Origin: Echinicola rosea | GTDB taxonomy: Bacteria > Bacteroidota > Bacteroidia > Cytophagales > Cyclobacteriaceae | Direction of reading: 5' to 3' | DNA length: 64,000 bases | NCBI RefSeq assembly: GCF_005281475.1 | Contig: NZ_CP040106.1 | Location: forward strand, 5,508,001-5,572,000 | Shown here: positions 1 to 64,000 of the stretch, one piece after another | How positions within the stretch are numbered: the first letter of the stretch is position 1 | How the letters are laid out: every line of letters begins with the position of its first letter | The notes under the pieces: generated by a model | Databases searched by the model: none | The model's input: the letters and a program-made list of their open reading frames with translations, nothing else | What the model was told of the DNA's origin: nothing | Made by a program: the position numbers and the translations under genes

Positions 1-914
1 TCCGGGTCTGCCCCTGCCGGGATTTGGTCGTCCCTTATGTACATGCCACTGTTGTAGTTTGTCCCGGATTCCAGGTCCCTAAAATGCACGGCCATCAATA
101 TTTCATTGTTGCCTTTGTTATCATAACGGAAGATATCATCATAATTAGGCAGAAGGTCCAATTCAGCAATATCTGCCTCTTGGAGGGCCTCCAGCGCTGT
201 CTGCAAATCGGTATTTCCACCGTCCAGCTGCTTGGCCGTCCAAAGGTAAACATCCCCCTTAAGGGCGTTTGCAGCGGGTTTGCTCCACGATACTTTTCCA
301 GCAGCCAATGAATTATCTGGATAAAGTGATAAGGCCGTATTAAGGTCTTCCTTTACCTGCGCAAATACTGCGTCTACCGAGGAACGCTCCCTAAAAGTCG
401 TTTCGGCATCATATCCTTCTGTTGGGCTGGTCACCAGTGGGATCCCTCCCCAGGTTTTGGCCATGGTAAAGTAGGCGAACGCCCGCATGGTATAGGCTTC
501 TGCAAGCATTCTGTTTTTGTCTGCCTCATTGGTAAACCCAATTCCAGGGACATATTCGATCAGAAGATTAGCATCGTGCACCACGGTATACATCCGCAGC
601 CAGTCTGGGCCGGCAAAATTGGGATCAACCGTATTTTCAAAATACCTTTCCAAGCCCTCGGAAGCCTGAAGTCCATAGGTCAACGTTCCGCTACGTCCCT
701 CTCCCCAAGTAAAGAGGTTGCTGGCTGACTGGTCTCTAAAGCGCACGTACATCCCGTTAAGCGCACCCTTGGCGTTATCCTCTGTGGTCCAAAACCCGGC
801 AACAGTGATTTCACTCGTTGGGGTAAGTTCCAAATTCCCCGTACATGAGACTACCGCCAAAAGAACGCCCAAGCATGCCGCTACTTGTATTAATTTATGC
901 TTTATATTTTTCAT
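1..914 (-). CDS. SusD/RagB-family outer-membrane lipoprotein, C-terminus off the window
   Basis: This open frame runs from an ATG at 914 to the left edge without a stop (about 304 codons visible). It starts with a lipoprotein signal ending in a lipobox (LLAVVSC, Cys24), followed by the SusD N-terminal helical region (GFWTTEDNAKGALNGMY, then MRAFAYFTMAKTWGGIPLV, a typical SusD TPR-like motif). SusD proteins are surface glycan-binding lipoproteins that cap a SusC porin. It lies 16 bp downstream of the SusC gene, so the two are co-transcribed. Family is certain; the ligand is unknown. SusD proteins are usually 480-600 residues, so roughly half is missing to the left. Confidence 0.93.
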   Translation of the reverse strand, partial: MKNIKHKLIQVAACLGVLLAVVSCTGNLELTPTSEITVAGFWTTEDNAKGALNGMYVRFRDQSASNLFTWGEGRSGTLTYGLQASEGLERYFENTVDPNFAGPDWLRMYTVVHDANLLIEYVPGIGFTNEADKNRMLAEAYTMRAFAYFTMAKTWGGIPLVTSPTEGYDAETTFRERSSVDAVFAQVKEDLNTALSLYPDNSLAAGKVSWSKPAANALKGDVYLWTAKQLDGGNTDLQTALEALQEADIAELDLLPNYDDIFRYDNKGNNEILMAVHFRDLESGTNYNSGMYIRDDQIPAGADP

Positions 915-930
915 GATTTTTCGTTTTGGG

Positions 931-3900
931 TTAAAAACTGACATTCACACCGAACAAAAAGCTTCGTGGAATGGGGTACCTTCCAGAATCCGTCCCACCT
1001 ACTTCAGGGTTCAGGCCGGTATACTGGGTAAAATAATATAGATTGGACCCTGTCATATAAGTCCTTACATTCCCGATTTTCAGGGCATTCACCCACTTTT
1101 TTGGTAGGGTATAGCTCAATGTCAACTCCCTTATGGCCAAGTAATCTCCCTTCTCATAGTAGAAGGTATTGCCACGGAATGAATTGTTTTGTGCCAATTG
1201 GTCTGCCCAATAATACCGTGATATATCGGTCACATCTCCCTGTTGCTGCCAGGAAGTAGTCGTTTCCTCCAATATCCCTATATCTCCCTGATACTGACCG
1301 TTAAACCTTGCTCTCGTTTCATGGTAAATAGTATGACCCAGTGCAAAATCAGTACGAATGGTGAGCGAAAGCCCCTTGTAGTTAAAGGTATTGGTAAATC
1401 CGCCCGTCCATTTGGGATAGATATTTCCTGCATATACCCTGTCTCTACTATCGATAGAGTCATTTGCGTCCAAGTCTGCCCAATTCACATCCCCTCCAAA
1501 TTTGCTTTTGTCTGTTCCCGGCACCAGTTCATCATAAGGTCCTTCTGCGGCCTCTTGGTCTGTTGCATACACACCAAGTTGTTGATAAGCAAACAAATCA
1601 CCGATATAACCACCTTCCTGCAAGCCTCCTTTCCAAGTGTATTGGCCGGTCACTTGATCATATACCAAGACACCACCTATCCGATTGTTCTCGTTATCAT
1701 TCTCTGGCAGCTCCACTACAGTATTAATGTTGTAGGAGGCGTTTGCAGAAACATTCCAGGCAAAATGCTGTTTTTGGATGATTGCTGCACCTACTTCCAT
1801 TTCTACCCCCTCATTTCGTAGGGAACCCAAATTGGTCAGGATGCTGCTAAAGCCAGTAGACTGTGGCAGTTCCAAATTGGTCAAAAGATTATCTGTCAAT
1901 CGGTTATAATAGTCAGCAATCAAGCTCACCCGGTCGTTGAACAATCCCAAATCCAACCCAATGTCAAATGTTCCTGATCGCTCCCATTGTAGGTCCTGAT
2001 TGGCCATTCTGTTATTTTGGATCGCCGCTTGATCATTATACCTGTTCCCAACAGAATACAAGCCTTGGGCATGAAAATCTGACAGGTTACCGATGTTCCC
2101 GTTCACACCATAGGAAGCTCTTACCTTGAATGACGAAAATGTCTCTGGCATATTTGTCCAAAACGCTTCCCGGTGCAAGTTCCATCCGGCAGATATTCCC
2201 GGAAAAAATCCCCAATAATTATTGGATCCCAGATTGGATGCCCCATCGTAACGGGCGGTAAAGGAAAACAGGTATTTTTTGTCAAAATCATAATTGACCC
2301 TACCAAAATATCCAATAATGACCTGCTGGCTCAAAGAGCTATTCACTGCAGTTGGCTCTGCTGATGCATTTAGTGTTGGGATCAGGTCAGATGCAGCGCC
2401 CCTACCAGATGCGCTGGCCACATAGTTTTGTCTATCGTAGTATGACCCACCCAGCTTGAACTGGAAATTATGGAGTCCCAGCATTTTCTGATAGCTGAAT
2501 ACACCATCAAACTGTTTCTGCCAATAAGTGGAATTATAAGCCGAAGCATTCCGGGAGTCCACAAATTGCGTCGGACCATTGTAGTAAGATTTTTGGAAGC
2601 TATTTTCAGTCGTCTGTACATAATACAAAGAAGCCATTGGCTCAAAGGTAAAGTCCTTAAAAATCTCCCAATTGGCCCCTCCTGATAAAGTCATTCTGTG
2701 GGTGGCATTCAGTGCATCGACCCGACCAAGCTGGTACAGGGGATTTCCCATACTTCTATTCTGGCCAGGGGCTAGGGTTCCGTCCTCATAGTATAGTTTC
2801 GCAGTTGGAGGAAGTCCCAAGGCCCTTTGAAAAAGCTGGTTTTCACTATATACTTGACTATTGGAACTGGAGGTAAAATTCAACCTTCCATATACGCCCA
2901 ATTTGTCGTTCACTTGGATGTCCCCATTCATACGGGTGGTAAATCGTTTGAAATCCGTATTGATGGCAACTCCTTCATTATCTAGATAGCCCACTCCTAT
3001 ATCATACCTTGCCTTTTCTGATCCCCCACTGACGTTTATATAGTGATTTTGGCTTACCGCTGTCCTAAAAAGTATATCCTGCCAATCAGTCTCCGAAAAA
3101 ATGATGGTTTCATCGGGGTTGGCTGGATCTGGCATGGATTGCCAGCCCTCATTGATTTTGTATTCATTTTCGGAGTTGAGGTACTGTGGGGTAAATGCAG
3201 TGGTATTGGAAAGGTCGTTTCCTATACCAAACCCATTGGCCAAATCCAACCTAAAAAGGTGTTCAGGGTGTTTTTCGGAAGTAGCCAAGACACCTTTTCT
3301 GTTAAAATAGATATAGTCCCTTGCAGATGCCATATCATACTGGTTCCACATCTGCGAAGCACCGATATTGAACCGATAGGTAACCGATGTCTTGCCCACC
3401 TTTCCGGACTTGGTGGTGATGATTACTACTCCATTTGACCCTCTGGCTCCATAAATGGCCGTCGCTGCGGCATCCTTCAATACCTGCAGTGATTCTATAT
3501 CATCAGGATTGATATCATTCATATTGCTCCTGATCACCCCGTCTATAATGTATAGTGGTTCGGCACCATTGGGGTTATTGATAGAGGTTCCTCCTCTAAC
3601 AATGATCCTAGGAGCTGCTCCCGGCTGTCCAGTGGTGGTCTGTACCCTCACGCCTGACACCGTTCCTTTCAATGCCGAAGCCGCATTAGTAAAAGGAATA
3701 TTCTCCAGTACCTTTTTGTCGAGCTTGGCCACAGAGGAAGTCAGTGTCTCGCGGGATTGCTCACCATATCCGATAACGACGATTTCGTCCAGTTGCTTGG
3801 AGTCTGTTTCCATACCAACATTAATATTGGATTCATTATCGATGGTGATATTTTTGGTGACATAGCCTATATAGCTAAATACCAGGACATCTCCCGTGTT

Positions 3901-4104
3901 GGCAGCGATGGAAAACCTTCCATCCAAATCCGTTACGGTACCTTGAGAGGTGCCGTCTATTAAAATATTCACTCCGGGGATCGTTTCCCCTGTGCTGATG
4001 TCCGAGACAATGCCTGTGATGTCTTTATCCTGGGCAGCAAGCCCTTCGGAAAAAAACACTAAAAGCAATATCAGACATGTTCTCAAGTAGTTTTTCCAGT
4101 ACAT
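931..4104 (-). CDS. SusC/RagA TonB-dependent receptor
   Basis: A 1057-residue outer-membrane TonB-linked glycan importer. From the chosen ATG at 4104 there is a signal peptide ending GLAAQ, a carboxypeptidase-regulatory-like domain (about residues 27-105, with GIVSD and GVNILIDGT), a plug domain (LDEIVVIGYGEQ, then PLYIIDGVI and the SusC-typical LQVLKDAAATAIYGARGSNG) and a long beta-barrel ending in an aromatic residue (FGVNVSF). The frame is open up to a start at 4191, but that adds 29 residues with no signal character, so 4104 is preferred. It is followed by SusD and divergent from the hybrid regulator at 4351, the classic layout in which the regulator senses the imported sugar. Confidence 0.95.
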   Translation of the reverse strand: MYWKNYLRTCLILLLVFFSEGLAAQDKDITGIVSDISTGETIPGVNILIDGTSQGTVTDLDGRFSIAANTGDVLVFSYIGYVTKNITIDNESNINVGMETDSKQLDEIVVIGYGEQSRETLTSSVAKLDKKVLENIPFTNAASALKGTVSGVRVQTTTGQPGAAPRIIVRGGTSINNPNGAEPLYIIDGVIRSNMNDINPDDIESLQVLKDAAATAIYGARGSNGVVIITTKSGKVGKTSVTYRFNIGASQMWNQYDMASARDYIYFNRKGVLATSEKHPEHLFRLDLANGFGIGNDLSNTTAFTPQYLNSENEYKINEGWQSMPDPANPDETIIFSETDWQDILFRTAVSQNHYINVSGGSEKARYDIGVGYLDNEGVAINTDFKRFTTRMNGDIQVNDKLGVYGRLNFTSSSNSQVYSENQLFQRALGLPPTAKLYYEDGTLAPGQNRSMGNPLYQLGRVDALNATHRMTLSGGANWEIFKDFTFEPMASLYYVQTTENSFQKSYYNGPTQFVDSRNASAYNSTYWQKQFDGVFSYQKMLGLHNFQFKLGGSYYDRQNYVASASGRGAASDLIPTLNASAEPTAVNSSLSQQVIIGYFGRVNYDFDKKYLFSFTARYDGASNLGSNNYWGFFPGISAGWNLHREAFWTNMPETFSSFKVRASYGVNGNIGNLSDFHAQGLYSVGNRYNDQAAIQNNRMANQDLQWERSGTFDIGLDLGLFNDRVSLIADYYNRLTDNLLTNLELPQSTGFSSILTNLGSLRNEGVEMEVGAAIIQKQHFAWNVSANASYNINTVVELPENDNENNRIGGVLVYDQVTGQYTWKGGLQEGGYIGDLFAYQQLGVYATDQEAAEGPYDELVPGTDKSKFGGDVNWADLDANDSIDSRDRVYAGNIYPKWTGGFTNTFNYKGLSLTIRTDFALGHTIYHETRARFNGQYQGDIGILEETTTSWQQQGDVTDISRYYWADQLAQNNSFRGNTFYYEKGDYLAIRELTLSYTLPKKWVNALKIGNVRTYMTGSNLYYFTQYTGLNPEVGGTDSGRYPIPRSFLFGVNVSF

Positions 4105-4203
4105 ATCTTTTTGGGTTATAGTGTGATGGTAAGTGTAATAGATAATGGAAGCTTTTGAAGTGGTAACTGTACAGTTGCTGATCGCTAACAATAGCTTACC
4201 TTA

Positions 4204-4211
4204 CAAAGCTA
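4204..4211 (-). promoter_or_regulatory. Candidate -7 promoter element for the SusC/SusD pair
   Basis: The minus strand reads TAGCTTTG, a perfect match to the Bacteroidota -7 consensus TAnnTTTG, 100 bp upstream of the SusC start. No convincing -33 TTTG lies at the right distance, so a regulator-dependent promoter is plausible. It sits in the divergent region shared with the HTCS gene. Confidence 0.4.
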
Positions 4212-4350
4212 GCAAGGGAAATTTTCAATTATGGGTATCAGGGATCCTGAAAAAGGGCACCAAAAGTCCGGTAAGGTGAAATATTGTACTTAAAAAGGGA
4301 TAAAATCGTACGGGAAATAAATTTCCCTATCAGCATCCACTAAAATATCA

Positions 4351-7300
4351 GTGAAAAAAATTAGTTTAGAAAGTTCAATAACGTTTACAGATGATATGTT
4401 ATATTGCCCTTGCATTTCAATATTCCTATTGATGTTGACATGCACAGCATTACTTGGCCAGGGCACTGGCCACCCTTTCTATAAATTTACCCATTTTACT
4501 TCGCAGGACGGTCTTCCCCAAAATTCCATTTTGGCCATTCTCCAGGATGACATGGGCTACCTATGGTTTGGAACCGATGATGGATTGGCCAGGTTTGATG
4601 GCTATCAATTCACGGTTTACAAACACCAATTCCAAAACCCAAACAGCCTCAACAACAACGTGATCAGGGGATTGGTCCAGGATAAAAACGGGTATATCTG
4701 GATCAGTACAGAAGGTGGGGGCATCAACATCTATGACCCTACTACCGCTTCCTTTTGTTCTGTGCGAAACAGTGAACTGATTGATTCAAAAAAAACAGGC
4801 TCTTTATTGATCGATCACCAGGGAAACATATGGGTCAGCACCTTGACGGATGGTATATATAAGGTCAATTTGCCGCATTCATCTAAACTTCATCACTTGG
4901 ACCAGCTAGTGGACCAGCTCAAAGTCTCCCATTACACCAAAGACAATTCAAGGTTGGCTGACAACAATATTTGGCAGTTATTTCAGGACAGTAACCAGCA
5001 GATATGGATAGGTACTTATGACCATGGAGCCCAGCTAATCGACCCGGTAACAGGAACCTTTTCCTCCGTAGATATTGATCACCACGGGAGTAAGGTCAGG
5101 TCTGTAAAGGCGTTCTTTGAGGATAATGAAAAAAACCTATGGATAGGGACCGAAAATCACGGGGTTTTTATAAAACCTTCAGGTAGTGAATCGTTCCAAC
5201 CTTTTAAAACCTCGTCTGGGCTGGAAGAGGAAAACATCACCAGCTTTTTACAAGACCAACAGGGCAATATCTGGATCGGAACCTTGGGAGGCGGCCTTTT
5301 TGTCTACGAAACTATAACTTCTACCGTCTTTCATTACGATGACAATCCCAGTGACAGCTACAGTTTGAACGGAAAATCGGTCTATACCATGCTGGAGGAT
5401 GTAAATGGGAATTTGTGGATCGGTATGTATTCTGGTGAAGGGCTGAACAAAATCAACCCCTCTTCCCAGCACTTTGAGCATTATCGTCCACGGGCCAATG
5501 ATAGGGGAAGTTTATCTGGAAAAATGGTCAAATCAATCCTTATCGATCATCAAGAAAACCTTTGGGTCGGAATGTTCAATGGAGGCTTAAATGTGAAAAT
5601 GGATGACTCCAACAATTTTCATGAGGTTCCCCTTAACAAGAATACTGGACAGGGCTCCACCAATGTTCAGGTGATTTTTGAGGACAGTCACCGCCAACTA
5701 TGGATAGGCACGGATGGCTCAGGGCTCTACCGATACTCGCCTTCTTTGCACAAAATAAAAGCATATCACCATGATATTCTTGATAGCACATCGCTAAGCA
5801 AGGATGAAATCTGGGCCATTGCCGAAGATGTAAACGGCAGCTTATGGATAGGCATGGCAAATGGAGGAGGACTGAACAGGTTTGACCCAAACACGGAGCA
5901 ATTTGAACATTTCTTCCATCGTCCAAGCAACCCACGAACTCCAAGTTTCAACGATATCCGCACACTATTGGTGGATTCCAAAAACAGGCTTTGGATTGGC
6001 ACCTATGGAGGGGGACTTAATCGATATGATTTTGAGACAGAAACTTTCGTGTATTATAAACACGACCCGTCCAATCCCCAAAGCATTAGCCATGATATTA
6101 TCACTTCGCTACATGAAGACCAACACGGAGCCATATGGGTAGGTACCTTTGGAGGAGGGCTGAACCGATTGGATCCTGCTACAGGACATTTCATTCATTT
6201 TAGGGAAAAAGATGGACTTCCCAGTGATGTAATCAAAGCCGTATTGGAGGATGACAGCGGACAACTCTGGATCAGTACGGTAAAAGGGTTGTCTTCCTTT
6301 AATCCAGAAATGGGTACTTTTAAAAACTATACCGCCGAGGATGGTTTACAGTCGAATGAGTTCAATTTGGGATCTGCATTCAAATCAATCGATGGAAAAA
6401 TGTATTTTGGCGGTACCAATGGCTTTAATGCCTTCCTTCCAGAACAAATAGGTCTCCCACAAAGCCCCAAAAAGCCTGTATTGACCAAACTCCGCGTACT
6501 TAACCGTTTGGTCCATCCTGGCGATACGTTGGAGCAAAGTGTATTGCTTGTCAATAGTATTAGTTACACGGATGAGCTGACCCTCTACGATGACCATAAC
6601 AGTTTTGAACTGGAATTCAGTGGCATGGAATTTAACCAACAGGAAAAAATCGGATACGCCTACATGCTGGAGGGATTCGATAAAGATTGGGTGCACACCG
6701 ATGCCTCTAGGCGCTATGCTGCTTATTCCAACCTGTTGCCCGGTAACTATAACTTCAAGGTAAAGAGCACATCTGAAAATGGTCTTCAAAGCTCAGAGGA
6801 ACGCACGTTACGCCTGTCAGTACTACCTCCTTGGTACAAAAGCACCATTGCCTTTTGGGTATATATTGTCCTTTTTCTCCTAATTGCCTATTTCGTCAAA
6901 TCTATCATTAGTTTCCGGATCAAGATGAAAAACGACCTTCGCTTTGAACGCCTTGAAAACCAAAAACAGGAAGAGATCAACCAACTAAAACTGAGGTTTT
7001 TTACCAATATCTCCCACGAGCTTAGGACGCCGTTAATGCTTATCAAGCTGCCCCTTGAGCAGCTTATCCGTCAAAAAGATCTCTCCCATCAAATCCATCA
7101 GCAATTAAACTCGATCCATAACAATGCCTCTCGCTTACTCAGGCTTATCAATCAGCTATTGGAATTCAGGAAACAGGAAACTGGGCATCTAAAACTGGAG
7201 GTCCAGGAAAACGACCCCGTTTGTTTTGTCAAAAGTGTTTTTGCCTCCTTTGAAGCCCTGGCGAAAAAACGGAACATCGATTTTAGATTAATTATGGACG

Positions 7301-8601
7301 GTCACTTGCCCAAAAAAATCTGGTTTGACCTTGACCAAATGGAAAAAGTGGCCTACAATCTCTGTTACAATGCCTTCAAGTTTACACCGAATGGTGGAAA
7401 AATATCCGTTCAGGTTAAAAACCGTTGCATAACTGAAGGCAACACCGATATTGAAGGAATAGAAATCATTGTTGAAGATAATGGCAAGGGCATTCCTTTG
7501 GAATACCAAGACCGTATATTTGAACGTTTTTTCCAAATTGAAGACACCCATCGCAACATCACAGCAGGTACCGGTATAGGTTTATCGTTGAGCAAGAACA
7601 TTGTCGAATTTCACCATGGAAAAATCAGCATGTCCAGTATTCCTGATGTCCATACTGTTTTTTCAGTATTTCTAAGAAGGGGTATGGAGCACTTTAAACC
7701 TCATGAAATAAGGCCCGTTCCCACCACAGGAAGATCAGAAAGGCCTACATTGGAAAAGGAGCTGTCCACGTTGGATTTACATATGCTCGCCTCCTTTAAT
7801 TCAAAAAACGATAATACTTCCGTAGATGCGGCACTAAAGACCAAGAAGTTATTATTGGTGGAGGACAATGAAGAGCTTCTTTCCCTTATGAAGTCTGCTT
7901 TAAAGGACCATTTCCAAATCCTAACTGCCTCCAATGGGAAGGAGGGTCTTCAAGTGGCTACTTCGCGTTTGCCTGATATCATTATTTCAGATGTAATGAT
8001 GCCTGAGATGGACGGTGTGGAATTGTGTTCTTTATTAAAAAAAGAAATTAAAACAAGCCATATTCCTGTTTTGCTCTTGACTGCCCGAAGTAATCACGAC
8101 TACCAACGTGAAGGCTATTCATCTGGGGCAGATGATTATTTGAGCAAACCATTTCCCTTGGACCTTTTGATTGCCAAAATACGGAACCTGCTCCACACCC
8201 GAGAAAAGTTCAAGGAAGCTTTTAAATTAAAGCCTGAAATCATGCCTTCCGAGATATCCATCAGTCCAGCCGATACAGCATTGCTGGAAAAAGCCATCCA
8301 GATTGCCGAGAAACATATGGACAATCCAGATTTTGATATTACAATGTTTGTCCAAGAAATGGGTATGAGCAGGACTGTGTTGTTTGACAAATTAAAAGCC
8401 ACCACCGATCATACTCCAAATGAGTTCATCCAGACCCTTAGACTAAAAAGAGCCGCACAGTTGCTCCTACAAAGTGAATATAAAATCTCAGAGATTAGCT
8501 ATATGGTCGGTTTCAATAATCCCAAGTACTTCAGCAAATGCTTCCATAAGCAATTTGGATGTAGCCCAAAACAGTATTCCAAATCAAAATTTGAAGGTTA
8601 G
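4351..8601 (+). CDS. Hybrid two-component system (HTCS) sensor/regulator
   Basis: A 1416-residue one-protein phosphorelay that senses glycan fragments in the periplasm and activates a neighbouring PUL. Visible in order: signal peptide, about 14 Reg_prop beta-propeller blades with repeated LWIGT and GGGLN motifs (about residues 40-690), a Y_Y_Y domain (about 747-810), one membrane helix (about 831-853), a HisKA with TNISHELRTP (His889), HATPase_c (N box NLCYNAFKFTPNGG, G boxes DNGKGI and GTGIGLSL), a receiver domain (phospho-acceptor Asp1214 in ISDVMMPEMDG, Lys in LSKPF) and a C-terminal AraC-type HTH (about 1317-1413). All catalytic motifs look intact. Numbering uses the GTG at 4351; an in-frame ATG at 4396 gives a cleaner signal peptide and may be the true start. 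It is divergent from SusC/SusD, its likely target. Confidence 0.96.
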   Translation: MKKISLESSITFTDDMLYCPCISIFLLMLTCTALLGQGTGHPFYKFTHFTSQDGLPQNSILAILQDDMGYLWFGTDDGLARFDGYQFTVYKHQFQNPNSLNNNVIRGLVQDKNGYIWISTEGGGINIYDPTTASFCSVRNSELIDSKKTGSLLIDHQGNIWVSTLTDGIYKVNLPHSSKLHHLDQLVDQLKVSHYTKDNSRLADNNIWQLFQDSNQQIWIGTYDHGAQLIDPVTGTFSSVDIDHHGSKVRSVKAFFEDNEKNLWIGTENHGVFIKPSGSESFQPFKTSSGLEEENITSFLQDQQGNIWIGTLGGGLFVYETITSTVFHYDDNPSDSYSLNGKSVYTMLEDVNGNLWIGMYSGEGLNKINPSSQHFEHYRPRANDRGSLSGKMVKSILIDHQENLWVGMFNGGLNVKMDDSNNFHEVPLNKNTGQGSTNVQVIFEDSHRQLWIGTDGSGLYRYSPSLHKIKAYHHDILDSTSLSKDEIWAIAEDVNGSLWIGMANGGGLNRFDPNTEQFEHFFHRPSNPRTPSFNDIRTLLVDSKNRLWIGTYGGGLNRYDFETETFVYYKHDPSNPQSISHDIITSLHEDQHGAIWVGTFGGGLNRLDPATGHFIHFREKDGLPSDVIKAVLEDDSGQLWISTVKGLSSFNPEMGTFKNYTAEDGLQSNEFNLGSAFKSIDGKMYFGGTNGFNAFLPEQIGLPQSPKKPVLTKLRVLNRLVHPGDTLEQSVLLVNSISYTDELTLYDDHNSFELEFSGMEFNQQEKIGYAYMLEGFDKDWVHTDASRRYAAYSNLLPGNYNFKVKSTSENGLQSSEERTLRLSVLPPWYKSTIAFWVYIVLFLLIAYFVKSIISFRIKMKNDLRFERLENQKQEEINQLKLRFFTNISHELRTPLMLIKLPLEQLIRQKDLSHQIHQQLNSIHNNASRLLRLINQLLEFRKQETGHLKLEVQENDPVCFVKSVFASFEALAKKRNIDFRLIMDGHLPKKIWFDLDQMEKVAYNLCYNAFKFTPNGGKISVQVKNRCITEGNTDIEGIEIIVEDNGKGIPLEYQDRIFERFFQIEDTHRNITAGTGIGLSLSKNIVEFHHGKISMSSIPDVHTVFSVFLRRGMEHFKPHEIRPVPTTGRSERPTLEKELSTLDLHMLASFNSKNDNTSVDAALKTKKLLLVEDNEELLSLMKSALKDHFQILTASNGKEGLQVATSRLPDIIISDVMMPEMDGVELCSLLKKEIKTSHIPVLLLTARSNHDYQREGYSSGADDYLSKPFPLDLLIAKIRNLLHTREKFKEAFKLKPEIMPSEISISPADTALLEKAIQIAEKHMDNPDFDITMFVQEMGMSRTVLFDKLKATTDHTPNEFIQTLRLKRAAQLLLQSEYKISEISYMVGFNNPKYFSKCFHKQFGCSPKQYSKSKFEG

Positions 8602-9088
8602 AATTGAATATTCAAAAAACGCCAAGATATAGTCTGCGCAATTTACCCGTTAAAGTTATAAAGAACAATACACATGTTATCCCGTTTGGATTGGAAGGCC
8701 AACTATTCGGTCAATTTATTAGCATGGACATACAAATCGCAATAATATAAACGGTTTTCTATTTGATTATCTTGAACATGAACATAAAACAAAATCTTTC
8801 ATATTCCTGATGAATAGCATAAATATCTCTAATATACCCCACAAACTTGTTCTTGAGCAATCCCGTCAAATAGGCTCCCATAGATTTTGTAATGAACAAT
8901 TTCTAGCGTTTCAACAAAAGCTGCTTGGCACCTACTTTACCATATATTCGGTGGACTCTGAAATGCCTATGCGCTTGAAATCATGGATATAGAGTATTTG
9001 CCAATTTTATTGAAAGCTTTGATATCCTCTCATTGAAAGGTGTTTTGTGCATGCAGCATCATCAATGGACATGGATCAGGAATTTCAT
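8602..9088. other. Intergenic stretch with no supported gene
   Basis: AT-rich sequence between the HTCS stop and the insertion sequence. The only ORF (8810-8992, 60 codons) has no recognisable motif or upstream signal. No clear terminator hairpin was seen after the HTCS gene. Confidence 0.6.
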
Positions 9089-9097
9089 GATATCAAT
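9089..9097. repeat. Left target-site duplication of the IS4-family element
   Basis: GATATCAAT directly abuts the left inverted repeat and is repeated exactly at 10546-10554. Nine bases is within the range known for IS4-family elements. Confidence 0.8.
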
Positions 9098-9111
9098 TAC
9101 TGTCGTCCGAG
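9098..9111 (+). repeat. Left terminal inverted repeat of the IS
   Basis: TACTGTCGTCCGAG pairs with 10532-10545 in inverted orientation, with mismatches at positions 5 and 7. Confidence 0.75.
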
Positions 9112-9186
9112 TAAATTACAAAGATGAATATTATACCCTCCAATTTTGATTTGGAAGGCTTTTTTATTGCGAGTCAAAAAGTACCC

Positions 9187-10416
9187 CTACCCGGAAAGGA
9201 GCAGTTCGGTTTGTAAATTATGAAGGTCTTTTTGAAATATACTTTTAAAGTAAGCCTCCGAATAAAACAGAAACTTTTCCAGGTTTATATAAGAGGATAG
9301 GTTTTTTGCTGCCACCATCACCATGGTGGAGAAATCCTCGGCTTCTATTATCCGTTTATGCAGGACTGTAAACAGCAGGTTGAGGATCAATGCTGTCCAG
9401 ATCTGGATTTTGATTCCGTTCTCGGTGTCCGACAAAAAGTATTTGAGCTCAAAATTCTGCTTTATTTGCTTGAAAAGCACTTCTACGACCCATCTGTTCC
9501 TATAAAGCAGGGCGATGGTCAATGCGTCCAATCCTTTCAGGTTGGTGATAAACTCCAGTATTTCACCACTTTCGGTATCGGTGTAAAGCACTAACCTTGC
9601 CTCAACTGTCCAGGAAACACCTTTCTCCCTGTAGTTCAGCTAAATAAGCTGATCGCTTATAATGTCCTTGGCGTGGGAACAGTCAAGGTCCATGGTTACT
9701 TCATATCGGGCATTGTGCTTTTTCCTGGTTACAAAATAGGGGTCTGAACTGTCCCACCTTTCAAAACTTGAGTAGCGGTTGTACCCTTTGTCAAAAACTG
9801 CTATGCCGTGTTCGGGGAGCTCCATGACCTTCAGGAACATGTTTTCATTGGTGGTTGCAGAACGGATAATAATGTAGTTTGGGACACCTTCTGCCAGGTT
9901 TAGCTTGGCAAATACCTTTGCCCCTCCTTTTTTCTTCCCGGTCAGGGGCTTTCTACCGGCACCTTTCATGATTTCCTTGAAAAGGGTGACGGTGGTGGAA
10001 TCAAAAAACTTGACCCTGCTTGAATCGACCTTACCGCCAATATACAGCCAGTTGCTGCCAAGGACTGGGCTATAGTATAGTAGAAGCTGCCCTTACAGCT
10101 GCTCTAAAACCTTATGGCTACGCTTACGGTTGGTATCTGAAAGGGTGCTTCTGGCAGGAAGCTGATTCATTCCAAAAGGGATCAGTTTGGTGATGATCAG
10201 GGCAATATTCTTACAGACCTCTCTCAGGCTGCTGTTTTTGGTCAAGACTGCATAGAACATACAGATGAAATGGTCCTTTGTCCTGGGTCTCTTGTAATAT
10301 CGGTCTGAGTCTTCCTGCAAAACAACCTGGTCAAAAACTCCTTGGGGGATCAGCGTTAAAAGTAGTTGCGCAATGATGGGATGCCCGGACAAAAATTGAT
10401 GCTTAACTTGCTTCAT
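9187..10416 (-). pseudogene. IS4-family (DUF4372 + DDE) transposase with two in-frame stops
   Basis: A single reading frame of about 410 codons from the ATG at 10416 (preceding NNN, then MKQVKHQFLSGHP) to the stop at 9187. The N-terminal part matches the DUF4372-type IS4 transposases (DRYYK, HFICMFYAVLT, SLREVC, PARSTLSD). The DDE core is present: Asp in KFFDSTTVTLF, Asp in IAVFDKGYNRY, and a perfect YREK signature (Y-x2-R-x3-E-x6-K) in YRNRWVVEVLFKQIK. The frame is interrupted by TAA at 10093-10095 (after HKVLEQL) and TAG at 9640-9642 (after ISDQLI). No frameshift is needed to read through, so decay is recent or minimal. The encoded pieces cannot make a complete transposase unless the stops are suppressed. 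Confidence 0.92.
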
Positions 10417-10531
10417 ATTGTTATTTCTTGGTCGAAACAACAATAGAAAATAGATGGGACAGCTACAAAAGGGCTTCCCGTCTTTCATTTTTGTACTATT
10501 CTATGAACCAATTTTTTAACCTGTTCCAGTT

Positions 10532-10545
10532 CTCGGACTAAAGTA
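10532..10545 (-). repeat. Right terminal inverted repeat of the IS
   Basis: Read on the minus strand this is TACTTTAGTCCGAG, pairing with 9098-9111. Confidence 0.75.
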
Positions 10546-10554
10546 GATATCAAT
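10546..10554. repeat. Right target-site duplication of the IS4-family element
   Basis: GATATCAAT, identical to 9089-9097, immediately outside the right inverted repeat. Confidence 0.8.
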
Positions 10555-10711
10555 AGAAACAAAATTCCATATAACTGGATTAAAACCGGGAAAATTAATT
10601 TTAGCATTAATTTAACTACCCCATTGCTATACTCGTTCCAAGCTTATACAATTCACGATGTTCCCAATAATATTTTATTTGGATATCTCATAATTAACCA
10701 CTGCACCCCGT

Positions 10712-11359
10712 AAAAAAAAGAGCCCTAAAGCCCTCCCATATCAGCAAATGAATAGTACCCTTCTGCGGTCAATATGATATGGTCCATAACCGGCAAATCC
10801 AACAATTTACCAGCCTTGACCATTTTCTCGGTAAGGCGGTTGTCCTGGTCACTGGGGCGAAAGGTTCCGGAAGGATGGTTGTGGGCAAGGATGATTCCCG
10901 ATGCCGACGCCTTCATGGCCGCTGCAAAGATCACTTTCAGGTCCACCACGGTACCGCAGGTTCCACCGGACGAGGCGTTGACAATGCCCAGCACACGGTT
11001 TGCCCTGTTGAGCAATATCACCTTGAACTCTTCGATGAATTCCAATTTGGATTCGTCCCAATTGGCCCTGAGCACTTTGGCTGCACTTTGGGAGGAAACA
11101 ATCTGCGGCTTATCTGACATCTTGGAATTGGGGCGGTAGCTTAAGGTAATTTCGGCTACTTGGCTGAGGACGGTGTTCTTGTTGGTATCCATAACATTTC
11201 ATTTTAAGGTTAGAAATTAATTATGGAAGGCCTACAGCTTGAGGGCAAACAAGGCCAAGTGGCAACGGAATAAAGGAGGGGACAGCGGGAAGTCCTGTGT
11301 TTATGCCGTAAGCTCATGGCCGCCCCTGCAGGCCGAAAGCTAACTTTGTGGAGTGATTA
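10712..11359 (-). repeat. Direct repeat copy 1 (RadC block, about 650 bp)
   Basis: This block covers the radC-like gene and about 165 bp upstream of it, ending at GTGGAGTGATTA (11359). It recurs in the same orientation and almost unchanged at 52073-52721. Similarity stops abruptly on both sides. The upstream non-coding part is as conserved as the gene, so a promoter or leader probably travels with it. Confidence 0.92.
10725..11192 (-). CDS. radC: RadC-like JAB/MPN-domain protein, copy 1
   Basis: A 155-residue JAB-domain protein of the type carried by Bacteroidota conjugative elements and islands; shorter than chromosomal RadC (about 220-230) because the N-terminal helix-hairpin-helix domain is missing. 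The JAMM metal site is visible: Glu in EEFKVILLN, HNHPSG, Ser and Asp in RPSDQD. The biochemical role of the family is unproven; despite the name, a DNA-repair role is doubtful. It differs from the copy at 52086-52553 at only four residues (three within the first five, plus Phe/Leu in the HPSGTxRP loop). The AT-rich stretch upstream (AATTAATTTCTAACC) may be its promoter and leader. Confidence 0.93.
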   Translation of the reverse strand: MDTNKNTVLSQVAEITLSYRPNSKMSDKPQIVSSQSAAKVLRANWDESKLEFIEEFKVILLNRANRVLGIVNASSGGTCGTVVDLKVIFAAAMKASASGIILAHNHPSGTFRPSDQDNRLTEKMVKAGKLLDLPVMDHIILTAEGYYSFADMGGL

Positions 11360-11536
11360 GGTATTACACCCCTAATGGTTGATTTGGTGAGTTCACTGAT
11401 CAATATCCCTAAAAAATTTGGACAGTACCAATCGACCCTTCCCGTTATTTGAAAAAAATTTCGGGGAAGTTATAAAGCCCTACCCCAAAATAGCCCATAT
11501 CAATTCCATATAAAAACTACAGTATTATTCTCTTTA
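11193..11536. other. Intergenic: RadC upstream block, then end of glycan block A
   Basis: Bases 11193-11359 belong to the repeated RadC block. The remaining 177 bases are AT-rich 3' sequence downstream of the esterase. An imperfect hairpin (CTTCCCG ... CGGGGAAG, around 11439-11470) could be a weak terminator. No gene is seen. Confidence 0.5.
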
Positions 11537-13495
11537 TTAATGTCCATCTGGCAAATTTCCCGCCGTAATTCCCTTCCAATCATCTGACCTAAAAGGAGAG
11601 GCCAAAAGCCCATCACTGTTGACCAAATTTATCTCAATGGGATTATTTGCCCACCCATACCGAACCGCAACAGGATTTTCTACTTGGTCACTCCAAACGA
11701 TCACCTTTTCTCCCGATATATAGGCCTGGGCCCAAACAAACTCCTTATCCTCTCCCGCCACTGCAAAGCCCTTTACATAACCATATTTACTACCATCCTG
11801 TGTAGAAAGCCCACTTCCTATGTGAGTGAAGCTAAGTACCATTTGGTTTCCTTGCCTCTCCATTTTTTCAAAAACCGGCCCACTAGCCAGGACATCTTTC
11901 CCATAGGCAACATGCAATGCAGAATGTGCCAAACGGATCCCTACGTCTTTCTTATTCCTGGGATGAATATCATTGGCCTCACCTATATCAGTTATTACAG
12001 CCTGACCGGTTTTGGGTAAAGCAAGTGCCATGTTCTGCGCTTCCCTTAGCTCTGCCCATTCGCTTTCAGACGGTACTACTTCGACCGCCATAAAACTGGC
12101 CAATTGCACCCATAAAAAAGGAAACTCATCTCCCCATTGACCTCTCCAATCTTGGATCATATTGGGAAACAACTTCCGGTATCTATACGCTTCTCCAGCG
12201 TTGTTTTCACCTTGGTACCAAATCACCCCTTTTATTCCAAAACCTACCAAAGGGTGTATCATGCCATTGTACAACAATGAGGCAAATGAGTTTGGTCCTG
12301 TTCCCCATTTTGAAAACCCATATCCTGAACTGGTCACCGAGGGCTTATAGTCCCATTCTCCTGCCAATGGATAATTTTTATCACCAACTTTCAGATAGAC
12401 ATCTTCCGGTTCCCCATTGATACCTCCCACGGAAGAATTGTCTTTCACACTCACCATAATGGTATTTTCACCTGCTCTTAAAATACCGGGAGCAATTTTA
12501 TAATTTCTGTTCGCCATCCAAAAATCAGTCGCTCCCACCTTTGTTCCGTTTACCCACGTGATGTCTGCATCATCTATTGGCCCAAGGTTGAGCTCTCCGG
12601 GCATTCCTTCTGTCCCTTTTGGCAGTTCCACTTTCTTGCGGAACCAAATGATCCCATCCTCATCTTTGAATTCCCCATCCCAACTTTTGGGAACCCTCAT
12701 TTTTTTCCAGCCTTTCAGCTTGGTCTCCGGGTCATACCATTTCTCTTTTATGGCCGGATCGTTTTCAAGGGATTGCTTAAACTGATCAAGATCTTCAGTA
12801 GCATAGCCCAATGCTTTTTCTACTGACTGCCCAGCATATTTAGCATATTCCTCATTGTTCATGGATGCTTTCCAGCTTGTCCAAGTCTCTATATCTGTCC
12901 CTCCCCAAGACGAGTTGATCAGTCCAATTGGAACATCCAAATCTGCCTGCAATTTTTTCCCAAAAAAATAACCGACCGCAGAAAAGTTGGCGGTGGTCGC
13001 TGGTCCGCATTCTTGCCAACTACTTTCTTCTATATCATATGTTTCACTGGTTTGAATGGTTTTGGGCACATTCAACAACCTAATATTTGAATTTTTGGAT
13101 TGCCGGATTTCCTCCTTCCCAGTAAGATCACCATTTAAGCCAAACTCCATATTGGACTGCCCGCTACATAGCCATACATCCCCGATCAATATATTTTTGA
13201 GTACAATATTGTTCCGATTTCCTTTAATGGACATTTCAAAAGGTCCGCCATAAACCATTGCTGGCAAGGAAACACGCCACATCCCGTCCTTTCCAGTTAC
13301 TACTTGCCTTTCTACCCCATTGAAACGGACGGTCACCTTCTCTTTCGGACTGGCTTTTCCCCAGATTTTTATGGCCTTATCGCGCTGCAACACCATATTG
13401 TCCGAAAAGAAATGAGGCAAACTGACCGTTGCATGAGCCAGCATCGTAACAAATAAAAATCCGATGGCCAATAAGGGTTTAAGGTAATTTTTCAT
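11537..13495 (-). CDS. Sialate O-acetylesterase-like SGNH hydrolase with inserted beta domain
   Basis: A 652-residue secreted esterase expected to remove acetyl groups from glycans. It has a signal peptide ending MLAHA, then the family pattern: FFSDNMVLQR near the start, GDVWLCSGQSNMEF with the nucleophile Ser114, VIWYQGENN, and the catalytic Asp509-x-His511 in NDIHPRNK. Between the two halves of the catalytic domain (about residues 255-400) lies a galactose-binding-like beta domain (WFRKKVELPKG, VNGTKVG, GENTIMVSVKD), which the second esterase in this window lacks. It follows the GH2 gene by 87 bp and is probably co-transcribed with it. The name reflects homology; the true acyl substrate may not be sialic acid. 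Confidence 0.9.
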   Translation of the reverse strand: MKNYLKPLLAIGFLFVTMLAHATVSLPHFFSDNMVLQRDKAIKIWGKASPKEKVTVRFNGVERQVVTGKDGMWRVSLPAMVYGGPFEMSIKGNRNNIVLKNILIGDVWLCSGQSNMEFGLNGDLTGKEEIRQSKNSNIRLLNVPKTIQTSETYDIEESSWQECGPATTANFSAVGYFFGKKLQADLDVPIGLINSSWGGTDIETWTSWKASMNNEEYAKYAGQSVEKALGYATEDLDQFKQSLENDPAIKEKWYDPETKLKGWKKMRVPKSWDGEFKDEDGIIWFRKKVELPKGTEGMPGELNLGPIDDADITWVNGTKVGATDFWMANRNYKIAPGILRAGENTIMVSVKDNSSVGGINGEPEDVYLKVGDKNYPLAGEWDYKPSVTSSGYGFSKWGTGPNSFASLLYNGMIHPLVGFGIKGVIWYQGENNAGEAYRYRKLFPNMIQDWRGQWGDEFPFLWVQLASFMAVEVVPSESEWAELREAQNMALALPKTGQAVITDIGEANDIHPRNKKDVGIRLAHSALHVAYGKDVLASGPVFEKMERQGNQMVLSFTHIGSGLSTQDGSKYGYVKGFAVAGEDKEFVWAQAYISGEKVIVWSDQVENPVAVRYGWANNPIEINLVNSDGLLASPFRSDDWKGITAGNLPDGH

Positions 13496-13582
13496 GATAA
13501 GGTAAATTAATACTATACTTAATTGGAATCATTTTCGCACTATTTCCTGAAGAAGCTCATTCTTAGAAAGGTAATAGCAAGA

Positions 13583-16500
13583 TTAAAAGGCAATCGAAAG
13601 CTTATTTTCTTCTTCGTGCCCATATTGTTTCAGCAATAAATCCACCCCTCCTTCCAAAAGCTCCTCATCTGCTTCAAAAGAAATCTTTCGCTCTTCACCA
13701 GGCATCAGTGTAAAATAATTTTCAGACATGATCACCGGCAGTACGCGTTCCTTGCTGATACTATTCACCAATCTCAACCGGTTCCCAAAAGCTACGGTTT
13801 CGGAAGTGTTTAGTATGGAAACCCAAAACTGCTTCCCATTTCTTTCCTCCAACTTACACGTTAGGTGAGCTGAAGGCAAGGTATTCAGCCCGGTATAATC
13901 CAGGTCTTTGACTCCATTCCTCCAATAGAAATTTTCGGACAATTTGTTTCCTTGGGAACCGGCCAGCTCCAACTTAATAAAATGAAGCGGTGAAAGCTCA
14001 TTTTTATTGCCATGCTCCCCATAGACTTCTATTTCATAAAGAGAGTAACCAAATTCTGTAGCCCTTTTGACACCGTTCACACGCACATATCGTGCTGTTA
14101 TGGGCTTTAAGGAGATATTTTCCGTTCCTCCCGTTCCCTCATTCGTTTGGTAAACGGTTTCCCAACTGACCGCATCATTGGAGACCAGTATCTCATAGGC
14201 TTTGGCATAGGCTTTCTCCCACTTCAGCAGCACATTTTCGACCAGCACTTCTTTTCCAAGGTCCACATACATCCACTGCTCGTCACCAAAAGCACTTTCC
14301 CATCGGCTCCCTGCTCCACCATCCACTGCCAAGGCTACTGTTTCATTCCCTGAAGAAGCCACTGCTTTTTTCCCATTCGCCATATTTCCAGGGTTGAAAT
14401 TGAGCGTAAAGGCTTCTGCTATATTACTGGATGATACATCCACTTGGGCTTCTTTTCCAAACTCGGGCAACACCTTTCCTTCAAGGTTATAAACAGTGGC
14501 TTTCACTGTTGCCCCCTTGAGGTCTTTTGAGGTTGTATTAATGGCTTTGACGCTGTTGCTGGAAGAGTTCCACTGGACATGTAGAGGTTCACTGGCCATT
14601 TTGGCTCCCCAATAGGCACCCGTGGCATCATAGTAATAATCATAGGTTTGCCACACAAAGGAAGGATAGGCTGACTGGCTCATCCAGATCAAAAGGCCAG
14701 AGGCATCCTGCCACATTTTATCGTTCCAAGCCTCGTACATACCCTTCATCACCTCTATATTTAAATATTGTGCTTTTTCAGCAAATTCTTCCAAACTGGA
14801 AGATGCTCCAAACTGTTGGTTAACGGCAGTTTTATAATTTACCGGATTGGCATTGGAGGCTTCCTTGCCAAAGAAATGCTTGTTCCATACATTGTCATCA
14901 TCTTCTTTTAGCTGCTCATCAGTAGGCAATGGCCACAGTTTGTCCTCTGGGATAAATAGTCGGATACTTTCATAATTGGGGAAAGTGGCAGTACCGATTT
15001 CCGTTCTGAGCCCATACCCACGGTCAGGGCCATAGGGATAGGCCGGATCGTTCCAGGCAAGGTTACTGCCGGAAGTTTCAAAATGATGCTTTGGAGGTTG
15101 ATTGCCCCACCATCCACTTCCTGACAGTCCGTCCTGATTGGAACTGGACTTGTACATCCTATCGTTATGGTCTTCCTGCGCCACGATGGTCCTCAGGTAG
15201 TTGTCCAATTCCGGCTTGGGATGGGTTTCATTTGCTCCACACCATAGGGCGATGCTTGGGTGGTTTCTTAGCCGCTTTACTTTGTCCAAGGCGTTTGCTT
15301 TAAAATCCTCATCATTGGCTACATCGTTATAGGCTACATATAGCCAAAAATCATCCCAGACCATAATTCCATGCTTGTCACAATAGGCATAAAACTCATC
15401 ATCGGTCACACAGCCGGTCCATAAACGAATCATATTATAGTTCATGTCCTTGTGCAGTTTGATCTTGGTTTCATACTCCTCGCCATGGCAGCGCAAAAGA
15501 TATTCACTCATTCCCCAGTTTCCTCCTTTTAAAAACAGTTTTTGCCCGTTAATATAGAAGGTCATCACTGGCCATCCTGCGGCATTTTTTTCAAACCTGT
15601 AATCATAGTCCTTTATCCCAAAAGTAATTTCTTTCTGATCGGAAATAACACCATCAACACTACAGGTCAGCTCACATGTGTACAGATTGGGCTCACCATA
15701 GCCATTTGGCCACCACAGTTTGGGATTATTGATTATCAATTCGGAAAAATCTTTTTTATCAATATGGATTTTCGAGGCAGCCCCAGGTTGTAGATCAATT
15801 TTCTTGGAGAATTGAATATTCCCTGGTTGAATGACACCCGAAATGTTGACTTCCCTTTTTGATGGGGAAGTATTTTTCAATGCCGAAGAAATGAAAAGAT
15901 ATGCTATGTCATTGGACTCCAACTGTGACCTAATCCAAGGATCTTCCATGGTCACGTCACCGGTTATTTTAAGATAGACATCACCGGTAATACCTGCTAA
16001 TCTCCCTGGAACATAGGGCATCCAATCCCATCCAGCTGCAGACAGATAAGTGGGACTGGCTGTTACGCCAAAACCTTCCTTGGACTCCCGTCTCTTTTTC
16101 TGGTCCGCATCTGTAATCAGTACGGCAATGGCATTTGGCCCGGTCCTATTCACCAAATCGGTCACATCATATTTGGTCCGTAACATTTGACCGCTGACAT
16201 CTTTGGTCGATGTCTGGGTTCCTGATAGTTTGGTGCCATTGAAATAAAAATCTGCATATCGGTTGGTATTATCAAAATGCAACCAAACCCGTTTCCCTTC
16301 TTGATAATCTCCTGGAAGGTTGAATTCGGTCCGGTACCAAAAAGGTCGGTTATATAATGCTTCATCCACTTGGTAAATATTATCCGAAAAATTGGGGTCC
16401 TTCTCCAATCCTGCTTCTACATAGGAGGTGAAAATGACTCCGGGAACCAAGCCTTTTACGTTATCCTCCATGCTATGGCCCGGAAGTGACAATTCAAATC

Positions 16501-16648
16501 CGGAAGCCACCTCTTCCTCTTGAGCTTTGATCTCCCATTTTATTTTTGGATTCGTACTGTTTAGGGACATCCTTGAAGTTTGGGCATAGGTACTATAACA
16601 ACACAGTAAAGTACAGCAAAGCCACCATGTAATTTTCAGCTTTTTCAT
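13583..16648 (-). CDS. Glycoside hydrolase family 2 exo-enzyme with an inserted CBM32-like domain
   Basis: A 1021-residue secreted GH2 (signal peptide to YSTYAQ). The sugar-binding jelly-roll (about 60-230), immunoglobulin-like domain and TIM barrel resemble exo-beta-mannosidase and exo-beta-glucosaminidase (FLKGGNWGMSEYLLRC; HPSIALWCGANETHPK). Glu474 in CGANE is the predicted acid/base and Glu550 in GLRTEIGT the predicted nucleophile. Around residues 750-880 an F5/8 type C (CBM32-like) domain interrupts the C-terminal beta region (VDGGAGSRWES, YVDLGKEV, GYSLYEIEVYGEH). In a mannose-oriented locus a beta-mannosidase role is plausible, but beta-glucosaminidase cannot be excluded. Two operator-like motifs lie upstream. 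Confidence 0.88.
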   Translation of the reverse strand: MKKLKITWWLCCTLLCCYSTYAQTSRMSLNSTNPKIKWEIKAQEEEVASGFELSLPGHSMEDNVKGLVPGVIFTSYVEAGLEKDPNFSDNIYQVDEALYNRPFWYRTEFNLPGDYQEGKRVWLHFDNTNRYADFYFNGTKLSGTQTSTKDVSGQMLRTKYDVTDLVNRTGPNAIAVLITDADQKKRRESKEGFGVTASPTYLSAAGWDWMPYVPGRLAGITGDVYLKITGDVTMEDPWIRSQLESNDIAYLFISSALKNTSPSKREVNISGVIQPGNIQFSKKIDLQPGAASKIHIDKKDFSELIINNPKLWWPNGYGEPNLYTCELTCSVDGVISDQKEITFGIKDYDYRFEKNAAGWPVMTFYINGQKLFLKGGNWGMSEYLLRCHGEEYETKIKLHKDMNYNMIRLWTGCVTDDEFYAYCDKHGIMVWDDFWLYVAYNDVANDEDFKANALDKVKRLRNHPSIALWCGANETHPKPELDNYLRTIVAQEDHNDRMYKSSSNQDGLSGSGWWGNQPPKHHFETSGSNLAWNDPAYPYGPDRGYGLRTEIGTATFPNYESIRLFIPEDKLWPLPTDEQLKEDDDNVWNKHFFGKEASNANPVNYKTAVNQQFGASSSLEEFAEKAQYLNIEVMKGMYEAWNDKMWQDASGLLIWMSQSAYPSFVWQTYDYYYDATGAYWGAKMASEPLHVQWNSSSNSVKAINTTSKDLKGATVKATVYNLEGKVLPEFGKEAQVDVSSSNIAEAFTLNFNPGNMANGKKAVASSGNETVALAVDGGAGSRWESAFGDEQWMYVDLGKEVLVENVLLKWEKAYAKAYEILVSNDAVSWETVYQTNEGTGGTENISLKPITARYVRVNGVKRATEFGYSLYEIEVYGEHGNKNELSPLHFIKLELAGSQGNKLSENFYWRNGVKDLDYTGLNTLPSAHLTCKLEERNGKQFWVSILNTSETVAFGNRLRLVNSISKERVLPVIMSENYFTLMPGEERKISFEADEELLEGGVDLLLKQYGHEEENKLSIAF

Positions 16649-16750
16649 TATTGCTATTTGGTATTTATGGATTTATTATTTTTTAAATTTTCTTGTTCAA
16701 TGATGTCAATCCTACCGGTATTTTGTGTCCTAATGATGACCCACCGTTAG

Positions 16751-16764
16751 TTAAACGATTTAGC
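16751..16764 (+). promoter_or_regulatory. Putative LacI-family operator, upstream of GH2 (proximal)
   Basis: TTAAACGATTTAGC. It fits the shared pseudo-palindrome centred on CG (ideal GCTAAAACGTTTTAGC) and lies 103 bp upstream of the GH2 start. Confidence 0.55.
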
Positions 16765-17008
16765 TTTTTAGTGAAAAAAAATCAAGTATCACAGCTTCCC
16801 ACAATAACTTGATCCAAATTATTCCATTCAAACTAAAGTTGCTCTCGGTCACTTTATAACTTCTAACAAATTGAGCACATCCTGCCATATATGCCATTGA
16901 TTACTGAACTATCAGGCAAAGACACCTTTTACTCACTCACCTAGCATACCTGATCTGTTATGGCCCATACTATTATTCACCTTAGTCTTGGGCCGATCGA
17001 TCCATAGA

Positions 17009-17022
17009 TTAAACGTTTTAGC
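17009..17022 (+). promoter_or_regulatory. Putative LacI-family operator, upstream of GH2 (distal)
   Basis: TTAAACGTTTTAGC. The site lies 258 bp from the proximal one, a spacing that would permit DNA looping. It is also just downstream of the MFS stop. Confidence 0.55.
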
Positions 17023-17154
17023 AATGTAATAAAAAGATTTGGAAATTTAATTATTGGAAAGGATATGGCACAAAATATTTGGTTTTTTGACGATGTGGCC
17101 ATGAATTCTGACCGCATTACCCAATATCATATCAAGTCCACTTCCAAAACCAAT

Positions 17155-18483
17155 TCAATATTTAATGAGTTTTCTTTCCAAGTCCTCCAAGGAAACACCT
17201 TTGGTCTCTGGCATGATGAAATGAGTAAATAAAAGCTGCAGCACCATAAGACCTGCAAACAATGCAAATACCATCCACGGAGCATAGGAATTGATCAATA
17301 CAGCTCCAAACAGGGCAATTACAGCGGCAAATACATTTAGTAAACCTGATCCCCAAGCCTGCCCAAAAGACCTTACTTCATTTGGAAAAATCTCTGACAA
17401 AAACACCCATATTACCGCTCCCTGCCCGACAGCGTGAGAAGCTATAAACATGAGCATGAACACCAATTTGAATGTAGCCGGCATGGAAAAATAAAACCCG
17501 TAGGCGATAAACAGCAAACTGATTATATAGCCCACTGAGCCTATGTACATAAGAAGTTTCCTTCCTACCCTATCTATCAAATAGATTCCCATAAGTGTAA
17601 AAACCAAATTAACCAATCCAACAGAAACAGAACTGAGAAGTGAATCAGTAGTGGCGAGGCCTGCCTTTTCCAATATTTCGGGAGCGTAGAACAAGACAAA
17701 ACTGATACCCGAAAATTGATTAAAAAAGGCCATCAAAAAGGATATCTTCAATACTTTATGATACTTGCCTGAAAACAGGCTTACGCTGGATTTATTACCA
17801 TTACCAGAAATTAAATTCATTTGATCAAGGGTCTCGTTTGCTTCGCTTTCCGACATGGACATTTTTAAAATCCGCTTACCGTCTTCCTGTTTGTTCTGAT
17901 TTACAATCAGCCACCTTGGGCTCTCAGGTACAAGGGGAATAAAAGCAGTAAAGAACAAGGCAGGAACAAATTCTATTCCCAACATCCAGCGCCAATCATT
18001 TTCCCCTCCATATAAAGACAATAGGTAATTGGATAAAAAAGCCATCAAAATCCCAAAAACAATATTAAACTGAAACAGCATGCCCAACTTCCCCCTGTCC
18101 TGGGCTGCAGCTATCTCTGAAATATAGGCAGGAGCAGCAATGGAACCTACCCCAGCTCCCAGTCCTCCAATAAATCGAAAAAAAGAAAATGAATAAGGGT
18201 CATTTACCAGGGCAGAACCAATGGCCGAAACGGTAAAAAAAACACCCACCCAAAGCACGGTAGACTTTCTCCCCAGGCTTTCCGTAGGGTAGCCTCCAAG
18301 TAGGGCACCCGCCACCGTTCCCCAAAGCGAAACGGAAACAATGAAAGTACCATGAAACCAATCCGAACTTTCCCAAAGGTTTTTGAGCGGGAGATTCACT
18401 CCTGAAATAACCACTGAATCAAAACCAAATAGAAAACCTACCGACGACACAATAAATGCGTAACGCAACAATTTGTTTTTCAT
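17155..18483 (-). CDS. MFS sugar porter (12-TM)
   Basis: A 442-residue inner-membrane sugar:H+ symporter-type protein of the MFS sugar porter family. Signature motifs are visible: LGRKS in the first cytoplasmic loop, GGLGAGVGSIAAPAYISEIA, the central PESPRWLI, DRVGRKL in the second half, and PETKGVSLEDLE at the C-terminus. It is the last gene of block B, 35 bp after lacI. It would carry a monosaccharide, presumably mannose or another end product of the locus, from periplasm to cytoplasm for the ROK kinase. Substrate is inferred from context only. Confidence 0.93.
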   Translation of the reverse strand: MKNKLLRYAFIVSSVGFLFGFDSVVISGVNLPLKNLWESSDWFHGTFIVSVSLWGTVAGALLGGYPTESLGRKSTVLWVGVFFTVSAIGSALVNDPYSFSFFRFIGGLGAGVGSIAAPAYISEIAAAQDRGKLGMLFQFNIVFGILMAFLSNYLLSLYGGENDWRWMLGIEFVPALFFTAFIPLVPESPRWLIVNQNKQEDGKRILKMSMSESEANETLDQMNLISGNGNKSSVSLFSGKYHKVLKISFLMAFFNQFSGISFVLFYAPEILEKAGLATTDSLLSSVSVGLVNLVFTLMGIYLIDRVGRKLLMYIGSVGYIISLLFIAYGFYFSMPATFKLVFMLMFIASHAVGQGAVIWVFLSEIFPNEVRSFGQAWGSGLLNVFAAVIALFGAVLINSYAPWMVFALFAGLMVLQLLFTHFIMPETKGVSLEDLERKLIKY

Positions 18484-18518
18484 AGGACAAAATAAAGGTT
18501 CGTGATCCCCATTCTATA

Positions 18519-19556
18519 CTAAGATTTATCTTTTACAACTCTTTCGGTCGAACCTCTCAAGATCAAGGTCGTAGCCAAAGAAACCATGCGGTTGACCTTT
18601 TGCTTGTCATTATGTCCCAATCTATCCAATAGGGTATCAATAGCTGTCTGGGAAATTTCTTCTATAGGCTGAGCAATGGCTGAAATTCCCGGTTTATAAA
18701 TCCTGAAAAGATCATGATCATCGAATGACACAACAGCCAGGTCTTCAGGAATCCTCAAACCCAAATTTCCTATGGCCTCCAGCCCACTGATCCCTAAATA
18801 ATTGGTCCCAAACAACATTGCATCAAAATCCTGGTAATTATTAAGAATATCAGAGATTTCCTTCACATATTCGGAATGCTCTACACGAAATGGGAGAGGA
18901 AAAACATGGGCCTCCAATCCATTATCTTCCATCGCTTCCTTATAACCAATAATTCGATCTTCTTTCTCGGGTTTGTCAAGTGCCAGCGCAATAAAGGCAA
19001 TCTTTTTAAATCCCTCCTTGACCAAATGGGTTACGGTATTATACATCCCTTCTTCGTTATTGACCATGACCACATCGGCAGACATATTTCGAAACTTCCG
19101 GTCCAACAGCACCACATCCATCCCCTTTTCCACCAAATCCCTGATATCCTCTTCCATCCCCATGGTAGGCGCGATAATACATCCGTCCACTCCTAAAGTT
19201 TGGAACATGGTCAAAAACTCTTTGGCCCGCTCACTATCATTTTCCGTACTACAGTAAACTATCTTATAGCCATTATGATGTGCTTTTTCCTCAATCTTCT
19301 TGGCAATACTGGCAAAAAATGGATTGGAAATATCCTCGACCATAAGGCCGATGATATTTGTTTTTCCTGTCCTCAGCCCCTTGGCTACCATATTGGGAAT
19401 ATACCCTTCTTCCTTAACTTTCTTCAATACCCTGGCTACCAGTTTATCACTGATCCGCTTTTCCTTGGCCTTGCCATTGAGTATAAATGAAATCGTGGTC
19501 GTGGATATATTGAGTTGTTTTGCTATGTCACTAATGGACACCTTGCTTCTGGCCAT
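18519..19556 (-). CDS. LacI-family transcriptional regulator
   Basis: A 345-residue regulator: N-terminal LacI HTH (SISDIAKQLNISTTTISFILNGK, hinge region NMVAKGLRTGKT) and a periplasmic-binding-protein-like effector domain (IIGLMVEDISNPFFASI, VVSFDDHDLFRIYKPGISAIAQP). It sits inside the glycan operon between the sulfatase and the MFS porter, so it likely senses a free sugar or sugar phosphate produced by the pathway. Its predicted operator is the CG-centred motif found twice in the upstream region of each of the three glycan blocks. Whether it represses or activates cannot be read from sequence, though one site immediately follows a -7 element, which favours repression there. Confidence 0.94.
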   Translation of the reverse strand: MARSKVSISDIAKQLNISTTTISFILNGKAKEKRISDKLVARVLKKVKEEGYIPNMVAKGLRTGKTNIIGLMVEDISNPFFASIAKKIEEKAHHNGYKIVYCSTENDSERAKEFLTMFQTLGVDGCIIAPTMGMEEDIRDLVEKGMDVVLLDRKFRNMSADVVMVNNEEGMYNTVTHLVKEGFKKIAFIALALDKPEKEDRIIGYKEAMEDNGLEAHVFPLPFRVEHSEYVKEISDILNNYQDFDAMLFGTNYLGISGLEAIGNLGLRIPEDLAVVSFDDHDLFRIYKPGISAIAQPIEEISQTAIDTLLDRLGHNDKQKVNRMVSLATTLILRGSTERVVKDKS

Positions 19557-19687
19557 GGCATTTTGAATTAAACTTAAAATTATCTAAAAAAAATTAAATT
19601 AACCCTTATAAATAAATTTTAAACGCCTATACAAACTTCCATATAACGTGTAATTGGGACGAAATATCAATCCTTGCATTATCAGCC

Positions 19688-21214
19688 CTACTTTCTTTCG
19701 GTATCAAAATTTTTATTGCTTATTTCCCGAAATTCCTCCAGCGATTTATCATCACCATATTTCTCCATCAATGATGTTAGGTCCTTTTTTAGATGATCGA
19801 CTACATCAGCATATTCTGGATTGTCAATTATATTATTTAACTGCCCTGGATCATTCTCATTATCGTATAGCTCCCACTCATCCACATTTAAATAGAAATG
19901 CGCCAGGGTATAGCGATCGGTCCTTATACCGTAATGGGGCTGTACATGGTGCCACATGGGAAATTCATAATAATGATAATATAGGCCATTTCTCCAATTT
20001 TCAGGCTCATCCCCCATTAGTATTGAGGCAAAACTCTCTCCTTGGGTTTTATGTTCTGTATCAATACCGGCGACATCCAATAGTGTGGCCGCAAAATCGA
20101 TATTTCCAATTATGTCGCCACTTTCTGATCCCGCTTTTACTTTATTCGGATACCTAACTATAAAGGGCATTCGAAGCGATTCCTCATAAATAAAACGTTT
20201 ATCAAAAAATCCATGTTCACCAAGAAAGAACCCTTGATCCGAAGTTATAACGATCATTGTATTAGCTGTCAAGCCATGTTCATCCAGATAATCCAATACC
20301 CTTCCAATATTGTCGTCTACCGATTTCACTGTAGCGAGATAATCTTTTATAAAACTTTGGTACCGCCACTTCTTGGTCTCTTCTTTACTCATTCTTTTAG
20401 GGGTTTCTAAGAAAAGGTGCTCCATTTCCATCTCGGTGTCCCCTGCAGTGTTTTCCCTTCCTGTATAATTGTCATCAAAGGTTGATGGATAGGGCATTTC
20501 AAGGTCTTTCCATAAATCCAAATAAATGCTGTCCCTCACCCAGGAGCGATGAGGGGCCTTATATTGCAACAACATCAAGAATGGCTTTTGGGACTTTTGG
20601 GTACTGTCTAACCAATCCAGGGCAAAATCTGTGGTAAGGTTGGTGGCATATCCCTTTGTATTAACTTTTTTTCCATTCTCATTATATACTGGATCCCAAT
20701 AAACCCCCTGTTGTCCACCGATATGGTGATCATGATATTTGTAGGTATCAAAACCTTGTGGTTCACTATTGAGATGCCATTTTCCAAATAGGCTGGTTGC
20801 ATATCCCGCCTTTTGAAACTCCTGGGGAAATGTCCATTGGCTGGCATCGAACGCTCCTCCTTCCCAATTTTTATAATAGCCGTTGCGGTGGCTATAGTCT
20901 CCTGTAAGGATCGCAGCCCTGCTTGGCCCGCAAATTGCATTTGTACATAGTACATCATGGAACAACATTCCTTCTTTGGCAAGCCTGTCTATATTTGGGG
21001 TGTCCGAAATTCCTTTAAACCGTTCATTATAGGCAGTAATCGCCTGAGTGGTTAGATCATCAGCCATTATATATATGATATTGGGACGACCATTTTTTTG
21101 CCCTTCCTTACTGCCATCATGCTTTTCTGCCTTGCAGGATTCAAAAACAAGACCAAAAAGAATAAATGCTATCAAATTTGATGGCCTAAGGATATTATGG
21201 ATTTTATTTTTCAT
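19688..21214 (-). CDS. Family S1 (formylglycine) sulfatase, secreted
   Basis: A 508-residue arylsulfatase-fold enzyme that removes sulfate esters from a glycan. The N-terminus has a lipobox-like VFESC, so it may be a lipoprotein. The metal-binding start of the fold is PNIIYIMADD. The formylglycine motif is C-G-P-S-R with Cys95 (CICGPSRAAILTG), followed by LFGKWHLN, APHRSW and ITSDQGFFLGEHG. The overall pattern resembles N-acetylglucosamine-6-sulfatases (subfamily S1_11 is my best guess). Conversion of Cys to formylglycine needs a maturation enzyme not present in this window. Its presence among mannosidases points to a sulfated glycan. Confidence 0.93.
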   Translation of the reverse strand: MKNKIHNILRPSNLIAFILFGLVFESCKAEKHDGSKEGQKNGRPNIIYIMADDLTTQAITAYNERFKGISDTPNIDRLAKEGMLFHDVLCTNAICGPSRAAILTGDYSHRNGYYKNWEGGAFDASQWTFPQEFQKAGYATSLFGKWHLNSEPQGFDTYKYHDHHIGGQQGVYWDPVYNENGKKVNTKGYATNLTTDFALDWLDSTQKSQKPFLMLLQYKAPHRSWVRDSIYLDLWKDLEMPYPSTFDDNYTGRENTAGDTEMEMEHLFLETPKRMSKEETKKWRYQSFIKDYLATVKSVDDNIGRVLDYLDEHGLTANTMIVITSDQGFFLGEHGFFDKRFIYEESLRMPFIVRYPNKVKAGSESGDIIGNIDFAATLLDVAGIDTEHKTQGESFASILMGDEPENWRNGLYYHYYEFPMWHHVQPHYGIRTDRYTLAHFYLNVDEWELYDNENDPGQLNNIIDNPEYADVVDHLKKDLTSLMEKYGDDKSLEEFREISNKNFDTERK

Positions 21215-21325
21215 CTAATTTTTTATTCAATTCAGAAATTAACGCCCCCTTAACGTTTCGATTTCATAACGTGGGTTCCGCCCTACCCATTATTTACCGA
21301 AAATTCTTCATGGGACTAGTTATCA

Positions 21326-22450
21326 TTAATTTGCCTGCGGATGCCTGGGAACTGTTTCCAGCTGACGCAAGGAAAATGCATAGGCCCCAATGGCAATGGC
21401 CCGATTGGTACCTAACCGCGACAGTCCAATGGGTATTTTCTTTTCTGGTCGATACCAGACTGTTTCGCCAGCACAAAAGGGCACCTCTATTTCATAGACC
21501 TTATCGGTGATGAAACGCGTCCAGGACTCCACGTCGTCCACATTATAAACTTGGGAGACAACTCTGGGGACCTTTTTGCCTTGATCCATCTCTATTAATC
21601 CATTCAAATGGCCCATGACCTTGGGAAGGACCAAAGAAGAAGCCCCTGCTATCCCTCCCCCAATCACGACTGGCGTATCGATCAAGGTCATCACATGCGC
21701 AAGGGATTCGCCGATTACCACCGCCATATTCTCAAAAGCTTGATGGGCTATGTTCTGCTCCCCCGGTGTCCTGCCTATTGCAATATCAAAAATATCTTTA
21801 GGGCTGAGGTCCCTTTTTTCTCCTGTACTGTCTTTATAGAAATTTATAATCGCCCGGATACTTACCGATTCTTCCGCAATCAATTTTTGGTTGAGCAGAT
21901 TTCTGGTCAACCAAATTTCTCCTGAGGCAGAATTGTCCCCACGACAAAGTTGACCGTTTATGACCAATCCTCCACCAAAGCCGGTCCCCAAAGTGACGCC
22001 AAACAGGTTTTTGTATTCCCGATCAATTCCCAAAGTTTTCAGCTTCTCGTTGATCTCGGGTAAAAAACCTCCCATGGCCTCTCCATAGGTAAACAGGTCA
22101 CCATCATTGTTGATAAAAACCGGAAGGCCAAAAATGCCCTTTAACATACTTCCCAAAGCCACCCCTCCCCTAAAGGCCGGAAAATTCGGAGGGTCACCAA
22201 TAATGCCGTTCTTATAGTCTGCGGGACCTGGAAATGCCATACTGATCGCCACGGGAGGATCTGACAACAAATCCATAATTTGCTTGAACACTTCGCAAAT
22301 GGTCTTTAGGCATTTTTCCAAATCATCTGCATGGGATGGTCGTACCATTGGGCCTATAATTTCATTTCCCGCCTGATAAGCTGAAAAAACAAACGTGGTC
22401 CCTCCTGCATCCAAGGTCATCACCACCCTTTCATCACTATAAATGTTCAT
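21326..22450 (-). CDS. ROK-family sugar kinase
   Basis: A 374-residue cytoplasmic protein with the ROK ATPase fold: phosphate-1 motif TLDAGGTTFVFSAY, FPGPADYKNGI, NNDGDLFTYGEA with the catalytic Asp, and the glycine-rich GTGFGGGLVINGQL followed by ASGEIW. The classical ROK zinc-finger CxCGxxGC is not visible. There is no N-terminal HTH, so it is a kinase rather than a repressor. It probably phosphorylates the hexose delivered by the MFS porter; mannose or an amino sugar are candidates. It lies between GH92 and the sulfatase in block B. Confidence 0.88.
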   Translation of the reverse strand: MNIYSDERVVMTLDAGGTTFVFSAYQAGNEIIGPMVRPSHADDLEKCLKTICEVFKQIMDLLSDPPVAISMAFPGPADYKNGIIGDPPNFPAFRGGVALGSMLKGIFGLPVFINNDGDLFTYGEAMGGFLPEINEKLKTLGIDREYKNLFGVTLGTGFGGGLVINGQLCRGDNSASGEIWLTRNLLNQKLIAEESVSIRAIINFYKDSTGEKRDLSPKDIFDIAIGRTPGEQNIAHQAFENMAVVIGESLAHVMTLIDTPVVIGGGIAGASSLVLPKVMGHLNGLIEMDQGKKVPRVVSQVYNVDDVESWTRFITDKVYEIEVPFCAGETVWYRPEKKIPIGLSRLGTNRAIAIGAYAFSLRQLETVPRHPQAN

Positions 22451-22630
22451 TTTTGTATTTAAATGGTATGGTTGTGAATTTTTGATAAAAAAGGCTGTGC
22501 CATAACAAGGGATATCTTACCAAGCCCGGGCACACCATAATCGGTCAAATGGAAATTGATTGAATGCACCATTCCCCATCCCTTGAAAGCATGGTGATTC
22601 GCTTTTCCATTTTTCTCCTTCTCCACAGGC

Positions 22631-24958
22631 TTACTGACGGGTTTCAGTGGTAAAGGAAGAAGACTTTTCCAATTCAGAAAGTGAAAACGGCCTGTCTTCT
22701 TTGGCTACAGCGCGTGTCTTGTTAGGGCTACTCCCCATCATGAACAATAGCTTTCCTCCATTGACAATCTGGGAATAGGTAATGTAGTTTTTGGTAAACA
22801 GCTGCCCGTTCAAAGTAGCAGATTGGATATAGACATTATCGGCATCATTCTTTCTTGCCTCCACCACGAATTCCTTTCCATCTTCGAGTGTAAGGGTTAC
22901 CTTTTCAAACAGTGGACTTCCAATCACATACTGGTCAGTCCCCGGACAAACGCTATAAAAACCCATTGCACTCAATACATACCATGATGACATTCCTCCC
23001 TGATCCTCATCCCCCGGAAAGCCTTTTGGCGTAGGATGATATAGCTCCGTCATAATTTTCCTGACCCTTTGTTGTGTTTTCCATGGCTGTCCTATATAGT
23101 TGTACAGGTAGGCCACGTGCTGCACTGGTTGGTTGCCATGGGCATACTGTCCCATATTGGCCAATTCCATTTCCCTCATTTCATGGATCACTTCCCCATA
23201 ATGCCCCACATCATATACCGATGGCATGGAAAAGAAAGTATCCAATTTTTTGGTAAACGGCCCCTCTCCTCCCATCAAATTCACCAGGCCATTGATATCA
23301 TGAAAAACGGACCAGGAATACTGCCAGGCATTTGCTTCGGTAAAAGGGTCCCCCCAAGCGATGGGGCTGAAATCCTCTCCCAAGGCCCATTCCCCGTTCC
23401 TTTTTTTGCCACGCATAAATCCAGTCCCCGGGTCATAGATGTTTTTGTAATTGTACATCTGCCGGCCAAATATCCGCGCATAATGTTCATTGCCTATGGA
23501 TTTGGCGATTTGATAACCACAGAAGTCGTCATAGCTATATTCCAAGGTTTTGGCAGCACTTTCCCCAACCACCTTATAGGGAATATAGCCCAGTTCAAAC
23601 CAGTCTTTATGGGCTTCCCTTCCATTGGAACCTCCCCAAGGTCCTTTATTGGTAATTTCATGGAAATAGGCTTCCAAGGCCTCTGTTGCATCAAAGCCTC
23701 CCACTCCCTTGACATGTGCATCTGCCAAAAGGGAAATCGCATGGTTTCCGATCATAATACCCGATGTACCGGGACAGGACCAAGTCGGCAAGAATCCACT
23801 TTGCTTCTGTGCATCCAAAAGAGACTGCATATACCTTGCCTGCATGGTAGGATGTAGTATATTGCTCAAGGGAAACTGTGCCCTGAACGTATCCCAAAAC
23901 CCATTATCGGTATACATATAGCCTTCATGTATTTCACCATCATAGGGACTGAAGTAGTATGGTTTACCTTCTTCATTTATTTCAAAGAACCGGTGGGAAA
24001 ATAGGTTTGCCCTAAAGAGACAGGAGTAAAACGTGGCACGGTCTTTTTCATTTCCCCCTTCTACCAATACCCTGCCCATCAATTCATTCCATGTGTCTTT
24101 TGCTTCCTTTTTGGTCTGGTCCAGGTTTTCATGATCTTCTAATTCCTGCTTCATATTAAGATGCGCTTGCGCTGGACTTATATAGGAAGAAGCTATTTTC
24201 ACCTGTACCACCGTTCCCGGTTTGAACTGGACAAATGCTCCCTTACCATCACCTTCGGCATTCTTTGCTCCCTTTTGGACACTGTTTTCCTTGTTTTCCC
24301 AGGTACCATACGATAAAAATGGCCGGTCAAACTGCAGTTCAAAATATGCCCTGAAATTATCCGGTACCAGCAGCCCATTGTTCACCCATCCGGTGATTTT
24401 TCTGGACTCGGGATCAATTTTAATCGAACTTTGCTCGGTATATCCATCCAATACCAAAAAGGCTTCCTCTCCCTTTGGAAAAGAAAATCGCATATGCCCT
24501 CCTCGGGTAACCGGAGAGATTTCGGCCTTGACCCCGTTGTCCAGCTCCACCCTGTAATAATGGGGACGGGCAGTTTCATTTTGGTGATTAAAAGCCGTAG
24601 CGCGTTCATTTTCATTTACCACCAATTCCCCAATAACGGGCATCAGGGAAAAGGTGGCATAATCATTTACCCAAGGACTGCACTGATGGACTTGCTGGAA
24701 GCCACGAATGGTTTCCGCTTTATATTGATATTTCCATCCATCGCCATTCTTACCGGTCTGTGCGGAAAAAGAATGGACAGGAAAAGGCATGGCGACTGTA
24801 GGATAAGTATTTCCATAACTCAGGGACCATTCTGAATCGGTTCCTTGCCTGGTATCTACCAAGCTCACCAAATCCGGTGTTTTTTTGGGAGCAGTGAAAG
24901 CACAATTTAGGATTGCCAGACAGGCCAAAAGGCTCAGTTGAATAGGTTTGATATTCAC
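22631..24958 (-). CDS. GH92 family alpha-mannosidase (divergent)
   Basis: A 775-residue secreted calcium-dependent exo-alpha-mannosidase-like enzyme. Signal peptide ends near NCAFTA. GH92 hallmarks: VDTRQGTDS and GNTYPTVAMPF near the N-terminus, DNGFWDTFRAQFPL, EANAWQYSWSVFHDI (predicted acid Glu), and DEDQGGMSSWYVLSAMGFY. The first segment departs from the usual NPFIGT and PFG patterns, unlike the second GH92 at 40580-42928, so specificity may differ. It directly follows the SusC gene in block B. GH92 members typically cleave alpha-1,2, 1,3 or 1,4 mannosides; the linkage is not deducible here. Confidence 0.92.
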   Translation of the reverse strand: MNIKPIQLSLLACLAILNCAFTAPKKTPDLVSLVDTRQGTDSEWSLSYGNTYPTVAMPFPVHSFSAQTGKNGDGWKYQYKAETIRGFQQVHQCSPWVNDYATFSLMPVIGELVVNENERATAFNHQNETARPHYYRVELDNGVKAEISPVTRGGHMRFSFPKGEEAFLVLDGYTEQSSIKIDPESRKITGWVNNGLLVPDNFRAYFELQFDRPFLSYGTWENKENSVQKGAKNAEGDGKGAFVQFKPGTVVQVKIASSYISPAQAHLNMKQELEDHENLDQTKKEAKDTWNELMGRVLVEGGNEKDRATFYSCLFRANLFSHRFFEINEEGKPYYFSPYDGEIHEGYMYTDNGFWDTFRAQFPLSNILHPTMQARYMQSLLDAQKQSGFLPTWSCPGTSGIMIGNHAISLLADAHVKGVGGFDATEALEAYFHEITNKGPWGGSNGREAHKDWFELGYIPYKVVGESAAKTLEYSYDDFCGYQIAKSIGNEHYARIFGRQMYNYKNIYDPGTGFMRGKKRNGEWALGEDFSPIAWGDPFTEANAWQYSWSVFHDINGLVNLMGGEGPFTKKLDTFFSMPSVYDVGHYGEVIHEMREMELANMGQYAHGNQPVQHVAYLYNYIGQPWKTQQRVRKIMTELYHPTPKGFPGDEDQGGMSSWYVLSAMGFYSVCPGTDQYVIGSPLFEKVTLTLEDGKEFVVEARKNDADNVYIQSATLNGQLFTKNYITYSQIVNGGKLLFMMGSSPNKTRAVAKEDRPFSLSELEKSSSFTTETRQ

Positions 24959-24983
24959 AGGTTTTATTTTTTAATGAGTAATG

Positions 24984-27900
24984 TTAGAAGGTAATCTGCA
25001 AGCCCAGATTCAGCACCCTCTGGTTCAAATAAGCATCCCCAGCGGTATTGGTACTGATCTCTGGATCCTGCTGGTATTTATCATAGCTCGTCCAGGTAAA
25101 CAGGTTATAGGCATTGAGGTAAAACCTGGTTTTGTTGATGCCCCATGGCAACTTGCTGGCAGGCAACTCATAGCCGATATCAATGGTTTTTAGTCGGATA
25201 TACCAAGCATCAATCAACCAAAAATCAGATGGATAGGCTGCACTGCTGTTTACGGTTGTCGGATTGGTGGTCAACCTGGGGAAAGTAGCCGTATCCGCAG
25301 TTTCTGGAGTCCACCTTTCTAGGTGAATTGGCTGAAACTGGCTTTTAAAGGACTCTATACCTGTCCCCACTACGCTAAAGCTGTATCCAAAAGACCCTTG
25401 AAACAGGAAGCTAGCACTGATACCCTTATAGAAGAAATTAGTGGACCAGCCCAATGTGGTATTGGGAAGGTTGGGCATGCCAATGGGGCCTTGATCAATA
25501 TTATCCAAAATCCCATCTCCATTCAGGTCCTTGTATTTTAGGTCGCCGGCCTGGACAGGAACATCATTTTGGGGAACAGCGACATTGTTGTTTGGATCGG
25601 CATCATTCAATGTTGCAATATCCTCATCTGTATAAAACCCTTCAAAGGTATATCCAAAGGGCTGTCCTATGGACTCCCCCGTTTCTGCTAACCAGGGATA
25701 GGCCTGCTGGGCCTCTGCCTTGTATAAAATTTTGTTTTTCGCATAGGAGAACACAAAATTCGTACTGATTTCCAAGCCCTTACGATTGTAAAAACGATAC
25801 CCTATCTGGCCGTCAAATCCTTGATTTTGGGTCTCGGCAACGTTGGTCGGTGCTACCCCGACCCCCAACATAAGCGGGATATCCTCCTTGGTCACCAATT
25901 GGTCAAATCGGTACTCATGGAAATAGTCAATGGTAAAGGTCACTCGGTTGTTGAATAGGTCCCCGTCAACGCCCACATCAAATTTCCTTGACTTTTCCCA
26001 AGTAACATTGGGATTGCCCAGGTCACCTTCATAAATAGTTGGATAGCCAATGCCCGCTGTCTCCCCTAGCGTATAGCCTCCCCCATTATAATATACCTGT
26101 CTGTAAAGATACCGGTCTCCAGTGGTCCTGTCCGAGCCCACCAACCCGTAGGACATCCGTAACTTCAATAAATCCACCTTGGGAAACTTTTCCTTAAAAA
26201 AGGGTTCTTGCGAAATGCTGTATCCAAGCCCCAATGCAGGGAAGAAGCCGTAGCGCTCACCGCTCTCAAACCTGTCGGTACCATTATAGCCCAGGTTAAA
26301 ATCAATCAAGAATTTATCCTTATAGGTATAGGCCGTTTTAGCGGTAAAGCCCTGGAAATTATTCGGTACTGCTGCCCACGAAACGGCGGTGCTGCTCTGG
26401 CGGTTGAATAAAAAGGTACCGGCTACAGAGTGGTCCTCATCAAAGGTATTGCTGTAATTCAAAAAGGCCTGCAGGTTGATATTTTTTGAACTGTAATTTT
26501 GGTTTCCCAAAACGGCATAGGTACCGTAGGCATAATTTCCCCTCGGATCGATCGAATAGGTATCGGATTCAGGATCATAATGATAGGTAGGGTACGAGCT
26601 CCTGAATACCTGACGGTTGTTTTCTTCTATGCTGGAATAAGCAATTCTTGCCTCAGCACTCAAGCCTTTGGTAATAAAACCAAGGTCCTGGTCAAAGCCA
26701 AACAAAAAATTCATATCGGTCCTTCTTGTTCTGGAATATCCCCCATTGGCTATCCTTGCATTGATGGTAGGCAATTTCTCATCAGTGTCATAAGCATAGG
26801 TATAGGATCCATCTGGGTTAAGTGGAGGAGCCGAATAAGGTCTGATTTTGGCAAAATTATATATTTCTGAAACCACATTCTGTCCTCTTGGTTCGTTGAT
26901 ATTCATAAACCTGGTGGTCACATCAAGCCTAAGGCTGGTAGTTTTGGAAACATCAAAATCCAGATTTGTCCTATAATTGAACCTGCGGTAGAAATAATTG
27001 TTGTTCACCTCATTATTTGGATCAGAAAAATCCTTCACCAGGCCATTCTGGCTGAACGCACCTCCATTGATAAAGTACCTAAGTTTATCATCCCCACCTG
27101 AAATATCCAAATTGGCATTTCTTTGTGATGCAAATTGCTTAAATACCACATCATACCAATTCACATCCGGATGGCCATATGGATCGGTACCGTTTTTGAA
27201 CGCCTCTAGGTCCTGTTCGTTGAAGGGTTCATTTAGACCATCGTTCCTATAGGCCTCGTTCACCAAAGTGGCCGTATTATATGCGTCGAGAAAGGAGGGG
27301 CGCCTGACGGGAGTCTGAAACCCTTGCTCCACCCTAAGGTTGATCTTTGGTGCTCCCTTTGTACCTCTTCGGGTCTTTACCACCAATACCCCATTGGCTC
27401 CCTTTATCCCATATATAGCGGTTGTAGAGGCATCCTTTAGAATGGAAATACTTTCTATTTCGTTGACATTGATCTGGGAAAGTTGGTCATAGGAATACTG
27501 GATATCGTCCACGATGATCAAGGGCTCATTTCCCGCCGGATTCAAGGAGCTCACCCCACGTATGAAGAAATCCGATGCATCCCTGCCGGGCTGGCCGGAG
27601 CGTTGTTGACTGAAGAAGCCCGGCATTCTGCCCTGTAAGGTATTTTGTACACTTGGAGTGGGGATATCCCTGATATCCGCCCCCTTTACCGCACTGACCG
27701 CACCGGTCATGGTGATACGCTTGGCTTCTCCAAATCCTACCACTACTACTTCATCCAATGCCGTTTCGTCCATCTGCAATACCACATCCAATTGGGTCCT
27801 GTTTCCCACCTCAAATTCCTGGGGAAGGAACCCTACAAAGGAAAATACCACCACATCCCCGGGGGCCACATTAATCCTATAGGTACCGTCTATCTCGGTT

Positions 27901-28064
27901 GTGGTGCCGTGGGGATTTTCCCCTTTTACCACTACAGTAGCTCCGGGAAGTGTCTCCCCATCAGATGAGCTGACAGTCCCGCTCAATATGCTATTTTGAG
28001 CCAAGGCAGCAGAAGCAACTCCGCACACCAGCAATAGGCATAATTGTATAATCTTTTTCATCAT
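24984..28064 (-). CDS. SusC/RagA TonB-dependent receptor, block B second copy
   Basis: A 1026-residue porin-like importer with signal peptide (ALAQ), carboxypeptidase-regulatory domain (LSGTVSSSDGETLPGATVVV), plug (LDEVVVVGFGEAKR, ISILKDASTTAIYGIKGANG) and beta-barrel ending in LGLQITF. The frame also allows a GTG at 28067; ATG at 28064 or 28061 is preferred. It is preceded by a SusD gene (39-bp gap) rather than followed by one, the reverse of the standard susC-susD order. GH92 follows 25 bp downstream. Confidence 0.94.
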   Translation of the reverse strand: MMKKIIQLCLLLVCGVASAALAQNSILSGTVSSSDGETLPGATVVVKGENPHGTTTEIDGTYRINVAPGDVVVFSFVGFLPQEFEVGNRTQLDVVLQMDETALDEVVVVGFGEAKRITMTGAVSAVKGADIRDIPTPSVQNTLQGRMPGFFSQQRSGQPGRDASDFFIRGVSSLNPAGNEPLIIVDDIQYSYDQLSQINVNEIESISILKDASTTAIYGIKGANGVLVVKTRRGTKGAPKINLRVEQGFQTPVRRPSFLDAYNTATLVNEAYRNDGLNEPFNEQDLEAFKNGTDPYGHPDVNWYDVVFKQFASQRNANLDISGGDDKLRYFINGGAFSQNGLVKDFSDPNNEVNNNYFYRRFNYRTNLDFDVSKTTSLRLDVTTRFMNINEPRGQNVVSEIYNFAKIRPYSAPPLNPDGSYTYAYDTDEKLPTINARIANGGYSRTRRTDMNFLFGFDQDLGFITKGLSAEARIAYSSIEENNRQVFRSSYPTYHYDPESDTYSIDPRGNYAYGTYAVLGNQNYSSKNINLQAFLNYSNTFDEDHSVAGTFLFNRQSSTAVSWAAVPNNFQGFTAKTAYTYKDKFLIDFNLGYNGTDRFESGERYGFFPALGLGYSISQEPFFKEKFPKVDLLKLRMSYGLVGSDRTTGDRYLYRQVYYNGGGYTLGETAGIGYPTIYEGDLGNPNVTWEKSRKFDVGVDGDLFNNRVTFTIDYFHEYRFDQLVTKEDIPLMLGVGVAPTNVAETQNQGFDGQIGYRFYNRKGLEISTNFVFSYAKNKILYKAEAQQAYPWLAETGESIGQPFGYTFEGFYTDEDIATLNDADPNNNVAVPQNDVPVQAGDLKYKDLNGDGILDNIDQGPIGMPNLPNTTLGWSTNFFYKGISASFLFQGSFGYSFSVVGTGIESFKSQFQPIHLERWTPETADTATFPRLTTNPTTVNSSAAYPSDFWLIDAWYIRLKTIDIGYELPASKLPWGINKTRFYLNAYNLFTWTSYDKYQQDPEISTNTAGDAYLNQRVLNLGLQITF

Positions 28065-28103
28065 CACTTGATTTAAAGCCTTGTAAATAGTCCTACCTGG
28101 ATT

Positions 28104-29867
28104 TTACCACCCTGGATTTTGGACCATATTTTTATTGTTCAAAATCTCAGAATAAGGAATAGGGTAAAAGTACCTTCTCTCCTCAAAATCCAATTCCAGT
28201 AAATCCACCTCATTCACATTAAAACCTGTAGGTGTCTTTACCAGTACCAGTCCCCTAACCGGGTTCTCCGCGCTATAGACTTCCGTTGCTTTTTTCCATC
28301 TTCTGAGATCCCAATAGCGATGCTCTTCAAAGGCAAATTCAACCCGCTTTTCATTATGGATCACCTCCCGCATGGCTTCTTTGGTCAGCCCCTGGGGCAG
28401 GCCAAACCTTCCATCGATTCCCGGATCTATGCCGGCCCGCTCCCGAAGGGTAAAAATGACCTCCTCTACCTCCGGGGTCGGTCCGGAAACCTCATTCTGG
28501 GCTTCTGCAAAGCTTATCAATACTTCTGCATACCGCAATTCGATCCAATTGTGCCTTACATTTGCATAAGCATCCTGGTTTTCGAAATTGCCCATGAACT
28601 TTCTCATATAATAGCTCGTCTTGGTTTTTTGACTTGCCCCGTTTGGGTTGTCCTTTCCTCCTTCAAAGGTTTCTATTTCTTTGTTTAGCCACGTGGCGGC
28701 GTTATGGAGGATGGTTGCCTGAAGCCTTGGATCCCGATTTTCATATGGTCTAAAGGGCAAATAACTATAGGCGGAAGTAGGGTCATCAATGCGCTTCCCG
28801 TCTTTCATCAAAAAGGCATCCACCAAGTTTTGGCTGGGACTGGTCCTTCCCTGGCCCAGGTTGTTTCCGGAGTATCCTACAGGTCCATTGGTTGCCTCTA
28901 TATTGGTATTATTCCCCCCTTGTCTAAAAAAGATGATTTCCGGATTACCGTCAGTTATAAAAACATTCTTAAAGCTTGGATTCAGGGAAAAGTTATGCCC
29001 ATAATTGTCCATAAAATACCTGGCAGCATCTGCCGCCCTCTGCCAACGCTGGGCGTCATACTGGGCATATCCCAATAATACTTTCTCATCTGCTGACTGT
29101 CCTATATTCCCACCATTGAACAATGGGCTTGCCGCATAAAGCAATACCCTGACCCTTAGGGCCGCTGCTGCTTCTGCGGTCACGACATGGGCCTCACTGG
29201 TAGGATCGGCCAGCGGATAGGTCCTGAGTCCATCTTCAATATCTTCCAACTCCCATACGATATATTCCAAGCACTCCTCGAAGGAATCCCGGGGCAATTC
29301 CAGGTCATCTTCCAGGCCCAACACCTCATCACCTATCAGCGGCATCCCCCCAAAACGCTTAAGCAGTTCAAAATAATGATAGGCCCTTATAAACCGTGCT
29401 TCATTTTTCCAGGCTATGTTAAGCGGCTTACCATTGCCGAAGGTATCCTTCAATGGGACCCTGTCAATATTGGCAATAAAAACATTGGCCATTCTTATTG
29501 CCTGATAGTTGTTTGCCAGGTTCATTACCGAGCCAATGGTATTGGTCTGGGTATACCTTCCCATTGCCAGGCGGTCCACATCAGATTCATTGATCGTGGA
29601 AGACATGGCATCATCGGTAGCTGCATCGAGATAGTCACCCCCTACCCTATTGTGCCTATTGTACAGGGTACTATAAATCGCAGCCAAGTTTTGTCTCGCC
29701 TGAATGCCAAGTGAATCTGTCGTGGAAAAAACGAAGTCCTCTGTAAACTGTTCCACCGGTATGGCCTCAAAATCCTGTTCGCAAGAACTAAAGGCCATTA
29801 TTGTTGCACAAAGGCAAACCACCTTCAATCCATCACATAAACTATTTTTATAAAGTCTTTTCATCAT
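28104..29867 (-). CDS. SusD/RagB-family lipoprotein, block B second copy
   Basis: A 587-residue surface glycan-binding lipoprotein. Signal and lipobox end at Cys29 (MAFSSC). SusD features: WKNEARFIRAYHYFELLKRFGG in the TPR region, ALRVRVLLYAASPLFNGG, RYAEVLISFAEAQNEV, and the terminal FYPIPYSEILNNKNMVQNPGW pattern. It follows the SusC at 29890 by 22 bp, forming a canonical SusC-SusD pair, and precedes another SusC. Confidence 0.95.
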   Translation of the reverse strand: MMKRLYKNSLCDGLKVVCLCATIMAFSSCEQDFEAIPVEQFTEDFVFSTTDSLGIQARQNLAAIYSTLYNRHNRVGGDYLDAATDDAMSSTINESDVDRLAMGRYTQTNTIGSVMNLANNYQAIRMANVFIANIDRVPLKDTFGNGKPLNIAWKNEARFIRAYHYFELLKRFGGMPLIGDEVLGLEDDLELPRDSFEECLEYIVWELEDIEDGLRTYPLADPTSEAHVVTAEAAAALRVRVLLYAASPLFNGGNIGQSADEKVLLGYAQYDAQRWQRAADAARYFMDNYGHNFSLNPSFKNVFITDGNPEIIFFRQGGNNTNIEATNGPVGYSGNNLGQGRTSPSQNLVDAFLMKDGKRIDDPTSAYSYLPFRPYENRDPRLQATILHNAATWLNKEIETFEGGKDNPNGASQKTKTSYYMRKFMGNFENQDAYANVRHNWIELRYAEVLISFAEAQNEVSGPTPEVEEVIFTLRERAGIDPGIDGRFGLPQGLTKEAMREVIHNEKRVEFAFEEHRYWDLRRWKKATEVYSAENPVRGLVLVKTPTGFNVNEVDLLELDFEERRYFYPIPYSEILNNKNMVQNPGW

Positions 29868-29889
29868 TAGGTTGGTTTTGGGTTAAAGC

Positions 29890-32800
29890 TTAAAGTTTGA
29901 TATTGAGACCTCCGCTGATCACACGCATATTGGGATAATTGGTAAAATTGGTTACCTCTGGATCCACCAAACCGTAATTGCTGAAAGTAAAAAGGTTGGT
30001 CGCATTGGCGAATATCCTCACTTGGGCATTGGCTATTTTCCTTGAAAGGGCAGGTGGCAGCGTATACCCTATACTTACGTTTTTCAACCTAACATAGTCT
30101 CCGTCCTTGATCATATGGCTACCAGTGGCAAAACCGGGGCTGATATTGTACAGGTTTCCTCCCGCTGTCAACCGGGGATGTGTTGCAATATCCTTGTTTT
30201 CCGGCGTCCATCTGCCCAAGACGGTTTGATATGCCTGTCCGTATTGCTGTCCATACACTTGGAAACCGGCCTGCAGCACATCATTGTTGATATTGATCTC
30301 ACGGTTATAAGCACCTTGTAGCAGGAAGCTAAAATCAAATCCTTTCACATTGAACCCGGCCGTCAGGCCGAAAAACGAATAGGGCTTTAGGCCTGCAATG
30401 GCCGTATGATCAAATTCATTGATCAAACCATCTCCGTTAAGGTCCTTATATTTCATGTCCCCCGGTTTCACCTCATAACCTTCAAACAACGCCGCATTTT
30501 CTATTTCCTCTTCAGAGGTAAAATAACCATCGGCAACATACCCATAGGTAGCTCCCACCGGTTTCCCTGTCCTTCTGCGGTACCCTTCCTCTATATCCTG
30601 TTCATCCATATAGATTACCTCTGATCGGTTTTGGGTCCAGTTGGCCGTTATAAAATAATTGAAACTGCCATAATTATTCTGATAGGTCAGTGCCAGTTCC
30701 AATCCTGTCCGCAACTGCTCACCAATATTTTCCACTGGAAATTCAAATCCACCCAATGCAATCGTCTTTCCCCTTATTTGGAGCATGTCATAATAGAAGT
30801 CATGGTAATAGTCTCCGCTAAATGACAGATGATTGTTCCATAGGGCCAGGTCCATCCCTACATTTAGTTTATGGGCTTTTTCCCAGGTTAGATTGGGATT
30901 GGCCATTGGATTGTTTTGAACGGTGGCCGTTTGATTAAACTCAGAATACCCCTGCAAATAGGTATAGTCCGTTACACTGTTGCGGTAAGATTGCCGCCAT
31001 CCATAGTATCCAGCATTGTCAATACCACTGCCTGTCTTTCCAAAAGTCCCCCTGACTTTCAATTGGTCTATCAAGGCAGAACTGGCCAAAAAGTCTTCTT
31101 TGGCAATATCCCAGCCCAGGCCAAAAGCATAAAACCCGCCACTTTGCATTCCTGGACGATAGCCATTGTATTTGCTGTAAACAATGGCCGCCTCTGCCAT
31201 GTATTTCTTGGCAAAATCATATTTGGCTTTGAAGGCTCCATTGAAGGGTTTCCTTGGCAGGTCGTAATTGATCGTTTCTACTTTTTTGTCCGCAAACAGT
31301 GTCCCGGTCACATGATGCTTTCCGAATGTCCTGTCATAGGTCAAATCCAATTGCCCGTACCAACTGTTGTAGGTGGAGACAGGGGTATAACTATTGGATT
31401 GGGCCTGGTTGCTACCATAGGCGGTATAGGCCCCGTCCTCTTCAGGGCCCTCTTCTTCCAGCAAATACTGATATACTATGCTCCGTTTGTTTCTGACGAT
31501 AGCGGACTGGGCCTGGGTAGAGACATTGGATGAGGCACTCATGCTCAAGCCCTCAACAAAATTGTCAAAATCATAATCCAGCTTGATGTTCACCATAGCG
31601 TCTTTGCTGTAGTTTGCTATATAACCTGAACTCACCGTCTGGGCCATCAGGTTATTGGTAAAGGAGGCGTTGCCTCCAAACGAACCATTGGGGTTGTATA
31701 CAGGGTAGGCGTTATTGGGCGTCCTGAAGAGATCATTCAAAATATTAAAGGCGCCTGCCCCGGGCTGGTTTCCATCTTCTATCCTTCCAAACAGGGTGGC
31801 ATTGACCGTAAAATCATCCGTGACATCCACATCCACACTTGAGGTAATCAGGTACCTGTCGAAGTTTAGATTGGTATTATAGGCATTGGCATCCGAGGTG
31901 GTAAAATGTCCCTGTTGGTTCATATAACTAAGGCCCACATAATACCTTGCCGATCCTCCTGCTCCATTTACATTGAGGTTATAGGAGGATATGGGTGCTT
32001 CCTTTTTTAGCACTTCCTCATACCAATTGACATCTGGATGGGTATAAGGAGAAGTACCGTTGAGGTATTTCTGAAAATCGGAAGAAGTGTATGCTGGCAA
32101 TTTCCCATCATATTGCAAGGCCTCGTTTAGCATATATGCATACTGGTAGGCAGATAAGGGTTTGGGAACGTTCATTAGCCGCTGCATCCCTCCCTGGCCT
32201 GTAAATGACAGTCTGAATTTATCGTCCCGAGGCTTTTTGGTCTCTATTAACAATACCCCCCTACTGCTCCGCATTCCAAGCAAAATGGACGACAATGCAT
32301 CTTTTTGAAGGGTAATCGACTCCACATTTTCGGGGTCTATGGAATACAGATCCCTTTGGATACCATCTATGACGGTCACCGGACTTTGGCCACGGGCATT
32401 GAGCCAAAATTGCTTGTTATCACTTGGTGTCCCTCTACCCTTTACGGGAATATTCCCGATAATATCAGCATTGCTGTTACCGCTTGTACTGGGATTCGCC
32501 ATTCCGGAATACTGGGTTATATCCAAGCCGGTTATCCTTCCAGGCAAAGCATGCAAAACGGTACTTCCCAAAGTGGTACTGAGCTGGTCAGTATAAACTG
32601 CTGAGGACGCCCCCAAATAAACTTCTGGATCGGTATCGTCATAAAGTACCTCCATCCTTTTGGGGGACTTGACAAAACGCTCCATTAGGTATATGGCACT
32701 CACATCTGCCTCCCTGGATCCTGCTCCGATTTTTTTTCGGACCACATAATAGCCCTCTTGCTGGAAGCTAAATAATCCATTTACTTCTTCATCCAGGTAA

Positions 32801-33039
32801 ATGACCCCATCTTGATTGCTGGTACCCATGACATTACCGTTCATATCCTTCATTTCCACTCCTATCAAGGGGTTACCATAATCATCCATGGTGATTATTC
32901 TGGCACCAATCACAGTCGTACCCGCATCATTCGTGTCCTGGGCAAGCATGGTGTGGGGCAAAAGCACACCAAGGACCATGAGGGTTACCGCCTGCTTTAT
33001 GTATCTTATAAGAGAATCCTTATTCATTTTCAAAATCAT
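29890..33039 (-). CDS. SusC/RagA TonB-dependent receptor with atypical N-terminal domain
   Basis: A 1049-residue outer-membrane importer. The signal peptide (LLPHTMLAQ) is followed by a weak carboxypeptidase-regulatory-like domain (VIGARIITMDDYGNPLIGVE) that is more divergent than in the other two SusC proteins. The plug reads VTVIDGIQRDLYSIDPENVE with QKDALSSILLGMRSSRG in place of the usual KDAxATAIYG. The barrel ends SGGLNIKL. ATGs at 33039 and 33027 are both possible. It follows DUF4961 by 19 bp. The plug changes suggest a different cargo or partner. Confidence 0.9.
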   Translation of the reverse strand: MILKMNKDSLIRYIKQAVTLMVLGVLLPHTMLAQDTNDAGTTVIGARIITMDDYGNPLIGVEMKDMNGNVMGTSNQDGVIYLDEEVNGLFSFQQEGYYVVRKKIGAGSREADVSAIYLMERFVKSPKRMEVLYDDTDPEVYLGASSAVYTDQLSTTLGSTVLHALPGRITGLDITQYSGMANPSTSGNSNADIIGNIPVKGRGTPSDNKQFWLNARGQSPVTVIDGIQRDLYSIDPENVESITLQKDALSSILLGMRSSRGVLLIETKKPRDDKFRLSFTGQGGMQRLMNVPKPLSAYQYAYMLNEALQYDGKLPAYTSSDFQKYLNGTSPYTHPDVNWYEEVLKKEAPISSYNLNVNGAGGSARYYVGLSYMNQQGHFTTSDANAYNTNLNFDRYLITSSVDVDVTDDFTVNATLFGRIEDGNQPGAGAFNILNDLFRTPNNAYPVYNPNGSFGGNASFTNNLMAQTVSSGYIANYSKDAMVNIKLDYDFDNFVEGLSMSASSNVSTQAQSAIVRNKRSIVYQYLLEEEGPEEDGAYTAYGSNQAQSNSYTPVSTYNSWYGQLDLTYDRTFGKHHVTGTLFADKKVETINYDLPRKPFNGAFKAKYDFAKKYMAEAAIVYSKYNGYRPGMQSGGFYAFGLGWDIAKEDFLASSALIDQLKVRGTFGKTGSGIDNAGYYGWRQSYRNSVTDYTYLQGYSEFNQTATVQNNPMANPNLTWEKAHKLNVGMDLALWNNHLSFSGDYYHDFYYDMLQIRGKTIALGGFEFPVENIGEQLRTGLELALTYQNNYGSFNYFITANWTQNRSEVIYMDEQDIEEGYRRRTGKPVGATYGYVADGYFTSEEEIENAALFEGYEVKPGDMKYKDLNGDGLINEFDHTAIAGLKPYSFFGLTAGFNVKGFDFSFLLQGAYNREININNDVLQAGFQVYGQQYGQAYQTVLGRWTPENKDIATHPRLTAGGNLYNISPGFATGSHMIKDGDYVRLKNVSIGYTLPPALSRKIANAQVRIFANATNLFTFSNYGLVDPEVTNFTNYPNMRVISGGLNIKL

Positions 33040-33058
33040 TTGGTCATTAGTGGTTTAT

Positions 33059-34060
33059 TTATTCGCACTTGAACGTATATACAAAGGGACGTGGAGACCC
33101 CCCTTCTTCCTCATCCTGTAATTCCACAGATCCATCCGCATTGGTAAAAGTGTATTCCAGTCTCAGGATGCTTTCATCTTCTGGCACCCCATAGAATCCT
33201 GCCGGCCAAAAAGTCAGGCTAAAGGTCCTTCCAAAAGTGGATGCTTTCATCATTTTTGATTTTGAAGTAGCATCGCATACAGCATATTCATTCCCTTTAT
33301 CGGTGATGACCTTGGAACACAAATAGATTTCTTCATATGGATCCAAAGGATTATCCCCAATGTCCCCTTGATACCTCAAGGTCACGATATCATCCTTACT
33401 GGCCGAAAGTGGCTGGGCAGAATTAAAATGCAGCTCACAAAAGTCGGTCACATCCCCTTCTCCATCGGTCACAGATATACAATCTGTAAACTCTACTTTG
33501 AAATGATCTGTATCTTCGCTCAAACCGTCATTGGTATGGTTTACAAAGAATCCCAATTTCACTCTCAAATTATCGGGCCCTATCTTCGTCGTTATGGCAA
33601 TGTCGGCCGTAATATCTTCCCCATTGGCTACGTTATAGACCCTATCGGACCAATAGGCGACCCACTCCATATCGTCCAGTACATTGGGGCCAAAACCGTA
33701 TTTGGCCTTGATACCTTGTGACCAAGTCACGCCGCCCCCGTTTTTCGGAAGGCTTTCCGTAGGGATCAAAGACATGTTCATTTCTCCTTCATCGATACTA
33801 CTGGTATAACTGACAGTGGTATTTTCGGAGGCTTTCCAGCTTTTAGGTACCAGGTACCCAATCACCAATCTTACGTTATCACTGTTGTCGGCAGCATCCA
33901 CCCTTACTTTCATATGGAAGGTTGCCTCTTCATTGGCCACTACCGTCTCAGGATATTCTATACCATCCAAAAAAAGGCACATGGTGAGCAAAAAGGCCAC
34001 TATGGCAATCAGCACATTGGTATAAACCCACTTTTTATTTATCAACCGTATATACTTCAT
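33059..34060 (-). CDS. DUF4961-like surface protein of the SusC/D locus
   Basis: A 333-residue exported protein. The N-terminal hydrophobic segment (VLIAIVAFLLTMCLF) acts as a signal or anchor; Cys28 may be lipidated. The rest is beta-rich, with FHMKVRVDA, PKSWKA, WSDRVYNVANGED and TFWPAGFYGVPEDES, resembling DUF4961 proteins encoded near SusD in Bacteroidota. Function is unknown; an accessory surface glycan-binding role is an inference. Its ATG overlaps the stop of the DUF5004-like gene (ATGA), so translation is coupled. Confidence 0.72.
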   Translation of the reverse strand: MKYIRLINKKWVYTNVLIAIVAFLLTMCLFLDGIEYPETVVANEEATFHMKVRVDAADNSDNVRLVIGYLVPKSWKASENTTVSYTSSIDEGEMNMSLIPTESLPKNGGGVTWSQGIKAKYGFGPNVLDDMEWVAYWSDRVYNVANGEDITADIAITTKIGPDNLRVKLGFFVNHTNDGLSEDTDHFKVEFTDCISVTDGEGDVTDFCELHFNSAQPLSASKDDIVTLRYQGDIGDNPLDPYEEIYLCSKVITDKGNEYAVCDATSKSKMMKASTFGRTFSLTFWPAGFYGVPEDESILRLEYTFTNADGSVELQDEEEGGSPRPFVYTFKCE

Positions 34061-34515
34061 TTTTTCACTCGTTCTAGTACGTACTCATATGCATTATTGG
34101 AACAGCCGGGGCTAAAAGCCAAGCGGATCTCACGATCGCCATTCGCTATCGGAAAGTCAAATTCGGTATTCACCTCTTCCCCGTCTGACGGAACCATGCT
34201 GATATAAAATGGGTATTGGGGATCATCCAAGAACCATTCACCGTTGTCCTTCACCAAAAAAGGAAGGTAATTACTGACCTGATAAGTATGATCGGTAGAA
34301 AAAACAATCCTGAACTGGGAAAAGTCCATCATTTCGGTAATATCAAGATCATTTCGAAAGGCCTTTTTTATTTGCCATTCCCCACTGATATCCTTGACAC
34401 TTTCTTCGATGGTTTCCTGTTGGCTTTCACTATTCAGTTCCAAACAAGAACCAAAGGTCCAGCTGCACACCGCACAAAGCAGTACATGCTTAAGTATTCT
34501 GAGTGTATTTTTCAT
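34057..34515 (-). CDS. DUF5004-like lipoprotein
   Basis: A 152-residue lipoprotein with lipobox TFGSC (Cys24), then a lipocalin-like beta pattern: ISGEWQIKKAFRND, FRIVFSTDHTYQV, NGEWFLDDPQYPFYI. This resembles DUF5004, a family often paired with DUF4961 beside SusD. Role unknown; likely a surface accessory of the SusC/D complex. It follows the first SusD of the block by 24 bp. Confidence 0.72.
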   Translation of the reverse strand: MKNTLRILKHVLLCAVCSWTFGSCLELNSESQQETIEESVKDISGEWQIKKAFRNDLDITEMMDFSQFRIVFSTDHTYQVSNYLPFLVKDNGEWFLDDPQYPFYISMVPSDGEEVNTEFDFPIANGDREIRLAFSPGCSNNAYEYVLERVKK

Positions 34516-34539
34516 TTTGGGTAAATTGTAGATTTCTGA

Positions 34540-36288
34540 TCAATAGTAGGGGTTTTGAACAAGTTCGGGTGATTTGGCCACCTCATCATAAGGTATGGGC
34601 CAAAAGTATGCTGCCTTTCTGAACACATGCTTCCTTACATCAAAGTGATTATAGGTCACCGTGCTGCCGTTTCGCTGAACTTCCATGCCGGTTTTGGTCT
34701 GATTTCCCACCTCCTCGGCAATCATCCATCTCCTCACATCCCAAAACCGGTGACCTTCCAAGGCCAGCTCTACCCTTCTTTCATTACGGATGACTTCCCT
34801 CATTTCTTCTTTGGTCAACCCGGAAGGCAAGGCATAAGGATCCAGCCCGGCACGCATGCGAATAGCTTCCAAGGCACTATATACCTCTGCATCTGGCCCC
34901 AAATATTCGTTTCTAGCTTCAGCAAAATTTAACAGTACCTCTGCATAGCGCAGTAATGGCCTTGATTGGGGAACAGCAATGAACCAGTTGGCCGCCGTTG
35001 CTTTATGCAGGAATTTTTTCCCGTAATACCCCGTTGGTGTACCGGTAAATACGGCATCCTGTCCCTGTGGCTCTCCATTATAGTTCCCGGTATAAATATC
35101 CACCGGCACATCCGGCGTTCCTGCATTTCTCAATGGTGTCTGATCGTATACAATGGAATTGTAAAAACGGGGATCCCGTCCAGCATAAGGGTCACCGGGA
35201 TCGTATCCTGAAGACGGATCTGTAATGGGTTTTCCATTGCTCATGCCAAAAGCATCCACCAGTTCCTGGTAAGGGAACCCACCACCTCCACCTCCACGGG
35301 ACGGGGGATTGAACAGTTGCTCCCTATAATTGCCATGACCTTGCTTGATTTCAAACAGGGTACCTATATATGCACCTTCTGCTGCAAAATCACTGGCCAG
35401 GAACAATTTGTAAAATCCCAGCCCCGGCGCTGTGGCATTGTCCACAAAAAGATCAAATTCCTGAACGGCTATCACTGCCCTGGCCGCTTCCCAGGCCATT
35501 CGCCATCGTTCCGGATCATGATCGGTATAACCGACCAATTCCGCTTTATCATCACCAAATCCACTTCCATTGAACAATGGACTCGCTGCATATAAAAGAA
35601 CCCTTGCCTTCAAGGCCATACAGGAACCTGCACCTGCCCTCCCATGGTTACGACCAGATGGGCGGTTGGGCAGATCCAACGCTGCAGCATCGCATTCGGC
35701 AACAATATATTCCACACATTCCGCAAAGGTATTTCTTTGGGCAAGGATCTCATCCGGGGACTGGAACACCCTATCACCAATTAAGGGAACACCTCCATAA
35801 TGCTTCAGTAGAATACCATAATACCAAGCCCGCAGGAAACGTGCTTCTGCTTTGAGCCGTGTCTTTAGACTTTCATCCAGCGGTGCCTCGGGCAAGTGCG
35901 CCAAGAACTGGTTCACCTTCCGTATATTGGAATAGCCTACCCTCCAAGGGGCATCATCTATTATAAGCGGGTTTACCGTTCCGGTAATAAACTGGATATC
36001 CGTCGTAATCGAGGACAAAATACGAGGTTCTGCTTCATCTGTGGCCGTCTGCAGGCCCCCACTCCGGATCCCACCAGCTCCGAAACGGCCAGGATCTTCC
36101 GAAAAACCGACTCCCGTGTAAATGTCCATCAGAAAGGACATGGTAAAAGTACTGTCGGAAAAAACGGTTTGCTCATCCAGGTTCGTCGTTTGGGTCTCAT
36201 CCAAAAAGCTTTGTTGACAGGAGATCATTCCAATACACAAACAGCAAACACTAAGTAAGGGTAAGTAATTGTTCTTCATAGGGTTCAT
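34540..36288 (-). CDS. SusD/RagB-family lipoprotein, first gene of block B
   Basis: A 582-residue SusD-like lipoprotein with lipobox GMISC (Cys24 from the ATG at 36288; an alternative ATG at 36279 is equally good). Features: RLKAEARFLRAWYYGILLKHYGG, ALKARVLLYAASPLFNGS, RYAEVLLNFAEARNEY, FWPIPYDEVAKSPELVQNPYY. It is the promoter-proximal gene of the block with no SusC in front of it. The -7 element at 36309-36316 and the adjoining operator-like site put the start of transcription only about 10-25 bases before the ATG, so the leader is very short. Confidence 0.93.
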   Translation of the reverse strand: MNPMKNNYLPLLSVCCLCIGMISCQQSFLDETQTTNLDEQTVFSDSTFTMSFLMDIYTGVGFSEDPGRFGAGGIRSGGLQTATDEAEPRILSSITTDIQFITGTVNPLIIDDAPWRVGYSNIRKVNQFLAHLPEAPLDESLKTRLKAEARFLRAWYYGILLKHYGGVPLIGDRVFQSPDEILAQRNTFAECVEYIVAECDAAALDLPNRPSGRNHGRAGAGSCMALKARVLLYAASPLFNGSGFGDDKAELVGYTDHDPERWRMAWEAARAVIAVQEFDLFVDNATAPGLGFYKLFLASDFAAEGAYIGTLFEIKQGHGNYREQLFNPPSRGGGGGGFPYQELVDAFGMSNGKPITDPSSGYDPGDPYAGRDPRFYNSIVYDQTPLRNAGTPDVPVDIYTGNYNGEPQGQDAVFTGTPTGYYGKKFLHKATAANWFIAVPQSRPLLRYAEVLLNFAEARNEYLGPDAEVYSALEAIRMRAGLDPYALPSGLTKEEMREVIRNERRVELALEGHRFWDVRRWMIAEEVGNQTKTGMEVQRNGSTVTYNHFDVRKHVFRKAAYFWPIPYDEVAKSPELVQNPYY

Positions 36289-36295
36289 TGTTAAC

Positions 36296-36309
36296 TAATT
36301 CGTTTTAGC
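36296..36309 (+). promoter_or_regulatory. Putative LacI-family operator abutting the block B -7 element
   Basis: TAATTCGTTTTAGC. It occupies the expected transcription start region immediately downstream of the -7 element, sharing base 36309 with it. The identical 14-mer occurs at 36733-36746. Confidence 0.6.
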
Positions 36310-36341
36310 AAATCTAAATATGTTTAATGAAAAAAACCAAA
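36309..36341 (-). promoter_or_regulatory. Bacteroidota-type promoter of block B
   Basis: Minus strand: TTTG (36341-36338), 21-base spacer, then TAGATTTG (36316-36309), which matches the -33 / -7 consensus TTTG ... TAnnTTTG. It drives the SusD gene at 36288 and probably the whole block. Confidence 0.65.
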
Positions 36342-36855
36342 CTAAAATAAAATAATTTTGATTATTACATTTTTTACAGAAAATAAAGACTTTATTTAAA
36401 TCATTATAAAAACTATCTTTCCCAAATTTTATTATTTTCAAAAAACATTGACTTTTATAAACGGGGATAATCTTGGCTTTCCAAAGTGCTACTTCAAGTA
36501 TTTCTATGATATAAATGTACTGGAATGGCATTTTTAAGGAACAACACCAAAAAAAGAGGAGATTTAACAGAATATTCGTATAAAAAAACGATTGGAAAAG
36601 TAAGTCAAAATGTATGTATAATTAAATAAAATAGCCTTTATAAGAAATTAAATTCTTAAAATAAGTGAAAAATATGTATAAAAATAGGATTAAAAAAAAT
36701 ATATTTTTATTAATGAAAATCAGTTTAATTGGTAATTCGTTTTAGCTTTTTAACATATTTCATCCAAAATCGAACAAAAATCCCTAGCTTTAATGGATAT
36801 ATCAGTTCCTTAAATTCCTCTTATCAAGGGAAGACCTTCAAATAACTCCCCCGAT
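36317..36855. other. AT-rich divergent intergenic region between block B and lgt
   Basis: About 540 bp, strongly AT-rich, holding the -33 of the block B promoter and a second operator-like site at 36733-36746. No ORF is supported; the minus-strand frame at 36295-36531 is low-complexity and lies in the promoter. Confidence 0.6.
36733..36746 (+). promoter_or_regulatory. Putative LacI-family operator (distal, block B / lgt)
   Basis: TAATTCGTTTTAGC, exactly the same 14-mer as at 36296-36309 and 437 bp away. It is also 110 bp upstream of lgt, so it might regulate that gene too. Confidence 0.55.
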
Positions 36856-37707
36856 ATGCCTTTCCATGTTCACGCACATATATTTTGGAACCCCGACACA
36901 ATTTTGTTCCACCTCCCCAATATCGGCGTCTCTTTATATTGGTATGGATTCCTGTGGGCACTAGGGCTCATACTTAGTAGGCAAATAGGAAAGTTTATCT
37001 TTCTCCGTGATAAACGGTATATGGAAAGCCTGCCTACCTTGTTTTTCTATATCGTGATACCGGCTGTACTAGGTGCCAGACTTGGGCATTTTTTATTTTA
37101 CGATCCAGCAATATTTTTATCCTCCCCCCTGAAAATCATCACCCCTCCCTTTTCGGGCATGGCCAGTCATGGAGGTGTAGCAGGGATCATAATAGGCGTT
37201 CTTGCCTTCTGCAGGATCCATCGCTGGAACTATCTTTGGGTAATGGACCGGTTGGCCATTGTAGCTTTAATCCCCGGGGTTACGATCCGGCTTGGTAATT
37301 TGGTCAATTCTGAAATTATCGGAAAGCCTGCTGACCTTCCCTGGTCATTTATCTTTGCTCAAGTTGATTTTATTCCCAGGCATCCGGCCCAACTTTACGA
37401 AGCTATTGCATATTCAACGCTCTTTTTTGTCTTTTTTTGGCTATGGAAAACCCAGTCCAAAAAACTTGGAAATGGTTTTTTTCTGGGAGGAATCTTGGCC
37501 ACCTTATGGTCGGTAAGGTTCGCTATCGAATTTGTAAAGGAAAACCAAGTACCTTTTGAAGAGCAACTACCCCTTAATATGGGACAATTGTTGAGTATAC
37601 CTTTCGCCTTGCTGGGGCTCTGGTTGATCCATTACTCCTTCCGGAAGGGACCCGATCCTTATCACTCCCTTATTCCTAGTCGGGCTCCTGCCAATTATCT
37701 GTCCTGA
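36856..37707 (+). CDS. lgt: Prolipoprotein diacylglyceryl transferase (Lgt)
   Basis: A 283-residue inner-membrane protein that attaches diacylglycerol to the lipobox cysteine of prolipoproteins. About seven membrane segments and the Lgt signatures are visible: YWYGFLWALGL, VLGARLGHFLFYDP, SGMASHGGVAGI (catalytic His region), IRLGNLVNSEIIGKP (conserved Arg), PRHPAQLYEAI. It is the only plus-strand gene within the glycan locus, and its 3' end overlaps the convergent esterase gene by 32 bp. The genome presumably has a housekeeping lgt as well, so this may be a paralogue dedicated to the locus's lipoproteins; that is inference. Confidence 0.92.
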   Translation: MPFHVHAHIFWNPDTILFHLPNIGVSLYWYGFLWALGLILSRQIGKFIFLRDKRYMESLPTLFFYIVIPAVLGARLGHFLFYDPAIFLSSPLKIITPPFSGMASHGGVAGIIIGVLAFCRIHRWNYLWVMDRLAIVALIPGVTIRLGNLVNSEIIGKPADLPWSFIFAQVDFIPRHPAQLYEAIAYSTLFFVFFWLWKTQSKKLGNGFFLGGILATLWSVRFAIEFVKENQVPFEEQLPLNMGQLLSIPFALLGLWLIHYSFRKGPDPYHSLIPSRAPANYLS

Positions 37708-39178
37708 ACGGCACCGCAGGAATGCCTTCTTTATTCTCCAAGTTCGTCACAGGGTAATTGGTAAACGCATAGCGCACAGCAACAGGACGCTTCACCTCCT
37801 TTGAACTGAGGAGGATCCGATTTCCTTTTATTACTGCTTTGGCGGGATAAAACACCTGGTCAGCTCCAGCAACTTGAAAAAATCTGGGCGGCATCCCATC
37901 ATTGGTCTGCAAACCACTTTTTACGGATTCCGGTTCGAAACTTACCAGTGCTTTCCCTTTTTCAAATTTGACATCCCTAAACTGCGGGCCTTGATAGTCC
38001 ACCTCTAATCTCCCATAATGTCGGTTTAAGGCGGTTCTTGCCAATCTCAGCCCGATGGGTTTCTTGTTTTTGGGATGGAGGTCCTTGGCCTCCCCTACAT
38101 CCATGGTCACCACCATTTCTGTATTGGCCAATGCCGTTACTGCTTCCTGGGCTTCCCTGAAGAATGCATAATCTGCCAATTTCGGATCTTCCAAATCATA
38201 AAAGAACGGGGCCACCTGTACCAAATAAAATGGCAGTTCTCCCTGGGCAAAAGCGGCCCGCCAGCTTTTGATCATAGCTTGGGTCAGCAGCGTATAACTT
38301 TCCCGTTCGTGCCTGTTGGATTCTCCCTGATACCAACAAAATCCGGAAACCGATAAATTCTTGAACGGATGAACAATGGCATTGTAAAGCAGATATGGCC
38401 TTGTGACCTTTTCAAAACTAAATCCCCCATCGATTTTCTCTTTTGATCTATCGGATTGCAGGTACGGTTGTAAATACTCCTTGTCCAGCAAAGGATCGGC
38501 AGCTAAAACTCTCCTGGGAACATAGGCTTGCGCTGCAGAAGCACCAATACCCGTAAAAACCACCCCCACAGGTATGTTCAGGTCTTCATGCAATTTACTC
38601 CCAAAATAATAGGCCACAGCAGAAAACTTGCGGACAGAAGTGGAGTCACAGCTTTTCCACTCCCCATTTACATTATCTATGGGGACATTGCTAAAATTCA
38701 ATCCAGCATAAAACAACCTCAAATTGGGATGGTTGGCCTTTTTGATTTCCTTCTCGGCATTGACCACCTCATCCATTCCAAATTGCATATTGGACTGTCC
38801 ACTGCAAATCCAGACATCCCCGATCAATACATCTTCCAATTGAACGGTTGTTTCATTACTGTCGAGCCGTAGCCAGTGAGGGCTAAAATCCCCTCTTTTT
38901 GCCTTGGGTACGGGCAAAATCCCCATAAACCTACCGTATGGATCAGCAACAACTTCAACAGGACTGCTTGCCCAGTCTGCTGTAATCCGTACAATGGCAC
39001 CTGGCTGGGCATTTCCCCAAACCTTGAACGGCTTGTTTTGTTGTACGACCATATGATTTCCCAATGGATCTGCAAAAGATAGGTCCTGCGCATAGGTAAA
39101 CGCACTTATCAAACAGAAGACGGCAGTTTTAAAGACTATTTTGAAATAGCTATACATTGCGATAATAAATTTGCTCAA
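37676..39178 (-). CDS. Sialate O-acetylesterase-like SGNH hydrolase (compact form)
   Basis: A 500-residue secreted esterase of the same family as 11537-13495 but without the inserted beta domain. Motifs: PLGNHMVVQQ, GDVWICSGQSNMQF (Ser129), FCWYQGESN, and EAKDLHPKNKKPIGLRLA with His368. An ATG at 39157 starts a cleaner signal peptide (MYSYFKIVF ... TYAQ) and may be the real start. It ends block C, 6 bp after the SGNH gene. Likely removes O-acyl groups that block the mannosidases. Confidence 0.9.
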   Translation of the reverse strand: MSKFIIAMYSYFKIVFKTAVFCLISAFTYAQDLSFADPLGNHMVVQQNKPFKVWGNAQPGAIVRITADWASSPVEVVADPYGRFMGILPVPKAKRGDFSPHWLRLDSNETTVQLEDVLIGDVWICSGQSNMQFGMDEVVNAEKEIKKANHPNLRLFYAGLNFSNVPIDNVNGEWKSCDSTSVRKFSAVAYYFGSKLHEDLNIPVGVVFTGIGASAAQAYVPRRVLAADPLLDKEYLQPYLQSDRSKEKIDGGFSFEKVTRPYLLYNAIVHPFKNLSVSGFCWYQGESNRHERESYTLLTQAMIKSWRAAFAQGELPFYLVQVAPFFYDLEDPKLADYAFFREAQEAVTALANTEMVVTMDVGEAKDLHPKNKKPIGLRLARTALNRHYGRLEVDYQGPQFRDVKFEKGKALVSFEPESVKSGLQTNDGMPPRFFQVAGADQVFYPAKAVIKGNRILLSSKEVKRPVAVRYAFTNYPVTNLENKEGIPAVPFRTDNWQEPD

Positions 39179-39184
39179 TGAATT

Positions 39185-40576
39185 TTAATTATTTTGGACA
39201 GGACGGATTTCAACCTTCCTTTTAATAGGCCGATTCACCTTGTAGATCACGTCCGCCACGGTTTCCAGTTGTTCTTCATAGGTTTTCCGGATTTCTTCAA
39301 AGCGCATGGCTTCATAAGTCTCCATTTTGCTGCGGGCAAAACCATTTTCTTTGGAAATCTTCCTGGCCGCCTCTACCGCATGTTGATCATCCTCAAACAA
39401 CATATCCAGGTCCTTGAATACGTTATATTGCACCCAATGATATTCCCGGATTTTGTTATCGATATTCCGGATGGTATTGGCTAAATTCATCACGGTCCAT
39501 GCCTGTTTGTATTGGGGTGTGGTTTTGATTTCTGCCAAGTTGATCCCTTTCGCAAAAGCTGCCCCCTTCCATTTTCCAATCGACTCTCCGTCAATGAGCA
39601 CCTCATAATTTTGATCAGCGGACAGGTTTCGGACCTGAAAAATTTCGCGGTTAAAGGTTTCCATAAAGGGCACTACCTCTAATGCCAAGGATTGCTTCTG
39701 CTCGTTTCCCCACATCTTGGAAACGGTATCTACCGGATATGGCAGCGACCTGGCCAGGTAGTCAAAACTGAGGCCTTCCCCATCTACTTTAAGGTTGGAA
39801 ATCGTCGCATTTTCTTCTTTGATAACTGAGCTGCTCTTGTGATCGAGGTTAATTTCGGCCACTGGGGCTTCCAACCCCTGTGCCTTCAAAAAAAGATGGG
39901 CCATGACCAAATGTCCTCCGTTACCTGGATGGATTCTATCCGGACCGGTTATGGTAAATGCAGGGTCTTCTTTTTGCCCTTTCAGGTTAATTGCCTGCAT
40001 TGGGTAGTACAAATCCACAAAATCCCAATCCTGCTTTGCTGCTTCTTCTTTCTGAAAAGCCACAATCCGTTCCATGGCCTTGCTTTTTCCGGAAAAATGG
40101 TTGTTTTCATTCTCCATGGTTTCATCATAGGGAGAAGAACTCATGATGATTTTCCTCAACTTGGGTGCTGCTTTTAGCTGGCCGACGATTTTTTGAAAAT
40201 CCTGATAGGATTTCTCCACCCGCTCATCTGCGAATTCACCTGGGTTATCCCCATTGTATTCAAAATACCCGGTATCATTCATCCCAAAGGTGATCACGAC
40301 GGCATCTGGATCCAATGCCAAGGCATCCGACTCCAGGCGATCATGGATCTGACCAGACACATCTCCACCAATCCCTACATTCCTGATCTCAACCCGTCGA
40401 TCAGGAAAATGTGTCATATAATACAGCCAGATATAAGTTTCATAATACCCTGCTTCAGTAATGCTGTTTCCCACAAAGGCCACCTTATCCCCTTTTGAAA
40501 AAGGTTCAATGGTCTGGGACATGGCGGTCCCGGCGACCAAAACAGCCGCTAACGTTAAGATAACTATTTTTTTCAT
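39185..40576 (-). CDS. SGNH/GDSL-family hydrolase, secreted
   Basis: A 463-residue protein with a signal peptide (GTAMSQ) and a GDSL esterase domain in the first 240 residues: FVGNSIT (nucleophile Ser38), NVGIGGD, TFGMND, and DRIHPGNGGH with Asp213 and His216. The C-terminal 200 residues are mostly helical and unassigned. It lies 3 bp after GH92 and 6 bp before the esterase. Likely an accessory deacylase; substrate unknown. Confidence 0.88.
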   Translation of the reverse strand: MKKIVILTLAAVLVAGTAMSQTIEPFSKGDKVAFVGNSITEAGYYETYIWLYYMTHFPDRRVEIRNVGIGGDVSGQIHDRLESDALALDPDAVVITFGMNDTGYFEYNGDNPGEFADERVEKSYQDFQKIVGQLKAAPKLRKIIMSSSPYDETMENENNHFSGKSKAMERIVAFQKEEAAKQDWDFVDLYYPMQAINLKGQKEDPAFTITGPDRIHPGNGGHLVMAHLFLKAQGLEAPVAEINLDHKSSSVIKEENATISNLKVDGEGLSFDYLARSLPYPVDTVSKMWGNEQKQSLALEVVPFMETFNREIFQVRNLSADQNYEVLIDGESIGKWKGAAFAKGINLAEIKTTPQYKQAWTVMNLANTIRNIDNKIREYHWVQYNVFKDLDMLFEDDQHAVEAARKISKENGFARSKMETYEAMRFEEIRKTYEEQLETVADVIYKVNRPIKRKVEIRPVQNN

Positions 40577-40579
40577 GGT

Positions 40580-42928
40580 TTATTTTAGGTTGTAATTGGG
40601 TGCTGCTCCCATGACCAATTCCAGTTCCCCTCCTGCTTGGATATCACTAAAATCAATAAACGGGTGTTTCAATTGTTTGCCGTTCAGTTTAATTTTCTGA
40701 ATGTATTTGTTGTCTGGGCTGTTATTAATGGCAGTTACCGTGAAAGTCCTGCCCTTGGCATACGTAGGGTCCAGCTGAAAACTGATCTGGTCAAACACCG
40801 GACTGGTGATATCCACCCTGGTGTCTCCGGGACATACCTGATACAGTCCGGCAGAAGCCAACACGTACCAAGCGGACATTTGTCCGACATCTTCATTCCC
40901 TACCAGGCCTTCCACACTGTTTTTGTAACCACGCTCACAAATCAGTCTGGTCCATTTCTGGGTCAACCAAGGTGCTCCCAGGTAATTGAAAAGGAAAGGC
41001 ACGTGATGAACAGGTTCATTGGCGTGGTTATAATATTCGTTCCACATCAGGTTTTCAGGCGCCTTTTCAAAAAAATTGGTCAAATCCTCCCTAACTGCTG
41101 CTTCCCCCCCCATCAGGTTGATCATTCCTTCGATATCGTGCGGCACAAACCAGCCTTGCTGATAGGCATTGCTTTCAATGCTTCCATACCACTCCAGTAA
41201 GCGTCCTTCTGCGGGCCAAGCTTCAAAACTCCCATCCTCCTTTCTTGGCCGGAACCAGGCAACTGAGTCATCAAAGATGTTCTGGTAGCTTTTGGACCTG
41301 TCGAAAAAGGTCTTTGCTATACGTTTCTCTCCCATATCTTCCGCCATTACTGCAGTACACCATTCTGTATAGGCATATTCCAGGGTATGGGAAATACTTA
41401 AGCCCCCTGGGGTATATCCCCTTTTCCCATTGCCAAACCTTTCACCAGAATTGACCATGTACCGAAGCGCCCTTTCGGTATCAAAATCCCGAATTCCTTT
41501 ACGGTAGGCATCCGAAATAACTGACACTGCCGGATTTCCGATCATGCAGCCGCTGTAAGCATTGAGCAGCTCCCAGCGTTCCAGGTATTCCTTTCCACTT
41601 TGTTCGGCCATGGTCACCAATGAATTGATCATATCGTTGACCAACACTGGATTGATGATGGTCTGCAAAGGAAACTGGCTGCGAAAAACGTCCCAACCAC
41701 TGAAAATGGTCCGCTTGGTAAAGTCACTGGAACGATGTGCCTGGCCATCAGCTCCCATATAATTTCCATTTACATCCTCATACATCCGCGGATCTATCAT
41801 GCTATGGTAAAGGGCTGTATAAAATACCGTTTTCTGTTCTTCAGTTCCTCCACGTATGGCCACCTTCGAAAGTGCGGTGTTCCAAAGTGCTTTTGCCTTA
41901 TCCTTTGCCTTTTCAAAATCCCAGTCATTGATTTCTGCTTCAAGGTTGTTTTTGGCCCCTTCCATACTCACAAAGGAAATTCCCGTTTTCACCAGGATAG
42001 TTTCATCTTCCGTTGTTTCATATTCTGCAAAGAACCCCATATGTTTTCCCTGGGCTTCTTTCACCTTTCTTTCTACAACAGCTTCAGCTATTCGTTGCTG
42101 GTAACGCTCACTTTCTATCGCTTCCCTTTTCCTGCTCCAGTCCGATGGAATATCCGCTTTCCAAACCCCATACTCCTTAAATGGCTTGCTGAACTGGGCA
42201 TGGAAATACACGGTATAATCGGAGCTCCCCTCACCATTTCCCCATCCCCCGCCTTCTGGCGGACATTTCATCCATCCACGGATGGTATGATCATCCACTA
42301 CCTCCAACCGTTGTAAGGTAGAAGTGCCGCCGACCCTTCTGGCCAAATCAATCTGGATACGGGACTGTTTTTTTTCCGGAAAGGTAAATTTCAACATCCC
42401 GCTATGGGGGGCAGCCGTCATCTCGGCCTTTATATTGCTTTCGGTCAAATCAACCTTGTAATATCCCGCTTCCGCATGCTCACTGGACTTGACACAGGCA
42501 GAACGATATCCATCCTGCGGCCGGTCCATCGGGCCTGCTGCGGTCTGTAAATCACCTGTAGTGGGCATCACCAAAAAATTCCCAAGGTCACCATACCAGC
42601 CTACCCCGCTCATCTGTGTAAAGGCAAATCCTTCAATCGAAGTATGCTCATAACTGTAGCCCGAACCATTGTCCCCACCTGTAATGGTATTGGGACTTAC
42701 CTGTACCAAGCCATATGGTGTAGTCGCCCCGGGAAAGGTTTTTCCAAGCCCATGATAGACCCCGGCAGCATCAGTACTGGTACTGGCCCCAATAAAAGGG
42801 TTTACATATTGCACTGGCTCAAGCGCTTCGGTTTTTTGCAAACTCATTTGGGCAAATGTCGGAATGCTGAGCACTAGCATGGCCATGCCCATTAGCTTTA
42901 TTCTCAAGGTCATTATAGGTTTATTCAA
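40580..42928 (-). CDS. GH92 family alpha-mannosidase (canonical)
   Basis: A 782-residue secreted exo-alpha-mannosidase. Canonical GH92 motifs are present: YVNPFIGAS, GKTFPGATTPYGLVQVSPNT, GYSYEHTSIEGFAFTQMSG, FSGWDVFRSQFPL, ESNAYQQGWFVPHDIEGMI (predicted general acid Glu), and GNEDVGQMSAWYVLASAGLYQVCPG (calcium/catalytic-base region). It lies 6 bp after the GH38-like gene and 3 bp before the SGNH gene. Together with the second GH92 it implies trimming of more than one alpha-mannosidic linkage. Confidence 0.95.
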   Translation of the reverse strand: MNKPIMTLRIKLMGMAMLVLSIPTFAQMSLQKTEALEPVQYVNPFIGASTSTDAAGVYHGLGKTFPGATTPYGLVQVSPNTITGGDNGSGYSYEHTSIEGFAFTQMSGVGWYGDLGNFLVMPTTGDLQTAAGPMDRPQDGYRSACVKSSEHAEAGYYKVDLTESNIKAEMTAAPHSGMLKFTFPEKKQSRIQIDLARRVGGTSTLQRLEVVDDHTIRGWMKCPPEGGGWGNGEGSSDYTVYFHAQFSKPFKEYGVWKADIPSDWSRKREAIESERYQQRIAEAVVERKVKEAQGKHMGFFAEYETTEDETILVKTGISFVSMEGAKNNLEAEINDWDFEKAKDKAKALWNTALSKVAIRGGTEEQKTVFYTALYHSMIDPRMYEDVNGNYMGADGQAHRSSDFTKRTIFSGWDVFRSQFPLQTIINPVLVNDMINSLVTMAEQSGKEYLERWELLNAYSGCMIGNPAVSVISDAYRKGIRDFDTERALRYMVNSGERFGNGKRGYTPGGLSISHTLEYAYTEWCTAVMAEDMGEKRIAKTFFDRSKSYQNIFDDSVAWFRPRKEDGSFEAWPAEGRLLEWYGSIESNAYQQGWFVPHDIEGMINLMGGEAAVREDLTNFFEKAPENLMWNEYYNHANEPVHHVPFLFNYLGAPWLTQKWTRLICERGYKNSVEGLVGNEDVGQMSAWYVLASAGLYQVCPGDTRVDITSPVFDQISFQLDPTYAKGRTFTVTAINNSPDNKYIQKIKLNGKQLKHPFIDFSDIQAGGELELVMGAAPNYNLK

Positions 42929-42934
42929 AGTGGA

Positions 42935-45511
42935 TTAATGATGGTAATCTTTTATTTTCAAGGTCCTCACCCCAAAACGGGGTATGGACAATCGGATCTT
43001 TCTCGGCGATTTGCCGGATACCTCGAGGACCTCTGCGTTCTCTCCATTGAGCGTTACGAATTCTGCGCGCTTAAAGCTCCCATCCACCAAGACCGTTGAT
43101 TGTCCAGCAGTTCCTTCTGCGTTGAACAATCGCACCAGCAAATCCTTTCCTGCAAAATGGGCAGTGGTAATTTGCCAGCCTTCTTCTTCCAGCTCCAACA
43201 GGGATTGATGGGCCACATCTCCTGTTGAGGTGGTTGTTAGTTGGGCCTTAAGGGGCTCATCCCATCTGGCGTTTTCCATCCAGATCCCTGCTTCATCCCA
43301 TTTTTCCCGATGGGGCACCAGGGCATATTTGACATGGGTAGGTCCCTCGATTTTATAATTCATGCCCCAAAGTGCCCTGCCTGAATATTGGATATTTAGG
43401 GCCAAAGGGTGGTCTTTGCCATGTGCATAACTGGTCGTATGATCAGAAAACAGGGCTACGCCAAGGTTTTCCGTTTCATCCATTACATCCACCCAGTTCA
43501 GGATAATATTGTTTTTTATGCTGTCCCACCGGGTAAAAAAGGTAGATTCCAATTCACTTCTTGTCACATCAAATGGCGCATTTTTAAATACCTTCTGCTG
43601 ATCCAAGGCCAATGGAAAATGCACCAAAAGCTTATAGGCATCATTGTAAAAAGCTTTTTTGGGATCTACGGCTTTATAATTTTCCATCTGGGAATATTCC
43701 CCTATTCCTGGGCTCCCCTGCCAGTCTATGGTCACTTCAAAATCTATCTTTCTCTCTCCCTGATAAAAACTTATCAACTGTTCAAAAGGATGCTTTCCTA
43801 TATGCCCCTTGACAGAAACAGCGGTCATCAAGGGCCCGTTCACTACGATTTCCACCTTGGCAGGGCTTTCAGTGCTTGAAAGAAACTTGCCCAAATCATA
43901 AAAATAACCTCTCAGCTCATTGAAAGCCCTATCATCCCCCTTGTCCACCAACTCTTTACCTCTCAGCTTTTTTGCTTTTAAACTCTCGATAACTCCTCCT
44001 TTGGCCGGATTGATGATTACTTCATAATAATCTGTATCGACCTGCACTTTTCCATCTGGCATCTTTAGGGCCCTGGTTTCATTTCCCTTTGGTACATTGG
44101 CCTGTTCCAGGCGAAAACTGCTCAAGCCCAATGGCCCCGCCTTTGCCCTAAACAACAATTGCTGCCGTCCATCTATATAGGCCAATTGACTTGGTATTTG
44201 CTGGCCCTTTATATCCATTACCTTCCAATTTCCTTGCTTTAAGCCTTCGGCATCCACTTTGATCAGTTCTTCCCTTGCGGTCCCTTGGCCGTTGAAGACA
44301 TTTATGGATAAAGGGGCTTCTATTTCAGTGGCTTTCCCACCCAGGATACCATCTATGGCCTCCGCACTGATCTCATTGGCAATGCCGGTCCAATCCACCA
44401 CTTTATCGGCCCATGTTTTATTACCTTCCACCCTGTTATAGGGGACTATCCAACAATCATGGTGCTGGGCAAGGGCAAGGTTTCTCCATCCCTCGTCAAA
44501 CTTTTCCGCAGACCATGTTCCGCCAGAATAGGCCTTGGCATAAGCCGCCATTTTTTCCGCCAAGGTAATATTGTTCTCTGCCACCCTTACATTTTGGGCC
44601 AACTGCTGCATCACTTGGGAGCCCCAAACCAGGCTGACCAGAACATCTTCTTGGCTAAAGTCCCAAACATCTTCAGCCTCGGATATTGCAATATTTTCAA
44701 AGTAATTGGTCCAAGTAACATAATGGGAGGGCTGATAAAGGGGCTTATCAGCTCCCAGCCAGGGACCGCCCTTCCAAGCTGCATCCTGCAGGCACATTCC
44801 TACCGGATGTGGGATACCCTGCTCCAAAGCAGCTTGTATATAGGACTCCCCATTGCCCCATGCCCTGGTCTGCCACGTGGAATTGGGCTCTAAAGCTTCG
44901 CTCTCATACCTGGGCACGGTTTTGATAAAAGAGCCATCAGGTCCTTGCCAATTGACCAGTTCCCCTCCATGTGCGCGGGTATAGCCGCCCCAACAAGTGT
45001 TTGGATTTTTCAGCACGGCATATTTAAACCCAAAGGACTTTAGAATCTGTGGCAAAGCGCTCGTAAAGCAGGGCTCTTCCGAAGAATAAGTAGTGTAGGA
45101 CATTTCAGGAAAATGTTTCCGCATATGGCGGATACCAAGGTCGAATTGTCTTATAATGGACTCTCCGGAAATATTAAAGAGGTAAGCCTGCCCATAAGAC
45201 GGGTTGACAATATCTATTCTTTCGGCAAATCCTGGCTTTACCATGGCATTTTGGAAAGCCTTATAAGCTTTGGGGTCATAAACTTTTACCGAATCCCATG
45301 TTTCCGGTTCAATTTCTAGATTGATCTTCCAATTGGGATGTTGCGAAAGTTGGTCGACCATAAACTGGGTTTGCCACCTTGGATAATGACCGTATACCCC
45401 TCCATGGTATCCGTCCACAAAATAGGCGTCTTGGGCTTTGGTAACGTTAGTGGTGACAATTAAAACCGTAAAAACGCTGATTACTGCACTATGGATTATT
45501 CTTGGTTTCAT
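42935..45511 (-). CDS. GH38-like alpha-mannosidase, atypical active site
   Basis: An 858-residue secreted protein (signal peptide to VTKAQ) with the layout of GH38: an N-terminal metal-binding segment YFVDGYHGGVYGHYP (His36, His42), an acidic motif followed by LKSFGFKYAV as in GH38 (TYSSEEPCFTS, Glu145-Glu146), LAQHHDCWIVPYN (His350, His351, Asp352, cf. the GH38 QHHD motif) and a long beta-rich C-terminal half. The usual HxHxDPGW and DPFG motifs are replaced, so the nucleophile may be Glu rather than Asp. First gene of block C, with two operator-like sites upstream. Probably removes alpha-mannose from the same glycan as the GH92 enzymes. Confidence 0.82.
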   Translation of the reverse strand: MKPRIIHSAVISVFTVLIVTTNVTKAQDAYFVDGYHGGVYGHYPRWQTQFMVDQLSQHPNWKINLEIEPETWDSVKVYDPKAYKAFQNAMVKPGFAERIDIVNPSYGQAYLFNISGESIIRQFDLGIRHMRKHFPEMSYTTYSSEEPCFTSALPQILKSFGFKYAVLKNPNTCWGGYTRAHGGELVNWQGPDGSFIKTVPRYESEALEPNSTWQTRAWGNGESYIQAALEQGIPHPVGMCLQDAAWKGGPWLGADKPLYQPSHYVTWTNYFENIAISEAEDVWDFSQEDVLVSLVWGSQVMQQLAQNVRVAENNITLAEKMAAYAKAYSGGTWSAEKFDEGWRNLALAQHHDCWIVPYNRVEGNKTWADKVVDWTGIANEISAEAIDGILGGKATEIEAPLSINVFNGQGTAREELIKVDAEGLKQGNWKVMDIKGQQIPSQLAYIDGRQQLLFRAKAGPLGLSSFRLEQANVPKGNETRALKMPDGKVQVDTDYYEVIINPAKGGVIESLKAKKLRGKELVDKGDDRAFNELRGYFYDLGKFLSSTESPAKVEIVVNGPLMTAVSVKGHIGKHPFEQLISFYQGERKIDFEVTIDWQGSPGIGEYSQMENYKAVDPKKAFYNDAYKLLVHFPLALDQQKVFKNAPFDVTRSELESTFFTRWDSIKNNIILNWVDVMDETENLGVALFSDHTTSYAHGKDHPLALNIQYSGRALWGMNYKIEGPTHVKYALVPHREKWDEAGIWMENARWDEPLKAQLTTTSTGDVAHQSLLELEEEGWQITTAHFAGKDLLVRLFNAEGTAGQSTVLVDGSFKRAEFVTLNGENAEVLEVSGKSPRKIRLSIPRFGVRTLKIKDYHH

Positions 45512-45626
45512 TGGGTAAATTATTAATTCAATCCCTCCTTTACATCTTATATATGATGTGCACAGGATGAATAGCTATAACATATTCTATTTTTGCTTGA
45601 AAAGTAATAAAATAAAAATCAATTTG

Positions 45627-45640
45627 CTAAATCGATTAAC
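45627..45640 (-). promoter_or_regulatory. Putative LacI-family operator, upstream of block C (proximal)
   Basis: Minus strand TTAATCGATTTAGC, 116 bp upstream of the GH38-like start. Same CG-centred pseudo-palindrome as the other five sites. Confidence 0.5.
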
Positions 45641-45941
45641 TAATTTTTGTCAAAGAATATAAAAGTACAGTTTAAATATTAGGCCTACAGGGCATTCTAT
45701 GAAATACATACGGGTCAATAATATTGTTTACATAAAATGAAAAGTTCAATTTTTCCAAACCTTGCCAACAAGTAAACCTACCGGTCACATAATTGATCTT
45801 AAATAGTTTATTCCATGCTAGTGGTTTTAATAGCAGGAAATAAAATCTTATTGATTTAGGATCTTTATCGATTTTTGAAATATATCCTAGAAGGCACTCC
45901 AATCCCGGACCAACCAATACTAGGTGGGGGTAAAAGTAAAG

Positions 45942-45955
45942 TTTAACGTTTTAGC
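45942..45955 (+). promoter_or_regulatory. Putative LacI-family operator, upstream of block C (distal)
   Basis: TTTAACGTTTTAGC, 13 of 14 identical to the site at 17009-17022 and about 315 bp from the proximal block C site. Confidence 0.5.
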
Positions 45956-46207
45956 TATGAGTATTTATTTTCGTCCGAAAACGTATAAACTCTTTTCAAT
46001 CATGTACCTAAGGACGACTCGAATAGGAGGAAACAAATACCGTTAGGACTTCCTTAATGTTTAAACATTTCCTGTTGGCGTCATGCCTTTTACATTGTTC
46101 CACCCCACTCTCCTTTTCCCATGGACTAAAAATAAAATGATAACAATTTGGCCAAAAGCCCCTTCTGTCGAAATTATACGTATTGATAGTTATTGCTAGA
46201 TACGAAT

Positions 46208-48340
46208 TTATCTTACATATTTTAATAGATTTTGAATCTTAAGATACTCCCTAATATATTTGAAAGGAAAGGGTAAAACTGTTAACCCCTCATGTTTAAC
46301 AAAGTCAACATTCATCGTTTCAATTAACTCGTCAAAAAGAATGGGGGCATTTTCAATTGGAACAGCCCTTCTTATATTACAATAGTTTTTAAACGATGCT
46401 TTGATACCCTTACTTTTATCGCCAACAAAGTATTCCACACCTTCACCATTTGTTCTGTACACAATGTCAATATTGGAATTGAATAGCTCGTATTTTTTTT
46501 TCTTACCACGAAGGAAATTCCTTAAAATAATACCCTTCTCCTCAAATAGAAGTTCATTAAGGAGTTCTTTCGCAAGATTCGGTTTTTTAAACTTCAACCC
46601 CAACGCATTCTTGCGATTTATGACATTCGTAGGTAAAATGTTCAATTGATTGATAATGTCATCATGAACTTCGGAAGATTCAGATTTTTTCCATCGGCTA
46701 ATTATACTTATCAATTCATCCTTATCCAATTCAAAATCTTCCGTTTCTTTTTCCAAAGCATTGCCAACCTTTTTGAAAGCTGGTAATGCCCTAAGATTTG
46801 TTGTGCCTATCAAATTAATGAAACCGTCTTTTGTCTTTATTAAACCTTCAGGTTTGAAGTTTCCTTTTGAATAGAGTGGTTCGAAGTACTTCTTGAATTG
46901 ATCGTATTTTGAAGAAGAAAATAGGTCACTTAAGTCCAATACCTCAAATTCTAAATTCCCATTTGGACAAATTTTAAGAAAACCTATCCGGTCAACATCC
47001 TTTGTATCATCTTTCCATGCAAACATCCAATCCTTCTTGTACTGATTTGATCCCCAATCTGTAACCGTAATATTGTTGTTTAGAACATCATCTTTGATTA
47101 CGATTTCTTTAAGTATGTTTTTTACTGCTGCTAAAGCTGTTTTGTTCTGTTTTTCAAGTTTCTTCCTAGTAGAACTCTCACATGCACTTATTTCCTTATT
47201 TAGGTAAAATTCGAATTTATTTGAAAAGTCCTCAAAAGTAATGTGGTGGACAGCTATTCTTTTTGAAAATAATTTACCTGCTTCCAAGTATTGATCAACG
47301 TCACCTTCCTGATTCTCCTTGTTATTAATTAGTCTTATGCAAAAATCACCTTCTCTTGGTTTGGTATTTATTCTTATTGAAATCTCTAGCTGTTCTTTTA
47401 GGAATTCACTGAATCTCTTGCTGAAATTAACAGAATCATTATTTGAAATATTATCAATTAAAATGGTCTTTTTCTCTTGAAATAACTGATTTAGCCTTTC
47501 TTCCTTAAATTCTGAATTAGCCTGCTTAAACCCGGACCATTGAGCATTGTCCCAAGACTCAAATTGAATATCAATATAGTTTTTTAAATCAGTTTCTATT
47601 TTTGATAATAAGTGATACCATGCTCCTGCCTTTGAACGCAGAAATTTATCCCAAGAGCTGAAATCAATTAAAGGAATAACTGTTTTTTTTGCTCCCTTTA
47701 CCTGTCTCATGATGAAAATATCTTCATCATTTTGTTTTTCATTCGGGAGTTTCCTCTTTAAGGTATAATTGGAACTGTTAAAATAATATCGGGGTAATTC
47801 ATGAAAACGTTTCTCCGTAATAGTCATCCATTTCCTGTTGGATATTGAGGTAAAGGTTACCACGGATTCTTGTAGGGTAAAGTCTTTTGTTACCTTAAAC
47901 TGTATTGTTGGTATTTGCCAAATTGTTTTACCTTTTTTCTTGAACCAACTTGGGTGAGAGTAATAGAACTTTCCTGAGAGGTTGTTAAAGCTAAAGAACT
48001 TAGACTTGTTGCTTGAAAGGCTATTGATTAGCAGTTGGGCCAGGTAATGTGGTTCTATACTTTCAGGGGAAATAACCTCGGCACTTAAAGAATCATGCCT
48101 ACTGACAATTTGCTCAACAATGATAACAGCCTCATCCTCACTAACGCTTAACATAGTATAAAACGATGGTTCATTTTCGTGAACAATTGATTTAACTACA
48201 GGTTGTTTTACCAAAGCATCTAAGTATAGAGCATTCCAGTATTTTTTCTCACTCGATTTTATTCTAATGAAACTAAATGATCCATTGATTTCATCAAAAT
48301 GAAAATTGACCTTAATCTTATTTGTAGCTACTCTATGCAT
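46208..48340 (-). CDS. Unrecognised 710-residue partner of the helicase-nuclease; possibly PIWI-like
   Basis: I do not recognise this protein with confidence. Its ATG at 48340 overlaps the helicase stop by eight bases (ATGCATAG), so the two are translationally coupled; the frame stays open to 48400 but that would add 20 residues inside the helicase gene. It has no signal peptide or membrane segment and is lysine-rich. The N-terminal half is beta-rich (NLSGKFYYSHPSW, ESVVTFTSISNRKW, YYFNSSNYTLKRKL), a middle segment reads IPLIDFSSWDKFLRSKAG, and the C-terminus is ENAPILFDELIE then LTVLPFPFKYIREYL. The order and the C-terminal proline-rich ending remind me of inactive Argonaute/PIWI or pPIWI-RE proteins, which also pair with a helicase and a PD-(D/E)XK nuclease; this is a weak hypothesis. 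Base composition is far more AT-rich than the flanking glycan or tra genes. Confidence 0.85.
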   Translation of the reverse strand: MHRVATNKIKVNFHFDEINGSFSFIRIKSSEKKYWNALYLDALVKQPVVKSIVHENEPSFYTMLSVSEDEAVIIVEQIVSRHDSLSAEVISPESIEPHYLAQLLINSLSSNKSKFFSFNNLSGKFYYSHPSWFKKKGKTIWQIPTIQFKVTKDFTLQESVVTFTSISNRKWMTITEKRFHELPRYYFNSSNYTLKRKLPNEKQNDEDIFIMRQVKGAKKTVIPLIDFSSWDKFLRSKAGAWYHLLSKIETDLKNYIDIQFESWDNAQWSGFKQANSEFKEERLNQLFQEKKTILIDNISNNDSVNFSKRFSEFLKEQLEISIRINTKPREGDFCIRLINNKENQEGDVDQYLEAGKLFSKRIAVHHITFEDFSNKFEFYLNKEISACESSTRKKLEKQNKTALAAVKNILKEIVIKDDVLNNNITVTDWGSNQYKKDWMFAWKDDTKDVDRIGFLKICPNGNLEFEVLDLSDLFSSSKYDQFKKYFEPLYSKGNFKPEGLIKTKDGFINLIGTTNLRALPAFKKVGNALEKETEDFELDKDELISIISRWKKSESSEVHDDIINQLNILPTNVINRKNALGLKFKKPNLAKELLNELLFEEKGIILRNFLRGKKKKYELFNSNIDIVYRTNGEGVEYFVGDKSKGIKASFKNYCNIRRAVPIENAPILFDELIETMNVDFVKHEGLTVLPFPFKYIREYLKIQNLLKYVR

Positions 48341-51300
48341 TGATTGTTTTGTTAATAAAGTAAAACGCCTCAGAAATAGGATTACTAGATTCCAAATCAA
48401 ATATTGCTGGTATTTCTATGATTTTATCATGGAAAGACTGCCTGAAAACTGGTTTTTTATTTGAAGCTATATTTATAATGAGTACTTTTTTGGCTCCAGT
48501 CCTATGCATTTTTTTACCTATATGATTTAAAATTTCATCTCGATCATTCCTTTCAAAAGCATCATTCCAAAGCTTAAAATCTATATAAATATCATTTAAT
48601 GCTTTTGCATCAAATTGTTCTAATTCATCACCAGCTAGCCTTTCCAAGTTTGCATTTGGACAATACCGTCTTATCAGATGCCAGCCAATAACTTCGCCCA
48701 ATGCCCCTTTGTAAATATTATTGTATAGAACAGGAGTCATAATATATTTGCCTATTCTAAAATCAGTAGCAAATCCTTCTTTTACAAAAAGCTCCTTTAT
48801 TTCCTTATTTCTCATAAATGATGGTAGATTACAATTGGCAGGAGAGATACTAGCCGTTTCAGTATTTGTAAATTCAATCTTTACATTTTTGTAATCTTGT
48901 TTTTGGGTATAATTTATATGCTTACGATCGGTAGGCAGTTCTACGTAATAATCTTTAAGATTTACATGAACCGCATCATTTTCATCAAAGGTTGGATAGG
49001 ATAATACTAAACGACGAAGTTTATTCCAGTTCGCATTTCGTTGTTCGTTAAATATGTATCTTATTTGTTGATGAATAAAATTATAAGCTCTCTGGTTGTT
49101 ATATTCTCCTATTCCTTTTAACTCTGAGGTATTGTCAGCTTCTAAAGAGCCATTACTTGCTTTTTTTACTAATTCCTCAAACTCCCTTGTTAGAAGCTTA
49201 TTGGATAGATCACTTTGTTGCAGATAAGGAATATTTTCAGCACTACTGAAAATATGAATATAAGGATTCTTTTGATTACAACGCGCCATCCTTCCAATTG
49301 CCTGATTTAAAATTCGTGTGGCATTGTTTGATATATCAGAAAGGCTATAAAGGTTATTCTCTGATTTATCATAAAAAGGATGTGCTATGTATTCAGCGCC
49401 AGATAATTTTGTAAATCCTTTTTTTATTTCATGCTTTAATTGATCATTACTTACCTGACCTTTTTGGGCGAGTGATTCCAATTGAAATATGCGTTCAACT
49501 ATATGGGTCTCTTTAACTTTTCTACTGTTTACATTAACAATTAGGTGGGTTGGTTTGTCTATATAAATGGCATCAAAGTCTTTTTCGTTTTCTTTATTAT
49601 CAAAATCATTGATTTTCACAAGTTTTGAATCCTCAGGAGCCATATATTGAAGGTTTTGGCCAGCTCCCACCGTTCTGTATGTTGAAATAACAAAAAGTTT
49701 AAATCCGTGGCTTAAGGTAGATTGGATATAAGCTTTCTTGTAATCAAAATCAGAACTATCAACTACATAGATGGAATTTGCAGGATTACCTGATTTGTAA
49801 TCCTCTTTATTACCAAATAGGTCTATGATATTTTGTGCATATTTTTCAAAAAGGTCAATCCTAAAATCTGTTTTTTTATTGTCAGGAAGGGCCATTCCCA
49901 AAGCCAAAAAGGATTTAATATTTTTATTCAAAACAAACTCTTTAAATACTTTGAAGTACCGAACATATCTGTCAATCACATGATCCTTGGGACTGCCTTT
50001 TTGAATTTCGCACAAATAATAGTCTGCCAATTCATTTTCCTGACCAAAAATTTTCAATAACTCAGTTTTATGATTTTTGACATCAATGAAATCAACATTA
50101 ATCTGCACCTGAGAGTAACCTTTTGTATTAGTCCTGTATTCTTTTTCAATATCTATCAACTCGGAATTTTCCATTTCTCGATAACCTTCACCTAATCGCT
50201 TTCTAAGGAAATTGAGGTCGTAATTCCCCACTACAGTTTGGCAATCCGCTGTAGCCGATATGGCAATTATATTTGCTTTTCTGGCAACATTCAACAGGAA
50301 TTTTTCAGGTGTATTTTCGTACTGGTACTGATAAATTTTAGACTTTAAATCGTGGTCATCACTATCAAAAAAATCATAGTACCTAAAACCATTCATATAA
50401 AAATTTAAATCTACTATATCATCTTGTTTATTGGCTTTTATGAAATTCCCCTCATTACTAAGTATGGAGTCAATAAGGTACTTCCTCCAATCATCAGGTA
50501 AGTTAAATAAGTCCAATGTTGTATGAAGTGCACTTTCTATTGGAAATTCATCCTTGTTAGAACTATATTGTTTCTTTAGCTCTTGATAATTAGAGGCTAT
50601 ATAGAAAATTCCCTTTCGAAAATATTGAAGGAAACCTTTCAATTGATTAATTAATCCCAAGACATTCCCATTTTGACCGATAGATTCTTTTTGAAAGTGA
50701 ATTTCATTAATTAATCTTTCTTCAGAAAAAGTAAGTCTCACAAAATTTTTTCCTTCGCTTAAGATCGTATGAAATTCATCATCTTGGAATAGGAAGCTCC
50801 TAACTCTATCTGGGTTAACCGTTTTAAATGGAACAGTGATATTATACTGCTCATTGATTTGGTTCACTTTATGGGAGAAAGAATCAAAAATATCAGCTAT
50901 TTTGGGTACACTTATATTTTTATCCCTTAACGCAATTCTTTCATTTGATTCCTGAACTATATCCTGTGGTACCTGTAAGGTGGACAAACTTGAATATAAA
51001 TGTGTAAAGAGCCCTAATAAATCTACTTTTTTAGAATATCCATTTTCAATAATCTGATTAAGTACATGCGATTTGGTAGCATCAAATTCATCAATGAATA
51101 TTATAGCGTCTTCTGTAATTTTATCTTCCCAGAAATAATACGATGGCCTCACAAGTGTGGTGTTCTTTAAAAAGAATTTATCCACACTTAAGAAAAATAT
51201 TCGTTTTTTGGAGGATAAAATAGCAGGATAAAGCTCAACTAACCAAGGATGATTTTTTTGTATGTAAATGATTTTTATTGATTCTGTTAAATCTTTTTTA

Positions 51301-51788
51301 TTGGCTTTTTTCAACTCATCATCTAACCAATCTGTAATGCCCCTGCGAAATTTTGGCTCATGAGTTTTACGAATATCGTCCTTGGCTTTTTCAATTAATT
51401 GTTTTGTAAAAGCATCTTTGGTTTTTTGCTCATCAAATCCTTGAACTAAGGAAACACAATTGTGTAAAGCCTTATATTCAGGCATGTCAGTAATAAATTT
51501 AGGACAGTTGGTTTTTAAAAGAGTCCCTATAATTGTATCTGCATTTGAATCCAGAGCAATAAAATGTTTCCCAAAATCCGTCTTTTTACCACACTGCCTA
51601 AACTTATTTTTCAGCTCCTGAACGGGTAAGTTTTTCTTGAGATTGGTAATAAAGAAAATCTTACGGTTTTCCTTATATTTTTTTAAAATGTACTCTAAAA
51701 CATGATAGGTTTTACCAATTCCTGTAGGTAACGGAAAAATGAAAAGCCCATTTTTATATTCGCAATATTTGTTCAGTATTTTCTGCAT
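48333..51788 (-). CDS. SF2 helicase with C-terminal PD-(D/E)XK-like nuclease domain
   Basis: A 1151-residue cytoplasmic protein. Helicase motifs in order: Walker A PLPTGIGKT (residues 21-27), motif II IFIDEFDAT (Asp233, Glu234), motif III ISATAD (511-513), motif V YRTVGAGQNLQY, motif VI QAIGRMARCNQ (829-836). Near the C-terminus a restriction-endonuclease-like core follows: GALGEVIGWHLIRRY (Glu1032), QFDAKALNDIYIDFKLW (Asp1060, Asp1070, Lys1072) and KKVLIINIAS as the last strand. No Cas3 HD domain, DNA methylase or CRISPR array is nearby. It is the first gene of a two-gene operon. Strong AT bias suggests horizontal acquisition. Helicase assignment is firm; nuclease is likely; a phage-defence role is inferred. 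Confidence 0.88.
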   Translation of the reverse strand: MQKILNKYCEYKNGLFIFPLPTGIGKTYHVLEYILKKYKENRKIFFITNLKKNLPVQELKNKFRQCGKKTDFGKHFIALDSNADTIIGTLLKTNCPKFITDMPEYKALHNCVSLVQGFDEQKTKDAFTKQLIEKAKDDIRKTHEPKFRRGITDWLDDELKKANKKDLTESIKIIYIQKNHPWLVELYPAILSSKKRIFFLSVDKFFLKNTTLVRPSYYFWEDKITEDAIIFIDEFDATKSHVLNQIIENGYSKKVDLLGLFTHLYSSLSTLQVPQDIVQESNERIALRDKNISVPKIADIFDSFSHKVNQINEQYNITVPFKTVNPDRVRSFLFQDDEFHTILSEGKNFVRLTFSEERLINEIHFQKESIGQNGNVLGLINQLKGFLQYFRKGIFYIASNYQELKKQYSSNKDEFPIESALHTTLDLFNLPDDWRKYLIDSILSNEGNFIKANKQDDIVDLNFYMNGFRYYDFFDSDDHDLKSKIYQYQYENTPEKFLLNVARKANIIAISATADCQTVVGNYDLNFLRKRLGEGYREMENSELIDIEKEYRTNTKGYSQVQINVDFIDVKNHKTELLKIFGQENELADYYLCEIQKGSPKDHVIDRYVRYFKVFKEFVLNKNIKSFLALGMALPDNKKTDFRIDLFEKYAQNIIDLFGNKEDYKSGNPANSIYVVDSSDFDYKKAYIQSTLSHGFKLFVISTYRTVGAGQNLQYMAPEDSKLVKINDFDNKENEKDFDAIYIDKPTHLIVNVNSRKVKETHIVERIFQLESLAQKGQVSNDQLKHEIKKGFTKLSGAEYIAHPFYDKSENNLYSLSDISNNATRILNQAIGRMARCNQKNPYIHIFSSAENIPYLQQSDLSNKLLTREFEELVKKASNGSLEADNTSELKGIGEYNNQRAYNFIHQQIRYIFNEQRNANWNKLRRLVLSYPTFDENDAVHVNLKDYYVELPTDRKHINYTQKQDYKNVKIEFTNTETASISPANCNLPSFMRNKEIKELFVKEGFATDFRIGKYIMTPVLYNNIYKGALGEVIGWHLIRRYCPNANLERLAGDELEQFDAKALNDIYIDFKLWNDAFERNDRDEILNHIGKKMHRTGAKKVLIINIASNKKPVFRQSFHDKIIEIPAIFDLESSNPISEAFYFINKTINA

Positions 51789-52072
51789 TATTTATTTGAA
51801 TTTCCATTTAAAGAAATATAATCTGGATGTGAAAATGTTAAATCAGTTGATTTCCGATTATTAACCACAAAACGGTCATTAAATTTTGAAGACATATTTG
51901 TAAATGATCTGACCTATTTTGAGTATAAAATGATTTTTTGGTAAAGTAATAAACTTTTATATCACAGTATAAAATTTGACAGAAATTGTCGCAAAAGTGT
52001 AATAACTCATTTTCATTTAGCAGACCTAGCCAATTCTATAAAATAGATATCATACTCATTTTGAAATAATGA
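51789..52072. other. AT-rich leader region of the helicase operon
   Basis: About 284 bp, very AT-rich. It must hold the helicase promoter, but no exact TAnnTTTG was found at a suitable position. It ends at the second RadC block. Confidence 0.5.
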
Positions 52073-52721
52073 ATAAAAAAAGGCCCTAAAGCCCTCCCAT
52101 ATCAGCAAATGAATAGTACCCTTCTGCGGTCAATATGATATGGTCCATAACCGGCAAATCCAACAATTTACCAGCCTTGACCATTTTCTCGGTAAGGCGG
52201 TTGTCCTGGTCACTGGGGCGAAGGGTTCCGGAAGGATGGTTGTGGGCAAGGATGATTCCCGATGCCGACGCCTTCATGGCCGCTGCAAAGATCACTTTCA
52301 GGTCCACCACGGTACCGCAGGTTCCACCGGACGAGGCGTTGACAATGCCCAGCACACGGTTTGCCCTGTTGAGCAATATCACCTTGAACTCTTCGATGAA
52401 TTCCAATTTGGATTCGTCCCAATTGGCCCTGAGCACTTTGGCTGCACTTTGGGAGGAAACAATCTGCGGCTTATCTGACATCTTGGAATTGGGGCGGTAG
52501 CTTAAGGTAATTTCGGCTACTTGGCTGAGAACGGTGTTGTTGTTGCTTTCCATAACATTTCATGTTTAAGGTTAGAAATTAATTATGGAAGCCCTACAGC
52601 TAGAGGGCAAACAAGGCCAAGTGGCAACGGAATAAAGGAGGGCACGGCGGGAAGTCCTGTGTTTATGCCGTAAGCTCATGGCCGCCCCTGCAGCCCGAAA
52701 GCTAACTTTGTGGAGTGATTA
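52073..52721 (-). repeat. Direct repeat copy 2 (RadC block, about 650 bp)
   Basis: Same orientation and nearly the same sequence as 10712-11359, including about 165 bp upstream of the gene (one extra base in the leader at CATGTTTAAGG). The two copies are 41.4 kb apart, start to start. Confidence 0.92.
52086..52553 (-). CDS. radC: RadC-like JAB/MPN-domain protein, copy 2
   Basis: A 155-residue JAB-domain protein with an intact JAMM metal site (HNHPSG, PSDQD). 151 of 155 residues equal copy 1; the differences are in the first five residues and at Leu in HPSGTLRP. It lies directly upstream, in the same orientation, of the helicase operon and about 2.8 kb from the end of the tra operon, the place where such genes usually sit in Bacteroidota conjugative elements, so copy 2 may be the ancestral position. 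Confidence 0.93.
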   Translation of the reverse strand: MESNNNTVLSQVAEITLSYRPNSKMSDKPQIVSSQSAAKVLRANWDESKLEFIEEFKVILLNRANRVLGIVNASSGGTCGTVVDLKVIFAAAMKASASGIILAHNHPSGTLRPSDQDNRLTEKMVKAGKLLDLPVMDHIILTAEGYYSFADMGGL

Positions 52722-52953
52722 AGGATAATAAGAATAAGCGCAACCTTCATTCTAATTTTGGTATGATAATTAATCAAGATGAAATTATGGGTTATTTTTT
52801 CTGTAAGGGCCTCATCACTCATTTATCTTTTATCAGAACTAAAACCATCATTAATGTAACTCATATACATTTTAAACAACTACAAAAACAAAGGAGAGAT
52901 TAATTACTAAATTTAATGAACCTAGTATTCCTTCCATTTATAAGTTTATCGTC
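52554..52953. other. Intergenic: RadC leader block plus upstream region of the FISUMP gene
   Basis: 52554-52721 is the repeated leader. 52722-52953 is AT-rich and contains a perfect -7 element on the plus strand (TAATTTTG, 52753-52760), but without a clear -33, about 200 bp before the FISUMP lipoprotein start. The 62-codon ORF here has no support. Confidence 0.5.
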
Positions 52954-54360
52954 ATGAAAAAATCCATTTTCGCTTTTTTTATTGTACTTTTTCTCATTTT
53001 CGGATGTACCCAAGAAACGATTGACCATCCACTACTAGGTACCGCCTCATTCTCAAAAATTGTATTTGATGACCTAACAAATTATTCGCCCAATAGTAAG
53101 GTTGCTTCAAATTCCGAATGGAAACATATTTTTAAGGAATCAGCCATATTGGTTATCACCAATAAGGCTACCGGACAAGTATACAATTTAGAATATAATC
53201 CGAATGATTTTACCAAAGCCTACCAAATCCAATTGCCGTTAGGTACATACAGTTTCAAATCTGAAGTTATGGGAGGAGATTTTGAGACTTATTTACCATT
53301 TAATATTTCTGGCGAGTTTAATTTGGATGGAACCAACGTGGACATCACCTTACATGGAACGACCGAGTATGGACTTGTAACCGTCAAAAATGAATTCGTA
53401 CAGCGTGCATTCCTGAACAATAAGGATGAACTAATTCCATGTGACCAAGGGGAGTTACTATATTTGTACGTTAAGGAGGGACTGGCCCCTACTTTGACCA
53501 TTTACGAAAATTTCCATGGGCAATCTTTAATTAAGCAGCTCTCCATTTCGTCCTATAATCATTATCATTTTTATTTAAAGGTTTTTGAGAATCAAGGAAC
53601 CGTGAACTTTATCGAGTTGGCCATTGGCCCATTTGAGTACCATGAGGATTATTTTGAAATTGGCAGAGATGGAGAAATCACCAAAGTGACCGATGCCGGA
53701 GGCAATGAATACAGGGTTGTGAAAATCGGTGAACAGTATTGGATGGCAGAGGATCTAAAATCACAAGTCTTTTGTAATGGGGATTCGCTACAATTATTCT
53801 CCGAAAATACCTTTACAAGAGATTTAAGTTTTTCAAAAGATACCTTTGGTGTTGCACATGAGGGTGTACCTGTTAGTTTATACAGTGATGCAGTAGCTAC
53901 CGACCCTAGAAACATTTGCCCATGTGGATGGCATATAAGTACAGATGATGAATGGAAAGAATTGGAAAGGATTATTGGGATGCCTGAGGAAGAAGTGGAT
54001 TTGGAGACTTACAATAGAGGCTCTCAGCTAAATTTATCAGGAAAGCTAAAAAAAATCTCCAACGATGAAAGCTCTTATCCAGATGTAGAGTGGCTTTGGT
54101 TTGACAATGAATATGCAACCGATGAATATGGTTTTTCCAGTCTTCCAAGAGGCAGGATGCTTGACTATGGTGATGAAATTACTTCTACTTTTGTACTCGA
54201 GATAGTTGCTGAACAACATTCTGTTCGATACGCATCGTTTAACAATGAAGATCCTGAAAACATTAAATTATTTACAAGGACACTTTCTCTATTTTGGACG
54301 GGAATAGGAAGAAGAAATAGTGCAGGCCAACAAATAACCATACGTTGCGTTAAGAATTGA
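52954..54360 (+). CDS. Lipoprotein with C-terminal FISUMP domain
   Basis: A 468-residue lipoprotein: signal with lipobox LIFGC (Cys18), a DUF4493-like or carbohydrate-module-like N-terminal half (about 30-225, TTEYGLVTVKNEF), then a Fibrobacter succinogenes major paralogous (FISUMP) domain from about residue 245: GNEYRVVKIGEQYWMAEDL, CPCGWHISTDDEWKELE, and the terminal TIRCVKN. FISUMP proteins are surface-exposed with no settled function. Plus-strand gene beside the RadC block and convergent with the next lipoprotein. Probably cargo of the conjugative element. Confidence 0.85.
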   Translation: MKKSIFAFFIVLFLIFGCTQETIDHPLLGTASFSKIVFDDLTNYSPNSKVASNSEWKHIFKESAILVITNKATGQVYNLEYNPNDFTKAYQIQLPLGTYSFKSEVMGGDFETYLPFNISGEFNLDGTNVDITLHGTTEYGLVTVKNEFVQRAFLNNKDELIPCDQGELLYLYVKEGLAPTLTIYENFHGQSLIKQLSISSYNHYHFYLKVFENQGTVNFIELAIGPFEYHEDYFEIGRDGEITKVTDAGGNEYRVVKIGEQYWMAEDLKSQVFCNGDSLQLFSENTFTRDLSFSKDTFGVAHEGVPVSLYSDAVATDPRNICPCGWHISTDDEWKELERIIGMPEEEVDLETYNRGSQLNLSGKLKKISNDESSYPDVEWLWFDNEYATDEYGFSSLPRGRMLDYGDEITSTFVLEIVAEQHSVRYASFNNEDPENIKLFTRTLSLFWTGIGRRNSAGQQITIRCVKN

Positions 54361-54408
54361 ATTTTGAGATCTTCTTACCTTTAGACCGGTTGTTTTTTCG
54401 AAGTAGTA

Positions 54409-54807
54409 TTATTGTTTTTCCAGGTCATATTTGTATTGTCCCACACCATTATTGTTAGAAGATATCAATAGCTTTTTCCCATCAAATGTATAGTCATAAA
54501 CACCGCTTAGTATTAAGCCCCAATCAAAGTCAGCTGTCCAAGGATTTTCATCATTAAAAGTAATTTTATTATTATCGGCAGAGAATGTTCCCGAACCTCC
54601 GGCAGGAATTCTATCCGAATTACCTGAACAGGAAAACCTCCCATCCTTCAATTCCAATGTCGTCCGACCAGTTTGTGTCCCCGAGCTATAGGTAACGGTA
54701 AATGTCCCTTTGTATATTCCGTCTTTGACCTCTATACCATCCACTTGGCAGCCCCATAGAAGGGCCCCTATGGAAATAATTGCGAATATTATAATCCTTG
54801 ATCGCAT
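54409..54807 (-). CDS. Small lipoprotein, function unknown
   Basis: 132 residues from the ATG at 54807, chosen because the signal then reads MRSRIIIFAI ... LLWGC with the lipid-accepting Cys20; the frame also opens at 54837. The mature part is a short beta-rich domain (YKGTFTVTYSSGTQTGRTTLEL, GVYDYTFDGKKLLISSN), as in lipocalin-like or META-like Bacteroidota lipoproteins. No family is assigned. Convergent with the FISUMP gene, 48 bp apart. Confidence 0.75.
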   Translation of the reverse strand: MRSRIIIFAIISIGALLWGCQVDGIEVKDGIYKGTFTVTYSSGTQTGRTTLELKDGRFSCSGNSDRIPAGGSGTFSADNNKITFNDENPWTADFDWGLILSGVYDYTFDGKKLLISSNNNGVGQYKYDLEKQ

Positions 54808-54934
54808 AATTCTATTTTTCCAGAAAACAATGCCCATTTAAATCACCTATTCATCATCCAATTAGCCATTAATCCTAAACCAAAACGAGCCCCTCTTTTA
54901 AATGTTTCGTTTTTGGCATTAAGAACTGTATATT

Positions 54935-55132
54935 TCAATATTTCTTTTTTATTGGGGCAAGCAGTATATAAAAAATCCAAGCAAACCAAGAAACGAAAAC
55001 TACTGCCAATATCCATGCTAGTTTTTCACTTCCCGTTGTCTTACTGGAACTGATAATTATTAGAAGCGGTAACAACCAAATAAATGCTATCACTCCCAAC
55101 AATAGGAGAACGCTTAATTCCGAACCTTCCAT
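54935..55132 (-). CDS. PLDc_N-type small membrane protein
   Basis: 65 residues with two hydrophobic helices (VLLLLGVIAFIWLLPLLII and LAWILAVVFVSWFAWIFYIL) separated by SSSKTTGSEK and ending APIKKKY. This matches the PLDc_N domain (N-terminal membrane hairpin of cardiolipin synthase-like proteins) occurring alone, common in Bacteroidota. Function unknown; it may be a small envelope or immunity-type protein. Confidence 0.75.
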   Translation of the reverse strand: MEGSELSVLLLLGVIAFIWLLPLLIIISSSKTTGSEKLAWILAVVFVSWFAWIFYILLAPIKKKY

Positions 55133-55155
55133 TTGTCAATTTTTATTGGGATATA

Positions 55156-55299
55156 TTATTTTAAATATTCTGCGAATTCCTGCCATATTAAAGGCCAGGG
55201 GATGCGATAGTTGCGGTGCAGCAACTGTGTACCCAAATAGAACAGCAGTATTATTCCGTAAAAAACAGTTATCCCCAAATCAAATATAGTAATTTTCAC
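55156..55299 (-). CDS. Possible 47-residue small membrane protein
   Basis: A GTG-initiated frame of 47 codons plus TAA: one hydrophobic helix (FDLGITVFYGIILLFYLGT) then a basic/aromatic tail (HRNYRIPWPLIWQEF). It lies just upstream of the PLDc_N gene in the same orientation. Too short for firm support, and no clear ribosome-binding site. Confidence 0.4.
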   Translation of the reverse strand: MKITIFDLGITVFYGIILLFYLGTQLLHRNYRIPWPLIWQEFAEYLK

Positions 55300-55329
55300 C
55301 AATTTGAAAAACTAAGGTTATAGAAAAAG

Positions 55330-55362
55330 AAAAGCACCTCCAATCCACTTGAAGGTGCTTTT
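55330..55362 (-). terminator. Rho-independent terminator at the end of the tra operon
   Basis: A perfect 10-bp inverted repeat (AAAAGCACCT / AGGTGCTTTT) with a 13-nt loop. The A and T runs on both sides allow termination on either strand. It lies 24 bp after the last gene of the tra operon. Confidence 0.85.
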
Positions 55363-55385
55363 CATTAATTATATGTACTAAATCC

Positions 55386-56168
55386 TTACATCCTCGCCCC
55401 TTTCCCCTTCTTGGGTTCCTTGGGGCTGTTCTTCACTCCTGCGGCCTGTTGCTTTTTTTCCTGCCGGACCTGCTTTGCCTCCTTTCCCCTGTCCTTGCCC
55501 AGGATCAGGTCATTGGTCTTGACCATTTTCATTTCCGCATCATGGACGTTGACCGACTTGAACTTGGGGTTGGCCGATACGTACATGATTTCCTCCTTGC
55601 CGCCCTTTTCCATGGTCACCGGATAGACATTGCCCTTTTCAAAGGCCTTGACCATCCATTCGGTCTTGGTCGGATCCTGCAGTTCCTTGATCGGCAGTTT
55701 TGACAGGGCCTCCTTGCTGTCAAAGCCATAGTTCTCATGGTAGGACTCGATCCTGAAATTGTTGTTCTTGTCCTTTTCCGAAAAGTCCAGCTGCATCCAT
55801 GCCTGGTAGGGCTCGTTTTCCTGGTTGAGCATGCCCTTTTTCACTGCCCTGCCTTCCAACAGGTTAAAGGCCTCCTTGGCCGTCACCGACTGGTTGTTGT
55901 AGAAAGTGTGCTGCTTGGGCGCAATTTCAGGGTTGGGATTGTGCAGGCTCGCATCGTACTTGTTGAGAAAGTACCGCTCCGAGGTATTGGACTTTCTGAA
56001 GTGAAGGGAAAAGTCCATTTTCCTGCCCTCTATTTCCATTTGGTGTGGCAATTGGAAGGCTTCGTTGCCTGCCTTGATCTGCTTTTCCAGTGCAGCGTTC
56101 AGGTCGGTATCAAAACCGGTGTACTTTAGTTTTTCCTTGAGGTATTCCAAATTTTCCTGGTCCATCAT
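55386..56168 (-). CDS. Conjugative-element protein, unknown function (last gene of tra operon)
   Basis: A 260-residue soluble, charged protein with no signal peptide. Features: LPHQMEIEGRKMDFSLHFRK, TAKEAFNLLEGRAVKKG, SYHENYGFDSKEALSKLP, EKGNVYPVTMEKGG, and a Lys/Gln-rich tail. The pattern resembles proteins of the DUF3945/DUF4099 type that occur in Bacteroidota conjugative elements; family assignment is tentative. It starts one base after the TraN stop, so it is part of the operon. It may act in DNA processing or regulation. Confidence 0.7.
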   Translation of the reverse strand: MMDQENLEYLKEKLKYTGFDTDLNAALEKQIKAGNEAFQLPHQMEIEGRKMDFSLHFRKSNTSERYFLNKYDASLHNPNPEIAPKQHTFYNNQSVTAKEAFNLLEGRAVKKGMLNQENEPYQAWMQLDFSEKDKNNNFRIESYHENYGFDSKEALSKLPIKELQDPTKTEWMVKAFEKGNVYPVTMEKGGKEEIMYVSANPKFKSVNVHDAEMKMVKTNDLILGKDRGKEAKQVRQEKKQQAAGVKNSPKEPKKGKGARM

Positions 56169-57056
56169 TTAGTTGTTTTCAGGTTGAACATCGGTCAGGT
56201 TCCTTGTTTTCAGGATGTCCCTGCCCCTGACCTTTAGGCGAAGGTTCCTGTCCCCGTTTTTTTCATTGAGCTGTATGACCAACTGTTTTTTGTCCGAAAG
56301 GGTAAATTGTGGAAAGGCCGCTACCAGGACATTGCTCCGGTGACCAGCAATCCCTTTCCCGTCCTGCCATTCGAGCAGGAGCGGGTCAAGGAATCCTTCG
56401 CGCAGCGAGGCATGTTTGGCCTGCTTCTTATCGGTGATGGTAAAAAGAAGGCCTTCCACGCTATAGGGCAACCTGGAGCGGTTGTCCACACGGAACCTAA
56501 AGAAGAGCAATCCCTCCTTTTGGTAAATGCCTTCCAGCCTGAATTTCATCCGGTAATCCCTGGACGTCCTTCGAAGGAACGCTTCTTCTTCCATCACGGC
56601 ACCTCCTGCCCTTTCCAGCTCATCAGCCGCCAGCCTGCTGGCGGCAAGCCGTACATTTTTCCAAAACCCCAGTTCCTGACGGGCAATATTAATGGAAGAC
56701 CGTGCCAGTGATTCACCATAGCTGATCCTGAAATGGTACAGCCGGGCATCGGCGGTGACCACATGGAGGTTGGTGGGGGAAAAAGAGCGTTTTCCGGCCT
56801 TTAACAGTAACAGGTTGGGTGCTTTTTCCTCTACTTTGGCCATGACACTGCCATGTCCCCTATCTACGCTCACCACCTTCCCGGGAAAGACCAGTGCGGT
56901 GGTATGGTCCCAGCCAACATTGACCGGATAGGCCGGCAACACCGCATCTTTGGTTATGGGCCGTATTTCCAGTTGTTGCTGTGCGGACAGCGATCCTGTA
57001 TGGAGTGAAAAAAGGACCGCAAAAATTATCATGGTATTTTTCATTTGATTATGCAT
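56169..57056 (-). CDS. traN: Conjugative transposon protein TraN (DUF4138)
   Basis: 295 residues with a signal peptide (TGSLSAQ) and the TraN pattern: HTTALVFPGKVVSVDRGHGSVMAKVEEKAPNLLLLKA, then a beta-rich C-terminal half. TraN is considered a VirB9-like envelope component of the Bacteroidetes mating-pair apparatus. The ATG at 57056 overlaps the TraM stop by eight bases (ATGCATAA); an ATG at 57044 is possible. Confidence 0.88.
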   Translation of the reverse strand: MHNQMKNTMIIFAVLFSLHTGSLSAQQQLEIRPITKDAVLPAYPVNVGWDHTTALVFPGKVVSVDRGHGSVMAKVEEKAPNLLLLKAGKRSFSPTNLHVVTADARLYHFRISYGESLARSSINIARQELGFWKNVRLAASRLAADELERAGGAVMEEEAFLRRTSRDYRMKFRLEGIYQKEGLLFFRFRVDNRSRLPYSVEGLLFTITDKKQAKHASLREGFLDPLLLEWQDGKGIAGHRSNVLVAAFPQFTLSDKKQLVIQLNEKNGDRNLRLKVRGRDILKTRNLTDVQPENN

Positions 57057-58263
57057 TTTCGGTGTTGACCAATAAAATGGGATGTCCGGCCTTCAGTGTT
57101 ATTTTGATGGCCTTCTTCTTTTTCCTGAAAAGCCCCTTTGCCGCGGACACACCTGCCGAGGCAATTTGTGTTTCCAGGGTCATGCCCGAGGACATGTTGG
57201 GCAATCCGGTCACCAGGGCATCACCGGCACCCTGCTGGAGTTCTTTCCCTAGGTTTCCACTGATGGGAATGCCCGCCATGGCATCCTGGTCATAGGCTTC
57301 CAGTGACACGGGCAATATATGGTTGCCCGACCGCAGGGAGCTGACCACCAATTTTACGCGGTCCCCGTCCAGGGAGGCCCTGCCATAAACAATACTTCCC
57401 GAGGGGTATTCCATCCCGTTTACCCGCACCTTTTCCAATAGTTTCAGTTTGATCCTCCCTTCCCTTTCCAGGACGGTCTCCTCTGCAATTTCTGCTGCAA
57501 TGGCGGGCTCCACCACATGTACCACCGGGCTGTGCCCTTCCAGTCCGTAGAAGGCATTCTGTTCCTGGCCGCGGGTTTCCTTAGGATCACTTTCCTTCTT
57601 TTCAGAAAGCCATTTTGTTTCCTTCTCGACGGTAAATCGTGCTTTTTCCAACTGCTTTTCGCGTAGGCGCTCCCTTACCCGTTCAGGATGCTGGACATCC
57701 AGGATCTTTTCGAGCATGCCTTCCAGTTGCTGAATTTCGGGATCGGGACCGTTGGGCTGCATACGGTCCATCAGCCCTTCCAACTGGGCGATATCCCTTT
57801 CAAGGCCGCTGGGGATTTCTTTTTTGACCGGTGCTGGCCTATGTGGCGAGCTTTCAGGTGGTAAACCTTCCCTTGGACGCACCAACTGCCGATCGAGCTG
57901 TTCCAGTTTTTCCATCAGCTCTGTCGCGCGGTGGTCTAGGCTTCCCTTTTTGGAGAGCGGCAGGAGTTCGCCGGACTTGCCTGCCGTTGGCTGTTCCCGT
58001 TCCCTTAAATAGGGATCCATCCGTGCCATTTCCCGTTTACGCTGGTCTGCCCTGGCCTTCTTTTGGTAGAGCTCCATTTTGCCCAGTTCCCGTGTTTCCA
58101 GCTGGGGCCCGGGAAGGTCGGCCCGCAAGCCGATGGGCAATCGTTCAGCATCGTCTTTATTTCGCAATCCCTGCCCTGCCCAGGCAAATGCGAGGGCAAG
58201 GGGAAGGACGAACAATGGAAGGACCAGCAGTAGGGTCCGTTGTCTGGTGTTTGGTCTTTTCAT
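57049..58263 (-). CDS. traM: Conjugative transposon protein TraM (VirB10-like)
   Basis: 404 residues: one N-terminal membrane anchor (TLLLVLPLFVLPLALAFAW), a long charged Pro/Glu/Arg-rich and coiled region with EQLDRQL and QLEGLMDRM segments, and a C-terminal beta domain (EETVLEREGRIKLKLLEKVRVNGME, IVYGRASLDGDRVKL). This is the TraM/VirB10 layout that spans the envelope. Starts with a four-base ATGA overlap with TraL. Confidence 0.88.
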   Translation of the reverse strand: MKRPNTRQRTLLLVLPLFVLPLALAFAWAGQGLRNKDDAERLPIGLRADLPGPQLETRELGKMELYQKKARADQRKREMARMDPYLREREQPTAGKSGELLPLSKKGSLDHRATELMEKLEQLDRQLVRPREGLPPESSPHRPAPVKKEIPSGLERDIAQLEGLMDRMQPNGPDPEIQQLEGMLEKILDVQHPERVRERLREKQLEKARFTVEKETKWLSEKKESDPKETRGQEQNAFYGLEGHSPVVHVVEPAIAAEIAEETVLEREGRIKLKLLEKVRVNGMEYPSGSIVYGRASLDGDRVKLVVSSLRSGNHILPVSLEAYDQDAMAGIPISGNLGKELQQGAGDALVTGLPNMSSGMTLETQIASAGVSAAKGLFRKKKKAIKITLKAGHPILLVNTENA

Positions 58264-58559
58264 GGTTTTTCTTTGTTTGATTGGTGAAGAGTTGTATCCA
58301 TTACAGGCCTATATTCCCCCAGTGGAATATCAGGTGTGGCAGAAACGACTGCCACGTTCCCTCCGGCGGTCAGTTGTAGGACAATGGTCCCTGCCCAAAG
58401 GGCGAGTAAAAGGCCATATAGCAGGATGCGCTTCTGGTTGGAGAGCCGTCGGTCCATTTTGTCCAGGCCAAGGGCAAGCGATGTGGGTACATCCCTTATC
58501 ATTTCCAACACCTGTGGTGTTTTCACTTTTGTGCCAAGGGCAATGGGGCATTGTTTCAT
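58260..58559 (-). CDS. traL: Conjugative transposon protein TraL-like (DUF3989)
   Basis: 99 residues from the ATG at 58559, which overlaps the TraK stop by four bases; the frame opens at 58601 but that is internal to traK. One membrane helix (ILLYGLLLALWAGTIVLQL) follows a cytoplasmic segment LGLDKMDRRLSNQKR. Size, position between K and M and topology identify it; sequence similarity by eye is modest. Confidence 0.75.
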   Translation of the reverse strand: MKQCPIALGTKVKTPQVLEMIRDVPTSLALGLDKMDRRLSNQKRILLYGLLLALWAGTIVLQLTAGGNVAVVSATPDIPLGEYRPVMDTTLHQSNKEKP

Positions 58560-59173
58560 CTTTTTTCGATTTTGAGGTCCTTGTTTTCCAGTGTTTCCCA
58601 CTTCTCGATCAGCAGACCGTGCGGGTTGTTGCGGGACCGGGCCATTTCCCGGAGCACACCGGTGGTGACCAGCCTTCTGGTCAGCTTGGAAGTGGGCCTG
58701 GTGATGACCTGGGATCCATAGTACCGGAAGCGATAGGGGCTTTGCCCCATGTCCAGGGCTATGCTGTCCGTTTGGATTTCCTGGCTGATGTTGCCGGTCA
58801 CCAGCCTGTCGTAATAGCCCTGCTCCCGCAGCACCTGGTAGGCGTCCCGGACTGACCCGTCGCCAAGGTACATGGCCTCGGCGAGCCTTTGTTCGATAAG
58901 GTCATCATCCGGGGAAAGCCCAAAGAAGCGGTCATGGAAACGGATGACATGCTCCCTTGCTTCCACCTTCAGGTTGTCCCTCCTTCCATCGGCAAAAGCT
59001 TCCATTACCTTCCCGTCCAAAAGGATGTACACCCGCTCTGCGGCCTGCTGCTGGAAGCGGTAGGAAAGCAATATTGACCCAAGGGCCAGCAGTACTGCCC
59101 CGATGGACAGCACCAGGCTGAAGCGTTTCACATGCCCGAAGGCCGTTTCGATATTGGTCAGGTGTTCGAACAT
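58556..59173 (-). CDS. traK: Conjugative transposon protein TraK (VirB8-like)
   Basis: 205 residues from the ATG at 59173 (MFEHLTNIETAF is a typical TraK start; the earlier ATG at 59200 lies in traJ). One N-terminal membrane segment (FSLVLSIGAVLLALGSILL) and a periplasmic domain (REHVIRFHDRFFGLSPDDD, DAYQVLREQGYYDRLVTGNISQ, ITRPTSKLTRRLVTTG), as in the VirB8-like scaffold of the Bacteroidetes system. Confidence 0.88.
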   Translation of the reverse strand: MFEHLTNIETAFGHVKRFSLVLSIGAVLLALGSILLSYRFQQQAAERVYILLDGKVMEAFADGRRDNLKVEAREHVIRFHDRFFGLSPDDDLIEQRLAEAMYLGDGSVRDAYQVLREQGYYDRLVTGNISQEIQTDSIALDMGQSPYRFRYYGSQVITRPTSKLTRRLVTTGVLREMARSRNNPHGLLIEKWETLENKDLKIEKR

Positions 59174-59174
59174 A

Positions 59175-60215
59175 TCAGGTAAGGGTTTTGGCTGCCGCAA
59201 CGGGTGCAGAGGTCACCATGCTGCTGGTCTTGTGGAGCAGCGTGTCCCTGCCAGCCGCATGGACGATGTAGTTGGCCACCGAGGGGACGGTAAAGTAGCC
59301 GATGATGGCAATGACCAGAAAGATCAGGTAGGCCGTATCGGTGGAAGAAAAGAAGGTCTTGCCAGCATTCTCCACCTGGCCGATATCGATCAGGATCATG
59401 TTCTCCTGGATCTTCCCGATAATGGCCCCGAAGATATTGGCCACCGGAAGCCACATGTACACGTTGATATAGCGGGCTATCCAGGAGCGGAGGCTATGGG
59501 CAAAACCGTCGAATACGGAGATGCCCATCACGATCGGCCCCAATATGGAGAGCACGATCAAATAGAACACCCTGATGGTGTTGATGCACAGGGCTGCGGC
59601 CTGGTAGAGCACTTCAAGGACTTCGCTCATCCATTTTTTTATGGAGTTGGAGAAGTTGAAGGAGGCCTTTTCCATGGCAAACTTGATGTCGTTGCCCAGC
59701 CCGTCCCAAAAACCCTCTTCACTGCCCTCGGGATGGGTGTATTCATACCAGCTATCCCGGTCACCACTGCCGCTTTCCCCCACGTACATTTCCCAGTATT
59801 CGGTGGACTCCAATGCCCGTTGTTTCTCGGCAAGGAGCCTTTCGATGGCCGCATTGGATCCTTCCACCATTTTTCCGGTGGCCCCTGCCAGTGGGGAAAG
59901 TACTGCGTTCATCAAATGGAGCACGGAAGGGAAGAGCATGATGGCCATGCCCAGGGCAAAGGGGCGCAACAGCGGATAGAAGTCCACCGCCTCTGCCCGT
60001 GCGATATGTCCCCATACCCTGCTTCCGATATAAAATATTGCCGCAAACCCCGCAAGTGCCCTGCCCGCCCCGATCAGCTCGGATGCCAGCGGTACCATGT
60101 CCACATAGAGGCGGTCCAACACTTGATGGAGTCCCCCTGCCCCTCCGCTCACGCCTTGGGCATGTGTCCCTAGGGCAAGGAACACGAGCAATAATGTAGC
60201 TATTCCCCTTTTCAT
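59175..60215 (-). CDS. traJ: Conjugative transposon protein TraJ (VirB6-like)
   Basis: 346 residues, multi-pass inner-membrane protein with signal peptide (GTHAQG) and about six hydrophobic helices (LAGFAAIFYIGSRVW, LRPFALGMAIMLFP, IRVFYLIVLSILGPIVMGIS, TAYLIFLVIAIIGYFTVP). FDGFAHSLRSWIARYINVY is typical of Bacteroidetes TraJ. It overlaps the upstream VirB5-like gene by four bases. Confidence 0.9.
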   Translation of the reverse strand: MKRGIATLLLVFLALGTHAQGVSGGAGGLHQVLDRLYVDMVPLASELIGAGRALAGFAAIFYIGSRVWGHIARAEAVDFYPLLRPFALGMAIMLFPSVLHLMNAVLSPLAGATGKMVEGSNAAIERLLAEKQRALESTEYWEMYVGESGSGDRDSWYEYTHPEGSEEGFWDGLGNDIKFAMEKASFNFSNSIKKWMSEVLEVLYQAAALCINTIRVFYLIVLSILGPIVMGISVFDGFAHSLRSWIARYINVYMWLPVANIFGAIIGKIQENMILIDIGQVENAGKTFFSSTDTAYLIFLVIAIIGYFTVPSVANYIVHAAGRDTLLHKTSSMVTSAPVAAAKTLT

Positions 60216-60841
60216 GGCTGTAGGGATTTGATGGTTCCAAGATTTGCAGAAGCCTGTTTCCGCTGGCGGTTCAGTACCGCCGCTTCATTATTAAAGATGC
60301 GCACAAATACATAGCGGTCCTTTATTTCATCAAAGATCCGGTCGATGGCCGCCATCCGTTCCCTGTCGGTCATCTGCAGTTTTCCCCCGGTGACCACCAG
60401 CAGCAGCTCTTCGATGTTGCGGGCACTCATGTCCAGCAGGTTGCCGTATACCAGGACCAGGTAATCGAGCTCTTCACGGGTAAACCGACCACGGTCGAGA
60501 AACTGGCGGTAGGCCCTGCGGTATTCATCCAAAATGAGCTTTTGGTAGTTGATGGTCCCGCCCACCTTATGGTAGCGTTTCACCACCGGGCTGACCGCGG
60601 AGAGCCCGTCGATAAAGAGCTTGTGCAAAGAGAAATTGCCCGAGGCAATGTCCCTTACCGCATTATAGCCACGGCTCAAAGTCCGGTAGCCCTTGTACAT
60701 GTCGTCGAGGACCTGTTTGAACCGGTTCAGCTTTTCCACGTTGAGCAGCAGCTGGGCGGTTTCGCCGACCTGGGCCATCGCCACTTGCGGTGTACCCCAC
60801 AGACTGCCCATCAGCAATAGTATCGTCAAATAGTGTTTCAT
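60212..60841 (-). CDS. VirB5-like / TraI-type periplasmic protein, paralogue 3
   Basis: 209 residues, signal peptide (VAMAQ), otherwise all-helical. C-terminal motif MTDRERMAAIDRIFDEI ... LGTIKSLQ is shared with the two neighbouring proteins at 60838-61500 and 61896-62618. Such proteins are sometimes labelled TerB-like or tellurite-resistance proteins, but position and pattern fit a VirB5/TraI-like minor pilus or channel component. Overlaps its neighbours on both sides by four bases. Confidence 0.75.
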   Translation of the reverse strand: MKHYLTILLLMGSLWGTPQVAMAQVGETAQLLLNVEKLNRFKQVLDDMYKGYRTLSRGYNAVRDIASGNFSLHKLFIDGLSAVSPVVKRYHKVGGTINYQKLILDEYRRAYRQFLDRGRFTREELDYLVLVYGNLLDMSARNIEELLLVVTGGKLQMTDRERMAAIDRIFDEIKDRYVFVRIFNNEAAVLNRQRKQASANLGTIKSLQP

Positions 60842-61500
60842 GGTGTTTTCAATTGATGTAGTTGCCGAATGGTCCCCAAGTCCCCCGCATGCCAGGCCCG
60901 GTGCCGCAGCAATTGGTAGCTTTCCCGGTTGAATGCCCGGAGAAAACGGTCCAGTCCCTGTAGTTCCACGTATAGCCGGTCGACCAGCTCCAGGCGCTCC
61001 CCTTCGGAAAGCTCCAGTCCCGGTTGCAGCGCCACGGCCATCAGCTCGTCCAGTAGCTTGGATGCCGTTGACACCGCATTGTCGAATACCTGTCCGAAAT
61101 ACTGCTTTTCGGAAGGCTTCAACCTACCCTGGGCGGCAAACAGCTTTTTGGCCGTTTTTATCCGGCCCAGCAGGCGGAGCTGCAGGGCGATAAATTCCGG
61201 GACAACACTGTAATTTCTGACAGCAGGACTGATCCAGGCCAGGCCGCCAAAGAAATCCCCGTGCAGGTTAAGTTCCCCGTTGCGGACCATCTGGACCGTG
61301 TTCCAGCCATCGCGCATTATTCCATAGCCTTTCCGCGCATAACCGATATAGAGCTGCAGGCCGGTAACCTGTTTGGCCAGGTATTCCTTTTGGGTCTTTT
61401 TCTGCCGGAACCATTCACTGAAGGTCTGGGCATTTGCCGTGGCAGTAAACGCCAATAGCAGAACCACCAGTAGCCGGATTGTTTTCTTTTTAAATTCCAT
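60838..61500 (-). CDS. VirB5-like / TraI-type periplasmic protein, paralogue 2
   Basis: 220 residues, signal peptide (ATANAQ), helical. It shares the arrangement GMxxGxNTV then a C-terminal SEGERLELVDRLYVEL ... DLGTIRQLHQ with the flanking paralogues. Overlap of four bases with the next gene. Function by context: part of the mating apparatus. Confidence 0.75.
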   Translation of the reverse strand: MEFKKKTIRLLVVLLLAFTATANAQTFSEWFRQKKTQKEYLAKQVTGLQLYIGYARKGYGIMRDGWNTVQMVRNGELNLHGDFFGGLAWISPAVRNYSVVPEFIALQLRLLGRIKTAKKLFAAQGRLKPSEKQYFGQVFDNAVSTASKLLDELMAVALQPGLELSEGERLELVDRLYVELQGLDRFLRAFNRESYQLLRHRAWHAGDLGTIRQLHQLKTP

Positions 61501-61936
61501 ATCGTCTTGATTTTTGTTGTTCCATCGGGTTGACCATTGAAATGGCCAGTTTCCGGGAAGGGATGTCCCGGATATCCCCGGGGGACAGCCTTCTTTCCTT
61601 TATGGTCCATCCAAACCGGTCCTGGTGGCAAAGCTCCATGTGGGCAAGTCTCCAGTTCCCTTTTTCATTGGGCTCCAATTTCAGGTAGGCCGTCGTATGG
61701 GGGTGGCCTTCTCCCTGCCATTGCAGGTAGGTGCCCATCAGGATTCCCTCATTGGGATAGGTCTCCTCCCCTTTTAGATACCCTTTGATAAAGGCCCTTA
61801 TGGACGAGGTAAATTTCCCGGGATGGGCAGCCTGGCAATGGTAGGCCCCGTCATAGCCCTTGGCCTTCAGGACGGGCATCCAGCGGTGGGCCAGGTCAAG
61901 AAGCTCCCGCAGGGTTGTTATCTGTTGTCTGTTCAT
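61490..61936 (-). CDS. Unrecognised small protein within the tra operon
   Basis: 148 residues without signal peptide: a helical start (LRELLDLAHRWMPVLKAKGYD), then a mixed alpha/beta part (LMGTYLQWQGEGHPHTTAYL, GWTIKERRLSPGDIRDIPS). It overlaps both neighbours (41 and 11 bases). I do not recognise a family. Its conserved position suggests a cytoplasmic accessory to the conjugation machine. Confidence 0.7.
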   Translation of the reverse strand: MNRQQITTLRELLDLAHRWMPVLKAKGYDGAYHCQAAHPGKFTSSIRAFIKGYLKGEETYPNEGILMGTYLQWQGEGHPHTTAYLKLEPNEKGNWRLAHMELCHQDRFGWTIKERRLSPGDIRDIPSRKLAISMVNPMEQQKSRRYGI

Positions 61937-62618
61937 GGATTTCCTTTAGTGTTTTGATTGCCCCCTTGGCATGGCTGCGCTGCCGCGCGATCAACAGGTT
62001 CCGTTCATTGAAGCGCATCAGATCATTGAGGTTGAAGCGGACCTTCTTTTCTACCCGGTCGATCAGGGCAAGCCGTTCGCCGTCGTCCATTTTCAGGTTA
62101 AGGGCGCTGACCACGCCGAGCACCTGTTCGAGGTTGCGCACCGAATGGTCAAGGATGCCCAAATACACCTTTTCCATCCACCGCAGCTCTTCTGCCGAGA
62201 ACTGCCCGCTTGCGGTGATATGCTGCCAGGCCTTTTGGTATTCGCCCACCAGTCGCCCCTGCATTTCGGCAATGTCCCTGACCTTTTGGTACTGGCTTAT
62301 GGCGCTTTTCACCTTCCAGAGGCCATCGTAATAATCCCCGTACAGTTCCTTTTGCCGCTCTCCCCACCCGGCGATCTCCTCCAGCTTGAGCTTGTTCAGC
62401 GCATTTTCAAGCACCTTCTGCGCATTCTGCAGCCATATGGTGTTGTTCTGCATCCGCTGGATCTTCAGGTCGATCGCCACAATGGCCTTTTTTACCCCTT
62501 TGCGGATGATCTCCAGGATATAGGCCGGCACTGCCGCCTCCGATCGGGGCATTTGAGGAGCCCCAAAAAGCAGCAGCCCGGCCAGTATCCCGATCTTAAA
62601 TGCCTTTGGTACCCTCAT
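61896..62618 (-). CDS. Conjugal transfer protein TraI-like (VirB5-like), paralogue 1
   Basis: 240 residues with signal peptide (PRSEAA), mainly coiled helices (KIQRMQNNTIWLQNAQKVLENAL, VGEYQKAWQHITASGQFSAEEL), and the C-terminal DDGERLALIDRVEKKV ... IKTLKEIHE motif shared with two downstream paralogues. Closest to the TraI/DUF4141-type protein that follows TraG in Bacteroidetes elements. It overlaps TraG by four bases. Confidence 0.8.
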   Translation of the reverse strand: MRVPKAFKIGILAGLLLFGAPQMPRSEAAVPAYILEIIRKGVKKAIVAIDLKIQRMQNNTIWLQNAQKVLENALNKLKLEEIAGWGERQKELYGDYYDGLWKVKSAISQYQKVRDIAEMQGRLVGEYQKAWQHITASGQFSAEELRWMEKVYLGILDHSVRNLEQVLGVVSALNLKMDDGERLALIDRVEKKVRFNLNDLMRFNERNLLIARQRSHAKGAIKTLKEIHEQTTDNNPAGAS

Positions 62619-64000
62619 TCCTGCCCTCCTTTCATTTCCGCGGCCACTGCCGCAATGCCTTTTTCCAATTTCCCGCCAAAGGCTTTGGCCCTTTCCTGCA
62701 CCTTTATCTTCTCCTTTTGCTCGGTGGTATAGGCCAGGTATTCCTCGGGCGACACCTCGGTACGGTACACCTTGCTTACCGGGCCAAGGCCGATAAAGAC
62801 TTCCTTGTACTTCCTTCCCGGCTCATTGGCCCTGTTGATCGACATGATCTGCATGGTCTCCTTTTCGGTCAATCCCAACAGCTCCCGGATCCCGTCGAAC
62901 TTGTTGCGGTATTTGGACTGGTCGAGTAGGATCTTGCAGTCCGAATTGTTGATGATCGCCTGTTTGATAACGGGGCTGGAAATGATGTCCTCTACTTCCT
63001 GGGTGACCACCACCGCCTCGCCATAGAACTTCCTCACCGTTTTGAACAGGTATTTGATGTACTCGGCCATCCCCTGTTTGGCAATCGCCTTCCAGGCCTC
63101 TTCGATCAGGATTATCTTCCGCACGCCCCTGAGCTTTCGCATCTTGGAAATGAAGATCTCCATGATGATCAGCGTCACCACCGGGAACAGTATCGGGTGG
63201 TCCTTGATGTTGTCCAGCTCAAAGACGATAAAGCGCTGCTCCAGTAGGTCCAGGTTTTCCCGGGCGTTGAGCAGGTAGTCGAACTCCCCGCCCCTGTAAT
63301 AGGGCCGCAGCACGTAGAGGAAGTTGTCGATGTCAAAGTCCCGGTCCTTTACGCCCTGCGCTTCCAACTGCTGTTTGAACCCGGTTGAACAGAATTCAAA
63401 AAAGCTATCAAAGCAGGGAAAGGTATCCAGCTGGTCATAATAGCTGCCAAGGGCATTGGAGATGGCCACGTACTCGCTGCGCGTAAAGGTCTCGTCGTCC
63501 TTTTTCCAGAGGGCCAACAGCAGGATCTTGATGCTTTCCTTTTTTTCGGTGTCCAGCACCCTGCCGCCCAGGTGGAAGGGGTTGAAGCAGATGGGGCGGT
63601 CCTCTTCATAGGTAAAGTAATAACCTCCTGCCAGCTCGCAGAGCCCACGGTAGGAATGGCCCACGTCCACCAGCACCACATGGGCACCCTGGGCATGGTA
63701 GCTGCGCACCATATGGTTGGTAAAGAAGCTCTTGCCGCTGCCCGAGGGGCCTAGGATAAACTTGTTGCGGTTCGTTATCCATCCCCGCTCCATGGGCTTA
63801 TCGGAGAGGTCCACGTTGACGGGTTTTCCCGTCTGCCGGTCGGCCAGCCGCATGCCGAATGGCGATGGACTGGAGACATAGCCCGTTTCCATGTTGAAAA
63901 GGCAGCTGGCCTGCCGGCCAAAGGTCAGGAAGGTCTCCTCTATGGGAAGGGCCGCCGCATTGCCGGGGATCCCCGCCCAGAAGAGCTGCGGGGCCGAAAG
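62615..64000 (-). CDS. traG: Conjugation ATPase TraG (VirB4-like), N-terminus off the window
   Basis: At least 461 codons; the frame continues without a stop to the right edge, so the ATG at 63892 is internal. Walker A FILGPSGSGKSFFTNH (63728-63751), Walker B region KIILIEEAWKAIAKQG, and VVTQEVEDIISSPVIKQAI identify the C-terminal VirB4/TraG ATPase that energises the transfer channel. Bacteroidetes TraG proteins are about 800-850 residues, so roughly 45% is missing. First visible gene of the operon. Confidence 0.93.
   Translation of the reverse strand, partial: LSAPQLFWAGIPGNAAALPIEETFLTFGRQASCLFNMETGYVSSPSPFGMRLADRQTGKPVNVDLSDKPMERGWITNRNKFILGPSGSGKSFFTNHMVRSYHAQGAHVVLVDVGHSYRGLCELAGGYYFTYEEDRPICFNPFHLGGRVLDTEKKESIKILLLALWKKDDETFTRSEYVAISNALGSYYDQLDTFPCFDSFFEFCSTGFKQQLEAQGVKDRDFDIDNFLYVLRPYYRGGEFDYLLNARENLDLLEQRFIVFELDNIKDHPILFPVVTLIIMEIFISKMRKLRGVRKIILIEEAWKAIAKQGMAEYIKYLFKTVRKFYGEAVVVTQEVEDIISSPVIKQAIINNSDCKILLDQSKYRNKFDGIRELLGLTEKETMQIMSINRANEPGRKYKEVFIGLGPVSKVYRTEVSPEEYLAYTTEQKEKIKVQERAKAFGGKLEKGIAAVAAEMKGGQE

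Follow-up and report, generated by a model that had tools for sequence, protein, structure and literature searches.

A pair of overlapping genes in Echinicola rosea, located within a 64,000-nucleotide stretch of contig NZ_CP040106.1 (positions 5,508,001 to 5,572,000; in the following, the window), raises the question whether it represents a defence system that has escaped description, as an earlier note on this DNA proposed, or a divergent version of a described one. The first gene (51788..48333, minus strand) encodes an SF2 helicase of 1151 residues with a C-terminal PD-(D/E)XK nuclease; the second (48340..46208, same strand, ATG at 48340 and stop at 46208) encodes a partner of 710 residues, which the earlier note could not assign. 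The coordinates that it gave for both genes are exact, and the eight-base overlap, ATGCATAG (48333..48340, minus strand), in which the first gene stops and the second starts, is confirmed in the sequence. The pair is almost certainly a divergent member of the DdmDE system, the helicase-nuclease being DdmD and the long prokaryotic Argonaute-like partner DdmE, because PADLOC profiles, sequence comparison with solved structures, predicted folds and conserved adjacency all point to this assignment. An apparently unknown defence operon can thus be named and has relatives with solved structures.

The helicase motifs, previously judged complete, are conserved across an alignment of 80 rows, comprising the window protein and 79 relatives. 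Lys26 of the Walker A motif LPTGIGKT (51708..51731, minus strand) is present in 78 of the 80 sequences, the other two having gaps, and is followed by Thr27 (T in 74, S in 4); D233, E234, D236, S511, A512, Q829, A830, G832, R833 and R836 are kept in all 80, and position 513 has threonine in 76 sequences and serine in 4. The nuclease core proposed before likewise holds: E1032, D1060, D1070 and K1072, within residues 1031-1072 (48573..48698, minus strand), are each found in 79 of 80 rows, with one gap. A frame of 35 codons ending in TAATG just before ddmD was considered as a further component and dropped; it is without counterpart upstream of the operon of Carboxylicivirga sediminis, the sole relative checked. 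Rfam gave no match at gathering score in 44000-56000.

Among the PADLOC profiles, DdmD matches the helicase with an E value of 1.7e-30, and at E values up to 1 the only further match is a weak one to Cas3c, confined to residues 9-47 (E 0.0021); the partner matches DdmE alone, with only its C-terminal sixth covered. The statement that the pair resembles neither Hachiman, DISARM, Zorya and Gabija nor CRISPR Cas3 is therefore borne out. DdmD chains also rank first for the helicase, both by sequence among the solved structures and by predicted fold. The protein thus shows the DdmD fold and joins an SF2 helicase to a PD-(D/E)XK nuclease at its C-terminus. By the same two measures the partner is closest to DdmE, whose fold its predicted model adopts, as expected of a long Argonaute-like protein of prokaryotes. 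One immunoglobulin chain (E 0.0077), which also appeared when the partner sequence was searched against the PDB at E up to 10, was taken as a chance match.

The alternative, that a helicase-nuclease and an unknown partner form an undescribed system working otherwise than DdmDE, draws on the partner itself, for which Pfam contains no informative match and NCBIfam none, and which resembles characterised DdmE proteins only at low identity. Identity to characterised members is indeed only about 17-21% in structural alignments, which counts against the assignment, as do the short coverage of the partner by the DdmE profile and the relatives, given below, in which DdmE is not recognised: the window pair is ~18-21% identical to Lactobacillus casei DdmDE (PDB 9ix4, 9ixm, 9iw3) in such alignments, and in Vibrio cholerae DdmDE (PDB 8u0u, 8u3k, 9ezx, 9ezy), the DdmD sequence match begins only at residue 293, while that of DdmE is restricted to the C-terminus. 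Nevertheless, DdmD and DdmE are the best matches by sequence and by fold, and the two genes are conserved as an operon, which makes an undescribed system highly improbable. The earlier note named a search identifying the pair as a known system as what would disprove its claim of novelty, and by that standard the claim is refuted. What the earlier note had inferred about function, a defence directed against nucleic acids, is supported in kind.

A protein search with the helicase found 904 proteins among 7991 scored candidates (the top 120 being listed); the search with the partner found 9 proteins, including itself, among 7987. Among relatives in named genomes, the nearest full one is the pair of Carboxylicivirga sediminis, which shares 80% (DdmD) and 77% (DdmE) identity and the same eight-base overlap; its neighbours are a type I restriction R subunit gene and a gene for a large helicase, and an HTH/WCX regulator comes after the pair. 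The PADLOC profile misses the DdmE of this relative at an E value of 0.001. At that threshold the profile finds 16 of 59 partner sequences, a set made up of 7 obtained by protein search and 52 taken from the 70 loci with a DdmE-like gene described below, and thus misses most of the wider clade, so that surveys requiring both genes would undercount the system. From residue 255 of the partner onward, acidic residues reach at least 95% in these 59 sequences only at D349, E412, D418 and E698.

A scan of public genomes yielded 172 helicase relatives, the best 80 of which were kept as loci, and DdmE-like genes were sought over their open frames using a profile built from 7 DdmE sequences (E 0.01). 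The search for homologous pairs proved positive: in 70 of the 80 loci, a DdmE-like gene lies directly downstream of ddmD on the same strand, its start falling between 226 bp before and 99 bp after the ddmD stop and its frame overlapping that stop in 64 of the 70. The window shows this order, ddmD and then ddmE, with its 8-bp overlap. Of the remaining ten loci, L009, L032 and L045 reach a contig edge where ddmE would lie, and L038 has an open-ended frame of 185 residues downstream of ddmD that the DdmE profile left unscored. The other six (L017, L050, L052, L055, L060 and L078) contain no DdmE recognisable by the profile at E 0.01, which a very divergent DdmE could escape. The DdmD relatives at these six loci keep intact nuclease residues, and that at L050 is located between the Gabija genes GajA and GajB and a type I methyltransferase. 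At L004:11491-16133, ddmE-like sequence is found in two pieces 2.3 kb apart, as though an insertion had split it.

Protein distances within DdmD and within DdmE are correlated with r 0.94 over 63 pairs, the largest value in 2000 permutations being 0.13; this supports joint inheritance and makes no direct statement on function. Judged by record titles among the best 80 of the 172 relatives, the pair is present in the Bacteroidota, Bacillota and Cyanobacteria, in Treponema and Fibrobacter, and also in archaea, Methanoculleus and Methanosarcina among them. What is established for the window pair is that both proteins belong to the family, that the motifs of helicase and nuclease are intact, that the order of the genes is conserved and that their divergence is correlated.

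The mechanism that we infer for this pair comes from homology with the solved relatives and may proceed in the following manner: DdmE would hold a short single-stranded DNA guide and pair it with plasmid DNA; it would then recruit DdmD, otherwise autoinhibited, onto the displaced strand; and DdmD, translocating with ATP, would cut with its C-terminal nuclease, leading to loss of the plasmid. According to a review (PMC12409362), the DdmE of V. cholerae is a long pAgo that has DNA guides but no catalytic activity and recruits DdmD, whereupon the DdmD dimer separates, is loaded onto the non-target strand, translocates in the 5' to 3' direction and then cleaves; the review places this system on pathogenicity island VPI-2. 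In another paper (PMC12904381), DdmD and DdmE have their roles exchanged compared with this review. For the window pair, plasmids are the expected target and we consider it very probable that the operon serves plasmid clearance as in its relatives; guide type, recruitment, the plasmid as target, and expression and activity in this host are likewise what we infer. If active, the operon would be a candidate barrier to plasmid uptake in its host.

A pair of the same build could also have shifted its targets or guides, for example by using RNA guides, or by acting on phage DNA or on conjugative elements entering the cell in place of small plasmids. The deep divergence speaks for such a shift, as DdmD identity is 32-40% to most relatives beyond the closest clade, and so does ApsAB of E. 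coli ST38, again a helicase-nuclease with an Argonaute-like partner, which acts on plasmids with a different partner and suggests that specificity is changeable in the wider family (PMC11096173). According to the same text, ApsA and DdmD belong to one broad family, while ApsB and DdmE lack sequence similarity, and ApsA is longer, with its Walker A motif near 218-222 and its nuclease near 1420-1435 (positions as given there), versus 20-27 and 1060-1072 here. ApsB, for its part, is marked by a Y-K-QG-K motif in MID. ApsAB eliminated plasmids and was without activity against eight phages (PMC11096173), and activity data on relatives, as far as the available sources extend, all concern plasmids, so that a changed target or guide appears unlikely and plasmids are preferred.

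The surroundings of the operon are those of a mobile element on one side and a metabolic locus on the other, as noted before: RadC, DUF4138/TraN and TraM genes on the former, a GH38 mannosidase on the latter. In 1-kb bins, the GC content over 46-52 kb, where ddmDE lies, is 0.29-0.34; it reaches 0.46-0.50 at 42-45 kb and, on the other side, 0.45-0.57 at 55-64 kb; the genes are as AT-rich as claimed, and only the comparison with everything around them was slightly overstated, since the bins at 45-46 kb (0.36), 52-55 kb (0.37-0.41) and 36-37 kb (0.33) are low as well. The tra genes (56169..63892, minus strand) match TraN/DUF4138, TraM, TraJ and the TraG P-loop above the Pfam cut-off, and beyond them, past the window, RteC is accompanied by genes for a coupling protein and a relaxase and by a match to MobC that stays below its cut-off; together they identify a CTnDOT-type conjugative element. 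Between these genes and ddmD lies a radC unit (52075..52721) with a radC gene (52086-52553, minus strand; Pfam RadC E 1.2e-35), a direct repeat of 10713-11359 with 98.1% identity over 648 columns.

This position, adjoining radC and the tra region, raises the possibility that ddmDE serves the conjugative element in its replication or maintenance. In four other tra regions (those of G009, G007 and G010, and a second one of the window's genome), however, different genes adjoin radC and ddmDE is absent from that place, and the Carboxylicivirga pair has its restriction subunit and helicase gene as neighbours. Of 11 genomes of the genus, only that of the window contains DdmD; the 10 others lack it, even though related tra DNA is present in 6 of them. 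A module of this kind is therefore hardly credible. In the family, DdmD was found in 7 of 196 genomes (three near full length, four weak or partial), and in the phylum sample in 1 of 395 (E 1e-60, few candidates scored per genome). A scattered occurrence of this kind is usual for defence genes and is in keeping with the DdmDE reading. Phage records gave no match, and none of 206 pattern matches in viral contigs was confirmed as a relative; five plasmid records contained a match, one of them covering at least 80% of the query.

On whether ddmDE belongs to the element, G010 has some bearing; there, the homologue of window 1212-8592 abuts that of 51901 onward with 3 bp between. Compared with G010, 8593-51900 is an extra block, containing transposase-like frames, the first radC, the glycan-use locus and ddmDE; insertion here and loss in G010 would both give the same picture. 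Element sequence shared with G010 starts 113 bp upstream of the ddmD start codon, and this makes it less likely that ddmDE is part of the element. The glycan-use locus (11547-45545) runs collinearly with G003, to which it is 81-84% identical, apart from a few interruptions; the last match ends at 45654. A comparison of 45400-46300 with 76000-92000 found no attachment repeats of at least 12 bp; the three matches obtained for 36200-36900 (12-13 bp) and the four for 51780-52100 (11-12 bp) seem fortuitous, and without convincing repeats the ends of the conjugative element are not defined by them. A distinct Bacteroidota DdmDE clade might travel with CTnDOT-type conjugative elements, carried in blocks that are exchanged next to radC repeats, and serve the element in competing with plasmids and rival elements, a rather doubtful proposition. 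Sister elements carry other cargo in comparable places beside radC: in that of G007, an AbiEii-type gene lies between two copies of radC spaced 3 kb from each other, and in G009, whose tra region is 92-93% identical, other genes surround radC. The second tra region of the same genome (G000:C1:5098000-5117999, L124; 77-85% identity) has its own radC and adjoins a serine recombinase gene.

Tn554-type elements target radC, and in G010 (L123:7547-11713) the gene is interrupted by three consecutive tyrosine recombinase genes. The radC repeats of the window (10713-11359 and 52075-52721) flank a 41-kb block that includes the glycan-use locus and ddmDE, and radC units are also direct repeats at L122 (5394-6044 and 9049-9698). 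Beside the first radC of the window, at 9187-10488, short frames resemble pieces of transposases, as judged by eye only.
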